From Pontixanthobacter gangjinensis (GTDB lineage: Bacteria > Pseudomonadota > Alphaproteobacteria > Sphingomonadales > Sphingomonadaceae): 64,000 nt of DNA. Positions 1-64,000 of the stretch are shown here, piece after piece (positions within the stretch are counted from its first letter, which is position 1; each line of letters starts with the position of its first letter). A program made the translations under genes and the position numbers. Location of the stretch: positions 1,699,772-1,763,771 of the forward strand of contig NZ_WTYS01000001.1 in the NCBI RefSeq assembly GCF_009827545.1, read 5' to 3'. The notes under the pieces are model-generated. The model was not told the origin of the DNA and did no database searches. It saw only the letters and a program-made list of their open reading frames with translations.

Positions 1-1
1 G

Positions 2-193
2 CAGGACTATGCCGAAACGCTCAGGATTTGGCGGGAGAATTTTGACAGGGCGGTTGATGAAGGCCGTTTGCCAGAAGGCTTTGACGCTCGTTTCATTCGC
101 CTGTGGCGTTATTATCTGATGTATTGTGAGGGCGGATTTCGCGCTGGTGGAATTAATGTGAGCCAGGTGACGCTGGTCAAGCCAGCGCGCTAA
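2..193 (+). CDS. Cyclopropane-fatty-acyl-phospholipid synthase family, C-terminal part
   Basis: Partial gene cut by the window edge; only the last 63 codons are visible. The reading frame starts at base 2 and ends with TAA at 191-193. The visible protein has the tail pattern of cyclopropane-fatty-acid synthases: a YAETLRIWRENFD stretch, then FDARFIRLWRYYLMYCEGGF with the aromatic-rich core, then a short basic end (LVKPAR). Such enzymes transfer a methylene from S-adenosylmethionine to unsaturated membrane lipids. The SAM-binding domain lies outside the window, so a mycolic-acid-type methyltransferase relative cannot be excluded. It lies 23 bases upstream of the next gene on the same strand and may be co-transcribed with it. 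Confidence 0.75.
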   Translation, partial: QDYAETLRIWRENFDRAVDEGRLPEGFDARFIRLWRYYLMYCEGGFRAGGINVSQVTLVKPAR

Positions 194-216
194 CTCGCAG
201 GGAGAGAGGAACGATA

Positions 217-1419
217 ATGAAAAAGTGGATCATCGGCATACTGGCTGTCTTGTTGGGCGGCGGAGCCGTCACATGGGCCTCGCTTGACGAGGATCAACGC
301 AATCTGCTCGCCAATTTGCCGACAGATCGCAACGTGCTGTTTTGGTCAACCGAACAGCGCGACGCGGCTTTTCGCACGCTGGATGCAATACCGGTTTTGG
401 CCAAGGCGCGGGTGATTGAATCTGGTAACACAATCTATCCGCTGCCTGCAGGTGAAGCCCTCCCGATAGCCACCAACATTGACCAATATATGAAGGAGCA
501 ACGCACTGCTGCTTTGGTGATCGTGTATGATGGTAAGATTGTATTGGAAAAATACGGTCTTGGCTTCGCGGCTGAAGGTAAGTGGACCAGTTTTTCTGTC
601 GCGAAGAGCCTGACCTCGACCATGGTTGGCGCAGCTGTGAAAGACGGTCACATTAAGAGCTTGGACGACAAGGTCACCGACTATATCGCCGACCTCAAGG
701 GGTCAGCTTATGACGATGTGACAGTTCGCCAGTTGCTGACCATGACATCAGGCGTACGGTGGAACGAAGACTACACCGATCCCAAATCCGATGTTGCGCT
801 GTTTAACGAGCACGAGGCGCCGGACGGCGAGGACGCCACCGTAAGCTATATGAAGACCTTACCGCGTGAGGCGCCTGCTGGCAGCAAATGGGTCTATAAG
901 ACTGGCGAAACCAATTTGATCGGTGTGCTGGTAAGCGAGGCTTCCGGCAAGCCGCTTGCAGAATATCTTTCCGAAAAAGTTTGGGCGCCGTTCGGAATGG
1001 AACAGGACGCTACCTGGCTTCTGGGTTCGACTGGTCATGAAATTGGCGGTTGCTGCATTCAGGCTTCGACCCGTGATTATGCCCGTTTCGGGCAGTTCAT
1101 AATGAATGGAGCTGTTGCGGGCGGTGAGAAGGTCGTCCCCGACGACTGGTTGGCCGAAGCAACCACGAGCCAAGCCGAAATTGGAATGCCGGGCCGTGGC
1201 TATGGCTTCCAATGGTGGACTTATGACGATGGCAGCTTTGCCGCGCAGGGAATTTTTGGCCAGGGCATCTTTATCGATCCGGCTCGCAAATTAGTGATCG
1301 CGTCCAACGGCAATTGGCCGGTTGCATCAGGGCAAGGCGCAGAAGGCGAGCAGCGGATTGCGTTTTACCGAGCGGTTCAGGATGCGGTTGATACGAAGCT
1401 GGCTGCAGCTAATAATTAA
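217..1419 (+). CDS. Serine hydrolase, beta-lactamase class C / 6-aminohexanoate-dimer hydrolase-like
   Basis: A 400-residue protein with an N-terminal hydrophobic signal or anchor (residues 4-20) followed by a beta-lactamase-like fold. The nucleophile motif SxxK is seen as SVAK at residues 127-130, and a YKTGETN stretch near residue 227 occupies the place of the second catalytic tyrosine motif. Family members (class C beta-lactamases, esterases, NylB-type amidases) hydrolyse amides or esters in the periplasm. The substrate cannot be told from sequence; a true antibiotic-cleaving enzyme is not implied. The ATG start has a purine-rich AGGGAGAGAGGA ribosome-binding site just upstream. A strong hairpin follows the stop codon. 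Confidence 0.85.
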   Translation: MKKWIIGILAVLLGGGAVTWASLDEDQRNLLANLPTDRNVLFWSTEQRDAAFRTLDAIPVLAKARVIESGNTIYPLPAGEALPIATNIDQYMKEQRTAALVIVYDGKIVLEKYGLGFAAEGKWTSFSVAKSLTSTMVGAAVKDGHIKSLDDKVTDYIADLKGSAYDDVTVRQLLTMTSGVRWNEDYTDPKSDVALFNEHEAPDGEDATVSYMKTLPREAPAGSKWVYKTGETNLIGVLVSEASGKPLAEYLSEKVWAPFGMEQDATWLLGSTGHEIGGCCIQASTRDYARFGQFIMNGAVAGGEKVVPDDWLAEATTSQAEIGMPGRGYGFQWWTYDDGSFAAQGIFGQGIFIDPARKLVIASNGNWPVASGQGAEGEQRIAFYRAVQDAVDTKLAAANN

Positions 1420-1430
1420 CTCCGACAAAG

Positions 1431-1467
1431 AAAGGCGAGCCATCAGGGCAGGGGATGGCTCGCCTTT
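1431..1467. terminator. Bidirectional hairpin terminator between the serine hydrolase and PilZ genes
   Basis: A perfect 14-base-pair inverted repeat (arms 1431-1444 and 1454-1467, AAAGGCGAGCCATC and its complement) with a 9-base loop sits between two convergent genes. The arms begin with AAA and end with TTT, so each strand gives a GC-rich stem ending in a short U run. Confidence 0.8.
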
Positions 1468-1506
1468 CGCTGCAATGTGCTATGTCGCCCACGGTGGAGC
1501 GCTGCT

Positions 1507-1857
1507 TTACAAAGTGCTGCGGTAGACCATGCTGGGGCTGTAGCGGCCCAAAATATTGTCATGCACGATTGGGCTAAGCAGCTCCATGAATGCACAGCCG
1601 ACAACTGAATTATCCCACCATACAACTTCTGCTTGAAGCGATTCGAGGCCGGGAAGTGTAATCCAGCACAGCTGGCCAGGATGCATTCGGCTAATTGCTG
1701 ATGCCGAAAAGCCCGAGATCGACAGATCTTGCACCACAGTTTGGAACGCGCGCCCACCAGACGCACGCAGCTGCGCGGGGATAGTCAGTTTTGTGCGCGG
1801 AGAGCAGCGATCTTCCTGTGCTGCCAATGCATAGCTGTCATGTGTGTCGACGACCAT
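1507..1857 (-). CDS. PilZ domain protein
   Basis: A 116-residue single-domain protein. The PilZ pattern is visible: an RTKL arginine segment (where the family has RxxxR), then a QDLSISGFSA block matching the D/N-x-S-x-x-G motif. PilZ domains bind cyclic di-GMP and link it to motility or exopolysaccharide output. The first arginine motif is weak (PRTKLTIP), so nucleotide binding is uncertain. The ATG at 1857 is chosen; a longer GTG-started frame up to 1926 adds 23 residues with no domain character. It converges on the serine hydrolase through a shared terminator. Confidence 0.72.
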   Translation of the reverse strand: MVVDTHDSYALAAQEDRCSPRTKLTIPAQLRASGGRAFQTVVQDLSISGFSASAISRMHPGQLCWITLPGLESLQAEVVWWDNSVVGCAFMELLSPIVHDNILGRYSPSMVYRSTL

Positions 1858-2020
1858 TGAATGTGCCCCTGTTGGGTGAAGACTAACCAGAAACCTTACC
1901 GACAGAATACCGGATAGGCTTTGCACAAAGTGGCCGTTTCTACTTACAAAGACGTTGCGATAATTGGTTAAGCAATGTTTACGTCGACCCGGCGCTGGGT
2001 CAGCTTTTTACGAGGGCAGA

Positions 2021-2731
2021 TTAGACCCGAATCCGGTACGAAGTTGGGAAGTCTTCGCCGAGCAGTTCCACGATCCGATTTGCGACGACATCAGGAGCTT
2101 TGACCGTGGCCGGATCTTCGCCGGGATAGGCTCTTGCGCGCATGGCGGTGCGGGTTGCGCCTGGATCGACTATGGCAATGCGCACATTTCCGATCTTCTC
2201 GACTTCCTGCGCGTAACTGTCGAGCAACGATTCAAACGCTGCCTTGGTCGAACCATACGCTGCCCAATAGGCTCGTGCTTCGTTGCCGACGCTGCTTGTC
2301 AGGCCAATTACGCGGCCATTCTCTGCACGCTTCAGCAGCGGGTCAAACGCCGCTAGCAACGCCTGAGTGGCCAATAGGTTGGTCGTTATCGCTTGGCTGA
2401 ACTGCTTAAGGTCAATCTGCGTAACCGGCGTTAAAGTTGGCAGATAAGCTGCTGAAATAACTAGGATATCCAATTTGTCCCAGCGGCCTGCAATCGCGCC
2501 GGCAAGCCGGACAATGGCGTCGGGCTCCCCGAGGTCAAGCGGAGCGATTGTCGATTGCCCGCCGAGAGCATGAATTTCATCCTCCACTGCTTCGAGCGCC
2601 TTCACATCGCGTCCAGTGAGCACAACATGCGCACCCGCAGCGGCTAGCGCCTTGGCGGTTTCCGCGCCAATGCCTTTGCTCGAACCGGTAATGAGGGCGA
2701 GCTTGCCATCGAGCGCAACGGTATTTGTCAT
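2021..2731 (-). CDS. Short-chain dehydrogenase/reductase
   Basis: A 236-residue classical SDR. The cofactor loop GSSKGIG is at residues 16-22, with catalytic serines near 146-147, Tyr159 and Lys163 (YGSTK). It should be an NAD(P)H-dependent oxidoreductase in the cytoplasm; the substrate is unknown. Its ATG overlaps the purF stop codon (ATGA), so the two genes are translationally coupled, which suggests a link to purine synthesis or just shared transcription. Confidence 0.85.
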   Translation of the reverse strand: MTNTVALDGKLALITGSSKGIGAETAKALAAAGAHVVLTGRDVKALEAVEDEIHALGGQSTIAPLDLGEPDAIVRLAGAIAGRWDKLDILVISAAYLPTLTPVTQIDLKQFSQAITTNLLATQALLAAFDPLLKRAENGRVIGLTSSVGNEARAYWAAYGSTKAAFESLLDSYAQEVEKIGNVRIAIVDPGATRTAMRARAYPGEDPATVKAPDVVANRIVELLGEDFPTSYRIRV

Positions 2732-4197
2732 CTAACGACCTTATCAAAGGAGAGTTGCGCATCACCGTCACGTTTGATCGCTTGGTCGGTTAGCGGGGTG
2801 GGATAATCGCCGGTAAAGCAAGCATCGCAATATTGCGGACAAGCGGCGTCACGCCCCTTTAGACCCACCGCACGATAAAGTCCGTCTATCGATACGAACG
2901 CCAGACTGTCGGCGCCGATATATTCTCGCATCGGTTCGATCTCCATCCGGGCCGCAAGCAGCTTGTTACGCTCGGGCGTATCGACGCCGTAGAAGCAGCT
3001 ATGCGCAAAAGGTGGACTGGCGACACGAAAGTGAACCTCTGATGCGCCAGCATCGCGCATCATCTGGACGATCTTGATGCTAGTTGTTCCGCGGACGAGC
3101 GAGTCGTCGATAAGTACGATCCGCTTGCCTTCAACGAGAGCGCGATTGGCGTTGTGCTTCAGCGAGACACTTGATGTGCGCGCGCCTTGTGATGGCTGGA
3201 TGAAGGTCCGCCCGACATAGTGAGACCGGATAATACCTAATTCAAACGGCACGCCCGATTGCTGGGCATAACCGATTGCCGCTGGAACACCGCTGTCGGG
3301 CACAGGAACGACCAGATCGACATCGGCAGGGCTTTCAGATGCCAGTTCCTGACCAATTGATTTGCGCGATTCGTAAACAGACTGGCCAACGAAAATTGAA
3401 TCAGGGCGGCTGAAATAGACATGTTCGAAAATGCATGGGCGCGCGGCAATATTGCCGAACGGCCGCAATGATTTTACTGCTCCGTCAAAGCCAACATGGA
3501 TTAATTCGCCGGGCTCAACCTCGCGCTCAAACTTTGCCCCTATTACGTCAAACGCTACGCTCTCGCTGGCAAACACAACTGCATCGCCAAGCTTACCCAT
3601 CACCAATGGCCGGATGCCCTGGGGGTCGCGGCAAGCTATCATCCCTTCGGGCGTCATCACGATTAGCGAATAGGCCCCTTCAAGCATGCGCAATGCATCG
3701 ACCAGACGGTCTATTGTCGTAGGATAACGGCTAGTTGCGACAAGGTGGATGATGACTTCGGTGTCGGAAGTCGACTGGAAAATTGAACCCCTGCTGACGA
3801 GCCCGTCACGCAACGAACGCGCGTTTGAAATATTCCCATTATGTGCAACCGCAAATCCGCCCGAGGCAAGATCTGCATAAAGCGGCTGGACATTGCGCAG
3901 GCCTGATCCGCCAGTCGTAGAATATCGCACGTGTCCTGCTGCCATATGGCCAGGCAATTCTGCTAATGCTTCTTCGGTGGAAAAATTATCAGCGACGTGA
4001 CCGGTGCCGCGCACAGAGTAGAAACGGTCACCATTATAGCTGGTGATACCCGCAGCCTCTTGTCCGCGGTGTTGCAAGGCGTGGAGGCCAAGTGCGGTTA
4101 CTGCCGAAGCGGATTGCGCCCCGATTGCACCAAAGACGCCGCATTCCTCGCGCAGCTTATCGCCATTATCATCATAAAACGGGTGAATAAAGTTCAT
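2728..4197 (-). CDS. purF: Amidophosphoribosyltransferase
   Basis: This 489-residue enzyme carries out the first committed step of purine synthesis, making 5-phosphoribosylamine from PRPP and glutamine. The Ntn glutaminase nucleophile is Cys19 in EECGVFG, implying removal of a short propeptide as in the Bacillus-type enzyme. The PRPP-binding loop IDDSLVRGTTS is present. Cysteines in PCIFEHVYF, HSCFYG and YCDACFTG sit where the Bacillus enzyme binds its [4Fe-4S] cluster, so an iron-sulfur, oxygen-sensitive form is inferred. It is followed by an SDR with a 4-base overlap. No cvpA lies upstream; lolC diverges instead. Confidence 0.96.
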   Translation of the reverse strand: MNFIHPFYDDNGDKLREECGVFGAIGAQSASAVTALGLHALQHRGQEAAGITSYNGDRFYSVRGTGHVADNFSTEEALAELPGHMAAGHVRYSTTGGSGLRNVQPLYADLASGGFAVAHNGNISNARSLRDGLVSRGSIFQSTSDTEVIIHLVATSRYPTTIDRLVDALRMLEGAYSLIVMTPEGMIACRDPQGIRPLVMGKLGDAVVFASESVAFDVIGAKFEREVEPGELIHVGFDGAVKSLRPFGNIAARPCIFEHVYFSRPDSIFVGQSVYESRKSIGQELASESPADVDLVVPVPDSGVPAAIGYAQQSGVPFELGIIRSHYVGRTFIQPSQGARTSSVSLKHNANRALVEGKRIVLIDDSLVRGTTSIKIVQMMRDAGASEVHFRVASPPFAHSCFYGVDTPERNKLLAARMEIEPMREYIGADSLAFVSIDGLYRAVGLKGRDAACPQYCDACFTGDYPTPLTDQAIKRDGDAQLSFDKVVR

Positions 4198-4373
4198 GGA
4201 TTTTTTTACCGCCCGAGTGATGGCCGCCGAGCGCCGCTCAATGGCCGTGTTAACGGGTAATTACAAGTGTCAGCTGGCCTTAATCGGCCCCCTATTTGGC
4301 AATTTCCACTGGTGGCGCGGCGCATTTCATTGCAGCGAAAGCAAACACTGCCTAAACAAGCGACCTGACACCC

Positions 4374-5648
4374 TTGATATCGGCCAGTTACAGAAGCGAA
4401 ACCAATTTGCTCCTTTCCCCATTCGAATGGACAGTAACCAAACGCTACATGATGCCTGGGAAGGGCGAGGGCTTTATCGCGCTCGTCGCAGGCATCAGCA
4501 TCGGCGTAGTGATGCTAAGCGTCGCTTTGCTCATTGTTGTGATGAGCGTGATGAATGGTTTTCGGGGCGAATTGCTTGATCGCTTCGTCAATTTGAATGG
4601 CCATGCGATCATTCAGGGTTACGGCGGAAGACTTGATAATTGGGAGCAATTGCTGGAAGAAGTGCGCGAGACACCCGATGTCACCAGCGCATCTCCTCTG
4701 ATTGAACAGCCGTTACTCGTAACCTTCAATGGCCGCGCCGAAGCAATTAATTTGCGCGGCAATACACAGGCAGACATCGCAAAGCTTAGTGAGAATCTGG
4801 TCGCTGGCAATTTGTCGCAACTAAAACCAGAAGCGGGCAAAATCGCGATTGGATCACGGCTGGCAATAAAGCTGGGCGCGCAGATTGGCGATATAATCAC
4901 CATCATCAACCCTCAAGGGCGCTCCACTCCATTTGGCACAGTGCCCAGGCAGGTTGGGTATGAAATTGCCGCCTTAATCGAAACCGGCGTGTATGATTTT
5001 GACCAAGTGTTTGTGATTATGCCGATCAAGGACGCGCAGACATTGCTGCTGACGGGCGATACGATTGGCTTGATTGAGGTGATGACCACCGATGCCGAAG
5101 ATGTCGGGCGCATCCTGCAGCCACTTCAAGCAAAGTTGCAGGGCAGGGCGCAAATTAACGACTGGCGCACGCTGAATTCGAGTATTTTTGAAGCGTTGGA
5201 GGTGGAACGCGCTGCAATGTTCTTTGCTCTTTCGCTGATCGTGCTCGTCGCGGCGTTTAATATTCTGTCGTCCCTGGTGATGCTGGTTCGCGCAAAAACA
5301 CGCGACATTGCAATCATGCGCACCATGGGTGCGACGCGGCGCAATGTGCTGAAAATTTTCGTTACAACAGGAACCGTAATCGGCGCCTTCGGGACGCTAA
5401 GCGGTCTAGTTCTCGGTTTTCTGATTCTTTATTTCCGCCAAGCCATCGTGAGCTTTTTCGAGATGGTCACTGGCCAGGCTTTGTGGGACCCATCGGTGCG
5501 GTTCCTAACTGAATTGCCGGCGCGGGTTGATCCGGCGGAGGTCGTAGGCATCTGCTTGCTGGCGATGGTTCTCAGCTTCCTCGCGACGCTTTATCCGGCT
5601 TACAAAGCTGCCAATACAGATCCAGTGCAGGTGCTGCGTTATGAGTAA
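4374..5648 (+). CDS. lolC: Lipoprotein-releasing ABC transporter permease (LolC/E family)
   Basis: A 424-residue inner-membrane permease that extracts outer-membrane lipoproteins and hands them to LolA. It has the family layout: a cytoplasmic LSPFEW...RY start, a first membrane helix (around residues 33-58, ending VMNGFRGE), a periplasmic MacB-like core, and three C-terminal helices from about residue 278 onwards. Only one permease gene accompanies lolD, as expected for the homodimeric form found in many alphaproteobacteria. The TTG at 4374 is chosen because the conserved PFEW block lies upstream of the first in-frame ATG (4449). It overlaps lolD by 8 bases. Confidence 0.92.
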
Positions 5649-6315
5649 TCCTGTCGTCAAATTGACCGGGCTGACCCGCTCTTTCGAACAAGGCGGCATC
5701 AAAATCGATGTGCTGCGCGGAGTTGATCTGGTGATCGAACCGGGTGAAATCGTCGCACTGTTGGGGCCTTCGGGTTCGGGTAAATCGACGATGCTGCAGG
5801 CGGTCGGCTTACTGGAGGGCGGATTTGGCGGCTCGATTGAAATCGGCGGCACAGACGCCTCGTCACTGCCGTCAGATGGGCGAACCGAACTGCGCCGCAA
5901 CCATCTAGGCTTTGTCTATCAGTTCCACCACTTGTTGCCTGATTTTAACGCGGTGGAGAACGTGGTCCTGCCGCAACTGGTCGTCGGCAAGCCTCGCGCT
6001 CAAGCAGAGAAACGCGCTGAGGAATTGCTCAATTCCCTCGGCTTGGGGCACCGCCTGACTCACCGGCCGAGCCAGCTTTCCGGGGGTGAGCAGCAGCGGG
6101 TTGCAGTCGCCCGTGCCTTGGTAAATCGGCCTGAATTGGTGCTGGCGGATGAGCCGACTGGCAATCTCGATGAAGCAACTGCAGATAAGGTGTTCGAGGA
6201 ATTCCTCGGGCTAGTCCGCGGATTGGGCAGTGCCGCTCTGGTCGCAACCCATAATGAGCGGCTGGCAGCGCGGATGGACCGTGTGCTAAGGCTGCATGAA
6301 GGCCGGCTCGGCTAA
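5641..6315 (+). CDS. lolD: Lipoprotein-releasing ABC transporter ATP-binding protein
   Basis: A 224-residue ABC ATPase that powers the lipoprotein-release permease encoded just upstream. Walker A (GPSGSGKST, residues 42-50), the Q-loop ([10 protein letters not shown]), signature LSGGE (146-150) and Walker B (LVLADEP, 166-172) are all intact, and the H-loop ATHNE is near the end. The Q-loop text [13 protein letters not shown] is typical for LolD and its close relatives. Translation is probably coupled to lolC. Confidence 0.95.
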
Positions 6316-6342
6316 ACTCCGCCTTTTTGAGAAAGACAATGT

Positions 6343-6822
6343 ATGACCACGATTGCAGAATTTAGCGTCAAGAAACCTGACGGAACCGAACTCGATCTGT
6401 CGGAGAAACTGGGCAAGGTTTTGCTCGTGGTCAACACCGCCAGCAAATGCGGTTTCACGCCGCAATATGAAGGCTTGGAAGAGCTACACCGAAAATTTGA
6501 GGGTAAGGGTTTTGAGGTGCTCGGATTCCCTTGCAATCAATTTGGCGCGCAAGAACCTGGTAATGCCGAAGAAATCGCCAGTTTTTGCAAGCTGACCTAT
6601 GATGTCACCTTCCCGATGATGGGCAAGGTCGAAGTTAACGGCGCTGGTGCCAGCCCGCTCTATGATTGGATGAAGGGCGAAGCGCCTGGGCTGATGGGGA
6701 GCAAGACCGTCAAATGGAACTTCACCAAATTCCTGATCGACCGTGAAGGTAAAGTCGTGCGGCGCTACGCCCCGACTGATACTCCTGCGCGGATTGAAAA
6801 AGATATTGCAAAACTGCTGTAA
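6343..6822 (+). CDS. Glutathione peroxidase family (thiol peroxidase)
   Basis: A 159-residue peroxidase reducing hydroperoxides. Peroxidatic Cys36 lies in NTASKCGFTPQY, and Gln70, Trp125 and Asn126 (KWNFTKF) complete the catalytic tetrad. Cys82 in SFCKLTYDVTFP is placed like the resolving cysteine of thioredoxin-dependent members, so thioredoxin rather than glutathione may be the reductant. There is no signal peptide. It follows lolD by 27 bases and may share its transcript. Confidence 0.93.
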   Translation: MTTIAEFSVKKPDGTELDLSEKLGKVLLVVNTASKCGFTPQYEGLEELHRKFEGKGFEVLGFPCNQFGAQEPGNAEEIASFCKLTYDVTFPMMGKVEVNGAGASPLYDWMKGEAPGLMGSKTVKWNFTKFLIDREGKVVRRYAPTDTPARIEKDIAKLL

Positions 6823-6871
6823 CCAATCGGCCTGCGCGTCCGAACGGCATGCTACATAATTGGAGGGCGTA

Positions 6872-7213
6872 ATGCTCGAATCGTTTAATCAGTGGTTCCT
6901 GTCGCTCGGTGCCGAGTACGGGGTGAACCCCTATATCTTTGGCGGCATCTATATCGGGGCTATCCCGTTTTTCTTGCTTTGCATCGGCTGGCTTGTGCGC
7001 AACGCGAAGGTCGGCAAATCGACCGTTCTGCCGACGATGTGTGCAGGTTTCTTCTTCGTGTCTGCCTATCTCTATCTGGCGGTTGTTGGGAATAATATTC
7101 CGGTTTGGGTGTGGATTTTCCTCGCCGCGCTTATCATCTATGGCGCATATTCGAGCATCCGCGACACTCGCAAAAAAATCGCTGCGGCGAAAGCGGAAGA
7201 GGGTGGCTTCTAA
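6872..7213 (+). CDS. Small membrane protein of unknown function
   Basis: A 113-residue protein with three predicted membrane helices (roughly residues 22-42, 53-73 and 76-95) and a charged C-terminal tail (TRKKIAAAKAEEGG). I do not recognise the family. The ATG at 6872 is preceded by a good ribosome-binding site (GGAGGG at 6862-6867), which excludes the TTG twelve bases upstream. It sits 49 bases after the peroxidase gene. Confidence 0.7.
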   Translation: MLESFNQWFLSLGAEYGVNPYIFGGIYIGAIPFFLLCIGWLVRNAKVGKSTVLPTMCAGFFFVSAYLYLAVVGNNIPVWVWIFLAALIIYGAYSSIRDTRKKIAAAKAEEGGF

Positions 7214-7575
7214 CTCCCTGAAATTTGTCATCTAGGTGGGGACAGGACTTCATTCTTGCTGAGTTATCCTTGGCCAGCCTGATAACTGCTTACGTAGGAT
7301 CGATAAATTTGTGAGTCGGAGCCGAAGACTTCCGCCGCGAGCGTCATTTTCCACGCTCTGGCACTGTCGAAAATTAAGCGACCGGCCGACAATTGAAAGA
7401 TCATGCGACACTTAGCGATTGCGATGTTTCTAGGAAAAAATCTTGCTCTGGGTGGTAAGCGGACGTGGGGTGAAGCCCAAAAATGGGACCTAATCGACGG
7501 GGCTGCATTGTGAAACTTGGGGCGTTCCTTTAGCAAGTTGGAATCAGGGGTCGCGTCCTGTAGGCGGAAATTCAA
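7214..7575. other. Intergenic region of 362 bases with a crotonase-like fragment
   Basis: This gap holds no full gene. Its second half (7403-7513) encodes a fragment resembling the C-terminal part of an enoyl-CoA hydratase, described separately. The rest shows no RNA gene or terminator that I can support. The promoter of the sulfotransferase gene is presumably in its last 60 bases. Confidence 0.5.
7403..7513 (+). pseudogene. Fragment resembling enoyl-CoA hydratase (crotonase), probable gene remnant
   Basis: The frame reads 36 residues from ATG to TGA. It includes FLGKNLALGGKRTWGEAQ followed by KWDLIDGAAL, matching the crotonase pattern of a G-[KR]-x-x-x-A-x-E-A block followed by W/G-L-I/V-D. 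A stop codon (7394-7396) lies two codons before the ATG, and the active-site part of such an enzyme is absent. I read it as the leftover of a decayed or deleted gene. A chance short frame is possible. Confidence 0.35.
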
Positions 7576-8505
7576 ATGTCCAACCAACCAACTCGGTCAC
7601 ACATATACCAAAACCATCATTTGGATTCGACGCGCTGGAATTGGTTTGAACCGCGCGACGACGATATTATCATCGCAACGTCCTATAAGGCTGGGACCAC
7701 GTTGATGCAGACCATAGTTGGTAATCTCTTGTTCCCGACAGGGGAACTGCCGGGTCCTGCTTCGGTAATTTCACCTTGGCTCGATTTTCGTCCATTTCCA
7801 TTGGAGATGGTGCTCGGACAGCTCGAAGCGCAGAAGCATCGCCGTTATATCAAGACCCATACACCTCTCGATGGACTGCCTTATTATCCTCAGGCAAAGT
7901 ATCTATGTGTGAGCCGCGATCCAAGAGATGTGTTCATGTCACTGCTGAACCACTGGGGCAGTCACACCGATGAATTTTATGCTACGGCAAACGGGATTCC
8001 AGGTCGTGTCGGTGATGAATTCCCAAGGTTTGGCGGAGACGTGAAACAAATCTGGCGGGATTGGATTACGCGGAGCTGGTTCGATTGGGAAGTTGGCGGT
8101 TATCCGTATTGGTCGCACCTGAGCTATGCACTGACTTTTTGGAATCATCGCCATCAAGCCAATGTCAAGCTGGTGCATTTCAACGACCTGTTGTCGGACT
8201 TGGATGGTCAGATGCATGACATCGCCGCATATCTCGAAATCGAAGTTCCTGACGAAATGTGGGCCGATGTCGTCAAACGCTGCACATTTGCGGAGGTCAA
8301 GAAAGACCCGTCAAAAGTGGTTGGGGAGAACATCGCCTTCGCGTTCAAAGGCGGTGCTAATAGCTTTATCCATAAGGGGACCAATGGCCGCTGGGTCGGA
8401 GTGCTAGATGATGAAGACTTGGCGCTCTACGACGAAGCAATGAGCAAGCTTCCGCCGGGCTATGCTGATTGGCTTCAAAATGGTCACTCTGCAGGCCTAA
8501 GTTGA
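7576..8505 (+). CDS. Sulfotransferase domain protein
   Basis: A 309-residue cytosolic-type sulfotransferase. The 5'-phosphosulfate loop SYKAGTT is at residues 36-42, the catalytic histidine is His95 (IKTHTP), and the 3'-phosphate site is CVSRDPRDVFMSLLNHW with Arg114. A KGTNGRW stretch near the end replaces the usual RKGxxGDWK. It would transfer sulfate from PAPS to an alcohol or phenol; the acceptor is unknown. It stands alone, next to a gene remnant, and looks like an accessory gene. Confidence 0.87.
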   Translation: MSNQPTRSHIYQNHHLDSTRWNWFEPRDDDIIIATSYKAGTTLMQTIVGNLLFPTGELPGPASVISPWLDFRPFPLEMVLGQLEAQKHRRYIKTHTPLDGLPYYPQAKYLCVSRDPRDVFMSLLNHWGSHTDEFYATANGIPGRVGDEFPRFGGDVKQIWRDWITRSWFDWEVGGYPYWSHLSYALTFWNHRHQANVKLVHFNDLLSDLDGQMHDIAAYLEIEVPDEMWADVVKRCTFAEVKKDPSKVVGENIAFAFKGGANSFIHKGTNGRWVGVLDDEDLALYDEAMSKLPPGYADWLQNGHSAGLS

Positions 8506-8622
8506 ACGTCCGAAATTGGGTCCTTAGCAGTCATCTGCCAATAGCGATGCACTGCAAATCAGGTCGTAAAAACTGTGGAAGCCGCGCTTCACTTTTTGCC
8601 TCGCAATCCGCATAAATACAAT

Positions 8623-11600
8623 ATGTCATTTGCCCCGTTCGTTCCGTTGCGAGTCCAGTCGTCTTACTCGATGCTCGAGGCGGCTATCGATCCCAAAGCG
8701 ATTGCGAAACTGGCGAAGGAGCGCGGCTTTCCAGCCATCGCGATCTGTGACCGCAACGGGCTGTATGGCGCGGTTATGTTTGCCAATGCCTGCATGGCCG
8801 AGGGTATCCAGCCGATCATTGGGGCGCTGCTCGGGGTTGCTCGCGATGCAGAGGGGCGTCAGGTCGATTACCTGCCGCTTTATGCGCAAGACGAGGCGGG
8901 TTACGACAATCTGTGCCATCTGGTCAGCAAGGCGCATCTTGACCGTCCGTTAGAATTTGAACCGCATGTCCGGATGCGCGATCTGGAAGGGCATACTGAT
9001 GGCCTGATCGCGCTAACAGGCGGCGCAGATGGCGCGATATCCCGGCTAATGGCCGAGGGGCAACACGACCATGGCGAGGCATTGTTAGACAGGCTTCAAC
9101 CGCTGTTCCCTGATCGGCTTTATATCGAACTGACACGCGGTCACGATGCGGTTCAGGATGCCGCCGAAGTCGCGCTGATCGATCTTGCCTATGCACGCGA
9201 TTTGCCGCTGGTTGCGACCAACCCTGCATTCTTCGCCGAGCCGCATGTTTACGCCGCTCATGATGCGATGCTGTGTATCGCGGCGTCCTCGCAAATAGAT
9301 GCGGAGGAACGACCACGGTCGAACCGCGAAGCTTTTGTCAAAAACTCCAATATGATGGAGGAGCTGTTCGAGGATTTGCCCGAGGCTACCGAGAACACTT
9401 TGACCATCGCTCGGCGCTGCGCTTATGCGCCGCCATACCGCGATCCGATCCTGCCCAGCCTTGCCGGTGATTTGGAGGGCGAGGCGAAAGCGCTTGGGGA
9501 CGATGCGCGCAAGGGTCTGGCGATGCGGCTTGAACCCTATGGCGAGATGTCGCCGGAAGAGCGGAAAATCTACGAAGACAGGCTGGAATTCGAAGTCGAC
9601 ATTATCGTCAAAATGGGTTTTCCGGGTTACTTCCTCATCGTTGCCGATTTTATCAAATGGGCGAAAGATAACGGAATTCCGGTTGGTCCAGGCCGTGGTT
9701 CAGGTGCGGGGTCATTGGTCGCTTGGGTGCTCACCATCACTGATCTTGATCCGCTAAAACTTGGTCTCCTGTTCGAAAGGTTCCTGAATCCCGAGCGTGT
9801 GTCCATGCCTGATTTCGATATTGATTTCTGCGAAACGCGGCGAGGCGAAGTCATCCGCTATGTGCAAGACAAATACGGGCATGATCATGTCGCGCAGATC
9901 ATCACCTTTGGTAAGCTGAAGGCTCGCGCTGTGCTGCGCGATTGCGGACGGATTTTGCAGATGAGTTACGGTCAGGTCGACAGACTGTGCAAGATGGTGC
10001 CGAACCATCCAACCGACCCATGGACATTACCACGTACGTTGAACGGGGCAGCGGAATTCAAGCGCGAATATGACAATGATAATGAGGTAAAACGTCTCGT
10101 CGATTTGGCGATGCAGCTGGAGGGGTTCCCGCGTAACAGTTCGACCCACGCGGCAGGTGTCGTGATTGGCGACCGGCCGCTGGCGCAATTGGTGCCGTTA
10201 TACCGCGACCCGCGATCCGATATGCCGGTGACCCAGTATGACATGAAGCATGTCGAAAGCTCGGGCCTGGTCAAATTCGATTTCTTGGGCCTGAAGACTT
10301 TGTCGGTGCTGCGCAAAGCAACCGACCTGCTCGAAAAGCGCGGGATAGAGCTCGATCTGTCAACGTTGAAATGGGATGATCCAGCGGTGTTCGATTTGCT
10401 CAAGGCGGGCAATACGGTCGGCGTGTTCCAGCTGGAGTCGGAAGGCATGCGACGGACGCTGACGGCAGTGAAGCCAACCAAATTCGAAGACATCATTGCG
10501 CTCGTCTCGCTCTATCGTCCTGGTCCGATGGACAATATTCCCCTGTTCGGAAAGCGTAAGGCTGGCGAAGTTCCGATCGAATATCCGCACGCAAAACTCG
10601 AAGGAATTCTGTCCGAGACTTATGGTATTTTTGTCTACCAGGAACAGGTGATGCAGGCCGCCCAAATCCTTGCTGGCTACTCGCTTGGAGATGCCGACTT
10701 GCTCCGCCGTGCGATGGGTAAGAAGAACCAAGCGGAAATGGACCAGCAGCGCGCCAGATTCATTGAGGGCTGTAAAGAGAACTCGCAAATCGACAGACCC
10801 AAAGCCAATGAGCTGTTCGATTTGATCGACAAATTTGCGGGCTATGGTTTTAACAAGTCGCACGCTGCCGCTTATGCCTTACTTGCCTATCAAACGGCCT
10901 GGCTGAAAGCGCACTATCCTGAAGAATTTTACGCTGCTTCGATGTGTTTCGACATGCACCAGTCAGAGAAATTGGCGCTGTTTGTCGATGATGCACGGCG
11001 GCACGGGATCGAGATTGCTGCGCCTGATATCAATCGTTCCGTCGGTGAATATTCGGTCGAACGTACTGATGAAGGATATGCAGTGCGTTACGCGCTCGCG
11101 GGAATTCGTAATGTGGGCGAGAAAGCGATGGATTCGATCGTCGCCGAACGCAATGCCAATGGCGAATTCGAGAGTTTGAAAGACTTATTTGAACGCTTGC
11201 CGCCTGGGTCGATGAGTCGGCGGCAATTGGAAGGCCTGATCTGTGCTGGTGCGCTCGACGGGCTTGAGCCCAATCGCGGGCTATTGTTCGAGAATGTCGA
11301 ATTGTTGCTCGCAACTGCGGATGCCGCATCACGGGAACGCGAGAGCGGGCAAGGCGGCTTGTTCGCTGGCGAGGATACGGCGAGTGATACGCTGCGTTTG
11401 AAAGAGGTCGAGGACTGGTCGCGGCCCGACCGCATGGCGAAGGAACGCGAGAATTTCGGGTTTTATTTCTCAGCCCATCCGGTCCAGCAATATTGGACGA
11501 TCGCTTCTGCCAATGGCGCGCGCACATTCCAGAGCCTGATGGAATCGGGCGCTCCGCCCGGTGGCCGCCAGAGCGCAGTGATGGCGGCGATGGTCGAAAG

Positions 11601-12096
11601 CGTAAACAAGGGTAAGACGCGTCGCGGAAAAGACTTCATTCGCGCCGACTTTTCCGATTCAACTGGCCAATTCAGTGCGGCTTGCTTTGAAGAGGGTTTG
11701 GTCGAAAATTTCCAGAAGTGGGCTGCGGAAAGCACCTGTATTTTACTCAATGTGGAATTGGATTCTCCTAGCCCGGACGAGCCTCCGAGGGTGACGGTCC
11801 GCGGCGGCAAACCGCTGGAGGAGATCAAGGGTAGTTCGCGCATGCTCCTGACGCTTGATCTATCGAGCGCGGCGGCGTTGCATGAACTGAAAATGGAGCT
11901 GGTACCGGGCACGCCCGGCCATGGTGAGGTCCTAATTAAGCTCAAAACGGGTGATGGGGCGGAGCCGTTGATGCGGCTCGGCCGCGATTATTCACTCGAC
12001 GGGGAGCTGGCCGAACGATTGGCTTTGATCGACGGAATCGAACAGGTTTCGCTTACCACACGGCGTGGTGCTTCACATCTCCGGCTCGTTGCCTGA
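8623..12096 (+). CDS. dnaE: DNA polymerase III alpha subunit
   Basis: A 1157-residue replicative polymerase. The N-terminal PHP domain is followed by the palm, where catalytic aspartates appear in PDFDIDF (residues 396-402; Asp399 and Asp401) and later in KFDFLGLKTL, then the fingers, helix-hairpin-helix and OB-fold regions. GPGRGSGAGSLV marks the nucleotide-binding part. The PHP domain reads LRVQSSYSM where metal-binding members have LRVHSxYSM, so it is probably not a metal-dependent nuclease. The ATG at 8623 starts right at the conserved FVPLRV segment; the 16-residue upstream extension is not needed. Its last 24 bases overlap the convergent membrane-protein gene. Confidence 0.97.
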   Translation: MSFAPFVPLRVQSSYSMLEAAIDPKAIAKLAKERGFPAIAICDRNGLYGAVMFANACMAEGIQPIIGALLGVARDAEGRQVDYLPLYAQDEAGYDNLCHLVSKAHLDRPLEFEPHVRMRDLEGHTDGLIALTGGADGAISRLMAEGQHDHGEALLDRLQPLFPDRLYIELTRGHDAVQDAAEVALIDLAYARDLPLVATNPAFFAEPHVYAAHDAMLCIAASSQIDAEERPRSNREAFVKNSNMMEELFEDLPEATENTLTIARRCAYAPPYRDPILPSLAGDLEGEAKALGDDARKGLAMRLEPYGEMSPEERKIYEDRLEFEVDIIVKMGFPGYFLIVADFIKWAKDNGIPVGPGRGSGAGSLVAWVLTITDLDPLKLGLLFERFLNPERVSMPDFDIDFCETRRGEVIRYVQDKYGHDHVAQIITFGKLKARAVLRDCGRILQMSYGQVDRLCKMVPNHPTDPWTLPRTLNGAAEFKREYDNDNEVKRLVDLAMQLEGFPRNSSTHAAGVVIGDRPLAQLVPLYRDPRSDMPVTQYDMKHVESSGLVKFDFLGLKTLSVLRKATDLLEKRGIELDLSTLKWDDPAVFDLLKAGNTVGVFQLESEGMRRTLTAVKPTKFEDIIALVSLYRPGPMDNIPLFGKRKAGEVPIEYPHAKLEGILSETYGIFVYQEQVMQAAQILAGYSLGDADLLRRAMGKKNQAEMDQQRARFIEGCKENSQIDRPKANELFDLIDKFAGYGFNKSHAAAYALLAYQTAWLKAHYPEEFYAASMCFDMHQSEKLALFVDDARRHGIEIAAPDINRSVGEYSVERTDEGYAVRYALAGIRNVGEKAMDSIVAERNANGEFESLKDLFERLPPGSMSRRQLEGLICAGALDGLEPNRGLLFENVELLLATADAASRERESGQGGLFAGEDTASDTLRLKEVEDWSRPDRMAKERENFGFYFSAHPVQQYWTIASANGARTFQSLMESGAPPGGRQSAVMAAMVESVNKGKTRRGKDFIRADFSDSTGQFSAACFEEGLVENFQKWAAESTCILLNVELDSPSPDEPPRVTVRGGKPLEEIKGSSRMLLTLDLSSAAALHELKMELVPGTPGHGEVLIKLKTGDGAEPLMRLGRDYSLDGELAERLALIDGIEQVSLTTRRGASHLRLVA

Positions 12097-12438
12097 CACC
12101 ACAGCCTCTGCCTTAGGTGGTTTTGGCTTCTCAAATATGCGCGAATATCGTGCAGCTGCGAAAATGATCAGCGGGACCAGTAAAGTGTTCCAGACGTCGT
12201 GCAGGCTTGCGAGCACAAACGGGTCATTTTCCCTCAACGCATTGTGGCGCATGTCGAAGATTTCACCGCAAATCGCGACAGCAAGCACCAGCAAAACAGG
12301 CTTCCATTCCAAGGCTCGCCACCGGAAAATCAAGCAGGCTGCGATGAAAACTCCCAGCGCAACATAAATGTGCAAAGCATCTTTCGCGAGGCCAGTAAAA
12401 TCGACAATTGCTATCTTGAAATCATTGAGTGGATTCAT
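12073..12438 (-). CDS. Small membrane protein of unknown function
   Basis: A 121-residue protein with three hydrophobic segments (about residues 22-38, 46-62 and 86-99) and a proline- and charge-rich tail. I do not recognise the family. It converges on dnaE with a 24-base tail-to-tail overlap. The ATG lies at 12438, and the next gene diverges about 80 bases away. Confidence 0.65.
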   Translation of the reverse strand: MNPLNDFKIAIVDFTGLAKDALHIYVALGVFIAACLIFRWRALEWKPVLLVLAVAICGEIFDMRHNALRENDPFVLASLHDVWNTLLVPLIIFAAARYSRIFEKPKPPKAEAVVSGNEPEM

Positions 12439-12517
12439 TCCACGACTTTAGACCGATTGCCTTGGCTGGCAAGCACAGGCATGTAGAGAAAAACAACATA
12501 CTTTGGAGATGATGCCG

Positions 12518-14134
12518 ATGACCGGAAATGCCCTTGGAGCTATGCAGGATTGGACGATGCGGATTACCCATGTGATCGACCATGCGGCACGCGAAGCCGG
12601 TACACGGGAAATTGTGACGCATTGGGCTGATGGCACGGAAACGCGAACCAATTGGGCAGAAGTTCGCCGCGATGCACTAAAGATGGCGCAAGCCCTTCAA
12701 GTGCTTGGGGTCAAAAAAGGAGAGCGCGTAGCCAGCCTTGCTATGAACCATTCGCGCCATCTGGTCAGTTGGTACGGCGTCGCCGGAATGGGCGGGGTGC
12801 TCCACACGGTAAACCCGCGCCTATTTGACGATCAACTCGAATATATCGCCAACCATGCTGAAGATAAGGTCATGCTGTACGATGCAGCGTTCCAGCCAAT
12901 TGTCGACAAGATGAAAAGCAAGTGGACCACAATCGAACATTACATCTGTTTCGATCCGCCAGCGGGCTCTGACGTAATCGCTTTTGAAGACTGGATTGGC
13001 GCGCAGGATGGCGACTTTTCGTGGGTCACCGGCAGCGCCCAAGATCCTTGTATGCTGTGCTATACCAGCGGAACGACCGGTAACCCGAAGGGCGTTCAAT
13101 ACGAGCATGGATCAACCGTGCTTCATGCGGTTTCTGGCCTGCAACCTTCGACATTCAACTTCAGCGCCAGCAGCGTCATGTTGCCAGTTGTGCCAATGTT
13201 CCACGCAGCCAGTTGGGGTCTCCCTTATGCAGGGGCCATGGCGGGTATCAAGTTCGTATTCTCGGCGGTCAACGATCCTGCTGTGCTACATGAATTGATG
13301 GAGCGCGAAGGCGTGACCGACAGCGCAGGCGTGCCGACCGTTTGGCTTGCGCATTTCAATTATTGCGACGCGCAAGGAATTGACCTGCCAAAATTGAAAG
13401 CTGCGACGATTGGCGGTTCAGCCTGTCCGCGCTTTATGATTGAGAGATTGATGAAGAACGGCACCCGAGTCCAGCATGCCTGGGGAATGACCGAGACCAG
13501 TCCAATTGGCACCGTTGGCGGTCCGACTTGGGATTGGGAAGACCTGACATTCGAGCAGAAAGTCGACAAGACTGCGATGCAAGGACGTCCTATTTTTGGC
13601 GTCGAGTTACGCACAGTAGATCTGGACGATTGGGGCAAGGAATTACCGCGCGACGGCAAATCATCGGGTGCGCTGCAAATCCGCGGCCCGTGGATTATCA
13701 AACGCTACTTCAAAGCGGAGAAAGATTGCGTCGATGCAGATAATTGGTTCGACACCGGCGATGTGGGCATCATCCATCCCGATGGCACGTTGCAGCTGAC
13801 CGACCGCACCAAGGATGTGATCAAATCCGGCGGCGAGTGGATCAGCTCGGTCGAGCTGGAAAATGCAGCCGTTGGCCATCCCGAAGTGGCAGAGGCGGCT
13901 GCGGTGGGTATGCCGCACCCCAAATGGGACGAGCGACCCGTTCTGTTTGTGGTTCGCAAGGAAGGCTCGAATGTTTCGGCAGACGATATAAACGAGCATC
14001 TGAAGCCGCTTATCGCGAAATGGTGGATGCCCGATGCGGTCGAGTTTGTGGATGATATTCCGCACACCGCAACGGGCAAAATCAGCAAGAAGGACCTTCG
14101 AGAGCGGTTCAGCGATTACAAGCTGGGGGCTTAG
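12518..14134 (+). CDS. Fatty-acid--CoA ligase (AMP-forming)
   Basis: A 538-residue acyl-adenylate-forming enzyme that activates medium- or long-chain fatty acids to CoA thioesters. The phosphate-binding loop is YTSGTTGNPKG (about residue 182). HAWGMTETSP, WFDTGDVG and the C-terminal lysine in TATGKISKKDLRE are also present. Several ATGs lie close together (12509, 12512, 12518); the GGAG at 12505-12508 is best spaced for 12518. Its TAG stop is immediately followed, in the same frame, by rluE coding sequence. Confidence 0.9.
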   Translation: MTGNALGAMQDWTMRITHVIDHAAREAGTREIVTHWADGTETRTNWAEVRRDALKMAQALQVLGVKKGERVASLAMNHSRHLVSWYGVAGMGGVLHTVNPRLFDDQLEYIANHAEDKVMLYDAAFQPIVDKMKSKWTTIEHYICFDPPAGSDVIAFEDWIGAQDGDFSWVTGSAQDPCMLCYTSGTTGNPKGVQYEHGSTVLHAVSGLQPSTFNFSASSVMLPVVPMFHAASWGLPYAGAMAGIKFVFSAVNDPAVLHELMEREGVTDSAGVPTVWLAHFNYCDAQGIDLPKLKAATIGGSACPRFMIERLMKNGTRVQHAWGMTETSPIGTVGGPTWDWEDLTFEQKVDKTAMQGRPIFGVELRTVDLDDWGKELPRDGKSSGALQIRGPWIIKRYFKAEKDCVDADNWFDTGDVGIIHPDGTLQLTDRTKDVIKSGGEWISSVELENAAVGHPEVAEAAAVGMPHPKWDERPVLFVVRKEGSNVSADDINEHLKPLIAKWWMPDAVEFVDDIPHTATGKISKKDLRERFSDYKLGA

Positions 14135-14137
14135 AGT

Positions 14138-14686
14138 ATCTCCCGTCTAATCCTACTGAACAAGCCATTCGGTGTGCAGTCGCAATTTAGCGGAGGCGCT
14201 GGTGGTGATGCGCACGATACTTTGGCGAGTTTTGTGGATGTTCCCGGCGTCTATCCTGCGGGGCGGCTCGATAAAGACAGCGAGGGTCTGCTGTTGCTCA
14301 CCGATGATGGCGTGCTGCAATCGCGCATTGCAGAACCACGCTATAAAGTTGAGAAAACCTATCTCGCGCAAGTTGAGGGCGAGCCTGATGAGGGGGCGCT
14401 TCTCGCGTTGCGGCGCGGTGTGAAAATGAAGGATGGGATGACTAAACCCGCCAAGGCCGAAAGGCTTGATCCACCTGAACTTTGGGATCGCGATCCGCCA
14501 ATTCGCTTCCGCAAAAATGTGCCTGATAGCTGGATTTCTCTGACGATTTCGGAGGGCAAAAACCGGCAGGTCCGACGGATGACTGCGGCGGTCGGTTTTC
14601 CGACGTTGCGCCTTGTCCGGTGGAGCGTGGGCGAATGGACTGCCGAGGGACTTGCGCCTGGCGAATGGCGCGAATTGCAGGTTTAA
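14138..14686 (+). CDS. rluE: rRNA pseudouridine synthase, RluE type, with non-standard start
   Basis: A 182-residue RsuA/RluE-family pseudouridine synthase. The catalytic aspartate is in GRLDKDSEGLLLLT, and the C-terminal KNRQVRRMTAAVGFPTLRL block is typical. It modifies a uridine of 23S rRNA. The conserved beginning RLILLNKPFGV lies upstream of the first standard start codon (GTG at 14174) and directly behind the TAG of the ligase gene. Within that stretch there is no ATG, GTG or TTG. ATC at 14138 is the best-placed candidate start, giving (M)SRLILLNKPFGV; CTG at 14156 is another. See findings. GTG at 14174 would remove the conserved strand. Confidence 0.8.
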   Translation: MSRLILLNKPFGVQSQFSGGAGGDAHDTLASFVDVPGVYPAGRLDKDSEGLLLLTDDGVLQSRIAEPRYKVEKTYLAQVEGEPDEGALLALRRGVKMKDGMTKPAKAERLDPPELWDRDPPIRFRKNVPDSWISLTISEGKNRQVRRMTAAVGFPTLRLVRWSVGEWTAEGLAPGEWRELQV

Positions 14687-14698
14687 GGAGATTACTAA

Positions 14699-15130
14699 GT
14701 GACCACCTACATCGATCCGAGCCCGGCCAATTTCCAAGCATTTAAAGATCTGCCGCGTGATCAGCCGATCCATATGCTAAACCTGCTACACTATCGTGAC
14801 GACGCGGACTATCCAGCTAGTCATGCAAACGCAGCCAAAGGCTGGAGCGGTCGGCGCGCTTACCAGGAATATGGCAAAACCAGCGGTCCTATATTCAATC
14901 GAGTAGGCGGCAGCATCATATGGCGCGGCGTGTTTCAGACGGTCGTGACCGGACCTGACAATATGCAATGGCATGATGGCTTTGTCGCGCAATATCCAAA
15001 TGCGGGTGCGTTTTTCGAAATGATCAAAGACGTGGATTATCAGTTGGCAGTGGTGAACCGGACGGCCGCACTACTCGACAGCCGACTGGTGCGTTTTGAA
15101 CCGGGTGCGGCTGGCGGGGGTTTTGGGTGA
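14699..15130 (+). CDS. DUF1330 domain protein
   Basis: A 143-residue protein of the dimeric alpha-beta-barrel type. It resembles DUF1330 proteins through PIHMLNLLHYR near the start, an AYQEYGKTSGPIF block and a final DSRLVRFEP. The function of the family is unknown. The GTG start is supported by AAGGAG at 14685-14690. It follows rluE by 12 bases and is probably in the same operon. Confidence 0.75.
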   Translation: MTTYIDPSPANFQAFKDLPRDQPIHMLNLLHYRDDADYPASHANAAKGWSGRRAYQEYGKTSGPIFNRVGGSIIWRGVFQTVVTGPDNMQWHDGFVAQYPNAGAFFEMIKDVDYQLAVVNRTAALLDSRLVRFEPGAAGGGFG

Positions 15131-15183
15131 GGCGTCCGCCTGAACCGAGGACTCGGGTGAAACCGTTTAAGCCTGTAGCCCGG

Positions 15184-15711
15184 TTAATAGAGTCCCATTT
15201 CGGCTTTAGCGGAGGCAATGGCGGAGATTAGCTTGCCGTTTACTGCGCTGCCGATTTTGCTGAAAACTGGCTTGACCCCGTTCGTAAATTCCTTGGATGC
15301 GAACCACTGCTTGAGCGCAGAAAGGCCGTCTGCTGCCTCTTGGGCCAATGCGCTGCATTCGTTCGGGTCGCCGAGAATATATTGGTAATCAAACGCGCTG
15401 ATCCAGTGCGTGTAAGCCTCACCTTCAATTGTCCATAACTCGATGGGCCGCGTGATCGAGGCGCGGTGTTCAAAATCGGTTGCGGGCAAGCTGGGGGGAT
15501 GATCGCCGAAATCCTTTGCCGTCCCCCATGCGCCCGATATTCCGAAACAGCCGCCATATTTGTCCGTCCGCAGCTCAATAAAATGGAACTCTTCGCCAAA
15601 TGCTCGCTGCCATGCGGGATATTTCCCGGTAAATCCCAGCGCTTCGATCGCAGGTTCGACGATGTCCCGAATGGCCTTGCGCATAGGACGGTTGGAGGCG
15701 CGCCTTGCCAC
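15184..15711 (-). CDS. DUF4304-like protein
   Basis: A 175-residue cytoplasmic protein, GTG start. An N-terminal helix with IVEPAIEALGF is followed by a FHFIELRTDKYGGCF strand region, a pattern I associate with the DUF4304 family (often called from toxin/immunity neighbourhoods elsewhere, but no toxin is seen here). It starts one base after the moaB stop codon, so it is co-transcribed with moaB. Function unknown. Confidence 0.6.
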   Translation of the reverse strand: MARRASNRPMRKAIRDIVEPAIEALGFTGKYPAWQRAFGEEFHFIELRTDKYGGCFGISGAWGTAKDFGDHPPSLPATDFEHRASITRPIELWTIEGEAYTHWISAFDYQYILGDPNECSALAQEAADGLSALKQWFASKEFTNGVKPVFSKIGSAVNGKLISAIASAKAEMGLY

Positions 15712-15712
15712 A

Positions 15713-16252
15713 TTACTTCTCTTGCAATCTCGGCATCAGATCCACGAAGTTGCAGGGGCGGTTGCGGCTGTCCAATTGTTCGGCCAGTATTCCGTCCCAT
15801 CCGTCTTTGACCGCGCCGTTTGAGCCGGGCAATGCGAAGACATAGGTCCCGCGAGTGACCACGGCGCAAGCGCGGCTTTGGATTGTGCTGGTGCCGATGC
15901 TAGTGATGCTGAGGAAGCGGAACAATTCGCCAAAACCGGGAATGTCGCGACCGCCACCCGCCTCGCATACGCGCTCAAGCGCTTCTGGTGTCACATCGCG
16001 GCCAGTCAATCCAGTTCCGCCGGTGCAGATAATGGTATCAATAGCCGGGTCGTCGATCCAAGTGTTCAGCCTTCCGGCGATTATGCCGGCATCATCCCTC
16101 TCAATAGCTCGAGCTGCCAGTCTATGGCCCGCGTTCTTTATCCGGTCGGCGAGAATAGCTCCTGAGGTATCATCATCTGCGGTGCGCGTGTCCGAAACCG
16201 TCATTAGCGCAATGTTTATCGGCTTGAACGTGAGGGATTGATCAATCGCCAT
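15713..16252 (-). CDS. moaB: Molybdenum cofactor biosynthesis protein B
   Basis: A 179-residue MoaB/MogA-fold protein for molybdopterin adenylylation or a related step. TVSDTRTADDDTSG near residue 18 and CTGGTGLTGRDVTPEAL mark the MPT-binding fold, and a PGSNGAVKDGWD segment follows. No other molybdenum-cofactor gene lies in the window. It is translated just before the DUF4304-like gene and follows the lytic transglycosylase gene by 12 bases. Confidence 0.92.
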   Translation of the reverse strand: MAIDQSLTFKPINIALMTVSDTRTADDDTSGAILADRIKNAGHRLAARAIERDDAGIIAGRLNTWIDDPAIDTIICTGGTGLTGRDVTPEALERVCEAGGGRDIPGFGELFRFLSITSIGTSTIQSRACAVVTRGTYVFALPGSNGAVKDGWDGILAEQLDSRNRPCNFVDLMPRLQEK

Positions 16253-16264
16253 TTATCAGTCGCC

Positions 16265-18037
16265 TCAATCCCGCGAGGTAAAGCGGGCACGGCCCATATC
16301 AGGAAAACTGGGCCAATCATTTTGTGCTAGCTCGCTACGGCTAGGAGATGCACCGCCAGCTTGACGTTCATACATCCAGTAATTGCGCATTACGATTGCG
16401 ACATAGCCGCGCGTCTCCCAGTAAGGGATGCTCTCCATATACAGCAGCGCGTCATCCTGATCGCGTACTTCGCTGTTCCACCGTCCAACCGGGCGTAAGC
16501 CTGCATTGTAAGCGGCCATAATCTTGGGCAGTTTCCCTTCAGTCGCGGGGCTGTCACGCAGCATGTTGAGGTGTTCTTGTCCGAATGCCAGATTGATTTC
16601 AGGTTTGGACAATTCACGCGCATTACCGCGCAGGCCCAACTTGGCGCGGTGGTCGATTGCGGCGGCAGGCATGATTTGCATCAACCCGCGTGCTCCGGCC
16701 GGGCTGACCACCGCAGCGCGGAAGTTAGATTCCTGCAATGTATGGGCGTAAGCAAGCGCGGGGTCGACTTTCCAGCCGGACACTGGGGTCCATCGCGGCG
16801 CAGGATATCGTAACGCAGGTTCGGAGATGGCTCCGCGAGGCGCATTATGTGCCATCCATAATTGTGTCGCTGGCACACCCAATTCGCGAGCCAGTCGTGA
16901 TAACTCGTTATATTGCGACGCATCACCAATCCGGGCTTGATGACGTAAAACCTCATCGGCGAGGCCAGCTTCACCTATTTCCGCTAATCCAACTGCGGTT
17001 CGAACATTCTCGATATTGCGAAGCTTCTGCCAATCTTCGAGATTGAAATCGGCTGAGGAGTGCGTTTGTGGCATGGCCTGCCCGAGCTGTTCGCGTGCAA
17101 GCATGCCATAAAGCGTCTCATCAAGCTGCGCTGCGCCGCGCAATTGTTCGGTCACTTTTTCTGGTGCACGGCACCGAATATAGGCTCGGCTTGCCCAGTA
17201 ACGGGCTGCAGCGGCCAATTCGATATCGGTCGCACCATTGGCTGCTTCTTCAAAATATACAGCAGCGCTGCCGCAATCATTCATCCGCCATGCCGACAGG
17301 CCGGCGACCCAATTGCCCTCTGCGACCCAAGCGCCTGATCCATCATTGACCGTTTGTGCAAGAGCGAAGGCTGCAGGATCGTTATTTTCAATGTAGTAGC
17401 TCCAAGCGACGCGTTGACGCCATTCGGCACGCGACGCTGAGCTTAAAGCTCCATCAATACCATCGAGCAAGATTCTTGCTCCATCGGGATCATCATTTTT
17501 GATCCGATCCAATATCGCATCTTTGGTCGAATTAGGCATCGTCCCGTCATTAATACTGCGAGGTCGGATACGTTTCGAGGCGTAAGGTTGGCGAACAAAG
17601 GTTTGTTCAGTCGGCAGGCCGTAGGTTGCACTCAATCCGCGTTTTTCACCGAGAATATTGAGTTGTTCTGCCTGCGGTAAATACCGGCCCGCAGACATCC
17701 ATTGCTGGATCTGGTCGGCTTCTACTCGCGGTGAATTGGCATGGAGATAATACTCGGCCTTGGCGACCTGATGAAGCGGACCATCCGCTCGGTCGGCCAG
17801 CATCGACTTTACCCGGCTCCAATTTTCATCGTCAATTGCGCCGAACAATTGGCGGTAATACGCTTTGTCTTCATTGCTGAGCAATTGCGGCACGTTGGAT
17901 GATACTGCGCGATCACGGAAATACTCCGCAGCGCTGCTGTTTGCCGCAGCCGGCGCGGCGATGCCGCCGGTCAAGGAGCAGGCCAGAATGCTGGCTGCGA
18001 GGAAGGAAGCTTTTTGTATTGCGCTTAACTGTGTCAA
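16265..18037 (-). CDS. slt: Soluble lytic murein transglycosylase
   Basis: A 590-residue periplasmic enzyme that cleaves peptidoglycan to 1,6-anhydro-muropeptides. A signal peptide (residues 9-31, ending PAAAN) leads into a long alpha-superhelical region and a C-terminal SLT domain. The catalytic glutamate is Glu436 in LQESNF, followed by GARGLMQIMP and AAYNAG. The TTG at 18037 is chosen because it places the signal peptide at the N-terminus; the upstream frame overlaps the neighbouring gene and adds non-conserved sequence. It follows the UDG-like gene by 22 bases. Confidence 0.9.
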   Translation of the reverse strand: MTQLSAIQKASFLAASILACSLTGGIAAPAAANSSAAEYFRDRAVSSNVPQLLSNEDKAYYRQLFGAIDDENWSRVKSMLADRADGPLHQVAKAEYYLHANSPRVEADQIQQWMSAGRYLPQAEQLNILGEKRGLSATYGLPTEQTFVRQPYASKRIRPRSINDGTMPNSTKDAILDRIKNDDPDGARILLDGIDGALSSASRAEWRQRVAWSYYIENNDPAAFALAQTVNDGSGAWVAEGNWVAGLSAWRMNDCGSAAVYFEEAANGATDIELAAAARYWASRAYIRCRAPEKVTEQLRGAAQLDETLYGMLAREQLGQAMPQTHSSADFNLEDWQKLRNIENVRTAVGLAEIGEAGLADEVLRHQARIGDASQYNELSRLARELGVPATQLWMAHNAPRGAISEPALRYPAPRWTPVSGWKVDPALAYAHTLQESNFRAAVVSPAGARGLMQIMPAAAIDHRAKLGLRGNARELSKPEINLAFGQEHLNMLRDSPATEGKLPKIMAAYNAGLRPVGRWNSEVRDQDDALLYMESIPYWETRGYVAIVMRNYWMYERQAGGASPSRSELAQNDWPSFPDMGRARFTSRD

Positions 18038-18059
18038 ATCATCTATCCGATCACTCAAG

Positions 18060-18824
18060 TCAGCTTGTCCATCCAAGCCAGCTCTGCCAGAATCGCTCTC
18101 GCCTTCCCGCAGATCGCAGCAATTCGGCAAGCGAGCTGACGCCCATTGCGGGGATGCTTCCACCCTCATGGTTAAAATTATGTAAAATAGCAGCGCCTTG
18201 CGCCGTGTCGTTCCCCAAAAGCGCCGGAATGTTGCGGCCAAAGGTAAGGATCCGTTTTGGAGCAGCCAGCGCTATATGATGCGAGAGCAGCTCACCCAGT
18301 CCCGCTTCTGCCATAGAAGACCAATCGGGCATCGGTGTGTGACGGCGCAAAACAGACGTCAGATATAACCCGCTATCATCCAGACATGCCGCCCGCATCA
18401 TTCCGCTAAGCAAATTGCCTTGCGGTCCTGACAACAGATGATCGCGGTCACTTTCCTCAGGCTCAGAGACGATCACCATCAGCTCTGAACCCTTCAAACC
18501 GCGCATGGGAACGATAGGGAACGCACCGCCATCATCGACATCTGCGCTCTCCAACAGCCAGCTTTGGAACGCCGCAAGCTCGGCTGGCCAACCAGCTTGG
18601 TCGCCGCCAATTCTTTTTGCAGGCGGTGTGGCTGCTGGTGCTATTGGTTTTTTTGGCTGCGGGGCAATCTGCTGCATGGGTGAGGACACCCCTTTTAGCG
18701 TATCAGCCTCGGCCAGCCAATCCGTAGCGTCGTCCGCGAAATCGCTATCGACGCCAGCCTCCTTCCACCACTCCAGCGCAGCGGCAAATTCGTCTGCCAA
18801 ATTGTTGTTAGTGGGCTGTTCCAT
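18060..18824 (-). CDS. Uracil-DNA glycosylase superfamily protein, degenerate
   Basis: A 254-residue protein with an unstructured N-terminal third (proline- and alanine-rich, about residues 48-72) and a UDG-like domain. The segment IVSEPEESDR stands where family 4/5 enzymes have G-E-x-P-G-x-x-E, and VSSLAELLRS stands where they have the H-P-[SA] motif followed by LLR. The iron-sulfur cysteines are missing. The fold assignment rests on the order of these segments and on LLSGMMRAACLDDSGLYLTS and RILTFGRNIPALL. It may bind DNA or have lost activity. Confidence 0.65.
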   Translation of the reverse strand: MEQPTNNNLADEFAAALEWWKEAGVDSDFADDATDWLAEADTLKGVSSPMQQIAPQPKKPIAPAATPPAKRIGGDQAGWPAELAAFQSWLLESADVDDGGAFPIVPMRGLKGSELMVIVSEPEESDRDHLLSGPQGNLLSGMMRAACLDDSGLYLTSVLRRHTPMPDWSSMAEAGLGELLSHHIALAAPKRILTFGRNIPALLGNDTAQGAAILHNFNHEGGSIPAMGVSSLAELLRSAGRRERFWQSWLGWTS

Positions 18825-18912
18825 ATCCGTAGTGGGTCTTGACCTGCCGCGTGGCAGTATTCAAGGGTTTCTGCGAGTTTAGACGCAGTAATTTGACAAG
18901 GGCCTGACCGCG

Positions 18913-20583
18913 ATGAGCACCGAACCAATCGCCGAGACAATTGAACGCGAATCAATGCCATGCGACGTTGTGATCGTGGGGGGCGGGGTTGCAGGCCTCG
19001 CAGCAGCAATCCGGTTGAAGCAAATCAATGACGAAATCGAGGTCGTCGTCCTTGAAAAAGGCTCCGAAATTGGTGCCCACATTCTATCGGGTGCGGTGGT
19101 TGATCCCAAGTCGCTTGACGAGTTGCTGCCCAATTGGCGTGACATGGATTGCCCTATGGCGGAAACGCCGGTTACCGATAATTGGCACTGGGTTCTGACC
19201 AAAGGCGGGAAAACTTCGCTGCCGCATCTTATGATGCCGCCCTTCCTTTCCAACACCGGTAATTACACCGGATCGCTTGGCAATTTGACTCGCTGGCTGG
19301 CTGAGCAAGCTGAAGGCATGGGGGTGATGGTTTTTCCTGGCTTCCCTGCCGCCGAAGTAATGTTCAACGATGCAGGTGCGGTTACGGGTGTTATCACCCA
19401 AGATATGGGCGTGGCAGAGGATGGCTCGCATAAGCCCGATTTTCAGCCTGGTATGGAAATCGAGGCGAAATACACCTTTTTTGCTGAAGGCGTTCGCGGC
19501 AATCTGACCAAAATCATGAAGACCAAGTTCGACCTTGAGGCTGATTGTCAGCCGCAAGTCTATGGCCTGGGCATCAAAGAAGTTTGGGACATTGACCCTG
19601 AAAAGCATGAGCCTGGCCGGGTCATCCATACGCAGGGCTGGCCGCTGAGTGAAACCGGCACCAACGGCGGCGGGTTCCTGTATCATCAGGCCAATGGGCA
19701 AGTCGCATTGGGGCTGGTGACTTGGCTCAATTATGCGAACCCTTATGTTTCCCCCTATCAGGAATTCCAGCGGTGGAAGCATCACCCGCAAATCTCCGAA
19801 ATCCTCGAAGGCGGCAAGCGCGTTGCTTACGGCGCGCGCGCGATCAATGATGGTGGCTGGCAGTCTGTGCCGAAACTGGCATTCCCGGGCGGCGCGTTGA
19901 TTGGCTGTTCGGCTGGCTTCGTAAACGTCCCACGGATTAAGGGCAGCCACACCGCAATGAAAAGCGGCATGCTCGCGGCGGAAAGCGCCGCAGCGGCAAT
20001 CGCCGCAGGTCATGAGAACACCGAACTGGCCGATTACGACGCAAATCTGCGCGATAGCTGGATTGCGACCGAATTGAAGAAAGTCAAAAACGTGCTTCCC
20101 GCGATGGAAAAGTTCGGCGACGATTTCGGCGTTATTCTTGGCGGCATCGATATGTGGATGCGAACGCTCAAGATCGGGCTGCCGATCACGATGGATCACA
20201 CACCGGATTACAAATATCTGCAGCGCGCCGACCTGTATAAGCCGATTGATTACCCCAAGCCCGATGGCAAGTTGAGCTTTGACCGTCTGACGTCGGTTGC
20301 GTTCAGCTTCACCAATCACGCCGAAGATCAGCCGGTTCATTTGAAAGTCGCCGATCTCGAATTGCAAAGGCAGAGCGAACTTGGCGTCTATGCCGGGCCG
20401 TCAAACCGTTATTGCCCGGCTGGCGTATATGAATGGCTGGAGCAGGATGACGGAACGATGATGTTCCAGATCAACTCGCAAAATTGCGTCCATTGCAAAA
20501 CTTGCGACATCAAGGATCCGAACCAGAACATCAACTGGACCACGCCCGAAGGCGGCGGCGGACCGAACTATCCGAATATGTGA
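18913..20583 (+). CDS. Electron transfer flavoprotein-ubiquinone oxidoreductase
   Basis: A 556-residue membrane-associated enzyme passing electrons from ETF to the quinone pool during fatty-acid and amino-acid oxidation. The FAD-binding loop is VIVGGGVAGLAAAIRL (residues 20-35). The C-terminal [4Fe-4S] site uses Cys in RYCPAGVYEW and CVHCKTCDI (525, 528, 531), followed by the characteristic DPNQNINWTTPEGGGGP. It is divergent from the UDG-like gene with 88 bases between them. The etfAB genes are not in the window. Confidence 0.97.
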   Translation: MSTEPIAETIERESMPCDVVIVGGGVAGLAAAIRLKQINDEIEVVVLEKGSEIGAHILSGAVVDPKSLDELLPNWRDMDCPMAETPVTDNWHWVLTKGGKTSLPHLMMPPFLSNTGNYTGSLGNLTRWLAEQAEGMGVMVFPGFPAAEVMFNDAGAVTGVITQDMGVAEDGSHKPDFQPGMEIEAKYTFFAEGVRGNLTKIMKTKFDLEADCQPQVYGLGIKEVWDIDPEKHEPGRVIHTQGWPLSETGTNGGGFLYHQANGQVALGLVTWLNYANPYVSPYQEFQRWKHHPQISEILEGGKRVAYGARAINDGGWQSVPKLAFPGGALIGCSAGFVNVPRIKGSHTAMKSGMLAAESAAAAIAAGHENTELADYDANLRDSWIATELKKVKNVLPAMEKFGDDFGVILGGIDMWMRTLKIGLPITMDHTPDYKYLQRADLYKPIDYPKPDGKLSFDRLTSVAFSFTNHAEDQPVHLKVADLELQRQSELGVYAGPSNRYCPAGVYEWLEQDDGTMMFQINSQNCVHCKTCDIKDPNQNINWTTPEGGGGPNYPNM

Positions 20584-20668
20584 GGAGCGTACGCAAACGA
20601 CCAAATTGCACACGCAGGCGGATCTTTAATCTTGTTGGGTCATTCGAAGTTATCAAGGAGACAAGGGA

Positions 20669-21046
20669 GTGAGGCGAACCCGGCTAACATGGTTTGCGCT
20701 CGGAGCCCTGACGATATTGAGCGTCAGCATACTTGCGAAGATGCTTCTCGTTTCCGATGAACCGCGCCCGACTATCGCCGTCTTGGAGTTGATTGAGCCG
20801 GTCGAATCACGCGAGGGCTTTCGAAACGAGGACATGATTGCAAATGTCACAGGTGAACTAGCTCGCAATTGCGGCGCGACCTTCTTTAAAACAACGTTTC
20901 TATTCGATGACCATATCCCGACAATGGAAATAGCGATTATCCCAATAAATTCAGTAGCGATTGAGTGTATTTTGAAAGAGTCGAAGCGGCGGTCAATCCA
21001 GACAAGCATTATCTTTAGGCGGGCCAGTGAATCGCAAACTCGCTAG
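20669..21046 (+). CDS. Hypothetical membrane-anchored protein
   Basis: A 125-residue protein, GTG start, with one N-terminal membrane helix (residues 7-28) and a soluble domain with no motif I recognise. Two cysteines (about residues 68 and 102) lie in the outside-facing part. Base composition looks richer in A+T than in the neighbours. It lies between ETF-QO and ispE, on the same strand. A purine-rich AGGGAG stretch touches the start codon and an AAGGAG lies ten bases further up. It may be a lineage-specific gene. Confidence 0.5.
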   Translation: MRRTRLTWFALGALTILSVSILAKMLLVSDEPRPTIAVLELIEPVESREGFRNEDMIANVTGELARNCGATFFKTTFLFDDHIPTMEIAIIPINSVAIECILKESKRRSIQTSIIFRRASESQTR

Positions 21047-21125
21047 CGGCTTTATCACCGCTGACGATTGTCCGCTTTCCACCCCAACACAAGACAATCT
21101 CATTATTCGCGGCTAACGTATTTTT

Positions 21126-21938
21126 GTGACTTTCTCCGAAACCGCCTATGCCAAGATTAACCTTGCTCTGCATGTCCGCAGGCGGCGGGAGGATGGTTAT
21201 CATGAGCTCGAAACTTTATTCGCCTTTGTTGATCGCGGGGATGTGCTGAGCGCGGCTTCGGCAGAGCAGGATATATTGACAGTCGCTGGAGAATTCGCTG
21301 CGCAACTAACTGATCCGTTTGATAATATAATCTCCAAGGCTATGTCCGCGCTGCCCCGTTCGGGCGGGTTGGCGATTGCTATGGAGAAAAACTTGCCGGT
21401 CGCCGCCGGTTTGGGCGGAGGGTCTGCTGATGCAGGGGCGGTGTTCCGAATTATCCGCGAGATGCATGGTGTGCCCGACGATTGGCGCGAGCGCGCGGCC
21501 AAGCTTGGCGCGGATGTTCCCGCTTGTGTCGAAAGCATCACTTGTATCGGGCGTGGAACCGGAACTGAATTGGAAGCGACAGAAAGCGATTTGGCCGGAA
21601 CGCCCGTCTTGCTGGTCAATCCGCGTGTTCCGCTTGCCACAGGGCCGGTATTCAAGGCGTGGGATGGAATTGACCGAGGGCCAATGCCCGATGGCCCAGC
21701 CTCATTCATCGCCGCGCAGGGCCGCAATGATCTGGAAGCGCCTGCCATTCAATTGTGCCCTCCCATTGCTGAAGTGCTTGAAGCCCTGCGAGGGACAGGG
21801 GCGTTCTTGAGCCGTATGTCAGGCTCGGGGGCGACTTGCTTTGCGCTCTATCACTCCGAAAACGATTTAAATGAAGCCGCACGAGAAATCGCGTCTACAT
21901 ACCCTGATTGGTGGCAAATGTCTGGCAAATTGAGATAG
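21126..21938 (+). CDS. ispE: 4-diphosphocytidyl-2-C-methyl-D-erythritol kinase
   Basis: A 270-residue GHMP-family kinase of the non-mevalonate isoprenoid pathway. It has AKINLALHV at residues 9-17 with the substrate-binding lysine and the ATP loop PVAAGLGGGSADAG at 91-104, with a C-terminal RMSGSGATCFAL. The GTG at 21126 is the only start that keeps the conserved AKINL block near the N-terminus. The next gene follows after 10 bases. Confidence 0.95.
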   Translation: MTFSETAYAKINLALHVRRRREDGYHELETLFAFVDRGDVLSAASAEQDILTVAGEFAAQLTDPFDNIISKAMSALPRSGGLAIAMEKNLPVAAGLGGGSADAGAVFRIIREMHGVPDDWRERAAKLGADVPACVESITCIGRGTGTELEATESDLAGTPVLLVNPRVPLATGPVFKAWDGIDRGPMPDGPASFIAAQGRNDLEAPAIQLCPPIAEVLEALRGTGAFLSRMSGSGATCFALYHSENDLNEAAREIASTYPDWWQMSGKLR

Positions 21939-21948
21939 AGAAAATCCG

Positions 21949-22683
21949 ATGATGATCGATGAACTTCCTTATCGTCGCGTTGGCGAAGCAAAGCGCGGCG
22001 GGATCGTTTGCGTGGCTGACCATGCGTCGAATTTTGTGCCAGATGATGTGGTGCTCGGCATTCCGTCCGAGCTTTTGGACACGCATATCGCGGTAGATAT
22101 TGGCACGAATGGCCTGGCTGACCGGATGGGGCGCCGCCATGGTATCGCGGCCCATATTGCCACCGTCAGCCGCCTCGTCTGCGATTTGCATCGCACAGAG
22201 GACGCGCTTGCAGTAGTCCCGACAGAGAGTGACGGGCATCTGATACCGGGCAATATCGGTGCGAATTTGGAGGTTCGGCTGGAGCGATTTCATCGGCCGT
22301 ATCACACTGCGCTCGGGGAATGGCTGGATGAAGTTGAACCCGAACTTATCGTGGCATTGCATAGCTTTACACCCAAGCTTGAAAGCAAAGTCGAGGATCG
22401 TCCGTGGCAAGTTGCGTTGTTGTATAATCAAGATGATAGCGCCGCCCGCCATGCGATCCGGTTGTTTTCGGAAGAAGGCCTGACGGTCGGCGACAACCAG
22501 CCTTATTCGGGCAAACAATTGAACGCCACAATGGACCGCCATGCAGAGGCCAAGGGCCGCAAATATCTCACGCTTGAAATAAGGCAGGATCTGATCACCA
22601 CCAAGGCGCAGCAGGCGCGCTGGGCAGGGCTGATTACCGATGTCACCAACCGGGTCGCACTGGCAATCAAGGGTGAAAGCTGA
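21949..22683 (+). CDS. N-formylglutamate amidohydrolase family protein
   Basis: A 244-residue zinc hydrolase-like protein. The family pattern is visible: CVADHASNFVP near residue 23 (metal site D/H), HIAVDIGTNGLAD, LVCDLHR and the later ALHSFTP. Classical members release formate from N-formylglutamate in histidine breakdown, but no hut gene is near, so the substrate here is open. Two ATG codons open the gene; the first is listed. Confidence 0.87.
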   Translation: MMIDELPYRRVGEAKRGGIVCVADHASNFVPDDVVLGIPSELLDTHIAVDIGTNGLADRMGRRHGIAAHIATVSRLVCDLHRTEDALAVVPTESDGHLIPGNIGANLEVRLERFHRPYHTALGEWLDEVEPELIVALHSFTPKLESKVEDRPWQVALLYNQDDSAARHAIRLFSEEGLTVGDNQPYSGKQLNATMDRHAEAKGRKYLTLEIRQDLITTKAQQARWAGLITDVTNRVALAIKGES

Positions 22684-22704
22684 CCCGCCTTCAATTAGTC
22701 TGTC

Positions 22705-22761
22705 GGCCCGCAATATGTCCACCAATATGGCCGCCTGAAGATTTTCTGTTTCAGTCGGGCC
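22705..22761 (+). other. Possible structured element before ilvD
   Basis: An outer inverted repeat GGCCCG/CGGGCC (22705-22710 and 22756-22761) encloses a second one CTGAA/TTCAG (22735-22739 and 22750-22754). Two direct copies of CAATATG lie between them (22711-22717, 22723-22729). It could end the upstream transcript or form part of the ilvD leader. Confidence 0.3.
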
Positions 22762-22825
22762 TTCTGCTAGGGTAGGATTGCTGCCAAGGCGGTTGTTCAA
22801 ACCGTCAGACTGACCGGAGCCTATA

Positions 22826-24682
22826 ATGCCGACCTATCGTTCCCGCACTACCACTCATGGCCGTAACATGGCCGGCGCACGCGGATTGTGGCGCGCAACG
22901 GGCATGAAGGATGGCGATTTCGGCAAGCCAATTATCGCTGTGGTCAACAGCTTTACCCAATTCGTGCCGGGCCATGTCCACCTTAAAGACCTTGGCCAAT
23001 TGGTTGCGCGAGAGATCGAAGCATCGGGCGGAGTTGCCAAGGAATTCAATACTATAGCGGTCGATGATGGCATTGCGATGGGGCACGACGGCATGCTCTA
23101 TTCTCTCCCCAGTCGCGATCTGATTTCGGACAGCGTTGAATATATGGTCAACGCCCACTGCGCCGATGCGATGGTGTGCATTTCCAATTGCGACAAAATT
23201 ACCCCAGGTATGCTTAACGCGGCAATGCGGATCAACATTCCGGTGGTGTTCGTCTCTGGCGGGCCAATGGAGGCTGGCAAAGTCGTTTTGAATGGTCAAA
23301 CCAAGGCAATCGATCTGGTCGATGCGATGGTCGCCGCCGCCGATGACAAATATACTGATGAAGAGGTCGAAGATATCGAACGCTCGGCTTGCCCTACATG
23401 CGGCAGCTGCTCCGGAATGTTCACCGCCAATTCGATGAATTGCCTGACCGAGGCGCTTGGCCTGTCGCTACCCGGTAACGGCTCAGTTTTGGCAACGCAC
23501 TCCGACCGCAAAAGTCTGTTCGAGCGCGCCGGACGATTGATCGTAACCTTGGCCAAACGCTATTACGAAGAAGATGACGAAAGCGTACTACCACGCTCCA
23601 TCGCCAGTTTCTCTGCATTTGAAAACGCAATGTCACTCGATATTACAATGGGTGGCTCGACAAACACCGTGTTGCATTTGCTCGCTGCAGCGCATGAAGC
23701 GGGAGTTGATTTCACTATGAAGGATATCGACCGGCTCAGTCGCCGTGTTCCTTGTCTATCCAAAGTCGCTCCGGCCAAAGACGACGTCCATATGGAGGAC
23801 GTCCACCGAGCGGGCGGGATTATGTCGCTGCTGGGACAGCTTGACAATGCTGGCCTGCTCAACACAGCGCTGCCGACTGTGCACAGCCCGACAATGGCCG
23901 ATGCGCTAGATGATTGGGACATCTCGCGCACCAGCAATCCGAAGGTCCATGAGTTCTTCAGTGCCGCACCGGGCGGGGTGCCGACTCAAACCGCGTTCAG
24001 CCAGTCGAGCCGCTGGGACAGCCTCGATCTCGACCGTAAAACGGGCGTAATCCGCAGTGCAGAGCATGCCTTCAGCAAAGATGGCGGGCTGGCGGTTCTG
24101 GCGGGCAATATCGCGCTCGATGGCTGCATCGTAAAGACTGCTGGCGTCGATGAATCGATTCTGAAATTCACTGGTCCGGCGCGGGTTTTCGAAAGTCAGG
24201 ATGATGCGGTAACCGCGATCCTGACCGAACAGATTGCCGAGGGCGATGTGCTGGTAATCCGCTATGAAGGGCCCAAAGGCGGGCCGGGCATGCAGGAAAT
24301 GCTATATCCGACCAGTTACCTCAAATCTAAGGGGCTAGGCGCGGCTTGTGCCTTGTTGACCGACGGGCGCTTTTCCGGCGGAACATCGGGTCTTTCGATT
24401 GGTCATGTGTCGCCAGAAGCGGCAGAGGGCGGCACCATTGCTCTTGTGGAAGAAGGGGACACAATCGCCATCGACATTCCGGGCAGAAAAATTTCATTAG
24501 CAATTTCCGATGATGAGCTGGCCAAACGCCGTGCAGCGATGGAGGCCAAGGGCGATGGCGCTTGGCGGCCTACAAAGGACCGGCCCCGCATGGTGTCGCA
24601 AGCCTTGCAAGCGTATGCCGCGATGACCACCAGTGCGGCACGCGGTGCGGTGCGCGATATTTCTCAGTTGAAGCGGGGTTGA
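22826..24682 (+). CDS. ilvD: Dihydroxy-acid dehydratase
   Basis: A 618-residue enzyme of valine, isoleucine and pantothenate synthesis, dehydrating dihydroxy acids to 2-keto acids. Cluster-binding cysteines are in [11 protein letters not shown] and [25 protein letters not shown] and [11 protein letters not shown] are also conserved. Length is as usual for the IlvD family. It has a 142-base upstream region and its own likely promoter. A small lipoprotein gene follows after 5 bases. Confidence 0.97.
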
Positions 24683-24687
24683 TAGCG

Positions 24688-25059
24688 ATGTCAGCAAGAT
24701 TCCTCGCGCTGCCAAGTTCGGTGGTACTGCTGGCCTCTTGTTCGGCAGATGTCGATCAACCGCAAGCAGAGGCAGGGGCCGAAACTATCGAATGTGCGTT
24801 GGGCGAGAGCGGAGATTTTTCCGCAACCTGTCAAGTTGAACGGGCCACTGCTGATGGTCTGAACTTGCTTGTGGTCCGCCACCCCGATGGCGGATTTCGC
24901 CGGTTCGAGCAGCTTACCGACGGACGCGGATTGGCCGAGGCAGATGGCGCGGAAATTCTGGTAAGATCACTCCAAGGCGATCTGTTAGAGGTGGCCATCG
25001 GGCCAGATCGCTACCGCTTCAAAGCGCAGAAGCAGAATGCGGATGCTGCGAGCGAGTGA
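24688..25059 (+). CDS. Small putative lipoprotein
   Basis: A 123-residue protein. The N-terminus MSARFLALPSSVVLLASC ends in a lipobox (LASC, Cys18), so it is probably lipidated and exported. The mature part is acidic, with two cysteines (CALGESGDFSATC, probably a disulfide) and a beta-rich C-terminal half (LLEVAIGPDRYRF). I recognise no family. The ATG at 24688 is chosen because it gives the signal peptide. It overlaps the start of nnr by 23 bases, so the two are coupled. Confidence 0.65.
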   Translation: MSARFLALPSSVVLLASCSADVDQPQAEAGAETIECALGESGDFSATCQVERATADGLNLLVVRHPDGGFRRFEQLTDGRGLAEADGAEILVRSLQGDLLEVAIGPDRYRFKAQKQNADAASE

Positions 25060-26488
25060 CCATATCCTGACCGTCCGCCAGATGCAGGCGGCGGAGCAGG
25101 CGCTCATTGATGCTGGCGGCACCAATGAGCAATTGATGCAGATTGCTGGTAAAGGCGCTGCCGAATGGGTCTGGCGGATTGCTGCAGGGCGCAGTGTGAC
25201 CGTGTTGTGTGGGCCCGGCAACAATGGCGGCGATGGCTATGTTATTGCAGAGGTTTTGCGCCAACGCGGGTTGGTAGTGTCGGTAGTTGCACCCGCGGAT
25301 CCGGTAAGCGCTGCCGCACAAAATGCCCGCGCATCCTATCACGGGCACATTCAGGACAATTACCGTAAGGCGCAGGCAGATATTCTGGTCGATTGCCTGT
25401 TTGGAACGGGCCTGTCTCGCGGCCTGTCCAATGAACTGGTGGAGATGCTGGAAGAACTCGCCTCATGGCATGATTTCGTCATTGCGGTCGATCTGCCTAG
25501 CGGCGTCGATTCGGATAATGGCGCGTTGCTCTCGGGTATACCGCATTATGATCTGACCATCGCGCTGGGGGCATGGAAATGGGCGCATTGGATAATGCCC
25601 GCCGCCCAATACATGGGAAGTCGGCAATTGGTACCTATTGGCATCGATGCATCGAATGAAGCAGATTTCACGACGCCGCGCTTGCTTTCCAAACCTCGGT
25701 TCGATGCCCCAAATGCTGCCGCGCATAAATATTCACGCGGCTTGGTTGCGATTGTCGCTGGCGATATGCCCGGGGCAGCGCAGCTCGCAGCGAAGGCGGC
25801 GATGCGTGGTGGTGCGGGATATGTGAAAATCCTGACCGGCGGACGACAATTAGATGCCCCAAGCGAGCTTGTGGTCGATTCGCGTCCGCTGAGCGAGGCG
25901 TTGTCAGACGAGCGTATATCTGCGCTTGTGGCAGGACCCGGCCTGGGCACTGGCGCACGTTCCCAGCAAGTCTTGGAAATTGTGCTAAATTGGCCTCGTG
26001 ATATTCCCACTGTCCTCGATGCAGATGCGCTCAATTTAATTGGGAAGGTGGATTGGCCGCCGCCGTCCGAACGCACATTCGTTCTGACACCCCACTCTGG
26101 CGAGCTGGCGCAATTGCGAAGCGCCTTCGAACCTCCGGACACAAAGGGACCACTGGCCTCAAAAGTCCACCACACCATCGAACTTGATTGGATGACCGAC
26201 GCTACGATTGTGGCGAAGGGGCCCGATACAATCATCTTCAATCGTGATCTGGGTATGGCAATCGCGCCGCCTGCATCCAGCTGGCTTTCGGTGGCCGGCA
26301 CTGGCGATGTTCTCGCCGGAATAATCGCTAGCAGACTGGCGACAGGGGCCGATCCTTTTGTCGCAGCGTGTGACGGTGTTTGGCTGCATGGGCGAGCCGC
26401 GCGGCTTGCTGGAGGCATCACAGGCAAACCGTTTACCGCCTCCGAGCTTGCAGGAAGGGTCGCACAGGCCTACGCGGCGTGTCTGTGA
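25037..26488 (+). CDS. nnr: Bifunctional NAD(P)H-hydrate epimerase / ADP-dependent dehydratase
   Basis: A 483-residue repair enzyme for hydrated NAD(P)H. The N-terminal epimerase (YjeF_N) half carries CGPGNNGGDGYVIAEVL near residue 57. The C-terminal ribokinase-like dehydratase half carries TPHSGE and the ATP/ADP site AGTGDVLAGI. The fusion is the usual bacterial form. It overlaps the lipoprotein gene upstream and shares a GTGA overlap with the RNA methyltransferase gene downstream. Confidence 0.94.
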   Translation: MRMLRASDHILTVRQMQAAEQALIDAGGTNEQLMQIAGKGAAEWVWRIAAGRSVTVLCGPGNNGGDGYVIAEVLRQRGLVVSVVAPADPVSAAAQNARASYHGHIQDNYRKAQADILVDCLFGTGLSRGLSNELVEMLEELASWHDFVIAVDLPSGVDSDNGALLSGIPHYDLTIALGAWKWAHWIMPAAQYMGSRQLVPIGIDASNEADFTTPRLLSKPRFDAPNAAAHKYSRGLVAIVAGDMPGAAQLAAKAAMRGGAGYVKILTGGRQLDAPSELVVDSRPLSEALSDERISALVAGPGLGTGARSQQVLEIVLNWPRDIPTVLDADALNLIGKVDWPPPSERTFVLTPHSGELAQLRSAFEPPDTKGPLASKVHHTIELDWMTDATIVAKGPDTIIFNRDLGMAIAPPASSWLSVAGTGDVLAGIIASRLATGADPFVAACDGVWLHGRAARLAGGITGKPFTASELAGRVAQAYAACL

Positions 26489-27681
26489 CCAATCCATCTG
26501 AAATAGTTCGTATTGCCGCGAAAGGCGACGGCTTGACCGCCGATGGGCGCCACGCGCCCGGTTCTGCGCCAGGTGACATATTGCTGCCCGATGGAACGCT
26601 GGAGCGCGGGCCGCATCATGTGACGCCGCCTTGCCGGCATTTCAGGAAATGCGGTGGATGTTCGTTGCAGCAATTGGACGAACAATCGCTGGCGGAATTC
26701 GTGACTTCTCGCGTTGTGAATGCGGCAGATGGGCAGGGCATCTCAATTGGCGAATTGCTGCCTGCGCATCTCTCGCCTTCCAAAAGCCGCCGCCGGGCGA
26801 CACTGCATGCGGTCAATGGCGGCGGCAAAGCCTTGATCGGATTTCGCGAGGGGGGGTCACATAAGATTGTTGGCCTGACTGAATGCCATATTCTTGATGA
26901 GCGTTTGTTCTCGGTAGTTGATGCTCTGCGATCGATACTCGGGCGGCGCAAAGGCAAATATTCTTGCGACATTGAGCTGACTTTGACCGACCAAGGGGTT
27001 GATTGTTCAATCAAGAATTTGGCTATCGAAGGCCTTGAGCAAACCGAGGCAATGCTCGATTTCGCTCGCGATATGAGTCTGGCGCGGCTTACCGTCGATC
27101 AGGGATACGGGCCAGAGGCGATGTGGGAGCCGGAGCCTGTAACGATTACAATGTCGGGTGTTCCGGTCGGTTTTCCTAGTGGAGCCTTCTTGCAGGCAAC
27201 GCCAGACGGGGAAGCGGTTCTGGCGGCTGATGCAGTCGCATGGCTTGATGGCGCAACAACCGTCGCCGATCTGTTTTCCGGCCTGGGTACATTTGCCTTT
27301 GCACTCGCCCCAAAAGCGAAAGTTCTGGCAGCAGAGGCTGCGCGCGATGCGCATATGGCCTGCTTGCTGGCCGCTCGATTTTCAGGCCGTCCGATCCATT
27401 CGATTCACCGTGATTTGTTTCGTGGACCATTGTTACCGCAAGAACTCAACGCATTTGGCGGGGTGTTGCTCGATCCCCCGCGTGCTGGTGCGCGTGACCA
27501 ATGCGATCAATTGGCGCAAAGCACAACCGAGCGGGTGGTCTATATCAGCTGCAATCCATCAAGCTGGGCACGCGACGCAAAGCGATTGGTTGAAGGTGGA
27601 TACCGGCTTGAGAAATTGCATCCTGTTGGCCAGTTCCGCTGGTCAAGCCACGTCGAGCTGGCGAGCTTGTTTGTACGCTAG
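26485..27681 (+). CDS. TrmA/RlmD-family RNA (uracil-5-)-methyltransferase
   Basis: A 398-residue class I RNA methyltransferase. CRHFRKCGGCSLQQL (about residues 49-63) with the later TECHILDE supplies the four cysteines of a [4Fe-4S] cluster as in RlmD. The SAM loop is DLFSGLGTFAFAL. DPPRAGAR and the catalytic cysteine in YISCNPSSW complete the pattern. The likely target is a uridine of 23S rRNA; the exact position cannot be told. The GTG at 26485 overlaps the nnr stop codon. Its TAG stop lies within a palindrome shared with the convergent gene. Confidence 0.9.
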   Translation: MTNPSEIVRIAAKGDGLTADGRHAPGSAPGDILLPDGTLERGPHHVTPPCRHFRKCGGCSLQQLDEQSLAEFVTSRVVNAADGQGISIGELLPAHLSPSKSRRRATLHAVNGGGKALIGFREGGSHKIVGLTECHILDERLFSVVDALRSILGRRKGKYSCDIELTLTDQGVDCSIKNLAIEGLEQTEAMLDFARDMSLARLTVDQGYGPEAMWEPEPVTITMSGVPVGFPSGAFLQATPDGEAVLAADAVAWLDGATTVADLFSGLGTFAFALAPKAKVLAAEAARDAHMACLLAARFSGRPIHSIHRDLFRGPLLPQELNAFGGVLLDPPRAGARDQCDQLAQSTTERVVYISCNPSSWARDAKRLVEGGYRLEKLHPVGQFRWSSHVELASLFVR

Positions 27682-27694
27682 GCGCGGCGCCTAG
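27678..27694. terminator. Palindrome containing both stop codons of two convergent genes
   Basis: CTAGGCGC-G-GCGCCTAG is a perfect 8-base palindrome around one central base. It contains the TAG of the RNA methyltransferase (27679-27681) and the TAG of the XrtA-associated hydrolase on the other strand (27691-27693). As RNA it can fold as a 6-base-pair stem with a 5-base loop on either strand. No U tract follows, so termination strength is uncertain. Confidence 0.45.
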
Positions 27695-28467
27695 GATCGC
27701 AAGACTTCCAATATCTGCGCCTCTAGCCATTTCTGTGCATGTTGCTCGACATAAGCGTGACTAGCGCCTTCGCAAAAATAGGTGCTGCTTTCATCGATTA
27801 ACCAATTGGACACAAATGCCTGCGCTGTCCGGTCATTTTTTGCGAGTAGGATGCGGCAGGCGAAACCGTTATATTTGCTGATGGCTTTCTGCATTTCCTG
27901 CGCCAATGCAGAATATTCCGATGCGCCGCCAGTAGCCTGCTTCAGCCCGCCGAATAGCTTGCGAAAGTTTACACCGCCGCGCAATAGGCGCATGATTTCT
28001 TTAGGGTTTTTCAATTTTGCGAGATAGCGTGCACGGAGCGCTGCCGGTGGCGGCGTCCCATCATCTTGCTCGATGGTCCAAGGGTTGGACAGGATCAACC
28101 CGTCGCATTCTGCGCCGCCAGCCAGCATTAATGCGCTGGCCGCATCGCAATTTCCGAAACCGACCACGCGGTCCATTTGCGGATTGATTGCGCGAAAAGC
28201 GTCTAATGCGGCGCTGATATCTTTCGCACTCCGGCGGAACCCGCGGTTCTCGCCGTCGCTGTCGCCGATGCCTCGGCGGTCAAACCGGAAGACTGGGAAG
28301 CCCGCACTGGCAATACGCGCCGCTATATCTGCTTGGCCGGAGAAAGCGCCTGAGCGGATTTCATTGCCGCCCGATACGATAAGTAAGCCGGTTTTGCCTG
28401 GGGCGGTATCGAGAGTTCCTGCCAGCGTATATTGCTGGCATTCAAAGGTCAGGTGCAGTCTGCTCAT
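27691..28467 (-). CDS. Exosortase A system-associated hydrolase 1 (alpha/beta fold)
   Basis: A 258-residue alpha/beta hydrolase that resembles the first of two hydrolases found with exosortase A loci. FRFDRRGIGDSDG (residues 60-72) and the nucleophile elbow GFGNCDAAS are visible. The elbow carries Cys107 where most relatives have serine, which is compatible with thioester chemistry. A late SHAYVEQH supplies a candidate histidine. The gene overlaps hydrolase 2 by 4 bases and ends the leftward unit. Its substrate is unknown; release of an acyl or peptidyl group from the ACP encoded two genes upstream is one possibility. Confidence 0.82.
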   Translation of the reverse strand: MSRLHLTFECQQYTLAGTLDTAPGKTGLLIVSGGNEIRSGAFSGQADIAARIASAGFPVFRFDRRGIGDSDGENRGFRRSAKDISAALDAFRAINPQMDRVVGFGNCDAASALMLAGGAECDGLILSNPWTIEQDDGTPPPAALRARYLAKLKNPKEIMRLLRGGVNFRKLFGGLKQATGGASEYSALAQEMQKAISKYNGFACRILLAKNDRTAQAFVSNWLIDESSTYFCEGASHAYVEQHAQKWLEAQILEVLRS

Positions 28468-29159
28468 GCCTCTGCAAGCCCCACTGCAATGATCGCGGCA
28501 ATTGCATCTGCCTGTTCGTGGTCTTCATCGGGCTCTGCACGTAACCACAAACCGCCGCCGCCAACCATTTCTTGGTTGATGTCAAAATAGCCAGCAGATG
28601 TCGGGGTAGCCGGTGTCGGGGCGACTGAGAGGGCGGCAAACATATCAGCACCCAATTCCCAACCCGCAAGAGTGATGCCTGCTTCTTTGGCTCGCAGTTC
28701 CAATCCGCCAATTGTTTCGTCTTGGCCAGCCTCGCGCGATGCGATGGTTCTTGCTCTGAGCATGGAGCGGATTAGTTTTTGACCTCCAGCCGGGGCGTAG
28801 CGCCATCCGGGAATATCATGTGGGGCAAACAAGGCGCCGCTCCGCATTGTCAAAACATGGGTTGCCCCGAAATATTTGGCGCAGGCTTTGGTCGCTTCTT
28901 TCCAACTGACAAGGTTTTGCTCGCGCAGCGCGGCAGGGCTCTCGTTGCAGCCGGGCAAATCGGGTAAAATTGAATCAATTCCGGACAAATCCAAACGCCG
29001 CATGATTTCAACCGTTAGCCTGCGTAGCTTGTTCGCTTCGTCAAATAATGCGGGCAATATCAACAATCGGTGAACACGATTCTGGTCAAATGCGAGGGCG
29101 CACTCGTCGCTGGTTGCGCCACCGGGCAAGGGCGCGGGCCAAGTTGAGAAGCTGCGCAA
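28464..29159 (-). CDS. Exosortase A system-associated hydrolase 2
   Basis: A 231-residue protein with an alpha/beta-hydrolase-like beginning (RLLILPALFDEANKLRR, DSILPDLPGCNES) that matches the second hydrolase type of XrtA loci. I see no clear nucleophile elbow; THVLTMRSGALFA is where it would lie, so it could be non-catalytic or use an unusual residue. The start is TTG at 29159, two bases after the ACP stop codon. The assignment leans partly on context. Confidence 0.68.
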   Translation of the reverse strand: MRSFSTWPAPLPGGATSDECALAFDQNRVHRLLILPALFDEANKLRRLTVEIMRRLDLSGIDSILPDLPGCNESPAALREQNLVSWKEATKACAKYFGATHVLTMRSGALFAPHDIPGWRYAPAGGQKLIRSMLRARTIASREAGQDETIGGLELRAKEAGITLAGWELGADMFAALSVAPTPATPTSAGYFDINQEMVGGGGLWLRAEPDEDHEQADAIAAIIAVGLAEA

Positions 29160-29161
29160 AA

Positions 29162-29518
29162 TCAGTTCTCTATTGCTTTGGCCTCGGCAAAGGCGAGCAG
29201 CCCGCCATAGGTTTCGAGCATTTCGCCATCAACATCATCATCTTCGATAATGATGTTCATCCTATCTTCCATTTCGGTTAGCAATCCCGCGACTGCCATT
29301 GAATCTAGCTCTGGAAGATGTCCGAAAAGGCCAGTGTCATTAGCAAAGGTTTCGACTTCATCCGCATCGAGGCCGAGTACGTCGCAGAGGATCGAACGCA
29401 GCTGCGTATCAAGCACATGTCGGCTAGGCGCAAGATCACCTACCGCGGCGCTACCTGGCATCTCTTCCTTATCGGAAGAGGTGATTTGTAAACCGTTAAT
29501 CTCGGGCTCGCCAATCAT
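29162..29518 (-). CDS. Acyl carrier protein of the exosortase A locus
   Basis: A 118-residue acidic protein with an ACP domain in its C-terminal 80 residues. Ser73 in ELDSMAVAGLL is the expected phosphopantetheine site. About 30 extra residues precede the domain; the alternative start at Met20 (29461) would remove part of them. The cluster also encodes an acyl-CoA ligase, a PLP decarboxylase and two hydrolases, which suggests a small thioester-bound molecule is made here. It follows the acetyltransferase gene by 34 bases. Confidence 0.85.
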   Translation of the reverse strand: MIGEPEINGLQITSSDKEEMPGSAAVGDLAPSRHVLDTQLRSILCDVLGLDADEVETFANDTGLFGHLPELDSMAVAGLLTEMEDRMNIIIEDDDVDGEMLETYGGLLAFAEAKAIEN

Positions 29519-29552
29519 GCGCGTGCTTTCCCTTGGAAGTGCGGCGCTGCCC

Positions 29553-30533
29553 TTAGCTTTGTGAGGCAATTGGTGCAAGTCGCACAAACAGGCGCTTTGT
29601 AAGCGATGGCCATGCTTTAGGTTGCCTGGGGTCAAGGCAATCAATTCGGTAACGCGGGCGATCCACCTCCATCCAGTCGGATTTATACGGGTCGTTGCCA
29701 GTGCCGTAATCAATAGTTGTGACCCTATCGATATCGATCACATGTTCAAACAGGGCAGCGCTTAATGTGGTCCCAGCAGATAGGGCAGAATGTTCCTCAA
29801 GATGCGCAAGCTTGTGAATGTAAGCCGTATTGCGGTCTACAGTCCAAAATTGGGCCGCGACGGCTTTTCCCTTATGGTGGGCCAAAGCGAGACGGATACG
29901 GCCCGCAGCGCCTTCACTGCGCGCAAAATTGCGAAGCAATTCGGGCTTTCCTTCCTCAGGCTTCCAGCTGCTCTGGTAGATAGCTTCATAGGTTGCCCAA
30001 GCATCAGGATCGAAACGATTGAGAATTTCGATCTCAACCTTCTTCATTTTGCGTTTGAGCGTTGCCCGCATCTGTCCGCTCCGCGTTTCCCAATATTCAG
30101 AAAAGCTGCGTCCGTTTACCTCTAAAATATGATTGTGGTCGCATCGTTCTTTCTTGATCGACCACCCCGCTGCCGAAAAAGCGGCTTGAAGCGAAACCAG
30201 TTCAGCGCTTTCGCCTTTAATGGGCCACATGGTGACACGGTGCGTCCTTGAGCGAAGGTCCTGTGCAAGTGCGACAAGCAAATCGTGCCGCCCCAAGCAA
30301 ATCGGCGCCCAGCTGAAGCTGTACCAATTTGTCAGCGATTCGAGCCTACCACGGCTTGCTGTGAGTATGAGCGCGGCATGGTCATCGCCGTCGCTAGCAA
30401 GAATCACAACAGGTTTGGCCCCTGCGTCTTCTAATAGTTTGAACCAGCTGGTTCGCTCGAAAGGAGAAACAGCATCCTCTTTAATCGCCCCTTGCAGAAC
30501 GTTAACTGTGTCGTGATAGCTGATGCTTACCAA
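29553..30533 (-). CDS. GNAT/FemAB-like acetyltransferase of the exosortase A locus
   Basis: A 326-residue protein with a BioF2/acetyltransferase_6-like layout. There is an N-terminal ISYHDTVNV and WFKLLE segment, a central RATLKRKMKKVEIEIL region, and the C-terminal half with YEAIYQSSWKPEEGKPEL and IDYGTGNDPYKSDWM. It is a candidate N-acyltransferase acting on a sugar or amino group. The TTG at 30533 with AAGGAAA nine bases upstream is chosen; the longer frame runs into the divergent ligase gene. Only 28 bases separate the two divergent start codons. Confidence 0.75.
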   Translation of the reverse strand: MVSISYHDTVNVLQGAIKEDAVSPFERTSWFKLLEDAGAKPVVILASDGDDHAALILTASRGRLESLTNWYSFSWAPICLGRHDLLVALAQDLRSRTHRVTMWPIKGESAELVSLQAAFSAAGWSIKKERCDHNHILEVNGRSFSEYWETRSGQMRATLKRKMKKVEIEILNRFDPDAWATYEAIYQSSWKPEEGKPELLRNFARSEGAAGRIRLALAHHKGKAVAAQFWTVDRNTAYIHKLAHLEEHSALSAGTTLSAALFEHVIDIDRVTTIDYGTGNDPYKSDWMEVDRPRYRIDCLDPRQPKAWPSLTKRLFVRLAPIASQS

Positions 30534-30561
30534 CGATGCTGTTTCCTTTTGCGGAGCGTAA

Positions 30562-32100
30562 ATGCCCACTGTGACTAATCCCGATACCTTATCGCGAGCC
30601 AAACCGCTCGACCATCTCGCCGAATGTGGAGGGGATGATAGCCCGGCTTTGGTGCTTCGCAACCACACGCTTAGCTTCAAGGACTTAAGGGACCGTGTCG
30701 CGCGGCTTAGTGGTTGGTTAAGAGATCGCGTGCCACAGCAAGGGGCACGGGTTGCAAGCTGGGCTGCAAAGAATGAGCTTACCTGCCTAATGCCGCTCGC
30801 CGCGGCGCGGGCAGGGCTAGTCCACGTTCCTATCAATCCACTGTTGAAGCACAGTCAGGCGGCACATATTCTCGCCGATAGCGGCTCGGTGCTTTTGCTG
30901 GCAACAAAGGCACGGCTAGCATCGCTTGAGGAGGGAGATCTGCCGCCCGGATGTCTCGTGATTGACGAAAATGCTGTGTTGGAAGCGCTCGATAGCGTCG
31001 CTGACCCGCTTTCTCCGAGCGAGAATAACACGGACGCGTTGTGCGCCATTCTCTATACCAGCGGATCGACCGGACGCCCCAAGGGTGTGATGCTCAGCCA
31101 TGCAAATTTGTGGTTGGGGGCGGAAAGCGTCGCCCATTATCTTGGCATGGGGAACGATGACGTTACACTCGGTGTCCTGCCGCTCTCTTTCGATTACGGC
31201 CAGAATCAATTGTTCAGCACATGGTTCGCCGGTGGTTGTGTGGTTCCGCTCGACTATCTTTTTCCCCGCGATGTCGTTCGGGCCTGCGCGAAATATGGTG
31301 TGACCACACTCGCTGCCGTTCCTCCGCTTTGGGTGCAACTTACCGAAGTGGATTGGCCAGAAGAATCGTCATCGCCTTTGCGCAGATTGACCAACAGCGG
31401 CGGCGCGCTAACCGAGGATTTGGTTGCCGATTTACGCAATATTTTTCCGCAGGCTCGCCTATTTCCGATGTACGGCCTGACTGAGGCGTTTCGTTCGACT
31501 TTTCTCGATCCAGATCTGGTCGAGAGTCACCCAACTTCCATGGGCAAGGCCATTCCTCATGCCGAAATTATGGTAATTGGCAATGATGGCAATCCGAGCG
31601 AAACAGGCGAAGAAGGCGAGCTGGTCCACTGCGGGCCATTGGTCGCGCAAGGATATTGGCAAGATCCTGAACGCACTGCGGAACGGTTCAAACCCGCTCC
31701 CGTGGAGTCGAAATATGGCGGTATCGCCGTTTGGTCGGGTGACCGGGTGAAGCGCGCCGCTGATGGCTTGCTCTATTTCGTTGGGCGGCGCGATGCGATG
31801 ATCAAGAGCGCTGGCAATCGTATCAGCCCTCAGGAAATCGAAGACGCCGCTAGGGCGACTGGCCTTGTGGCTGAGGCGGTCGCCTTAGGGATCGCCGATG
31901 AACGACTCGGCCATTCTATCCATTTGGTGGTTCGCGCGGCGCAGGATGCGGACAACCCGCAAGAGGCGTTACCCAAAGCTTTAGCCAAGGAACTCCCCAA
32001 TTTCATGCAGCCTCATGTAATCCATTGGCGCGGCAAAATGCCGCTTAACCCCAATGGAAAGCTGGACAGGACCGCGCTTAAGCGGGAGATAGAGGCATGA
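30562..32100 (+). CDS. Acyl-CoA ligase (AMP-forming), exosortase A system-associated
   Basis: A 512-residue adenylate-forming enzyme. The phosphate loop YTSGSTGRPKGVMLSH begins at about residue 164. MYGLTEAFRST, VWSGDRVKR and the C-terminal NPNGKLDRTALK are intact. In XrtA loci this ligase sits beside an ACP and a PLP decarboxylase and probably loads an acid onto the ACP. It overlaps the decarboxylase by 4 bases (ATGA). A GGAG lies just upstream of the ATG. Confidence 0.92.
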   Translation: MPTVTNPDTLSRAKPLDHLAECGGDDSPALVLRNHTLSFKDLRDRVARLSGWLRDRVPQQGARVASWAAKNELTCLMPLAAARAGLVHVPINPLLKHSQAAHILADSGSVLLLATKARLASLEEGDLPPGCLVIDENAVLEALDSVADPLSPSENNTDALCAILYTSGSTGRPKGVMLSHANLWLGAESVAHYLGMGNDDVTLGVLPLSFDYGQNQLFSTWFAGGCVVPLDYLFPRDVVRACAKYGVTTLAAVPPLWVQLTEVDWPEESSSPLRRLTNSGGALTEDLVADLRNIFPQARLFPMYGLTEAFRSTFLDPDLVESHPTSMGKAIPHAEIMVIGNDGNPSETGEEGELVHCGPLVAQGYWQDPERTAERFKPAPVESKYGGIAVWSGDRVKRAADGLLYFVGRRDAMIKSAGNRISPQEIEDAARATGLVAEAVALGIADERLGHSIHLVVRAAQDADNPQEALPKALAKELPNFMQPHVIHWRGKMPLNPNGKLDRTALKREIEA

Positions 32101-33323
32101 AAGCTGTTGGCCCGATCCCCGCTGGTTATGAGACGAAGGACGGTCAATTGGCAGTCGGCGGCAAGACAGCGCGACAGCTGGTGGAACGAGCCGGACGGAC
32201 CCCTGCCTTCGTCTATTCACGCGATCATTTGACGAATCGGGTCGCGGCGTTGAGAGCAGCAATGCCCAAGCGGCTTGGAATAAATTACGCAATCAAAGCA
32301 AACCCGTTTGCGCCAGTTTTAGGCCATATGGCGGGATTGGTTGACGGGTTTGACATTGCCTCGGGCGGCGAGCTAGCGCTGGCTATTGCGGCGGGCTTGG
32401 ACCCTTCCAAGATAAGTTTTGCTGGACCAGGCAAACGCGATGCCGAATTGGAAGCCGCCATTCGTAAAGGCGTAACGCTCAATCTGGAATCGGAAAACGA
32501 AGCGCGCCGAGCCTTGGCTATTGGCGAGCGACTTCAGTTCGCCCCCAAATTGGCGATCCGTGTTAATCCGAGCTTTGAATTGCGCGGATCGGGTATGAAA
32601 ATGGGTGGCGGAGCAAAGCCGTTCGGGATTGATCAGGACCGTGTGCCGGACCTGGCACGGCAGATATTGGAAAGCGGAGCTGAGTGGCGCGGCCTCCACA
32701 TCTTCACCGGCAGTCAGGCGCTTGGCGCGGACGCATTGATCGAAGCGCAAGCTAATGTGCTTGAGCTGGCCGATCAATTGGCACGCGATATCGGGGGACC
32801 CTTACCTAAACTTAATATGGGTGGCGGTTTCGGCATTCCTTATTTTAATAAGGACAGGCCGGTTGATGTTGCCAGCATCGGTGAGGCATTGGAGGCGCGT
32901 TTTGCGGATTTGCCTGCGTCTTTGGCCGATACCGATCTGTGCATCGAACTTGGCCGTTATCTAGTTGGCGAAGCGGGTGTGTACTTGACTGAAATTGTCG
33001 ACCGGAAGGAGAGTTATGGGGAGACTTTTCTGGTTTGTGATGGCGGCTTGCACCATCAACTGGCTGCATCGGGTAATTTCGGAACAGTAGTTCGGCGCAA
33101 TTACCCTTCTGCAATTGCCACAAAATTTGCCGAGGAAGCTGTCGAAATCGTCGATATTGTAGGGTGCCTGTGCACTCCGCTCGACCGGTTGGCTGATAAA
33201 GCTCATTTGCCCCGTGCAGATGTCGGTGACTTGGTCGCCGTATTTTGCGCTGGAGCCTATGGCGCAACCGCATCGCCATCAGCGTTTCTGGGCCAGGGTC
33301 CAGCTGCGGAGATTCTGATTTAA
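32097..33323 (+). CDS. PLP-dependent decarboxylase, exosortase A system-associated
   Basis: A 408-residue fold-type III enzyme of the diaminopimelate/ornithine decarboxylase family. The PLP lysine is Lys67 in NYAIKANP. The glycine-rich phosphate site is MGGGFGIPY, and GCLCTPLDRL plus FCAGAYG near the end form the other half of the active site. The substrate is not diaminopimelate by context; it is probably an amino acid feeding the locus-specific small molecule. It is translationally coupled to the ligase, and a 195-base gap follows. Confidence 0.92.
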   Translation: MKAVGPIPAGYETKDGQLAVGGKTARQLVERAGRTPAFVYSRDHLTNRVAALRAAMPKRLGINYAIKANPFAPVLGHMAGLVDGFDIASGGELALAIAAGLDPSKISFAGPGKRDAELEAAIRKGVTLNLESENEARRALAIGERLQFAPKLAIRVNPSFELRGSGMKMGGGAKPFGIDQDRVPDLARQILESGAEWRGLHIFTGSQALGADALIEAQANVLELADQLARDIGGPLPKLNMGGGFGIPYFNKDRPVDVASIGEALEARFADLPASLADTDLCIELGRYLVGEAGVYLTEIVDRKESYGETFLVCDGGLHHQLAASGNFGTVVRRNYPSAIATKFAEEAVEIVDIVGCLCTPLDRLADKAHLPRADVGDLVAVFCAGAYGATASPSAFLGQGPAAEILI

Positions 33324-33339
33324 CGTTTTGTTTCAACCT

Positions 33340-33354
33340 GTCCCGCTTTGGGAC
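33340..33354 (+). terminator. Short hairpin after the PLP decarboxylase gene
   Basis: GTCCC-GCTTT-GGGAC forms a 5-base-pair stem 16 bases after the stop codon. It is a weak terminator candidate that would separate the ligase-decarboxylase unit from the export unit. Confidence 0.35.
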
Positions 33355-33518
33355 TTGGTCATACTAAACAACCGGAAACCCGAAAAGGCTAACGGTATAT
33401 TCACCCTTTTTGACCAGTAAGCATTCCTGAACCCGCGGGTGCGTTGGATCAGGTAGCTCCTGCTCTGCGCTTCAAAGCCCGCATAACGTCCCAATTTGAT
33501 GGGAAGGAATGCGCATCG

Positions 33519-34163
33519 ATGCCCAATATTAAGTTCTCAATTTTGCTAGCCGGCAGCGCTTTGGGCGTAATCGCACTTTCGGGCTGCGCGACGACCAGCG
33601 GACCACAGCTTCCGCCAGCAACTTACAGCGCCCTTCAAGAGGGCCCAGGTGAAGAATACATCATCGGGGCCGGAGACGAGCTGACCATCCATGTCTGGCG
33701 CAATCCTGAACTGGGTGCCGAAAAAATTCAGGTTCGTCCTGATGGCCGCATCACCACGCCGCTGGTTACAGATATGCCAGCAGTCGGAAAAACCCCAACA
33801 ATGTTGGCGCAGGACATTCGCCTGCAATTGTCCGAATTTATTGAGGACCCTCTGGTATCAGTAATCGTGACCGAATTTGTCGGTACACCTAATCAGCAAA
33901 TTCGCGTGATCGGCGCGACCGAAAAGCCGGCATCACTGTCGTATCGCGCAAACATGACGTTGCTTGACGCAATGATCGCAGTTGGCGGCCTGTCGGAATT
34001 TGCGTCTGGTAATCGGGCCAAGCTTATCCGTTTCGACAAGTCAAAAGGGCGGCAGGAAGAATATTCCCTGCGCCTCGGCGATCTGCTGAAGAAGGGTGAT
34101 AGCCGCGCCAATGTCCTGCTGATGCCGGGTGATGTAATCATCATCCCGGAAAGCATGTTCTGA
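33519..34163 (+). CDS. Polysaccharide export lipoprotein, XrtA system (Wza/EpsD-like)
   Basis: A 214-residue outer-membrane export protein. The signal peptide ends in the lipobox LSGC (Cys23). A polysaccharide-export domain (YIIGAGDELTIHVWRNPELG) is followed by one SLBB-type domain (IRVIGATEKPASLSY, LLDAMIAVGGLSEFA). It should form the outer-membrane channel for the exopolysaccharide. The ATG at 33519 has GGAAGGA upstream and places the signal peptide correctly. It starts the main rightward EPS unit. Confidence 0.93.
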   Translation: MPNIKFSILLAGSALGVIALSGCATTSGPQLPPATYSALQEGPGEEYIIGAGDELTIHVWRNPELGAEKIQVRPDGRITTPLVTDMPAVGKTPTMLAQDIRLQLSEFIEDPLVSVIVTEFVGTPNQQIRVIGATEKPASLSYRANMTLLDAMIAVGGLSEFASGNRAKLIRFDKSKGRQEEYSLRLGDLLKKGDSRANVLLMPGDVIIIPESMF

Positions 34164-34179
34164 GGGATCGGCTGATACA

Positions 34180-35700
34180 ATGAACGAAGTTTTCGAAGAT
34201 CTCCGAGCAGCGATTTTTTCGGTCTGGCAGCGCCGCTGGCTAGCCTTGGCTGTCGCTTGGGGTGTGTGTCTGTTCGGTTGGTTGGTGGTCGCCATGATCC
34301 CCAATGCCTACGAGTCTCAGGCGCGTATCTATGTGCAACTGGAAGACGTTCTGGCCGAACAAATCGGTATCAAGGGCGGTGCAGAACGCGATATTACTCG
34401 CGTCCGGCAAACACTTTCCAGCGCAGTAAACCTCGAAAAGGTCATTCGTTCGACCAAACTCGGTGAGAAAATCGCTACCCAGCGCGATATGGATAATGCG
34501 ATTACGACGCTGACCAAGAATGTATCAGTCAAAAGTGAGGAAGATAATCTCTTCGAGCTTTCCGCCGAAATTGGCGATGGAGATTTGTCCGATTCAGAGA
34601 ATGCCGAATTGGCGCAAGCTGTTGTCCAAAAACTGATCGATATCTTTCGTGAAGAGAACATAGCAGGCAATCGCGGTGAAGTTGCAGGAACTCTTGTGTT
34701 CCTCGACGAGCAGCTTGAAGCGCGCAAGCGCGAACTCGAAGACGCTGAACAGAAGCGTTTGGCTTTCGAAGCCGAGCATCCCGATCTGATCGGTGGTTCC
34801 GGCACTTTGGCAAACAAGCGAGCGATGATGCGCTCCGACCTGCGTGATGTAGAAGCTGATCTCGCGGCGGCGCAAAGCGCATTGGCCGCGATCAATGGGC
34901 AGCTTGCGGGTACGCCCCAAACGGTTCCTGGAGTGGGTCGTTCAGGCGGAGCGCGGTCTGCATTGGCAGAAGCGCAAGGTCGGCTGGCTTCTTTGCAAGC
35001 GCGGGGTCTAACAGACAGCCACCCTGACATTATCGCGCTCAACAAGCAGATTACATTACTTAAAAGTCAAGCGGCGGGAGAGAATCCCAATGTCGCCGGG
35101 ACGTCAAATCCAGCTTACAGCGCGCTTCAGTCAATCAAAGCTGAACGTCAGGCTAATGTTCAATCGTTGGCATCGCGGCAGGCTGCCCTGCAGTCAGAAC
35201 TTACGGCGCTGATGGCAAGTCAAGCCAGCGAACCAGCTGTTGCCGCGGAGGCAAGCCGGATCAGTCGTGATTATGAAGTGCTCAAGGACAATTATGACGA
35301 ATTGCTACAAGACCGCGAAGAAATGAAGCTGCGCGGTCAGGTGGAGAATGAGCGTAGCTCTTTCAAATTTGAGGTAATCGATCCTCCAACGACACCGCGC
35401 ACACCGTCCGCTCCTAACCGTCCACTACTATTGATCGGCGTGTTGCTAGCTGGCCTTGCAGCAGGTGCTGGAACCGCATTCGCCATTGGCCAACTTCGTT
35501 CGACCTTCGCGACAACAGCCAAGCTTGAGCGTTCGCTCGGCCTCCCGGTTCTCGGCGCGATCTCGCAAACCATGACCGACACCGCACGTCAGGTTCGCAC
35601 CAAACGGATGAGAATGTTCTTCGGCGCCTCTGCCGCGCTTGGGGGCATGTGTGTGGTTCTGTTGGCGGTTGAATTCGTCCAGCGCGGCATGGTGGCTTGA
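34180..35700 (+). CDS. Chain length determinant protein, XrtA system (Wzz/EpsF-like)
   Basis: A 506-residue inner-membrane co-polymerase. It has an N-terminal membrane helix (about residues 21-40) after FEDLRAAIFSVWQRRW, a long periplasmic coiled coil (LEARKRELEDAEQKRLAFEA and later heptads), and a C-terminal helix pair (about 417-437 and 480-500) behind the proline-rich DPPTTPRTPSAPNRP motif typical of this family. It sets polysaccharide length and contacts the kinase encoded next. Confidence 0.93.
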   Translation: MNEVFEDLRAAIFSVWQRRWLALAVAWGVCLFGWLVVAMIPNAYESQARIYVQLEDVLAEQIGIKGGAERDITRVRQTLSSAVNLEKVIRSTKLGEKIATQRDMDNAITTLTKNVSVKSEEDNLFELSAEIGDGDLSDSENAELAQAVVQKLIDIFREENIAGNRGEVAGTLVFLDEQLEARKRELEDAEQKRLAFEAEHPDLIGGSGTLANKRAMMRSDLRDVEADLAAAQSALAAINGQLAGTPQTVPGVGRSGGARSALAEAQGRLASLQARGLTDSHPDIIALNKQITLLKSQAAGENPNVAGTSNPAYSALQSIKAERQANVQSLASRQAALQSELTALMASQASEPAVAAEASRISRDYEVLKDNYDELLQDREEMKLRGQVENERSSFKFEVIDPPTTPRTPSAPNRPLLLIGVLLAGLAAGAGTAFAIGQLRSTFATTAKLERSLGLPVLGAISQTMTDTARQVRTKRMRMFFGASAALGGMCVVLLAVEFVQRGMVA

Positions 35701-35710
35701 GGAACAGGAT

Positions 35711-36778
35711 ATGACAGAACAAAGCAAAATCCCGCTTCCTGGCGACAAAGACTCGAAGGATAGCTCGCTTTTCGAAAGAGCAAGCGGTGCATTTGGCTTC
35801 GACCCATTCAAGGCAAGCCCGATAAAGGGTAAACTGCCCGAGCGGGAACTGAAGCGTGCCAAAGTGCGTCAGGTGGACAAGAAAGCGATCGACGCCGCGG
35901 CTGAAGAGCCAGCCGCTGATACGTCTGCGCGGCGTAGCCTGCCTGCCGTTCCATCGGAATATCAGCCTGAGCAATCTTCTCAGTCCAACCTTCCGTCACC
36001 AGTTCGTCCATCCGAAATAGTAGTCGAGCAGGACTTCGGTGCGGTTGCGCTGGCAGGTAAGAAATTCCCTGTAGATCGCCAACATTTACGCGAACAGGGT
36101 CTGATTGTTCCTGAAGGGACGGTCACAGGTTTGATCGAAGAATTTCGCATTGTGAAACGTCAGTTGATCAAAGCTGCAAAAGAGCGTGGAACCGCAAAAT
36201 CGCGCCGGGTGCTGATCTGTTCACCGCATCCCGGTGAAGGCAAGACTTTCTGCGCGACCAACCTCGCCATCGCGATGGCGGCAGAGCGCGATAGCGAAGT
36301 GCTGCTGATCGACGGAGACTTCGCTAAACCTTCGATCCTGTCGACTTTGGGCCTGCCCAAGGGACCCGGGTTTATGGACTGCCTTGCAGACGATTCGATC
36401 AAGCCAGAGGACATGGTGATTGGCACCGATATCCCCGGACTGTGGGTGCTGCCGTCGGGCAGCCAGACCAATTCAGACAGCGAGTATTTGTCGAGCGTAC
36501 GCACTGGAGAAGTGCTCGACCGGCTGACCATAGGCGCACCAAATCGTATGGTGATTTTCGATACTCCTCCTGCTTTGTCTGCCTCTCCGGCAGCTGAGTT
36601 GGCCAAATATGTCGGGCAAGCCTTGATTGTCGTGCGAGCGGATAAGACCGGACAAAGCGCGCTGGAAGATGCGTGCCAGCTGCTCGCCGCCTGTCCAGAT
36701 ATCAAATTGTTACTCAACGCAGCACAATTCAGCCCGAGCGGAAGAAATTTTGGCTCTTATTATGGATATGGGGAATAA
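35711..36778 (+). CDS. XrtA-associated tyrosine autokinase (CpsD/CapB family)
   Basis: A 355-residue BY-kinase-type ATPase. A 130-residue polar linker precedes the catalytic core. Walker A is PHPGEGKT (residues 172-179), the A' motif is LLIDGDFAKPS, and Walker B is MVIFDTPPAL. The C-terminus ends in a tyrosine cluster (SYYGYGE), the usual autophosphorylation site. It pairs with the chain-length protein just upstream. The ATG at 35711 has GAGGAACAGG before it. Confidence 0.92.
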   Translation: MTEQSKIPLPGDKDSKDSSLFERASGAFGFDPFKASPIKGKLPERELKRAKVRQVDKKAIDAAAEEPAADTSARRSLPAVPSEYQPEQSSQSNLPSPVRPSEIVVEQDFGAVALAGKKFPVDRQHLREQGLIVPEGTVTGLIEEFRIVKRQLIKAAKERGTAKSRRVLICSPHPGEGKTFCATNLAIAMAAERDSEVLLIDGDFAKPSILSTLGLPKGPGFMDCLADDSIKPEDMVIGTDIPGLWVLPSGSQTNSDSEYLSSVRTGEVLDRLTIGAPNRMVIFDTPPALSASPAAELAKYVGQALIVVRADKTGQSALEDACQLLAACPDIKLLLNAAQFSPSGRNFGSYYGYGE

Positions 36779-36784
36779 CCCATC

Positions 36785-38449
36785 ATGAAACGCACACAAA
36801 CCAGCTTCACGGCTTTGGCATTCGCGCTCGCCACTATTGGCATCACAATTCCCGCCTTTGCGCAGGATTCGGACGGCGCTGATGATCAGGGTGAATCCTC
36901 TGGGAGCGGAGGCCGTGCGGTGTCGGTCCAGCCTTATATCGAAGTATCACAAATTGCGATTGCAGAGCTGTCACCTGGCGATGAAGTGACGACATACACC
37001 CAGCTTGCAGCAGGTGTGGAAGCATCAATCACTGGTCGCAACAATGGCGGGTCGGTGTCGCTGAGATATGATAAGAATATCGGTTACGGGGACAACGCGC
37101 TAAATAGTGATACTGTCACAGGTATTGCGCGCGCTTATGCTTCGATTGTGCCGCAAACTTTAACCGTTGATGCAGGCGCCTTGGCGTCTCGCACACGGGT
37201 TGATGGTACAGGCGGTGCGACAGTCAATCCGCTTCTGGGCGACACAGCAGAAAGCCAGATTTATTCTGCCTATGCCGGACCAACTTTGAGCACGAGAGCT
37301 GGCGACGTCGCGGTCAATGCGAATTACCGCATTGGGTACACCCGTGTCGAAACCCCCGATGTGCTGGCCACAGCAGTGGGTGCAGAACCAGTTGATATTT
37401 TCGACGATAGTGTCTCGCAAAGCGCTGCGATCAGCCTTGCCACAAGCCCTGGCGAACCTTTGCCCGTTGGAGTTGGCATTCACGCTGGCTGGAATCAGGA
37501 AGATGTGTCTAATCTCGATCAGCGCGTCCGCGATTTGTACGTCCGCGGCGACGTCCAAGTTCCCGTGACTGATAGTCTCGCGCTGGTCGCCGGCGTGGGA
37601 TACGAAGATGTCGAAGTGTCGAGCCGCGATGCCTTGCGCGATGGTGCAGGTGACCCAGTGATCGGCGCTGACGGGCGGTATGTGACCGACACAAGCCAGC
37701 CGCGCCAATTAGCTTACGACGTATCGGGTTTAATCTGGGATGCAGGCGTGATTTGGCGCCCAAGTTCGCGGACATTATTAGATGCGAGAGTCGGCCGCCG
37801 GTATGATTCGACCAGCTATTATGGAAGCTTCGCCTATGCCCCGAACAAGCGCAGTTCGTTGAACGTATCAGTTTACGATACCATTTCGGGCTTCGGTAAC
37901 CAACTTAACACTGCGCTCGCCAATCTGCCGACAGAGTTTACCGCAACGCGCAATGCGTTGTCTGGCGACCTGAACGGCTGTGTTGCGGGTGAAGAAGGCG
38001 CAGCCTGTCTCGGCGGTGTGCTTGGTTCGGTTCGGTCATCGGTATTTCGTTCGCGCGGTGTTACAGCCAGTTACTCGACGAAGCTGGGACGGCTTTCGAC
38101 CGGTCTTGGCGTAGGCTATGACCGCCGAAAATTCCTGGCAGCCCCGGGTACCGTACTAGGTGCGGCCAACGGCGTGACTGACGAGAGTTACTATGTCGCG
38201 GCCTTCGTTTCTGGGAATGTCGATGCCAATTCGACCTTCACCACAAACGCTTATTACAACTACTTCAGCAGCGGGTTTGACCTTGCCGGCGAGGTTTCTG
38301 CGTTGGGTGCTTCGGCAGCCTATAATCGCAATCTGACATCACGCCTTTCAGCCCGCGCAGCCATCGCGATAGACAGCATCGATAGCGATGTGTCCGACGC
38401 AGACTTCACCGCAGCATCGGCCCTGGTCGGCCTTCGCTACGGCTTCTGA
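36785..38449 (+). CDS. PEP-CTERM system-associated outer-membrane beta-barrel (TIGR03016-like)
   Basis: A 554-residue outer-membrane protein. The signal peptide ends PAFAQ (residues 1-27). The body alternates polar and hydrophobic residues in many short strands and ends in VGLRYGF with a C-terminal phenylalanine, as expected for a porin-like barrel inserted by the Bam machinery. Proteins of this type occur only with exosortase A/EPS loci. An internal cysteine pair (GCVAGEEGAAC) may form a loop disulfide. Confidence 0.85.
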   Translation: MKRTQTSFTALAFALATIGITIPAFAQDSDGADDQGESSGSGGRAVSVQPYIEVSQIAIAELSPGDEVTTYTQLAAGVEASITGRNNGGSVSLRYDKNIGYGDNALNSDTVTGIARAYASIVPQTLTVDAGALASRTRVDGTGGATVNPLLGDTAESQIYSAYAGPTLSTRAGDVAVNANYRIGYTRVETPDVLATAVGAEPVDIFDDSVSQSAAISLATSPGEPLPVGVGIHAGWNQEDVSNLDQRVRDLYVRGDVQVPVTDSLALVAGVGYEDVEVSSRDALRDGAGDPVIGADGRYVTDTSQPRQLAYDVSGLIWDAGVIWRPSSRTLLDARVGRRYDSTSYYGSFAYAPNKRSSLNVSVYDTISGFGNQLNTALANLPTEFTATRNALSGDLNGCVAGEEGAACLGGVLGSVRSSVFRSRGVTASYSTKLGRLSTGLGVGYDRRKFLAAPGTVLGAANGVTDESYYVAAFVSGNVDANSTFTTNAYYNYFSSGFDLAGEVSALGASAAYNRNLTSRLSARAAIAIDSIDSDVSDADFTAASALVGLRYGF

Positions 38450-38466
38450 CCCAAGGGGATAGACAG

Positions 38467-39618
38467 ATGTTTGATGATTTTTATGGACTGACCGGGCGAC
38501 CGTTCCAGCTAACCCCCGATCCGAATTTCTATTTCGAGAGTGCTACCCACCGTAAAGCCCTGTCCTATCTCGGATACGGCATGGCACAGAGTGAAGGCTT
38601 TATCGTTATCACGGGCGAAGTGGGCGCGGGTAAATCGACGCTTGTGGCGCATTTGATGCAAAAGATTGACCGCGAACAAATGACCGTTGGTCAGGTCGTG
38701 ACCAGCAATCTTGACGGCGAAGAACTTGTCCATGTCGTCGCGCAAAGTTTTGGCTTGGAGGTGCAGGGCCATGACAAGGCATCTGCATTGGGCGCGATTG
38801 AGAATTTCTTGCACGAAGAAGCGCGCGAAGGGCGCCGCACTTTGCTGATCGTAGATGAGTCCCAAAACCTGTCTGTTGAGGCGCTGGAAGAACTGCGCAT
38901 GCTGTCCAATTTTCAGCTGGGTTCTCATCCATTGCTGCAATTGTTGTTGCTGGGTCAGCCTGAATTCAAGCAAGTCTTGGCGGAACATTCCGAGCTCGAA
39001 CAGCTTCGCCAGCGTGTCATCGCCGCACATCATCTTCAGTCGATGGAGCCGAGCGAAATCGAACCCTATATCAAGCACCGTCTTGAATGCGTCGGCTGGA
39101 CCGGCAATCCTGATTTTGATCAGCGTGTATTCGCTGGGTTATATGAAGCAACCCGGGGTATCCCACGCCGTGTCAACCAAGTGGTGACCCGTCTGTTGCT
39201 GCTGGGCGCAGTGGAGCAACGCACTCGCATCGACAACGCCATGCTGACCGCTGTGTTAGATGAAATGAAGGGGGATAGCGCGTTTCCCGAGGCAGCACCC
39301 AAGCCAATGGAAAAGCTCGCACCGGCCCCTGCGCCAGGTCCGATCAAGCACGTTGCCGAACCCAGATTGGATCAAGCCAAGCTTGAAGAGATTTTGGCGG
39401 AGCGTGACAACCAGATTGCCGAATTGCAGCAAGCCGTGGTCGAGCTATCCCGCGCGGTTGAAGGCCAGCCGACCGGCAGCAACTTGTCCGAAGATGCATT
39501 GGCGCGGATAGCCAGCTTTGAACGCAAGCTGGAGGAGCAAGAGCGCGGCGTGCGTAATGTGTTGGCGATGCTGATCGAATGGATGGAAAGCGGGCAACAA
39601 TCTCGCGAAGCTGCGTAA
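38467..39618 (+). CDS. XrtA/PEP-CTERM system-associated ATPase (ExeA/GspA-like)
   Basis: A 383-residue AAA-type ATPase. It opens with YGLTGRPFQLTPDPNFYF, has Walker A GEVGAGKST (residues 50-58) and Walker B TLLIVDESQNLS, and ends in a coiled coil (about residues 305-340). It is related to type II secretion ATPase ExeA. Its exact job in EPS export or matrix protein sorting is unknown, though it is a constant member of XrtA loci. Confidence 0.92.
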   Translation: MFDDFYGLTGRPFQLTPDPNFYFESATHRKALSYLGYGMAQSEGFIVITGEVGAGKSTLVAHLMQKIDREQMTVGQVVTSNLDGEELVHVVAQSFGLEVQGHDKASALGAIENFLHEEAREGRRTLLIVDESQNLSVEALEELRMLSNFQLGSHPLLQLLLLGQPEFKQVLAEHSELEQLRQRVIAAHHLQSMEPSEIEPYIKHRLECVGWTGNPDFDQRVFAGLYEATRGIPRRVNQVVTRLLLLGAVEQRTRIDNAMLTAVLDEMKGDSAFPEAAPKPMEKLAPAPAPGPIKHVAEPRLDQAKLEEILAERDNQIAELQQAVVELSRAVEGQPTGSNLSEDALARIASFERKLEEQERGVRNVLAMLIEWMESGQQSREAA

Positions 39619-39628
39619 GGCTGGCGTA

Positions 39629-40531
39629 ATGGAATATTCGCCGATAGAAAAAGATAAGGGCCAGCCCTCCAAGCTCGTCAATGGCCTTTCGGTTGATGTT
39701 GAGGATTGGTTTCAGGTTGGCGCGTTCGAGAATGTCATTGACCGCGATGATTGGGATGGTCTCGCGCTACGTGTCGAGGACAACGTCCTGCGCATCCTCG
39801 ATCTGTTTGCGGCCGCTGACGTAAAGGCCACCTTCTTCACGCTGGGATGGGTCGCTAAACGGCATGGCTCGTTAATGCGCAAGATTGTCGAAGCGGGTCA
39901 TGAACTGGCCAGCCACGGGTACGACCATGCGCGTGTTTTCAATTTTGACCGCAAGGAATTCGGCGAAGACATTCGTATTGCTCGTGAAATATTGGAAGAC
40001 AGTACGGGCGCAAAAATTACTGGATACCGCGCACCAAGCTTCTCGATCGATCAGCGTACACCATGGGCCTATATGGAACTGGCAGAGCAAGGCTATGCCT
40101 ATTCCAGCAGCGTCGCACCCATTGCGCATGACCATTATGGCTGGCGCGAGGCACCTCGCTTTGCGTTCAAGCCGCTTCCATGGTCGGATCTTGTCGAAAT
40201 TCCAGTGACCACAGCCATTCTTGGTGGCCGCCGCGTTGCCGCTGGGGGCGGCGGGTTCTTCCGCGTTTTGCCTTATGCATTTTCTCGCTGGGCGATTCGA
40301 CAGGTCAATCGCGAAGAGCAGCGCCCAGCCGTTTTCTATTTTCATCCATGGGAAATTGATCCGGACCAACCACGCGTGCCCGGTGCGCCGCTGAAATCGC
40401 GTGTGAGGCATTACACCAATTTGAAGAAAATGGCACCGAAGCTAACTGAATTGATCAACGAGTTCGCTTGGGGCCGGATGGATATGCTCGCTCACCGACA
40501 AGCAGAGTTCGCGCAGGAACTGGCAGCATGA
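39629..40531 (+). CDS. XrtA system polysaccharide deacetylase (DUF3473)
   Basis: A 300-residue carbohydrate esterase family 4-like enzyme. NGLSVDVEDWFQVGAFE supplies the catalytic aspartate pair, ELASHGYDHARV the metal histidines and TGYRAPSFSI the arginine loop. The C-terminal FYFHPWEIDPDQPRVP is the DUF3473 part. It probably removes acetyl groups from the growing polysaccharide. No signal peptide is seen, so it would act in the cytoplasm. It overlaps the next gene by ATGA. Confidence 0.92.
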   Translation: MEYSPIEKDKGQPSKLVNGLSVDVEDWFQVGAFENVIDRDDWDGLALRVEDNVLRILDLFAAADVKATFFTLGWVAKRHGSLMRKIVEAGHELASHGYDHARVFNFDRKEFGEDIRIAREILEDSTGAKITGYRAPSFSIDQRTPWAYMELAEQGYAYSSSVAPIAHDHYGWREAPRFAFKPLPWSDLVEIPVTTAILGGRRVAAGGGGFFRVLPYAFSRWAIRQVNREEQRPAVFYFHPWEIDPDQPRVPGAPLKSRVRHYTNLKKMAPKLTELINEFAWGRMDMLAHRQAEFAQELAA

Positions 40532-41592
40532 ACGCTCCCTTCCCCCTAAGCGCCGAAACGGTTTCACAGGTTGATTTGCGTGATCCAAGCGAGATTGCCC
40601 GGATTGAGAGCTTTGTCGCCGAAATGGGCGGCACCGTGTTTCACCGTCCCAAATGGCTGCGCGCCATCGAAAGAGGAACCGGCCAAAAAGCTGCCGGATT
40701 GGTTGCCGAAAAATGCGGTAGTCTCACTGGCTGGTTGCCGCTTAATGAAGTGCATTCGCCCCTATTTGGCAGGGCATTGGTTTCGAGTGGGTTTGCGGTT
40801 GGCGGGGGGCCTTTGGTAAGTAACAGCAAGACGGCCGAACGATTATGCCTCGCCGCCGAAGAATTGGCGATGCGGAAATCTTGCAGCGAAGTAGAATTGC
40901 GCGGCGGAGACGCTCCAGCGCATTGGCGAAGCTGGGAGGACAGCCACTGCGGATTTGTCCGTGATCTGGCGGTCGATGATGAGACTCAGCTAGCCGATAT
41001 CCCCCGGAAGCAACGCGCCGAAATCCGGAAAAGCTTGGCACTCGATTTGGAAGTGAGCGTTGGCAGCGGTGAGAGTGACTGTGCGGCGCATTACGCCGTC
41101 TACTGCGAAAGCGTTCGCAATCTGGGCACGCCAGTGTTTCCGCGCGCTCTATTTGATGCCGTGCTTGATGAATTTGGCGACCACGCCGACATTCTGACAA
41201 TTCGTCATGAAGGTGTTCCAATTGCCAGCGTTTTATCGCTTTATCATGGCGGTGACGTATTGCCTTATTGGGGTGGCGGTATCTTCGCAGCGCGACAGCT
41301 TCGCGCAAATGAACGGATGTATTTCGAACTGATGCTGCACGCTCGCAAAAAGGGATGCGAACGCTTTGACTTTGGCCGTTCCAAGACCGGCAGCGGGCCT
41401 TTCAGTTACAAGAAGAACTGGGGTTTCGAGCCTGAGCCGCTACGCTATTCAAGCTGGACTGCGCCGGGCCAGGCGCCGCGCAATATCAACCCGAATAACG
41501 ATGCCTATTCAGCCAAGATTGATATTTGGAAGCGGCTTCCATTGCCAATTGCCAATTTCGTTGGTCCATTAATTTCCAAGGGGCTGGCATGA
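40528..41592 (+). CDS. FemAB family XrtA/PEP-CTERM system-associated protein
   Basis: A 354-residue GNAT-like protein of the FemAB type. VFHRPKWLRAIERGTGQKAAG near residue 35 and GCERFDFGRSKTGSGPFSYKKNWGFEP near the end fit the family. FemAB proteins add aminoacyl groups to cell-wall or glycan acceptors, so it may decorate the polysaccharide with an amino acid. The ATG at 40528 overlaps the deacetylase stop codon. It overlaps the glycosyltransferase gene by 4 bases. Confidence 0.88.
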   Translation: MNAPFPLSAETVSQVDLRDPSEIARIESFVAEMGGTVFHRPKWLRAIERGTGQKAAGLVAEKCGSLTGWLPLNEVHSPLFGRALVSSGFAVGGGPLVSNSKTAERLCLAAEELAMRKSCSEVELRGGDAPAHWRSWEDSHCGFVRDLAVDDETQLADIPRKQRAEIRKSLALDLEVSVGSGESDCAAHYAVYCESVRNLGTPVFPRALFDAVLDEFGDHADILTIRHEGVPIASVLSLYHGGDVLPYWGGGIFAARQLRANERMYFELMLHARKKGCERFDFGRSKTGSGPFSYKKNWGFEPEPLRYSSWTAPGQAPRNINPNNDAYSAKIDIWKRLPLPIANFVGPLISKGLA

Positions 41593-42824
41593 TGGGAGAT
41601 ATTTTATTCCTCGCGCACCGGATGCCTTTCCCGCCTGATCGCGGTGACAAAATCCGGTCTTACAATTTGCTCAAAGCACTGACTGATTTGGCCCCCGTAC
41701 ACGTAGGTTGTTTCGGAGATACGCCTGGCGATTTTGAACATGAAAGCGAGTTGGCTGCTGTCTGCGCAAGCTACGCATTACTGCCGAGAAAAAAGTCGAT
41801 GGTGCGCGCCGGGGCGGAGGCCGTTTTAAGCGGAAAGCCGGTGAGTTTAACCGCTTTCGAAGATGTGAAGCTTGCTCATTGGGTCGAGCGCACCATCACC
41901 GAAAAGAACATCCAGACCATTTTCGTATTTTCCGGTCAGATGGGGCAATATGTTCCTGCCGATTTTCACGGGCGGGTGATTGTTGATCTGTGCGATGTCG
42001 ATTCAGCCAAGTTCGAAGCCTACGCCAAAGACGGTTCGGCTCCGCGCAGTTGGATTGATGCACGCGAAGGCAAATTGCTTGCGTCAGTCGAAGATCGCTT
42101 GGCCCAGCGCGCTGACCACACTCTGCTTGTCAGCGATGCCGAGGCGGATTTGTTTCGAAGTCGCGTTAAGAACACATTGACTTGCAATATTTCTGTCGTG
42201 CGTAACGGGATCGACACCATCTTTTTTGATCCGCAAAACATCGTCCCGCAGGGCGAGTTCGCCGCGAATAACGGGCCCAATCTCGTATTCACCGGACAGA
42301 TGGATTACGCCCCCAACATAGCGGCTGCCGAACGGGTAATGGATCGGTTGTTGCCAAAAATTCGCGACCGCTTTCCGGGCGCAATTTTCCACTTGGTTGG
42401 CCGCGCTCCGGTCGCACGGCTTACGCGCCGCGATGGCGAGCCTGGCATTCGTGTGTGGGGTGAAGTTCCAGATGTGCGCCCGTTTCTTGCCGCGGCGGAT
42501 TTGGTTGTCGCGCCATTGGAGATCGCCCGCGGAGTGCAAAACAAAGTGCTGGAAGCCATGGCGATGGCGCGCCCTGTGCTGCTGTCTCCAGAGGCTGCTA
42601 CTGGAATTGACGCGACCGACGGCAAGCATTTCGCCATCGGCTGCGACGATGCTGATCTGATTTTAAAGGCGGTTGCGTTACTTGGCGATGGACCAGCATC
42701 GTTGATTATGGCTGCGGCGGCGAGGCGCTACGTGTCAGAACATCAGGGTTGGAGCGCGATGCTTCGGCCTTTGGTCGAGATTTGCGGTTATGACGCAAGC
42801 GAAGCCGACCGCAATGCCGCTTGA
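41589..42824 (+). CDS. TIGR03087-like PEP-CTERM/XrtA glycosyltransferase (GT4)
   Basis: A 411-residue GT-B fold glycosyltransferase. FLAHRMPFPPDRGDKIRSY at the start binds the acceptor side; NLVFTGQMDYAPN and the donor region VAPLEIARGVQNKVLEAMAMARP follow. It is the only clear glycosyltransferase in the locus, which is too few to build a repeat unit. It overlaps xrtA by 35 bases if xrtA starts at 42790. Confidence 0.9.
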   Translation: MMGDILFLAHRMPFPPDRGDKIRSYNLLKALTDLAPVHVGCFGDTPGDFEHESELAAVCASYALLPRKKSMVRAGAEAVLSGKPVSLTAFEDVKLAHWVERTITEKNIQTIFVFSGQMGQYVPADFHGRVIVDLCDVDSAKFEAYAKDGSAPRSWIDAREGKLLASVEDRLAQRADHTLLVSDAEADLFRSRVKNTLTCNISVVRNGIDTIFFDPQNIVPQGEFAANNGPNLVFTGQMDYAPNIAAAERVMDRLLPKIRDRFPGAIFHLVGRAPVARLTRRDGEPGIRVWGEVPDVRPFLAAADLVVAPLEIARGVQNKVLEAMAMARPVLLSPEAATGIDATDGKHFAIGCDDADLILKAVALLGDGPASLIMAAAARRYVSEHQGWSAMLRPLVEICGYDASEADRNAA

Positions 42825-44376
42825 TATTCCGGTCTCTAATGTCCTGGCCGAGCACTTGACTGTTCGCATTCCGCTCCATTGGCGGAATTCATTACTGCGT
42901 CTTGCGTTAGCTGCTGTTGCGATTCTGGCGCTGACCTATCGCGACTGGCTTGCGATGTTTGACCAGTGGTGGAACATTTCCACTTATAACCATATTCTAT
43001 TGGTGCCGCTGATCATAGGCTGGCTGGTTTACGCTCGCCGGGATGGGCTTGCGACGATTAATCCGCAGGCGTGGTGGCCTGGATTGTTGCCCCTCGCCGG
43101 GGCCCTGCTTCTGTGGCTGCTTGGGACGATGGCCGGGGTCAACAGCGCCAGCCAGCTCGGTGCAGTATTGGCCCTACAATCAGCTATTATTGCGGTTCTG
43201 GGCGCGCGTGTTGCAGTCGCGAGCCTGTTCCCGCTCGCGTATATGATCTTCCTTGTGCCGTTTGGTGAGGAATTGGTTCCTTCGCTACAAATGATCACTG
43301 CCAAACTTGTGATCTGGTTGACCGAATGGAGCGGAATTCCCGCCATAATCGATGGCGTGTTTATCGATACTCCAGCCGGCTTGTTCGAAGTGGCTGAGGC
43401 CTGCTCAGGGGTCAAGTTCCTGGTTGCAATGGTCGCGCTTGGTGTACTCGTCGCCTACACATGCTTCAAACAATGGGGACGCCGCGCTGCTTTTATGGCT
43501 GGGGCAATAGCGCTTCCGATTCTGGCCAACGGCGTGCGGGCTTGGGGCACAATCTATATTGCTCAGTCACAGGGTATCGAGTTTGCTGAAGGTTTCGACC
43601 ATGTGTTTTACGGCTGGGTGTTCTTTGCTCTAGTCGTTGGCGCGCTGTTGGCGGTCTCATGGCGCTGGTTTGACCGCGACCCAGAAGATATTGGAGTAGA
43701 TTTCCCGAATATTGATGAGCGCAAGTGGTTCCAAATTGTTGACCGGTGGACAATCGGAATAAACAAGATGGCGGTCAGCGTCTTCGTGCTGCTGGCAAGC
43801 GTCGCAATCTGGAATGCCATGGCTTCCCGGGTTGAAGCTTCGATACCTACAGAAATTGTTATGCCAATGGTCAGTGGCTGGACGCTGGTCGATTACACAC
43901 CGGTCGTGACTTGGAAGCCGAAAGCCAGCGGTGCAGATCATCGTCTGCTTGGCCGCTACCGAAGCGAAAGCGGGCGAGAAGTCGATGTGTTCTTTGCGCT
44001 TTACGCAGCGCAGGAAGAGGGACGGGAAGCTAGCGCATTTGGCGAAGGAGCGTTTGACCCCAGCTCTGATTGGCGTTGGCTCGAACCCGCCAGCACCGTT
44101 CCGTATGCCAAGGCGGATTATCTGCTTGCTTACGGTCAGCACAAGCGTTTGGTTGCCACGACATATAGGGTTGGAGATTTGCTAACTGGGAGCGCGATTA
44201 AGTTGAAGCTCGCCAATATGCGTGACCGCTTGCTACTCAATCCTGCGCCGACAATGATGCTAGTTCTCTCAGCAGAACAGAAAGACGGCGGCGATATGGA
44301 AGCCAGTCTCAATGACTTTAGAAAGTCGATTGGTGATGAAGGCGAATGGATGGACCGCATCGCGGCTCTGCGTTAG
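42790..44376 (+). CDS. xrtA: Exosortase A fused to an EpsI domain
   Basis: A 528-residue polytopic membrane protein. The N-terminal exosortase has about eight helices and the catalytic triad Cys205 (EACSGVKF), Arg250 (ANGVRAWG) and His271 (FDHVFYGW). The C-terminal part from about residue 320 is a periplasmic EpsI-type domain (MVSGWTLVDY, VFFALYAAQEEGRE). It cleaves the PEP-CTERM signal of exported proteins and presumably links them to a cell-surface carrier. The alternative ATG at 42814 removes eight residues and shortens the overlap with the glycosyltransferase gene. Confidence 0.94.
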   Translation: MTQAKPTAMPLDIPVSNVLAEHLTVRIPLHWRNSLLRLALAAVAILALTYRDWLAMFDQWWNISTYNHILLVPLIIGWLVYARRDGLATINPQAWWPGLLPLAGALLLWLLGTMAGVNSASQLGAVLALQSAIIAVLGARVAVASLFPLAYMIFLVPFGEELVPSLQMITAKLVIWLTEWSGIPAIIDGVFIDTPAGLFEVAEACSGVKFLVAMVALGVLVAYTCFKQWGRRAAFMAGAIALPILANGVRAWGTIYIAQSQGIEFAEGFDHVFYGWVFFALVVGALLAVSWRWFDRDPEDIGVDFPNIDERKWFQIVDRWTIGINKMAVSVFVLLASVAIWNAMASRVEASIPTEIVMPMVSGWTLVDYTPVVTWKPKASGADHRLLGRYRSESGREVDVFFALYAAQEEGREASAFGEGAFDPSSDWRWLEPASTVPYAKADYLLAYGQHKRLVATTYRVGDLLTGSAIKLKLANMRDRLLLNPAPTMMLVLSAEQKDGGDMEASLNDFRKSIGDEGEWMDRIAALR

Positions 44377-44385
44377 GGCCGCAAA

Positions 44386-46284
44386 ATGTGCGGAATTGCC
44401 GGATTATTTCACCTTGGGACTCCAAAGCCCGTCGATCCGTTCCGTGTTGAACGGATGTGCGATGCGATGGTTCATCGCGGTCCAGATGGTGCCGGGGTAT
44501 GGACCGATGCTGGAATTGGGCTGGGCCATCGACGTCTTTCGATAATCGATCTCGAAGGCTCACCGCAGCCGATGCATTCAGCCGATGGTGAAACGGTGAT
44601 CGCGTTTAATGGCGAGATTTACAATTTTCGCGAATTGCGCCGCGAGCTTGAAGGACAGGGAGCTCGTTTCCGAACCGACGGGGATACCGAGGTCATCTTG
44701 GCCGCATGGCAGCGTTGGGGCATTGACTGCCTCGACCGGCTGAACGGTATGTTCGCCTTCGCGCTCTACGATAAGCGCAAGAAAGAACTTTTGCTGGCCC
44801 GCGATCGTTTGGGTGTGAAGCCGCTGTTCATGGCTGAATTGAGCGATGGAAGCATGGCTTTTGCGTCTGAATTAAAGGGATTGCTGGCGCATCCTCTGTT
44901 GCGTCGTGAAGCTGATCCCAAGGCAGTCGAAGATTATATGGCTTGGGGCTATGTTCCAGACCATCGCTCGATCTTGAAGGGCGTAGAGAAACTACCAGCA
45001 GGGCATTTTCGTGTGCTGAAACACGGGGCGTCCGCGCCGCCGCCGCGTCAATGGTGGGATATCAGCTTTGCCGATCGACATAAGGGATCGACCAAGGATC
45101 TTTCCGCGGAATTGATGCATCATCTGCGCGAAGGAGTAACTTCACGCATGGTTTCCGATGTACCGCTGGGTGCGTTTCTGTCGGGCGGCGTGGACTCATC
45201 GAGCGTTGTTGCGCTGATGGCGGAAGCCTCCTCGGAACCTGTAAATACATGTTCAATCGGGTTCGATGTCGCTGATCTGGATGAAACCGGATACGCCAAG
45301 CAAGTAGCTGATCTTTTTTCAACCAACCATCACAGCCAGACCGTTCAGCCTGACGATTTCCAAGAAATTGATCGCCTCGTTAGTATGTTCGACGAACCCT
45401 TTGCCGACGCATCCGCTCTGCCGACTTGGCGCGTCTGCCAGTTGGCGCGAGAGCACGTCACCGTGGCGTTGTCAGGTGATGGCGCAGATGAGGCTTTTGC
45501 AGGATACCGTAGGCAGGTTTTCCATGCGCGTGAAGAACAGGCGAGGGCGGTTTTGCCGGCATACTTACGCAAGCCCATTTTTGGCGGATTGGGTGCGATT
45601 TGGCCAAAGGCAGATTGGGCGCCGCGCCATTTTCGCGCCAAGTCCACTTTTCAGTCGTTGGCTGCAGATGGCGAGGTCGGATATGCGCGAGCGCTTTCCG
45701 TGATTCCGTCTGAGCATCGCCACGCGATATTTTCTGAACCAATGCGGCGCGAGCTAGGCGATTATCGCGCCGAACAGCCGCTAATTGACTTGATGAAGCA
45801 TGCACCCGGCAGATCGGGCCTCGACCGCGCTCAATATGCGGATCTCAAATTCTGGATGCCAGGAGATATCCTGACCAAAGTCGATCGCACTAGTATGTCT
45901 GTTAGTCTTGAGGCGCGCGAGCCTCTGCTTGATCACCGTCTAATCGAATTTGCTGCACGATTGCCGCAGAAGGAGAGGATACGCGGGCGGCAGGGAAAGT
46001 GGCTGTTAAAGCATACGATGGAGCGCTACTTACCGGATAATATTCTATACCGGCAGAAGCAGGGCTTCGTGACGCCTATCTCTCAATGGTTTCGCGGGCC
46101 ACTTGCGTCACAGGCAAAGGCAATTGCTGCGAGCGCCGGCTTGGCGAAGACAGGATGGTTCGATTCCAAAGCTTTAACGCGAATTGCAGACGATCACATC
46201 GAAGGACGTACCGATAATGGCAGAATTCTTTGGCAGTTATTGATGCTTCAAAAGTCAATAAAGCATCTCGGCATCGTAGGCTAA
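44386..46284 (+). CDS. XrtA system amidotransferase (asparagine synthase family)
   Basis: A 632-residue protein. The Ntn glutaminase half begins MCGIAGLFH with Cys2 as nucleophile. The synthetase half has the pyrophosphate loop PLGAFLSGGVDSSSV and the FWMPGDILTKVDRTSMS segment. In exosortase A loci it likely amidates a sugar or peptide component rather than making free asparagine. It closes the rightward EPS unit, with a 151-base gap behind it. Confidence 0.92.
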   Translation: MCGIAGLFHLGTPKPVDPFRVERMCDAMVHRGPDGAGVWTDAGIGLGHRRLSIIDLEGSPQPMHSADGETVIAFNGEIYNFRELRRELEGQGARFRTDGDTEVILAAWQRWGIDCLDRLNGMFAFALYDKRKKELLLARDRLGVKPLFMAELSDGSMAFASELKGLLAHPLLRREADPKAVEDYMAWGYVPDHRSILKGVEKLPAGHFRVLKHGASAPPPRQWWDISFADRHKGSTKDLSAELMHHLREGVTSRMVSDVPLGAFLSGGVDSSSVVALMAEASSEPVNTCSIGFDVADLDETGYAKQVADLFSTNHHSQTVQPDDFQEIDRLVSMFDEPFADASALPTWRVCQLAREHVTVALSGDGADEAFAGYRRQVFHAREEQARAVLPAYLRKPIFGGLGAIWPKADWAPRHFRAKSTFQSLAADGEVGYARALSVIPSEHRHAIFSEPMRRELGDYRAEQPLIDLMKHAPGRSGLDRAQYADLKFWMPGDILTKVDRTSMSVSLEAREPLLDHRLIEFAARLPQKERIRGRQGKWLLKHTMERYLPDNILYRQKQGFVTPISQWFRGPLASQAKAIAASAGLAKTGWFDSKALTRIADDHIEGRTDNGRILWQLLMLQKSIKHLGIVG

Positions 46285-46331
46285 GTCGCAGAAAACGAGT
46301 CACATTTACTTATCCGGTGGCCTCCTTCGGG

Positions 46332-46353
46332 ACAATTCATGAATTCTAATTGT
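46332..46353. promoter_or_regulatory. Inverted repeat upstream of the rpfF-like gene
   Basis: ACAATT (46332-46337) and AATTGT (46348-46353) flank a 10-base A+T-rich centre, 80-100 bases before the rpfF-like start codon. It has the size and symmetry of a dimeric regulator site. A weak hairpin is the other reading. Confidence 0.3.
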
Positions 46354-46435
46354 AAATAATCGTTTGCCAAGCGAGTCAGCACTCATGTAGCCTGCAATTG
46401 ATGAGGGCCGAAACCACCCAAGACAGGGGTCGCAA

Positions 46436-47395
46436 ATGGATCGGGTTGAAGCGGAATTAGTTGAGGGAGCAAGCGGCGTGCACGACGTCGAAAGGTCCGC
46501 AATGGTGTTTGGAAGTGGTGACGAGCATATGCTTGAGAGCCCCGCTACGCTTAATAAAATTCCTGAAGAATTATTGGCATTGAAAGAGCTTGATGTTCTC
46601 TATCAGGAGGATACGCAGGCGCTTTGGACGTATATGCGACCGAAGGGTAGGCCTAGCTTTACACCGCCAATGCTAGGCGATTTTGAAAGTTGGCAGAAGA
46701 ACATCGCCAAGGGCTTTGGCCCGGGTAAGCTCCCTCTCAAATATCTTATTTTAGGCAGTCGTGCTCCTGGTGTGTTTTGTTTTGGTGGCGATTTGACACT
46801 GTTCCAAGACTTGATCCGCAATCAGGACCGCAAAGGTCTTGAGATGTACGGTCACCGATGTTGTAAGATTCTTCATCGTAATATGAATAGCCTGAACCTG
46901 CCAATGCTAACCATCGGCTTGGTCGAAGGCGCGGCGCTGGGCGGGGGTTTCGAGGCTTTGCTGTCGTTTGACCATGTGGTCGCAGAACGCGGGGCGACTT
47001 TCGGATTGCCCGAAATTATGTTCGGTCTGTTCCCTGGCATGGGGGCGCACGCCTTCCTGTATCGGAAGCTCGGAGCAGCCGCTGCCCAGCGGCTCATCCT
47101 GTCAAACGAGACGTTTACTGCCGAGCAGATGTTTGATCTTGGACTGGTCCATCAATTAGCGGAGAATGGTCAGGGCCTGCATGCCTGCCGGGACTACATA
47201 AAGAAATCCGATCGCCGTCATGCGGGACTAGTAAATGCTAGGCGGGCAATGAAAGCTGCGTGGAAGCTGGAATTGGCAGAGCTCACAGAAATTACTGAAT
47301 TGTGGGCAGACGCTGCATTGCAAGTGAGTGAACGCGACCTCAAGGTGATGTGCCGTTTGGCATCAGCTCAGCAGAAACTGGCTGACGCAGCATAA
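46436..47395 (+). CDS. rpfF: RpfF-like crotonase, putative diffusible signal factor synthase
   Basis: A 319-residue crotonase-fold enzyme. RpfF makes the cis-2-unsaturated fatty acid DSF by dehydrating 3-hydroxyacyl-ACP and cleaving the thioester. Both catalytic glutamates of RpfF are visible: Glu173 in ALGGGFEALLSFD and Glu193 in FGLPEIMFGLFPGMGAHAF. CFGGDLTLFQDLIRNQDRKG matches the RpfF oxyanion region, and the spacing of 20 residues between the glutamates also fits. Ordinary enoyl-CoA hydratases lack the LFPGMGA context. An N-terminal extension of about 50 residues is also RpfF-like in length. It is a single gene behind the XrtA locus; no RpfC/RpfG sensor pair is in the window. Confidence 0.87.
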   Translation: MDRVEAELVEGASGVHDVERSAMVFGSGDEHMLESPATLNKIPEELLALKELDVLYQEDTQALWTYMRPKGRPSFTPPMLGDFESWQKNIAKGFGPGKLPLKYLILGSRAPGVFCFGGDLTLFQDLIRNQDRKGLEMYGHRCCKILHRNMNSLNLPMLTIGLVEGAALGGGFEALLSFDHVVAERGATFGLPEIMFGLFPGMGAHAFLYRKLGAAAAQRLILSNETFTAEQMFDLGLVHQLAENGQGLHACRDYIKKSDRRHAGLVNARRAMKAAWKLELAELTEITELWADAALQVSERDLKVMCRLASAQQKLADAA

Positions 47396-47407
47396 GTATT
47401 TAGCTTC

Positions 47408-48526
47408 TTAATCAGCGGTCCCATGGCCCAATGCCATATAATCGGCGCTTTGCATCTCCATCAACCGGCTGACTGTGCGCTCGAATTCGAAAGCGCCATC
47501 GCCGGCTTGATAGAGTTCGCTGGGTTCAGCTTCGGCGGTGACGAACAATTTGACCCGGTATTCATAAAGCGCGTCGATTAAGGTTATGAAGCGGGCTGCT
47601 TCGTTGCGATCATCGGGCCCCATTTGCGGGATGCCGACAATAATTACGGAATGGTAGGTCCGGGCAATTGCCAAATAGTCGCTCGCGCCGCGTGCTTCGC
47701 TGCACAACCGCTTGAAACTGAATACGCCGACACCTTTGAGCGCTCTTGGAACAAACAGTTTTCGCCCGCCGCCCAAATCCAATTCGCCGGATGGGACATT
47801 GTTGCCATCATCTGGATCGTAATCGGTTAAGCGGAAAAATGCTTCACGGACCTGCGCGGTTGCATCGTCTCCCAGCGGGGTGTGCCAGGCCTCGATCCCG
47901 TCGAGCCGGTCTAACCGATAATCGGTAGGGCCGTTGAGCGGGATGATGTCCAGTCGCTCCTCAATCAGATTGATAAATGGCAGGAAATGCTCGCGATTAA
48001 GCCCGTCTTTATACAGGTCTTGCGGAGGGCGATTGGACGTTGTGACGATCGTGACATTTTCATCGAGGATTAGCGCGCGGAAAAGCCGGCTCATAATCAT
48101 CGCATCTGCGCTGTTGTTCACCACCATCTCGTCAAAGGCGAGGCAGCGGAGCCCCTTAGCGATCTGCGCTGCCACCGGCGGGATTGGATCGCCGATTTCC
48201 TTCTTGCGCTCTTCGCGCAGCAATGCGTGAACTTCCAACATAAAAGCATGGAAGTGCACCCGGCGTTTTTCACCGATGGCCAACGCTTCGTGGAACAAAT
48301 CCATCAGCATCGATTTACCGCGGCCAACACCGCCCCACATGTATATTCCGCGTGGCGGCGGGGTTTTCTTGCCGAGCAATTTTCCGAAAAACCCTTGGCC
48401 GTTCTGGCTGACCAATTGCTCGCGCAGCGCTGCCAATTTTCGTGCGGCGCTGGCTTGTTCGGGATCTGGCCGTAATTCACCAGCGGCGACCAGCTGTTCA
48501 TAACGAGAGACTGGTGTTCCCGTCAT
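47408..48526 (-). CDS. zapE: Cell division protein ZapE (AFG1-like ATPase)
   Basis: A 372-residue AAA-type ATPase. Walker A GGVGRGKS is at residues 65-72, followed by MDLFHEAL; CLAFDEMVVNNSADAMI carries Walker B, and the arginine-containing TTSNRPPQDLYKDGLNR follows. ZapE interacts with FtsZ during late division. It overlaps the thioesterase gene by 4 bases (ATGA) and is the last gene of a leftward sdhB-paaI-zapE unit. Its stop lies 12 bases from the convergent rpfF-like stop. Confidence 0.94.
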   Translation of the reverse strand: MTGTPVSRYEQLVAAGELRPDPEQASAARKLAALREQLVSQNGQGFFGKLLGKKTPPPRGIYMWGGVGRGKSMLMDLFHEALAIGEKRRVHFHAFMLEVHALLREERKKEIGDPIPPVAAQIAKGLRCLAFDEMVVNNSADAMIMSRLFRALILDENVTIVTTSNRPPQDLYKDGLNREHFLPFINLIEERLDIIPLNGPTDYRLDRLDGIEAWHTPLGDDATAQVREAFFRLTDYDPDDGNNVPSGELDLGGGRKLFVPRALKGVGVFSFKRLCSEARGASDYLAIARTYHSVIIVGIPQMGPDDRNEAARFITLIDALYEYRVKLFVTAEAEPSELYQAGDGAFEFERTVSRLMEMQSADYMALGHGTAD

Positions 48527-48981
48527 TTTTTGGGTGACGCTTTGCGCACCAATCCTGAAAATGCAGCGACCAGATGATCCTGCTGGAGAATCTCACCGCG
48601 CATGAACATCAGGCGGCCAGTCTCTCGCATCACCTCGACCACGGCATCAAGCGGTTCGGTCGGCTTTCCGCCGCCGATGAATTGGGTGGAAAGCTCCAAA
48701 GTAACCGCCATTCCGGCTTCGGATTCGCGGAGAACATGCATGGCCGAAAACAACGAGATGTCGATCAGCGACAAAGTTACCGCGCCGTGGATCATATCCT
48801 GTAGATTGGTGTGACGCCTCTCGGGCATCATCCGCAGACGACACTTAGTGCCTTCCTGACGCACCATCATCGGACCCATCACTTGCGTGTTGAACCGCGT
48901 ATTGTCCTTCAAATCCCAGCTGTACCAACCGGGGTGCTCAGGCAGCTTGCGATATTCAAAGAAATCAGGCGGAGCGCGCAC
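48523..48981 (-). CDS. PaaI-family thioesterase (hotdog fold)
   Basis: A 152-residue hotdog-fold protein. DMIHGAVTLSLIDISLFSAM is the characteristic helix with the catalytic aspartate, followed by the TLELSTQFIGGG strand. It should hydrolyse acyl- or aryl-CoA thioesters. The GTG start lies 18 bases after the sdhB stop codon. Its substrate is not evident from context. Confidence 0.88.
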   Translation of the reverse strand: MRAPPDFFEYRKLPEHPGWYSWDLKDNTRFNTQVMGPMMVRQEGTKCRLRMMPERRHTNLQDMIHGAVTLSLIDISLFSAMHVLRESEAGMAVTLELSTQFIGGGKPTEPLDAVVEVMRETGRLMFMRGEILQQDHLVAAFSGLVRKASPKK

Positions 48982-48999
48982 GGTTCCAGCCTCTCTGGC

Positions 49000-49782
49000 T
49001 TAAATCGACCGTTCGGCCATCATCTTCTTTGTTTCGGCTATTGCCTTGGCCGGGCTTAGACCCTTGGGGCAAACGTTCGCGCAATTCATGATGGTGTGGC
49101 AGCGATACAGGCGGAACGGGTCTTCCAACTCATTCAAACGCTCGCCGGTCATCTCATCGCGGCTATCGGCGAGCCAGCGGTAGGCTTGCAGCAAAATAGC
49201 CGGGCCGAGGAATTTGTCGCTGTTCCACCAATAAGACGGGCAGCTGCTCGAACAACAGGCGCACAAAATGCATTCATATAGGCCATCAAGCTGCTCGCGC
49301 TCTTCCGGGCTCTGCAGGCGCTCCTTGCCGCTTGGAGTTGGCGTAACAGTCTGCAACCATGGGCGAATTGACGCATATTGCGCGTAGAAATGAGTGAAAT
49401 CGGGGACTAGATCCTTGATCACTTCCATGTGCGGCAAAGGAGTGATTTGGATATCACCCTTCATGTCCTCAATTGCAGAGGTACAGGCAAGGCCGTTCTT
49501 GCCGTTCATATTCATTGAGCAGGAACCGCAGATGCCTTCGCGGCAAGACCGGCGGAAGGTCAATGTTGGGTCTATCTCGTTCTTAATTTTGAACAAGGCA
49601 TCAAGGATCATAGGGCCGCATTGGTCCAGATCGACTTCGAATTTGTCATAACGCGGGTTCTCGCCGGTATCGGGATCGTAGCGATAGATTTTAAAGGTTT
49701 TGACCCGCGTTGCGCCTTCAGCCTTGTGGCTACGGCCTTTACCGTTGATCTTGGAATTCTTGGGAAGGGTGAATGTCGCCAT
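49000..49782 (-). CDS. sdhB: Succinate dehydrogenase iron-sulfur subunit
   Basis: A 260-residue subunit of complex II carrying three clusters. The [2Fe-2S] ligands are in [15 protein letters not shown], the [4Fe-4S] and [3Fe-4S] ligands in [12 protein letters not shown] and [14 protein letters not shown]. The ATG at 49782 matches the usual N-terminus; the 39-residue upstream frame is not conserved. sdhC, sdhD and sdhA are not adjacent: upstream lies an oppositely oriented SDR. It heads an operon with the thioesterase and zapE. Confidence 0.96.
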
Positions 49783-49988
49783 GAGGTCAAAGTCCTGATT
49801 TCGCTTTGCGCGTGTCTTACCGAATATGCCCGTCAACACAAGCGTCTGCCGCCAGTTTCTGGCATCGGCTTTCACTATACGATGGAACACATGGAACACA
49901 GTTCAAAAGAACGAAAGCCGTCTTGCGAATTTTGCATGAGAATTTACCTGCGGGGGAACCTTTGATCCATTCCGTCCGTCTATCGTCC

Positions 49989-50735
49989 ATGAGCGATGTA
50001 GGACAGCATGAGCACGATTGGCCGCGGTGCGCGGTTGTCTTCGGCGCATCGGGCGGGATTGGAGCAGCTTTCACTGAGGCTTTCCAAGAGTGGGATGTAG
50101 ACCATATTTTCGCTGGGTCCCGGTGCGGAGATAGCTCGACGCATCCGTCAGTGCGCAATTTTGCTTTCGACCTGACGGATGAGGTCAGTATTGCTGCCGC
50201 AGCCGATTTGGTTAGAGATCGAAAACCCGATTTGATTGTTATTGCAACCGGGATTCTCACGCTAACAGAGAATTCTGGGCCGGAGCGGAGTTACCGCAAA
50301 ATCGACCCGCGCTCGATGGAGGAGGTGCTTCGCCTAAACACAATCGGCCCTGCCATCATCGCCAAACATTTCCTGCCGTTGATGCCGCGAGACCGGCGCG
50401 CGGTGTTTGCGGCGCTATCCGCACGGGTCGGTTCGATCAGCGATAACGGGCTGGGTGGTTGGCATTCTTACCGCGCTTCCAAGGCGGCCCTGAACATGTT
50501 GCTCAAGAACTTCGCAATAGAACTCGGCCGTACGCATAAACACGCCGTGATCGCAGGGTTGCACCCTGGCACGGTGGATACGCCGCTATCGGAACCCTTT
50601 CAAAGCAATGTCCCAAGCGGCAAGCTGTTCACGCCGAAATACTCGGCAAGCGCCATGTTGGATGTGCTATCGCAGCTTACGCCAAATGATAGCGGAGAAG
50701 TGTTTGATTTTGCAGGTGAGCGGTTGGAGGCTTGA
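49989..50735 (+). CDS. Short-chain dehydrogenase/reductase
   Basis: A 248-residue SDR. The cofactor loop GASGGIG is at residues 19-25 and the catalytic YRASK follows HS in the second half. The C-terminal part (GLHPGTVDTPLSEPF) resembles the carbonyl-reductase/CsgA-like branch. Two starts are possible: ATG at 49989, listed here, or TTG at 49962, which has a better ribosome-binding site (GGGGGA). It diverges from sdhB. Confidence 0.85.
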   Translation: MSDVGQHEHDWPRCAVVFGASGGIGAAFTEAFQEWDVDHIFAGSRCGDSSTHPSVRNFAFDLTDEVSIAAAADLVRDRKPDLIVIATGILTLTENSGPERSYRKIDPRSMEEVLRLNTIGPAIIAKHFLPLMPRDRRAVFAALSARVGSISDNGLGGWHSYRASKAALNMLLKNFAIELGRTHKHAVIAGLHPGTVDTPLSEPFQSNVPSGKLFTPKYSASAMLDVLSQLTPNDSGEVFDFAGERLEA

Positions 50736-50791
50736 TTGGGCTGATACCCGCAAATGGTTCGTTAACGGACGTCACCGCCCCAATACCAGTA

Positions 50792-51796
50792 TCAGACCAT
50801 CAATCGATTGCGGCGCAAGCTATCGGCCAAGATTGTCTCGATCAATTCAGCCTGTGTCCAACCGGCGAGCACGGCTGAGCGGCCATAGACTTTTTGCGAC
50901 CACAGATTGCAGTTCAAATTGACTTCGATGAAATGCACCTTGCGGGTTTCGCGGTTTACACGGAATTCGAACCGGCCGTAATCGAATGGACGATAATCGG
51001 CCCATAGCCTCTGAGTATAATCGCTAATCAAATCGGATAATTCCGTATCATTTTCGAATGGATCAAGCGAGTATTTCTGGCTCCGGTCGACCAGATCACG
51101 CTTCTCCTGATATGTGCGCAAATGGGCGGGGTCTGCTTGTTCGAAGATCATTTTGGGCATCAGAACCGGATCGCCCATCGTGATAACGGGAACTTCGACA
51201 TCGCTTCCCACCAAAAATGGTTCGACGATTGCGTCATGCTTATCGGCGTGGATTTCATCGATTGCCAATTTGACACCAGCCCAATCGGTCGCGTCATGCA
51301 CGCCCCAGCTGGCTGACGAGGCATTGGGCTTGATAACATAACGCTCTGCCTTGGGGCAGGTTGCTGGATCAATGGGGGCGCCGCGCCGATAGATCGCCCA
51401 ATCTGCTGTCGGCACGCCAGCAACCACAGCTGCGCGCTTTGCCAGATGTTTATCGTCTGAAAGGCCGCGCAAAATCGGGCTGGCACCCAAAAACGGGATG
51501 TCATGCCGGGTGCAAAGCAACGGGCCGAGCATTTCGGAGTTAAAGAAGCCGGCACGGTTTAGCAGAGGAAAGACGAAGTCGACTTCGGGCTTTTCGAACA
51601 AGACATCGAAACTGTCAGCGAGCATCAAGTTGAGCCCAAGGCCCTTCAAAATCTCCCGCGTTTCAACGTGATACAGTGCATGGTTGCCATCATCAGGGTG
51701 CAGACCTCCATCCCATTTCGCATGTTTTGCGATGAACAAGATGCGCAATTGCTCTTTGGTCGCGGCATCGATGGTAAGCGGCTTGATCTGCTGCAC
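50792..51796 (-). CDS. ATP-grasp ligase of D-Ala-D-Ala-ligase type, unknown substrate
   Basis: About 334 residues. The central ATP-grasp fold shows the adenine-binding lysine in RYVIKPNASSASWGV, then VEPFLVGSDVEVPVI and a metal-binding HFIEVNLNCNLWSQ. The general order matches D-alanine-D-alanine ligases, but the N-terminal substrate domain (FIAKHAKWDGGLHPDDGNHA) is unlike Ddl, so another carboxylate-amine joining reaction is likely. The GTG at 51796 with AAAGAGG upstream is chosen; a TTG at 51856 would extend it by 20 residues and leave only 26 bases to the divergent gene. It forms a divergent pair with the PLP enzyme gene. Confidence 0.78.
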   Translation of the reverse strand: MQQIKPLTIDAATKEQLRILFIAKHAKWDGGLHPDDGNHALYHVETREILKGLGLNLMLADSFDVLFEKPEVDFVFPLLNRAGFFNSEMLGPLLCTRHDIPFLGASPILRGLSDDKHLAKRAAVVAGVPTADWAIYRRGAPIDPATCPKAERYVIKPNASSASWGVHDATDWAGVKLAIDEIHADKHDAIVEPFLVGSDVEVPVITMGDPVLMPKMIFEQADPAHLRTYQEKRDLVDRSQKYSLDPFENDTELSDLISDYTQRLWADYRPFDYGRFEFRVNRETRKVHFIEVNLNCNLWSQKVYGRSAVLAGWTQAELIETILADSLRRNRLMV

Positions 51797-51882
51797 GGCT
51801 TTATTAACCTCTTTTGCGGTGGTGCTGCCCCTTAGATCTGCTAGTCCATTCTTCAAAGTACAATTGTTGAGTGTCGCACTGA

Positions 51883-53355
51883 ATGACCCAGAAATTTTCC
51901 GATCTGCACCCTGATTTTTCAGCCGATGATGCCGTTAGAAATGCGATTGCGCTCCTTTCTTCCGGGGGGGATGCGCGGATTACGCTCGATCCCGAAACAG
52001 GGCTTAACCGCTATATGTCGGCACCTTACCCGCGCACCGCATTGGCCTTCGCATCGTCCACCGCCAACGACATGTCGGTCGATGCATTTCACCATGTGCT
52101 GTCTGTGATTAAAGCCGGATTGCCAGATTATGCCGCGCATTTGGCAGGTTTGAGCAGCCGTATTCGCGGCGCATATCAACTCGGTTCGGATTGCGATGTG
52201 GTATTTGCCCCATCGGGAACCGATCTTGAATATGTAGCGCTGGCGGCGGTTCGTGGCCGGATGGCTGGCGGAATACACAATATTTTGCTTGGTGCAGACG
52301 AGGTCGGCCGGGGATGCGTTCACTCTGCGCATGGAAATTTCTTTGCAGGTGAAACCGCGCTTGGCGTGTCCGCGCAAGCTGGTAAAAACGTGCCGGGATT
52401 GGCTGAAGTCAGCTTGGCCGATATTCCCGTTAGGTGCACTGAGGGGCAAGCCTGTGATAGCGCGGAAATGACCGCCGCCATCCGGATCGAGCTGGAATTG
52501 GCGCAGCAGATGAACCGTCATGCGCTCGTTCACGTTGTACATGGTTCGAAGACCGGGCTGATCCTGCCTGAATTGGCTGAGTTGGACTTACTGAAGGCGG
52601 AGTTCGGTGACGCATTCACGCTGGTAGTCGACGCCTGTCAGGCCCGGATAATGACGGATGCAGTAAAAGCCTATCTTGCACGCGGAGCGATTGTATTTCT
52701 GACCGGTTCAAAATTTATGGGCGGAGCGCCGTTTAGCGGCTTTGCCTTGGTCCCATCCAAGACAATCGCAGGCGCCCAAGCCTTGCCAGACGGCTTTCGG
52801 TCGATTTTCAGACGCGCTGAATGGCCCAAAGCTTGGGCTGGCGCGGAGCAATTGGAAGATAGCGGCAATCCAGGTTTGGCGTTGCGGATCGAGGCATCGA
52901 TTTTTGAACTCGAACGGTTTCAGAGGGTGCCGATTGCCGACGTTCGGCGAGTGATCTTTGCGTTCCAGAACACTCTGAAGCGGGTCTTGCTTGAACCTTT
53001 CGGTTTCGCATTGGTCAAACCGTATAGCGACGGACACGGGGCAGAAGCGCGCGAGCACCCGCTTGAGATGCTAACCTTGGCTACGCTAGATGTCAGTAGC
53101 CATCCGACATCTGAATCGTTCGAGGGTTCCGAAATACTCCACCGGAATCTTGCGATGAATGGAATTCGATTGGGCCAACCTGTCAAAAGTGTTCGTACGG
53201 CAGCAGGCAAGTGGGGCGGGACGTTGCGGGTCGGCCTATCGATGCCGCAGATGGTGCGTTTTGTAGTGCTTGACGACAGAGCTCTCGAACATGCACTTGA
53301 ATGCGACCTTGGCAAGGTTGCGGTTGCGCTAGAGGAGCAACGCGCGGTCAATTAG
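51883..53355 (+). CDS. PLP-dependent enzyme of fold type I, unknown substrate
   Basis: A 490-residue protein of the aminotransferase class V or decarboxylase-like group. Asp250 in VVDACQAR is placed to bind the pyridine nitrogen, and Lys277 in LTGSKFMGGAPFSG is the Schiff-base lysine. FAPSGTDLEYVAL (about residue 108) is the phosphate loop. I do not recognise the subfamily. It diverges from the ATP-grasp ligase, and the two probably act in one pathway. Converges on the haloalkane dehalogenase gene 9 bases later. Confidence 0.8.
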   Translation: MTQKFSDLHPDFSADDAVRNAIALLSSGGDARITLDPETGLNRYMSAPYPRTALAFASSTANDMSVDAFHHVLSVIKAGLPDYAAHLAGLSSRIRGAYQLGSDCDVVFAPSGTDLEYVALAAVRGRMAGGIHNILLGADEVGRGCVHSAHGNFFAGETALGVSAQAGKNVPGLAEVSLADIPVRCTEGQACDSAEMTAAIRIELELAQQMNRHALVHVVHGSKTGLILPELAELDLLKAEFGDAFTLVVDACQARIMTDAVKAYLARGAIVFLTGSKFMGGAPFSGFALVPSKTIAGAQALPDGFRSIFRRAEWPKAWAGAEQLEDSGNPGLALRIEASIFELERFQRVPIADVRRVIFAFQNTLKRVLLEPFGFALVKPYSDGHGAEAREHPLEMLTLATLDVSSHPTSESFEGSEILHRNLAMNGIRLGQPVKSVRTAAGKWGGTLRVGLSMPQMVRFVVLDDRALEHALECDLGKVAVALEEQRAVN

Positions 53356-53364
53356 GCCGAATGG

Positions 53365-54258
53365 CTAAACGCCCGCGAGTTTTGCAGTTTCGAGGATCGC
53401 ACCGACAAACCCTTCGGGATCATCTTCCTGTATGAAATGGCCACCCTGTAGCGTTCTGTGCAAGTTATGCTTTGCGCCGGGAATGCGCTGTTTGAACGCC
53501 TCATCGCCGCCGCGGGTAATCGGGTCTTTATCGCTGAAACAGCAGGTGAATGGCTTCTCAAAACCCTCAAGCACTTTCCAAGCCTCTAGTTGATCGGGCA
53601 CAGCAACATTTTTGCCAAGCGGAACCAGAGCGGGGAATATCCGCGCCGCCGCCTTGCTACCATGAATGTCATAGGGCGCGTTATAGGCATCAACGACATT
53701 GGTCGGCAGATCCGTTCTGGTTGCCTTCTGAATAATCCCGCCAATCGGAAATATTGGACTGAATTTGGCGAAAGTACGCCATTTCGCGAATGCTGGCGGA
53801 GGCTCTTGTCCTGCAGGCAGGCCGCCGTTGGACAGTACCACCGCGGCAAACTTGTCGGGCGTTTCAGCGACCATCCTCAGGCCGATCAAGGATCCCCAAT
53901 CTTGGCATGCAAGCACTACATTGTTTAGCCCGACCGCGTCGAACCATTCGCGCATCCATGCGACATGGCCGGCATACGAGAAGATTGATTTTGAGGTCGG
54001 CTTGTCTGACTTTCCGAAGCCGATCAGATCGGGCGCGATAACCCGGTATCCAGCATCAACCATTGGGCCTACCATTTTCCGGTAGAGGAAGCTCCAGCTC
54101 GGCTCGCCATGCATCATCAAAACTGGCGTGCCGTCGCGTGGTCCTTCGTCAATATAATGCAAACGTAGCCCGCCTTTCAGATCGTGATAATTCGGTTTGA
54201 ATGGGTAATCAGGAATGTCTGCGAAACATGCTTCCGGGGTACGGTGAACTTTTGCCAT
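53365..54258 (-). CDS. Haloalkane dehalogenase (subfamily I type)
   Basis: A 297-residue alpha/beta hydrolase that hydrolyses carbon-halogen bonds of alkanes. HGEPSWSF gives the oxyanion region. The nucleophile aspartate and halide-binding tryptophan are in ACQDWGSLIGLR. The acid appears in SDKDPITRG, and the base histidine in LQGGHFIQED. A cap-domain tryptophan (AFAKWRTFAKFSP) fits the second halide ligand of DhlA-like enzymes. The ATG at 54258 has AAGAGGA upstream. It diverges from the methyltransferase gene by 63 bases. An epoxide hydrolase is less likely because of the QDW motif. Confidence 0.88.
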   Translation of the reverse strand: MAKVHRTPEACFADIPDYPFKPNYHDLKGGLRLHYIDEGPRDGTPVLMMHGEPSWSFLYRKMVGPMVDAGYRVIAPDLIGFGKSDKPTSKSIFSYAGHVAWMREWFDAVGLNNVVLACQDWGSLIGLRMVAETPDKFAAVVLSNGGLPAGQEPPPAFAKWRTFAKFSPIFPIGGIIQKATRTDLPTNVVDAYNAPYDIHGSKAAARIFPALVPLGKNVAVPDQLEAWKVLEGFEKPFTCCFSDKDPITRGGDEAFKQRIPGAKHNLHRTLQGGHFIQEDDPEGFVGAILETAKLAGV

Positions 54259-54321
54259 ATCAATCCTCTTGGTTTTACTTACCATGCAGTTCGTTCGCGC
54301 AGATGGGAAGAGGGGGCAGGA

Positions 54322-54954
54322 ATGGGTTTGCAAAGTTGGTGGGATGAACATGGCGTACCGAGACTGATCAAGGTTGCGTGCGGTAGCCCTCAAATCATGA
54401 AATTACGGTCACAAATTGTACCGCGCGCCAGGGGCGATGTATTTGAAATCGGCTGCGGCGGCGGCATCAATCAAGAATTCTACAACGCCGCCGCTATTAC
54501 ACGCTATTGCGGAATAGATCCGGGCGGAAAGCTGCTGGAATATGCCAAAGCGGCCGCGGACAAGAAGGGTTGGGCGGCTGATATTCGTGACGGGATTGGA
54601 GAAGATATTCCGTTCGAGAACGAGAATTTCGACACCGTGGTCTGCACTTATACGATGTGTTCGGTTGCTGATCAGACACAAGTTGTCCGAGAGATGCGTA
54701 GGATATTGAAGCCTGGAGGGCAGCTGCTGTTTCTCGAGCATGGCCGAGCGCCAGACGCCGATGTGGCAAAATGGCAGGACCGGATCGAGCCTATTTGGAA
54801 GCCGCTAGCTGGTGGATGTCATTTGACTAGGCCGATCACATCGGCGGTGCGCGAGGGCGGCTTTGAGGTTGAGCAATTGGGTGAACGATACGCCCCCAAG
54901 ACCCCGCGACCTGTTGGCTGGATGGAATGGGGTGTCGGGGTAAAGACCGAATAG
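54322..54954 (+). CDS. Class I SAM-dependent methyltransferase
   Basis: A 211-residue methyltransferase of the UbiE-like group. Motif I is VFEIGCGGGINQEFY (about residue 40), and TVVCTYTMCSVAD and LKPGGQLLFLEHGRAPD are motifs II and III. The substrate is unknown. The ATG at 54322 follows AGGGGGCAGGA. It is divergent from the dehalogenase gene and ends before a strong terminator hairpin shared with rne. Confidence 0.85.
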   Translation: MGLQSWWDEHGVPRLIKVACGSPQIMKLRSQIVPRARGDVFEIGCGGGINQEFYNAAAITRYCGIDPGGKLLEYAKAAADKKGWAADIRDGIGEDIPFENENFDTVVCTYTMCSVADQTQVVREMRRILKPGGQLLFLEHGRAPDADVAKWQDRIEPIWKPLAGGCHLTRPITSAVREGGFEVEQLGERYAPKTPRPVGWMEWGVGVKTE

Positions 54955-55004
54955 CTGAGCGGCCATTATGGTCATGCTCAAATCTCTTTGACTGTACCAC
55001 GAAA

Positions 55005-55038
55005 AGGGCCGCCCGGCGATGTTACGCCGGGCGGCCCT
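55005..55038. terminator. Strong hairpin terminator of rne and the methyltransferase
   Basis: A perfect 14-base-pair inverted repeat (AGGGCCGCCCGGCG, 55005-55018; complement at 55025-55038) has a 6-base loop. On the minus strand it is followed by TTTTC, as expected for a rho-independent terminator ending rne. On the plus strand it ends the methyltransferase transcript without a long U run. Confidence 0.85.
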
Positions 55039-55066
55039 AATTCATTCTCCGGTAAGTATGGCGATC

Positions 55067-57916
55067 TTACTCACCAAATGTGCGTTGCCACCAGCCTTTG
55101 CGGCCTTTGGTTGGCTCGGCAGATGCTTCGCCTTTGTCAGTCGCTTCGGGAGCAGGAGAGGATGTCTCCTCGGCCTTCGCTTCGCTTTCAGAGGCTTTCT
55201 TTTTTGCAGGTGCGCGTTTGCGTGGCGCTGGTTTTGCCTTTTCTGCTGCAGGAGCCTCGTTGGCATCCGCAGTTTTGCGGCGTGTCCGCTTTGGCTTTGG
55301 TGCCTCTTCAGCTGCAGCACCAACCTCGGCTTCGCCATTGGCTGCATCTTTCGGTGCGGCTTTCTTGCGCGGTGCACGCTTGGCTTTCGGCTTGGCTTCA
55401 GTATCGCTGGCAGTATCTTCTACCGCTGCTGCGTCGGCTTTTGCTTTCGGAGCAGGTTTTTTGCGAGGAGCGCGCCGAGCCTTCGGCTTAGGAGCATCTT
55501 CTGCGGCCATAGCTTGAGCAGTTTCGGGCGCACCATCGGGACCGGCCACTACGGCCATGTCTTGGACGACTTGTTCCGAAACGGCATCTAGCTTCGCAGC
55601 ATCTTTGGCGGTTACTTCGTTGCTGTCATTGCCAGCTTCGTTGTCGCCACCATTCTCAGAGTTTTGCTCACTATCGCTGCGATTGCGTCCACCACGGCGT
55701 CCACGTCCACCACGACGGCGGCGTTTCTTCCTCGGCTTGCCATCTTCGTCGAGCTCTTCGTTACGGCTGTTGTCGCGATTATCATCACGCTTCGCTGGGC
55801 GATCACTGTTATCGTCATCAGACGAATTGTCATTGTCGCTGCCATCGTCATTGCGCGGCTTACGGCCACGACCGCCACGGCGGCGGCGCTTCTTTTGGGG
55901 GCGACCATTGTCATCGCGATCACCGCCGTCATCATCCGCATCGTCTGTTTCGACTTCGATGTCATCATCATCATCGTCATCATCATCATCGACTATAGGT
56001 TCAAAATGTGGTGCCTCGGTCGGTTTGGGGCCAGCGCTGCCAACCGCCATTTTCGCGCCTTCTTCTTCGCCTTCTGGAATGACTTCGACAGAAACGTTGT
56101 AGCGCTCTTCGATTTCGCGCAGATCGGCCCGCTTCGAATTGAGCAGATAGATTGCTGCTTCTGTGCTGGCCGCAAGCGAAATTATGGTGCCTTTTCCTTT
56201 CGCCGCTTCGTCTTCAATCAGACGTAGGGCTGAAAGGCCTGCGGAAGAGGCAGTGCGGACGAGTCCGGTACCATCGCAATGCGGACACTCTCGTGTGGTC
56301 GCCTCAAGCACACCGGTGCGCAAACGCTGGCGGCTCATTTCCATCAGGCCAAAACCCGATATACGACCAACCTGAATCCGGGCGCGATCGTTTTTGAGTG
56401 CGTCCTTCATTGCGCGCTCAACTTTGCGGATGTTGGAATTATATTCCATGTCGATGAAGTCGATCACGACCAGACCGGCCATATCGCGCAAGCGCAGTTG
56501 GCGAGCGATTTCACGCGCGGCTTCTACGTTGGTGGCAACTGCTGTTTGCTCAATGCCGTGCTCTTTCGTGGAACGGCCTGAGTTGATGTCGATTGAAACC
56601 AACGCTTCGGTTGGGTTGATTACAAGGTAACCGCCCGATTTCAGCTGGACCATGGGATCATACATTGCCCGCAATTGGTCTTCTGCGCCGTAACGCTGGA
56701 ACAAGGGAACCGGATCGGAATAGGCTTTCACCCGGCGCGCGTGGCTGGGCATCAGCATCTTCATGAAACCCTTGGCCAGTTTATAACCGTCTTCGCCTTC
56801 GACGATTACTTCTTCGATCTCGCGATTGTAGATGTCGCGGATTGCGCGCTTGATTAGGTCACTGTCCGAATGGATCAGGGCAGGGGCACTAGAGCCGAGC
56901 GTGTTATTGCGGATATCATCCCACAAACGGGCGAGATAATCGAAGTCACGCTTGATCTCAGTTTTGGTGCGGCTGAGGCCAGCAGTGCGGACAATTAGCC
57001 CCATGCTCTTGGGAAGGCTAAGATCACCGACAATTTGCTTGAGGCGCTTGCGATCCGGTCCACTGGAAATCTTACGGCTGATGCCGCCGCCGTGGCTGCT
57101 GTTAGGCATAAGCACGGTGTAGCGGCCAGCGAGGCTTAGATATGTGGTCAGAGCAGCGCCTTTATTGCCGCGCTCTTCTTTCACTACTTGTACGAGCAGA
57201 ACCTGACGGCGCTGGATGACGTCCTGGATTTTGTAACGGCGGCGCAGAGCCATCCGCTTGGCACGAACTTCGTCGACAGCTTTGGCACGGCTTCCGCCGT
57301 TCTTGCCTCCGCCTTGACGCCGGCCGCCTTTGGCCTTCCGTCCGCCGCGTCCGCGGCCTCTTCCACGGCGACCGCGATCTTCTCCGCCGTCTTCCTTGGA
57401 TTCTTCTTCGTCCGAATCGTCATCATCATCGTCGTCATCGTCGCCATCAACGTGGCCTTCTTCGATTGTGGCGACTTTGTCTTTTTCAGACGTATCGATT
57501 TCTTCCATGCCGTCTTCGGCTAGGTCTTCTGCGAGCGCTTCTGATGATTCATCCTCAGCATCATATTCGTCGCCTGGAATGTGACCTTCGTCCTCTTCGG
57601 CAGCGCGCAAAGCGGCTTCCTCTTCGGCAGCTTCAGCTTCTTCAGCCAGCAAAGCTTCCCGATCTTCTTTCGGAATCTGGTAATAATCGGGGTGAATTTC
57701 GTTAAAGGCTAGAAAACCGTGACGGTTGCCGCCGAAGTCGACAAATGCCGCCTGCAGCGATGGTTCGACCCGCGTAACTTTCGCTAGGTAGATATTGCCT
57801 TTGATCTGCTTGTGTTCAGCAGATTCAAAGTCAAATTCCTCAATCCGGTTTCCCTTTAATACCGCCACTCTGGTTTCTTCCGAGTGGCGCGCATCGATTA
57901 GCATGCGCGTTGCCAT
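55067..57916 (-). CDS. rne: Ribonuclease E
   Basis: A 949-residue endoribonuclease for mRNA turnover and rRNA processing. An S1 domain (GNIYLAKVTRVEPSLQAAFVDFG) is interrupted by a long acidic insert (about residues 88-175, with nine consecutive Asp), as in other alphaproteobacterial forms. The catalytic core has the Mg-binding aspartates in LVVIDFIDME and NDRARIQVG, and CPHCDGTG is the zinc link. The C-terminal third is disordered, acidic then Arg-rich (RKKRRRRGGRGRR), then Lys/Ala/Pro repeats. The ATG at 57916 matches the conserved MATRMLIDA start. Confidence 0.96.
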   Translation of the reverse strand: MATRMLIDARHSEETRVAVLKGNRIEEFDFESAEHKQIKGNIYLAKVTRVEPSLQAAFVDFGGNRHGFLAFNEIHPDYYQIPKEDREALLAEEAEAAEEEAALRAAEEDEGHIPGDEYDAEDESSEALAEDLAEDGMEEIDTSEKDKVATIEEGHVDGDDDDDDDDDSDEEESKEDGGEDRGRRGRGRGRGGRKAKGGRRQGGGKNGGSRAKAVDEVRAKRMALRRRYKIQDVIQRRQVLLVQVVKEERGNKGAALTTYLSLAGRYTVLMPNSSHGGGISRKISSGPDRKRLKQIVGDLSLPKSMGLIVRTAGLSRTKTEIKRDFDYLARLWDDIRNNTLGSSAPALIHSDSDLIKRAIRDIYNREIEEVIVEGEDGYKLAKGFMKMLMPSHARRVKAYSDPVPLFQRYGAEDQLRAMYDPMVQLKSGGYLVINPTEALVSIDINSGRSTKEHGIEQTAVATNVEAAREIARQLRLRDMAGLVVIDFIDMEYNSNIRKVERAMKDALKNDRARIQVGRISGFGLMEMSRQRLRTGVLEATTRECPHCDGTGLVRTASSAGLSALRLIEDEAAKGKGTIISLAASTEAAIYLLNSKRADLREIEERYNVSVEVIPEGEEEGAKMAVGSAGPKPTEAPHFEPIVDDDDDDDDDDIEVETDDADDDGGDRDDNGRPQKKRRRRGGRGRKPRNDDGSDNDNSSDDDNSDRPAKRDDNRDNSRNEELDEDGKPRKKRRRRGGRGRRGGRNRSDSEQNSENGGDNEAGNDSNEVTAKDAAKLDAVSEQVVQDMAVVAGPDGAPETAQAMAAEDAPKPKARRAPRKKPAPKAKADAAAVEDTASDTEAKPKAKRAPRKKAAPKDAANGEAEVGAAAEEAPKPKRTRRKTADANEAPAAEKAKPAPRKRAPAKKKASESEAKAEETSSPAPEATDKGEASAEPTKGRKGWWQRTFGE

Positions 57917-58380
57917 TGAATTTTCTCCATGCGCATCCGGGCGGAACAGGCCTAACGGCCGTTTCCAACAAAGGGACACGCAAATATGTGTGAATACCGC
58001 CGGACTTAATTGGCCGTGCGGAAATGAATGACCGGTTCCGGCGCTGATGCGCCGCGTTTTCTATGCTGAACCGGAGTGATGTGTATGCAGAGATAAAATT
58101 GCGCGAATGTTGCGCTGCCCGGTCCGCCCACGTCACGCCATGACCTTGCGGCCATGTCGTCTGGGTCGGGGAGAGGCTTCTCATGTCTGCATCAACCTGT
58201 TGAATTACCAAAGCGAATACTGTGGTAGTATCTGGAATGTTTCTCTTAACGAAGGATGATTTACAAATCATTCGAACACGAAGAGGGGAACCCTTTCCAG
58301 TGACAGAGCGCTAGCACCGTGGGTTTCCTATCGCAACCATATTGCGCAATGTGTGCGCAACACCCTAACAACGGCGAGCA
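57917..58380 (-). promoter_or_regulatory. Long upstream region of rne, shared with the divergent amidase gene
   Basis: This 464-base gap has no gene. On the rne side it contains a hairpin CGGCGC-TGAT-GCGCCG (58039-58054) about 125 bases before the start codon and a GGCC-TAAC-GGCC repeat nearer to it. On the amidase side, ATACT-GTGGT-AGTAT (58217-58231) is a small operator-like repeat. Structured rne leaders serve autoregulation in enterobacteria; whether that holds here is inference. Confidence 0.4.
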
Positions 58381-59250
58381 ATGTCACTTCGTATACAACT
58401 TTGGCTGATTTTTCTTGCGCCTGTCGTTTTGCTCGGCGGGCTTTATGCATTCGGGCTGACGCTTCCGGTGCCCCATTTGGGGCGCGACTATGTCATCAGA
58501 TTGGCATTGCCGGAACAGGGCGCACCGGTGGATTTACCTGAGATTCTTGGGCCGCAAGATATCACTCGTCCGCTGGTAGTCATCGACGCAGGACACGGCG
58601 GCAAAGACCCCGGTGCAAGTGGGGCCGGGTATCGGGAAAAAGATGTGGTCCTAGGCTTGGCAATCGCATTGCGGGACCTGTTGCTTGAAGAAGGCGGAAT
58701 ACGGGTCGCATTGACCCGGTCTGATGATACATTCCTGATTCTGGAAGAGCGCCCCGAGATCGCCCGCAGGCTAGATGCTGATTTGTTCATTTCGATCCAT
58801 GCCGATTCGTCGGGCGAGGTCAGCGGGGTTAGCGGGGCGAGTATCTATACCCTATCTGACGAGGCTTCGAGCGAAGCGGCGGCTTTGTTCGCAGAGCGAG
58901 AAAATAATGCCGGATCATTGAACGGGGCAATTATCGAAGGTCACAGTAAAGAGGTTAGCGATATTCTGGTCGAACTGTCGCAGCGCCGGGTTCAGCAGAA
59001 CTCAGATCAATTCGCTGGATTGATCACGCGTGAAGGGCAAAATTTGCTCCGCTTCCATCCGCAACGGCGCCGCTCGGCCGCATTGGCAGTTTTACGAGCG
59101 CCTGATGTACCGGCAGTGCTTTACGAATCGGGATATATTACCAATCCCGCCGATGCGCAGCGGCTCGCATCTGAAGAGGGGCGAACCAATTTTGCTCAGG
59201 TGATGGCGCGGGCGATAAGAATCTATTTCGCCCGGCAAACGGACCAATAA
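58381..59250 (+). CDS. amiC: N-acetylmuramoyl-L-alanine amidase (AmiC family)
   Basis: A 289-residue zinc amidase cleaving peptide stems from peptidoglycan. An N-terminal helix (residues 5-25) serves as signal or anchor. The zinc motifs are VVIDAGHGGKDPGASG, ADLFISIHADS and the C-terminal YESGYITNP with the catalytic glutamate. No AMIN domain is present, so it is shorter than Escherichia AmiC. The penicillin-binding protein gene follows after about 120 bases on the same strand, so the two form a cell-wall pair. Confidence 0.92.
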   Translation: MSLRIQLWLIFLAPVVLLGGLYAFGLTLPVPHLGRDYVIRLALPEQGAPVDLPEILGPQDITRPLVVIDAGHGGKDPGASGAGYREKDVVLGLAIALRDLLLEEGGIRVALTRSDDTFLILEERPEIARRLDADLFISIHADSSGEVSGVSGASIYTLSDEASSEAAALFAERENNAGSLNGAIIEGHSKEVSDILVELSQRRVQQNSDQFAGLITREGQNLLRFHPQRRRSAALAVLRAPDVPAVLYESGYITNPADAQRLASEEGRTNFAQVMARAIRIYFARQTDQ

Positions 59251-59371
59251 GCATGTGCTTTGAAACGGCTACTCAGCCACACTTGGACCACTATTCCGGT
59301 GGCGCCCGTAAAGCTTCTTGTAAAGCTTCTGGTGCGAGACAGAATCTCCGTGCTAAGGGCCATGGCCAACT

Positions 59372-61888
59372 ATGACTGACACATCGAAATTCGAATCCTT
59401 GAGCTATAGAATCCGCCGCGAAGCTAGCGGCATGATCGCTTGGTTTAAGCGCAATTGGCACGAGCGCCGCTGGTTCAAATGGGGCAGCGCCGGGCTCGGC
59501 GCATTGCTGGTGCTTTGGCTGATAGCGTGGGTCTTGCTCGCCAGAAGTTTGCCCGACGCTGAAACACTCCTTGAATATGAGCCGCCATTGCCAACAGTGG
59601 TTCGCGGTATTGATGGCGAGATTGTCCATTCTTATGCCCGTGAACGGCGGGTTCAGTTACAATATTCCGACTTTCCTGAGACTCTGATCGAAGCCTATCT
59701 CGCAGCAGAAGATAAGACTTTCTTTAGCCACGGTGGGATTGATGCAGGTGGTTTGGTTGGCGCGGTTATCGATTATGTCAGCAAGATGGGGTCCGACGAG
59801 CGCGCGGTTGGTGGTTCGACCATAACCCAGCAAGTGGCCAAGAATATTCTACTCACAAACGAATATTCCGTTAGCCGCAAGATCAAGGAATTGATGCTTG
59901 CGCGGCGAATTGAAGGGGTTTTGAACAAAGAACAGATCCTCGAACTTTATCTTAATGAAATTCCGCTGGGCCGGCGATCTTACGGCGTTCAGGCCGCATC
60001 GCGAGCCTATTTTGGAAAAGATGTCGGGGATTTAGAGCTTCAGGAAATGGCGTTTCTTGCCATTTTGCCAAAAGCTCCGGAAGTTTATGGTCGTTCGAAA
60101 AATGCAGAGCGCGCCATCGAACGTCGCAATTTCGTCCTTAGCCAAATGGTTGAGAATGAATTTGTCACCTCCGCCGAAGCAGAACTCGCCAAGGGTTTGC
60201 CACTTGGCTTGATCACTCAGGCACAAGATAGCAGATCCGCTGATGCCGGTTATTTCCTTGAGGAAGTGCGCCGCAATCTAATTGAGGAGTTTGGCGAAAC
60301 CGCCGATGACGGAAAGAACAGTGTCTATGCAGGCGGGCTGTGGGTTCGCACGTCGCTTGATACCCAAATGCAGGATGCGGCTCGAAATGCACTGCGTAAG
60401 GGTATGATGCGTTATCATAGCGGCAAGGGCTGGGGCGGTCCGATTGCAACGATCAATCTGGATGACGGAAGTTGGAGTAGCCAGCTGGAAAGCTCCTATC
60501 TTGGCATCAACTATGAAGGTTGGAGAGTTGGCGTTGTGACAGCGCGCAATGGTGCTTCAGCCACCGTCGGTTTTTCAGATGCAGAAGAAGCGCCTTTGAC
60601 CAATTTGCCAAATGCTCTGAAGCCCGGCGATGTCATCGCGGTAGCAAAATCGGGTAGCGGATATGCTGTACGAACGTTGCCGGGCGTATCTGGCGGCTTT
60701 GTTGCGCAAGATCCGCAGACTGGTAGAATTTTGGCGATGCAAGGTGGGTTCGATAGCCGGCTTGGCTCTTTCAACAGGGCAACGCAGGCAAATCGCCAGC
60801 CTGGCTCTACCATCAAGCCGTTTGTTTATGCGACTGGCCTCGAAAATGGTATGACGCCTGCCAGCGAAGTTCCCGATCAGACCTATTGTTATTATCAAGG
60901 CTCTCGCTTGGGTGAGAAGTGCTTCCGCAACTCCGGCGGCGGAGGTGGCGGCGTGCACACCATGCGCTGGGGCTTAGAGCAATCGCGGAACTTAATGACT
61001 GTGCATATCGCAATGGAATCCGGGATGCCAAAAGTCGTTGAAACTATCAAGAATGTGGGTATCGGCGATTTTGAACCTTATCCCGCTTTCGCATTGGGTG
61101 CAGGCGAGACCACTGTGGTGAAGATGGTCAACGCTTATTCGGCATTGGCCAATCATGGGCGGCAATTTGTTCCCTCTGTCATTGATTACGTACAGGACCG
61201 CCGCGGCAAGGTAATTTTTCGTGCTGACAAGCGTGATTGTGCAGGCTGCAACATGGCGCAGTGGGATGGGCAGCCGATGCCGCGCCTCGCGCCGGGCGGA
61301 AATCAAGTCATCGATGCGCGCACCGCCTTCCAAACGGTACATATGTTAGAGGGCGTGGTTCAGCGGGGGACCGGCACGGTGCTGCGTTCGCTTGACCTGC
61401 CAATGTTCGGCAAGACCGGGACGACATCCGGCCCGAAGGATGTTTGGTTCGTAGGCGGAACGCCTGACGTCATCGCCGGTGCTTATATTGGATATGATAA
61501 TCCGAAAAACCTTGGTGGCTATGCCCAGGGCGGTACGGTGACCGCTCCTATTGTTAAACAGTTTTTCGAAGAGACCAAGAGCCGGATGAGCGGAGATCCG
61601 TTTATTGCTCCGGCCGGGGTGAGAATGGTTCGCGTCGACCGGATATCGGGCAAACGCGTGTTCGATGCATGGCCCGGCTCGGACCCCAAGGCGAGCGTAA
61701 TATGGGAAGCCTTCAAGCCTGACACTGAACCGCCGCGCGCGACCCGGCGCGACGAGATAGAAAGCAAACGCAAGGAAATCCTCGCCTCGATCCGCCGTGG
61801 TTCGCAGACGCAAAGCCAACAGGCTGCCGCGAAACCCAAAGAAGAAGTTCAAGAAGACTTTGTCGAAGAACAAGGCGGCATCTACTAG
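59372..61888 (+). CDS. mrcA: Penicillin-binding protein 1A
   Basis: An 838-residue bifunctional peptidoglycan synthase. There is a short cytoplasmic part and a membrane helix (about residues 43-62). The glycosyltransferase (GT51) domain has AAEDKTFFSHGGID with the catalytic glutamate and STITQQVAKN. The transpeptidase has S479-T-I-K482 (RQPGSTIKPF), SRN and KTGTTSGPKD. The usual OB-like insert lies between the two domains. It is downstream of the amidase on the same strand. Confidence 0.95.
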   Translation: MTDTSKFESLSYRIRREASGMIAWFKRNWHERRWFKWGSAGLGALLVLWLIAWVLLARSLPDAETLLEYEPPLPTVVRGIDGEIVHSYARERRVQLQYSDFPETLIEAYLAAEDKTFFSHGGIDAGGLVGAVIDYVSKMGSDERAVGGSTITQQVAKNILLTNEYSVSRKIKELMLARRIEGVLNKEQILELYLNEIPLGRRSYGVQAASRAYFGKDVGDLELQEMAFLAILPKAPEVYGRSKNAERAIERRNFVLSQMVENEFVTSAEAELAKGLPLGLITQAQDSRSADAGYFLEEVRRNLIEEFGETADDGKNSVYAGGLWVRTSLDTQMQDAARNALRKGMMRYHSGKGWGGPIATINLDDGSWSSQLESSYLGINYEGWRVGVVTARNGASATVGFSDAEEAPLTNLPNALKPGDVIAVAKSGSGYAVRTLPGVSGGFVAQDPQTGRILAMQGGFDSRLGSFNRATQANRQPGSTIKPFVYATGLENGMTPASEVPDQTYCYYQGSRLGEKCFRNSGGGGGGVHTMRWGLEQSRNLMTVHIAMESGMPKVVETIKNVGIGDFEPYPAFALGAGETTVVKMVNAYSALANHGRQFVPSVIDYVQDRRGKVIFRADKRDCAGCNMAQWDGQPMPRLAPGGNQVIDARTAFQTVHMLEGVVQRGTGTVLRSLDLPMFGKTGTTSGPKDVWFVGGTPDVIAGAYIGYDNPKNLGGYAQGGTVTAPIVKQFFEETKSRMSGDPFIAPAGVRMVRVDRISGKRVFDAWPGSDPKASVIWEAFKPDTEPPRATRRDEIESKRKEILASIRRGSQTQSQQAAAKPKEEVQEDFVEEQGGIY

Positions 61889-61925
61889 TCAGGCACGGCG
61901 TAGTGGACGCACCAAATTGCGAGTG

Positions 61926-61964
61926 CCGCTAAGCTTTACAAACCATGTTCCTCCGCTAAGCGGA
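61926..61964 (+). repeat. Direct repeat and palindrome before prfB
   Basis: CCGCTAAGC occurs at 61926-61934 and again at 61953-61961. The second copy forms part of a 13-base palindrome TCCGCT-A-AGCGGA (61952-61964). The palindrome ends 26 bases before the prfB start codon. It may be an operator or chance. Confidence 0.3.
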
Positions 61965-61990
61965 CTGCGAACTTGCTTAAGGAAATTTCT

Positions 61991-63118
61991 ATGCGTGCCG
62001 AGGGTCAGGGCCATATTGACCGGATTGAAGCCGCTCTCCAATTAGTGCGTCAGTCGCTCGATTGGGAACGCGCCTTGCGCCGTCTGGATGAATTGAACGC
62101 CCGTGTAGAAGATCCGACTCTGTGGGATGATCCCAAGCAGGCGCAAGCACTAATGCGCGAGCAGAAATTGCTTGAAACATCGGTAAACACCGTCCGCGAA
62201 ATTTCATCCGAAATGTCCGACGCTTGCGAGTTCATCGATATGGGCGAAGCAGAGGGCGATGAAGACATCGTCAATGACGGATTGGCCAGCCTCGAAAAGC
62301 TTGCCGACCGCGCAGATGCTGACAAGGTTCAGGCACTGCTCGCCGGCGAAGCGGACGGGTTCGACACTTACATAGAAATTCACGCGGGCGCTGGCGGGAC
62401 AGAAAGCCAGGACTGGGCAGAAATGCTGCAACGGATGTATTCACGCTGGGCCGAACGCAAAGGCTATAAGGTTGAGCTTGTCGACTATCATGCAGGTGAG
62501 CAGGCCGGGATCAAATCCGCGACTTTGTTGGTGAAGGGCGAGAATGCCTACGGTTACGCCAAGACCGAAAGCGGCGTGCACCGTCTGGTTCGTATCAGCC
62601 CGTATGATAGCGCGGCGCGGCGCCATACCAGTTTCAGTTCGGTCTGGGTCTATCCGGTTATCGACGATGATTTCGAAGTCGACATTAATGAAAGCGACTT
62701 GAAGATTGATACTTATCGCGCGTCGGGCGCTGGTGGCCAACATGTCAACACGACCGATTCTGCAGTGCGCATTACCCACCAGCCGACCGGAATTGTCGTC
62801 GCCAGCCAGAACGATCGTAGCCAACATAAGAACCGTGCAACCGCAATGAATATGCTGAAAGCGCGGCTGTTCGAACGCGAGATGGCAGAGCGCGAGGCGG
62901 CAGCAGGCAGTGAGTATGAATCGAAGACAGAGATTGGCTGGGGCCACCAGATCCGATCTTATGTCTTGCAGCCATACCAAATGGTCAAGGACTTGCGGAC
63001 TGGCGTCACCTCAACCGCGCCGGACAGCGTTTTGGATGGCGCAATTGACGAATTTATCTCAGCGGCGTTGGCGCAACGGGTGACTGGTGAAGCAGTTGAT
63101 GTGGAGGATGTTGATTAG
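61991..63118 (+). CDS. prfB: Peptide chain release factor 2
   Basis: A 375-residue factor ending translation at UGA and UAA. The GGQ motif is at residues 248-250 (SGAGGQHVN). The stop-codon recognition loop reads ISPYDS, with SPY where Escherichia has SPF, a conservative change. The frame is continuous, so the programmed frameshift known from Escherichia prfB is absent. The ATG at 61991 follows AAGGAAA; the TTG six codons earlier is less likely. Confidence 0.96.
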   Translation: MRAEGQGHIDRIEAALQLVRQSLDWERALRRLDELNARVEDPTLWDDPKQAQALMREQKLLETSVNTVREISSEMSDACEFIDMGEAEGDEDIVNDGLASLEKLADRADADKVQALLAGEADGFDTYIEIHAGAGGTESQDWAEMLQRMYSRWAERKGYKVELVDYHAGEQAGIKSATLLVKGENAYGYAKTESGVHRLVRISPYDSAARRHTSFSSVWVYPVIDDDFEVDINESDLKIDTYRASGAGGQHVNTTDSAVRITHQPTGIVVASQNDRSQHKNRATAMNMLKARLFEREMAEREAAAGSEYESKTEIGWGHQIRSYVLQPYQMVKDLRTGVTSTAPDSVLDGAIDEFISAALAQRVTGEAVDVEDVD

Positions 63119-63196
63119 TGCTTTCGGGATGTCGCGGCGCAAGTTTTATGCTTGCGAACTTTACCGCAGGGGCCCGGTCGGATTAAGGCGAATTTG

Positions 63197-63967
63197 ATGA
63201 ATGTTTCTGCGCAAATTGGCCCGGCACTGATAGCTTTGGCTGCCGGTGGGTTGCTGTTATCGAGCTGTAAGCCGGTGACAGATAACGACCGCCCGGAAAC
63301 TGCGCTTGAATTTCCGCTTCCTGATCGGCCTGTGTCTGAGATTGGCGGTAATTCATTCTCTACCGAGACTGCTCGCGATGCTGCTGGCGAGGCTGAGACA
63401 GTGATGGACTTGGCTGAGATAAAGCCGGGAATGACCGTTGCCGATATCGGTGCGGGGGAGGGGTATTACACAGTTCGTTTGGCAGAACGTGTCGGCGCCG
63501 AAGGCAGGGTGCTGGCGCAGGACATAGACGAACAGGCGCTGGTTCGGCTTGGCACGCGAGTGGAGAAGGACAGGCTAGATAATGTCTCGATCAAGCCAGG
63601 TGCTGGCGATGATCCGCGTTTGCCGCAAGATAGTTTTGACCGGATTTTCCTCGTGCATATGTATCATGAGGTGCAAGAGCCTTATGCATTTCTCTATCGG
63701 CTTTGGCCTGCATTAAGAGAAGGTGGACAAGTAATTGTGGTCGATGTTGACCGCCCGACCGACCAACACGGAATTGATCCGCTACTGCTTTCGTGCGAAT
63801 TCAAGCAGGTTGGTTTTGAACTGGTTACATTCAAGGATGCGCCGGAGCTTGCTGGGTACTATGCACAATTCAAAGCAGCCGCTACGAGGCCGGAACCAAA
63901 AGATATAAAGCCGTGCCGTGGGCCAGAAAATGGCTCAGCGGATAAGAAATTCAAAGCGGCAAAATAG
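63197..63967 (+). CDS. SAM-dependent methyltransferase-like protein with lipoprotein signal
   Basis: A 256-residue protein. The first 24 residues form a lipoprotein signal peptide (IALAAGGLLLSSC, Cys24). The rest is a class I methyltransferase fold with motif I VADIGAGEGYYTVRLAE, an acidic residue after strand 2 (AQDIDEQ), FLVHMYHEV and a HGIDPLLLSCEF segment. Similar signal-bearing predicted methyltransferases are known from proteobacterial genomes, but what they do outside the cytoplasm is unclear. The ATG at 63197 is chosen for the signal peptide. Confidence 0.75.
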   Translation: MNVSAQIGPALIALAAGGLLLSSCKPVTDNDRPETALEFPLPDRPVSEIGGNSFSTETARDAAGEAETVMDLAEIKPGMTVADIGAGEGYYTVRLAERVGAEGRVLAQDIDEQALVRLGTRVEKDRLDNVSIKPGAGDDPRLPQDSFDRIFLVHMYHEVQEPYAFLYRLWPALREGGQVIVVDVDRPTDQHGIDPLLLSCEFKQVGFELVTFKDAPELAGYYAQFKAAATRPEPKDIKPCRGPENGSADKKFKAAK

Positions 63968-64000
63968 GTCGTAATTCAAGGGTTGATGGACAATGGGATT

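Follow-up and report, generated by a model that had tools for sequence, protein, structure and literature searches.

A DSF-type synthase gene behind the exosortase A locus of Pontixanthobacter gangjinensis and a candidate membrane GGDEF-EAL receptor encoded elsewhere in the genome

The gene that follows the exosortase A (XrtA) exopolysaccharide (EPS) locus in the window, i.e. the whole stretch of 64,000 nucleotides of P. gangjinensis DNA that was analysed, encodes a DSF-type synthase of the RpfF family. DSF is a fatty-acid signal by which bacteria sense crowding. The signal of this synthase is probably sensed by a protein with five to six transmembrane (TM) helices followed by GGDEF and EAL domains, which would alter c-di-GMP. 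We consider rather probable the explanation as a whole, i.e. a DSF-type synthase with its own promoter, a signal sensed by the unlinked TM-GGDEF-EAL protein altering c-di-GMP, and one relocation of the synthase gene. It also seems, on balance, a tenable proposal that DSF is here perceived by a third core route, where the place of RpfC/RpfG and of RpfR in Sphingomonadales would be taken by a 5–6-TM sensor joined to GGDEF-EAL (in Methylobacterium, by a longer form of it), the synthase having moved once to the EPS locus in the XrtA-bearing clade and the receptor being unlinked there. The features concerned are collected in Table 1.

Table 1. Features of the window and the candidate receptor gene (positions are those of the window unless a contig is given)
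Feature	Position	Strand	Details
Rest of XrtA/EPS locus	30562..42824	+	acyl-CoA ligase, decarboxylase, export protein, chain-length determinant, ATPase, deacetylase, FemAB, glycosyltransferase
Exosortase A (XrtA), EpsI-type C-terminal domain	42790..44376	+	TIGR03109, TIGR02914
XrtA/PEP-CTERM system amidotransferase, final EPS-locus gene	44386..46284	+	TIGR03108, 965.7 bits (cut-off 816.9)
Promoter-like block	46354..46393	+	AAATAATCGTTTGCCAAGCGAGTC, then TA about 18 bases past TTGCCA; 19 upstream regions aligned
DSF-type synthase, RpfF family, crotonase fold	46436..47395	+	319 aa, ATG start; catalytic Glu173 and Glu193
zapE, convergent housekeeping neighbour of the synthase	47408..48526	-	NF040713
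Candidate receptor, same genome, outside the window	G000:C1:1526371-1528353	-	660 aa; 5–6 TM helices, then GGDEF and EAL

Results

Family assignment of the synthase

The genome holding the window is a single contig of 2.89 Mb. The open reading frame of the synthase, the gap of 151 bp between the end of the amidotransferase gene and its start, and its position behind a full XrtA/EPS locus were as described in the original prediction. The nearest named relatives of the protein were those of Pontixanthobacter luteolus, P. rizhaonensis and P. aquaemixtae, with 72–74% identity.

Glu173 and Glu193, originally pointed out as the catalytic pair of RpfF, aligned with the two RpfF glutamates at chain positions 157 and 177 of 3m6m, which we take to be E141 and E161 of Xcc RpfF (an offset of 16), and both were invariant across 24 relatives. 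The motifs CFGGDL and LFPGMGA, which had been named together with them, were found at residues 115–120 and 198–204, and most of their residues were invariant in the same relatives. The glutamate pair is also common to enoyl-CoA hydratases (ECHs) and by itself does not tell RpfF from ECH. It is thus a necessary rather than a specific feature, and the separation of both families rests on profile, tree and structure.

Concerning the profiles, the best NCBIfam match of the synthase was NF006452 (346.9 bits, cut-off 177), a model labelled 'crotonase/enoyl-CoA hydratase', while the ECH models gave less than 80 bits. The proven RpfFs of Xcc and B. cenocepacia (structures, fragments) also fit NF006452, with 394–395 bits, and the loci found with this model include one of xanthomonad-like layout (L140), where rpfF converges on the genes of a membrane protein and of an HD-GYP protein, and pairs of the RpfR type (L142 and L143). 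With the RpfF equivalog NF053515 the synthase scored 190.7 bits, below the curated cut-off of 550. The proven RpfF fragment of B. cenocepacia likewise fell under that cut-off (183 bits), so the model looks narrow, and the synthase is placed, judging from sequence, in the wider RpfF clade rather than as a member of NF053515.

A sequence search of the PDB also grouped the synthase with proven RpfFs, apart from ECHs, and a tree of 63 rows built by a quick method set all the RpfF-type rows apart from ECHs (support 99 by that method). The AlphaFold model of the synthase had a mean pLDDT of 86, residues 1–31 being disordered. When this model was used in a fold search, the top matches were five RpfF entries (Z 34.9–36.9, rmsd 1.6–1.8), and the best ECH gave Z 28.6. 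Profile, tree and predicted structure thus support that the protein groups with the proven DSF synthases and not with ECHs, and the original call of a DSF-type synthase stands.

The XrtA/EPS locus and the conservation of its neighbourhood

The XrtA/PEP-CTERM EPS locus (30562–46284) was complete, its exosortase A, amidotransferase, FemAB, deacetylase, ATPase, chain-length and export proteins exceeding the curated cut-offs; the TIGR03016 outer membrane protein was under its cut-off. The conservation of the neighbourhood was surveyed in 200 genomes, drawn once and evenly from the GTDB family, where the gene calls in relatives were mechanical picks of open reading frames. The synthase had an ortholog in 74 of these genomes and the XrtA amidotransferase was present in 132. 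The adjacency to the XrtA locus, which the original prediction had proposed to survey, was indeed conserved in 43 of the 74 orthologs, located directly downstream of the amidotransferase on the same strand (gap 143–294 bp). Another five were 3–5 kb from it, 19 were far from it or on another contig, and for seven the genome gave no amidotransferase match, although two of these orthologs (L055 and L056) still lie beside other XrtA-locus genes. The 51 XrtA-type orthologs among the 74 are referred to as class A. In the named loci, 51 out of 80 synthases directly adjoined the amidotransferase, and zapE was convergent downstream of the synthase in 48 of these 51. On the other hand, amidotransferase and zapE abutted in some genomes that lack the synthase (L070 and L071), the amidotransferase occurred without synthase in 65 of its 132 genomes, and the synthase without amidotransferase in seven. 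Since the region is conserved anyway, with zapE being equally steady, adjacency alone shows neither a function nor a control of EPS.

In some relatives (L058–L060) a cassette of about 5 kb separates amidotransferase and synthase, and several Novosphingobium loci show gaps of about that size. The cassette was considered as a set of EPS genes and rejected as such, its proteins reading as an exporter of the HlyD/ABC-2 type. A gene that reads as pirin-like was seen between synthase and zapE in some relatives (L055:5242-5940, L058:3194-3904 and L065:5221-5919).

Upstream region of the synthase gene

Ahead of the synthase, XrtA-linked relatives strongly conserve a block containing TTTGCCAA. No second close match to it was found in the window, EPS genes included, or around the candidate receptor gene, and an element shared with the EPS operon or with the receptor gene was rejected on that basis. 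A sigma-70 scan gave no plus-strand match at the block, which therefore rests on conservation only, and an RNA element was rejected as the intergenic gap had no Rfam match. It seems reasonable to interpret the block as a putative promoter, and the synthase, lying between the XrtA/EPS locus and zapE, is probably transcribed from it.

Candidate receptor

None of the window's open reading frames of at least 100 aa contains a GGDEF, EAL, HD-GYP or histidine-kinase motif. The original statement that the window has no sensor gene was therefore correct for frames of that size, but the genome holds a strong candidate elsewhere, which is of neither the RpfC/RpfG nor the RpfR kind. Its recognition comes from relatives: gene pairing in them can reveal a receptor that is unlinked in the genome of interest. 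In 17 genomes with the same synthase type away from XrtA (class B), a membrane GGDEF-EAL gene (about 650 aa) was convergent with the synthase in every case, and the same pairing was seen in eight named loci, Methylobacterium haplocladii among them. A query built from the aligned TM regions of class B found one gene in the window's genome (E 3.9e-49), unlinked, 218 kb off on the same chromosome. In the XrtA clade generally, synthase and candidate receptor genes lie far apart.

The candidate receptor has GGDEF and EAL domains at residues 231–385 and 405–635 (Pfam), both intact, with seven catalytic motifs present. Its N-terminus matched no Pfam family, no PAS domain was found in it, and it contains five hydrophobic segments (TM counts are approximate); the predicted model of a relative's TM domain has six helices of TM length, the last one continuing into a long exit helix. 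A fold search with the latter gave as top match the Pseudomonas protein ImcA (8wcn; Z 10.5, rmsd 5.3, 189 aligned), which did not clearly stand out from helical proteins that are unrelated. Homology to the TM domain of RpfC was tried and rejected, as none was detectable by profile comparison with small alignments, which is weak evidence. The protein has no kinase domain, in difference to the RpfC architecture (5-TM, histidine kinase, REC, HPt), and the FI and PAS domains that precede GGDEF-EAL in RpfR were not found. Likewise, searches of the whole genome gave no match to the RpfC-type TM domain and, with the RpfR-type N-terminus, no FI match and a weak match of the PAS part elsewhere (E 0.001). 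So, neither RpfC nor RpfR was found as a receptor of this genome, and the RpfR-type receptor that the original prediction had suggested looking for did not appear. Since no relation to the RpfC TM domain was detectable and there is no PAS domain, DSF binding by the TM domain of the candidate would be without precedent. In some class B genomes a second gene of the TM-GGDEF-EAL type adjoins the receptor gene (L040, L041, L240 and L241).

Co-occurrence of synthase and receptor

Counting the receptor as present at E 6e-26 or better, it occurred in 67 of the 68 survey genomes whose synthase is of class A or B, the sole miss being a genome that is 77% complete (G136), and in none of the six genomes of class C, where RpfF is paired with an RpfC-type kinase. 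The association of synthase and receptor had a Fisher p of 4e-37, a figure inflated by shared ancestry because the statistics ignore phylogeny. It held alike among genomes with and without the amidotransferase, and it was far tighter than the association of synthase and amidotransferase. The RpfC-type TM domain was found in exactly the six class C genomes plus G043; in the latter (G043:C1:255690-256247) the survey gave no RpfF-family match. In nine mixed genera, synthase and receptor were jointly missing in members of four, and five had members that retain the receptor and lack the synthase.

Another observation concerns the 15 genomes with receptor and without synthase (G010, G014, G045, G048, G065, G079, G103, G122, G127, G131, G153, G165, G166, G188 and G199). 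They could carry orphan receptors that listen to neighbours, and they fit such orphan sensing, but an independent role of the receptor too. The sensor region of XrtA-type receptors had a median of 137.9 bits without synthase versus 170.4 with it (phylogeny ignored), and lower scores where the synthase is missing are as relaxed constraint would give.

Discussion

In the 63-row tree the XrtA-linked synthases formed one clade (quick-method support 99), grouped with four receptor-paired rows (96). The simplest reading of these sequences would be an ancestral convergent pair of synthase and receptor, from which the synthase relocated once, to the XrtA/zapE site; there it would now stand beside the EPS locus, with the receptor gene kept elsewhere. 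As for the mechanism, the synthase is predicted to make a cis-2-unsaturated fatty acid from 3-hydroxyacyl-ACP, and the unlinked membrane GGDEF-EAL protein would be the one that senses it. The fatty acid would partition into membranes and act on the TM domain of the receptor, and this may shift the balance of GGDEF and EAL and thereby change cellular c-di-GMP. In this scheme the family of the synthase, the layouts of the genes, their co-occurrence and the catalytic motifs are observed, and the signal chemistry, the binding of the ligand, and the direction and targets of the c-di-GMP response are what we infer; RpfR could serve, by analogy, as its nearest model.

If the pair is real, a large alphaproteobacterial group gains fatty-acid quorum sensing joined directly to c-di-GMP, with a sensor domain named for testing, and if the proposed perception is correct, it is a third core layout besides RpfC/RpfG and RpfR. 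A search of the literature, covering PMC papers with open licence, found nothing on DSF signalling in Sphingomonadales and no paper linking this type of membrane c-di-GMP enzyme to DSF.

Other explanations have to be weighed against this one. The location of the synthase suggests that the signal could control the adjoining XrtA EPS export in a density-dependent manner, as originally inferred, the synthase being a functional part of the EPS locus, which is compatible with the preferred explanation. The direct adjacency in 43 of 74 orthologs, with five more at 3–5 kb, and in 51 of 80 named loci speaks for it, as does the activation of EPS production by DSF signalling in Xanthomonas (PMC4504480). 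However, the zapE side is equally conserved, so that regional synteny can account for the adjacency; besides, a promoter-like block of its own precedes the synthase and does not recur at the EPS genes, the amidotransferase occurs alone in 65 genomes and the synthase alone in seven, and the exporter cassette splits them in some relatives. EPS control is a plausible but tentative proposal and not a likely one. It is much less likely that the crotonase takes part in biosynthesis within the XrtA pathway and makes no signal, its substrate being, for instance, an acyl group on ACP or CoA with which the polysaccharide is decorated. The acyl-CoA ligase of the neighbouring locus would fit this, and acyl-ACP is the substrate of RpfF enzymes (PMC4504480), but orthologs away from XrtA lie beside a signalling gene, some of them in genomes without amidotransferase match, and the synthase keeps company far more with the receptor than with the amidotransferase.

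It is also conceivable, if unlikely, that the synthase is of DSF type but has a receptor other than the membrane GGDEF-EAL protein, or a signal that acts mainly on other species. The pairing would then reflect shared ancestry, or regulation of the synthase by the GGDEF-EAL protein. The 15 genomes with receptor alone and the unlinked genes of the XrtA clade agree with this, and the example of RpfR, whose FI domain holds RpfF in check (PMC6361424), shows that a pairing can be a means of controlling the enzyme. Against it are the convergent pairing in 17 of 17 cases, the co-occurrence in 67 of 68 and a distribution complementary to that of the RpfC-type sensor. Least probable is an ordinary ECH of fatty-acid degradation. 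The crotonase fold, the Pfam ECH_1 match and the label of the best NCBIfam model would favour it, but this model includes proven RpfFs, tree and structure set the protein apart from ECHs, and the remaining crotonases of the genome match the synthase far more weakly (E 1e-10 or worse); the ECH reading was thus rejected on profile, tree and predicted structure.

A 2015 review (PMC4504480) distinguishes two core routes of DSF signalling, one by RpfC/RpfG and one by RpfR, besides accessory kinases, and gives a convergent order for rpfF-rpfC and rpfF-rpfR. In RpfR, BDSF binding activates the EAL phosphodiesterase (PMC6361424). The preferred explanation shares with the RpfF-RpfR system of Burkholderia and Cronobacter (BDSF; PAS-GGDEF-EAL receptor) a synthase of the RpfF clade, a convergent GGDEF-EAL gene in relatives, and the union of sensing and c-di-GMP turnover in one protein. 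It differs in the 5–6-TM N-terminus of the candidate, where FI and PAS were not detected, and in the window's clade also in the unlinked receptor gene and the synthase at the XrtA locus. With the RpfF-RpfC-RpfG system of Xanthomonas (DSF; 5-TM hybrid kinase, HD-GYP regulator) it has in common the RpfF-clade synthase, a membrane sensor, the c-di-GMP output and the convergent order in relatives. However, the window's genome is without an RpfC-type TM domain, the candidate joins TM and c-di-GMP domains with no phosphorelay, and the TM domains are not detectably related.

Within the same bacterial family, the class C pairs (six genomes, L048–L053) also have synthase and sensor genes in convergent order, but the synthase is only 38–44% identical, the sensor is an RpfC-like kinase and the TM-GGDEF-EAL receptor is missing. 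From their motifs, these genomes also have a response-regulator-type GGDEF-EAL protein (REC-PAS-GGDEF-EAL) in place of an HD-GYP RpfG. Outside the family, M. haplocladii has a synthase of 57% identity whose convergent neighbour codes for a longer protein with the same kind of TM region (L146 and L239); from its sequence, this protein may be read as having a PAS domain ahead of GGDEF-EAL. Of 240 genomes sampled from the class, 17 had a member of the synthase family and three had the receptor TM domain; the synthase must thus have other partners in most alphaproteobacterial relatives. At the level of the phylum, several NF006452 matches of one group (f38; e.g., in G242, G208 and G403) have one in-frame stop codon inside the matched stretch.
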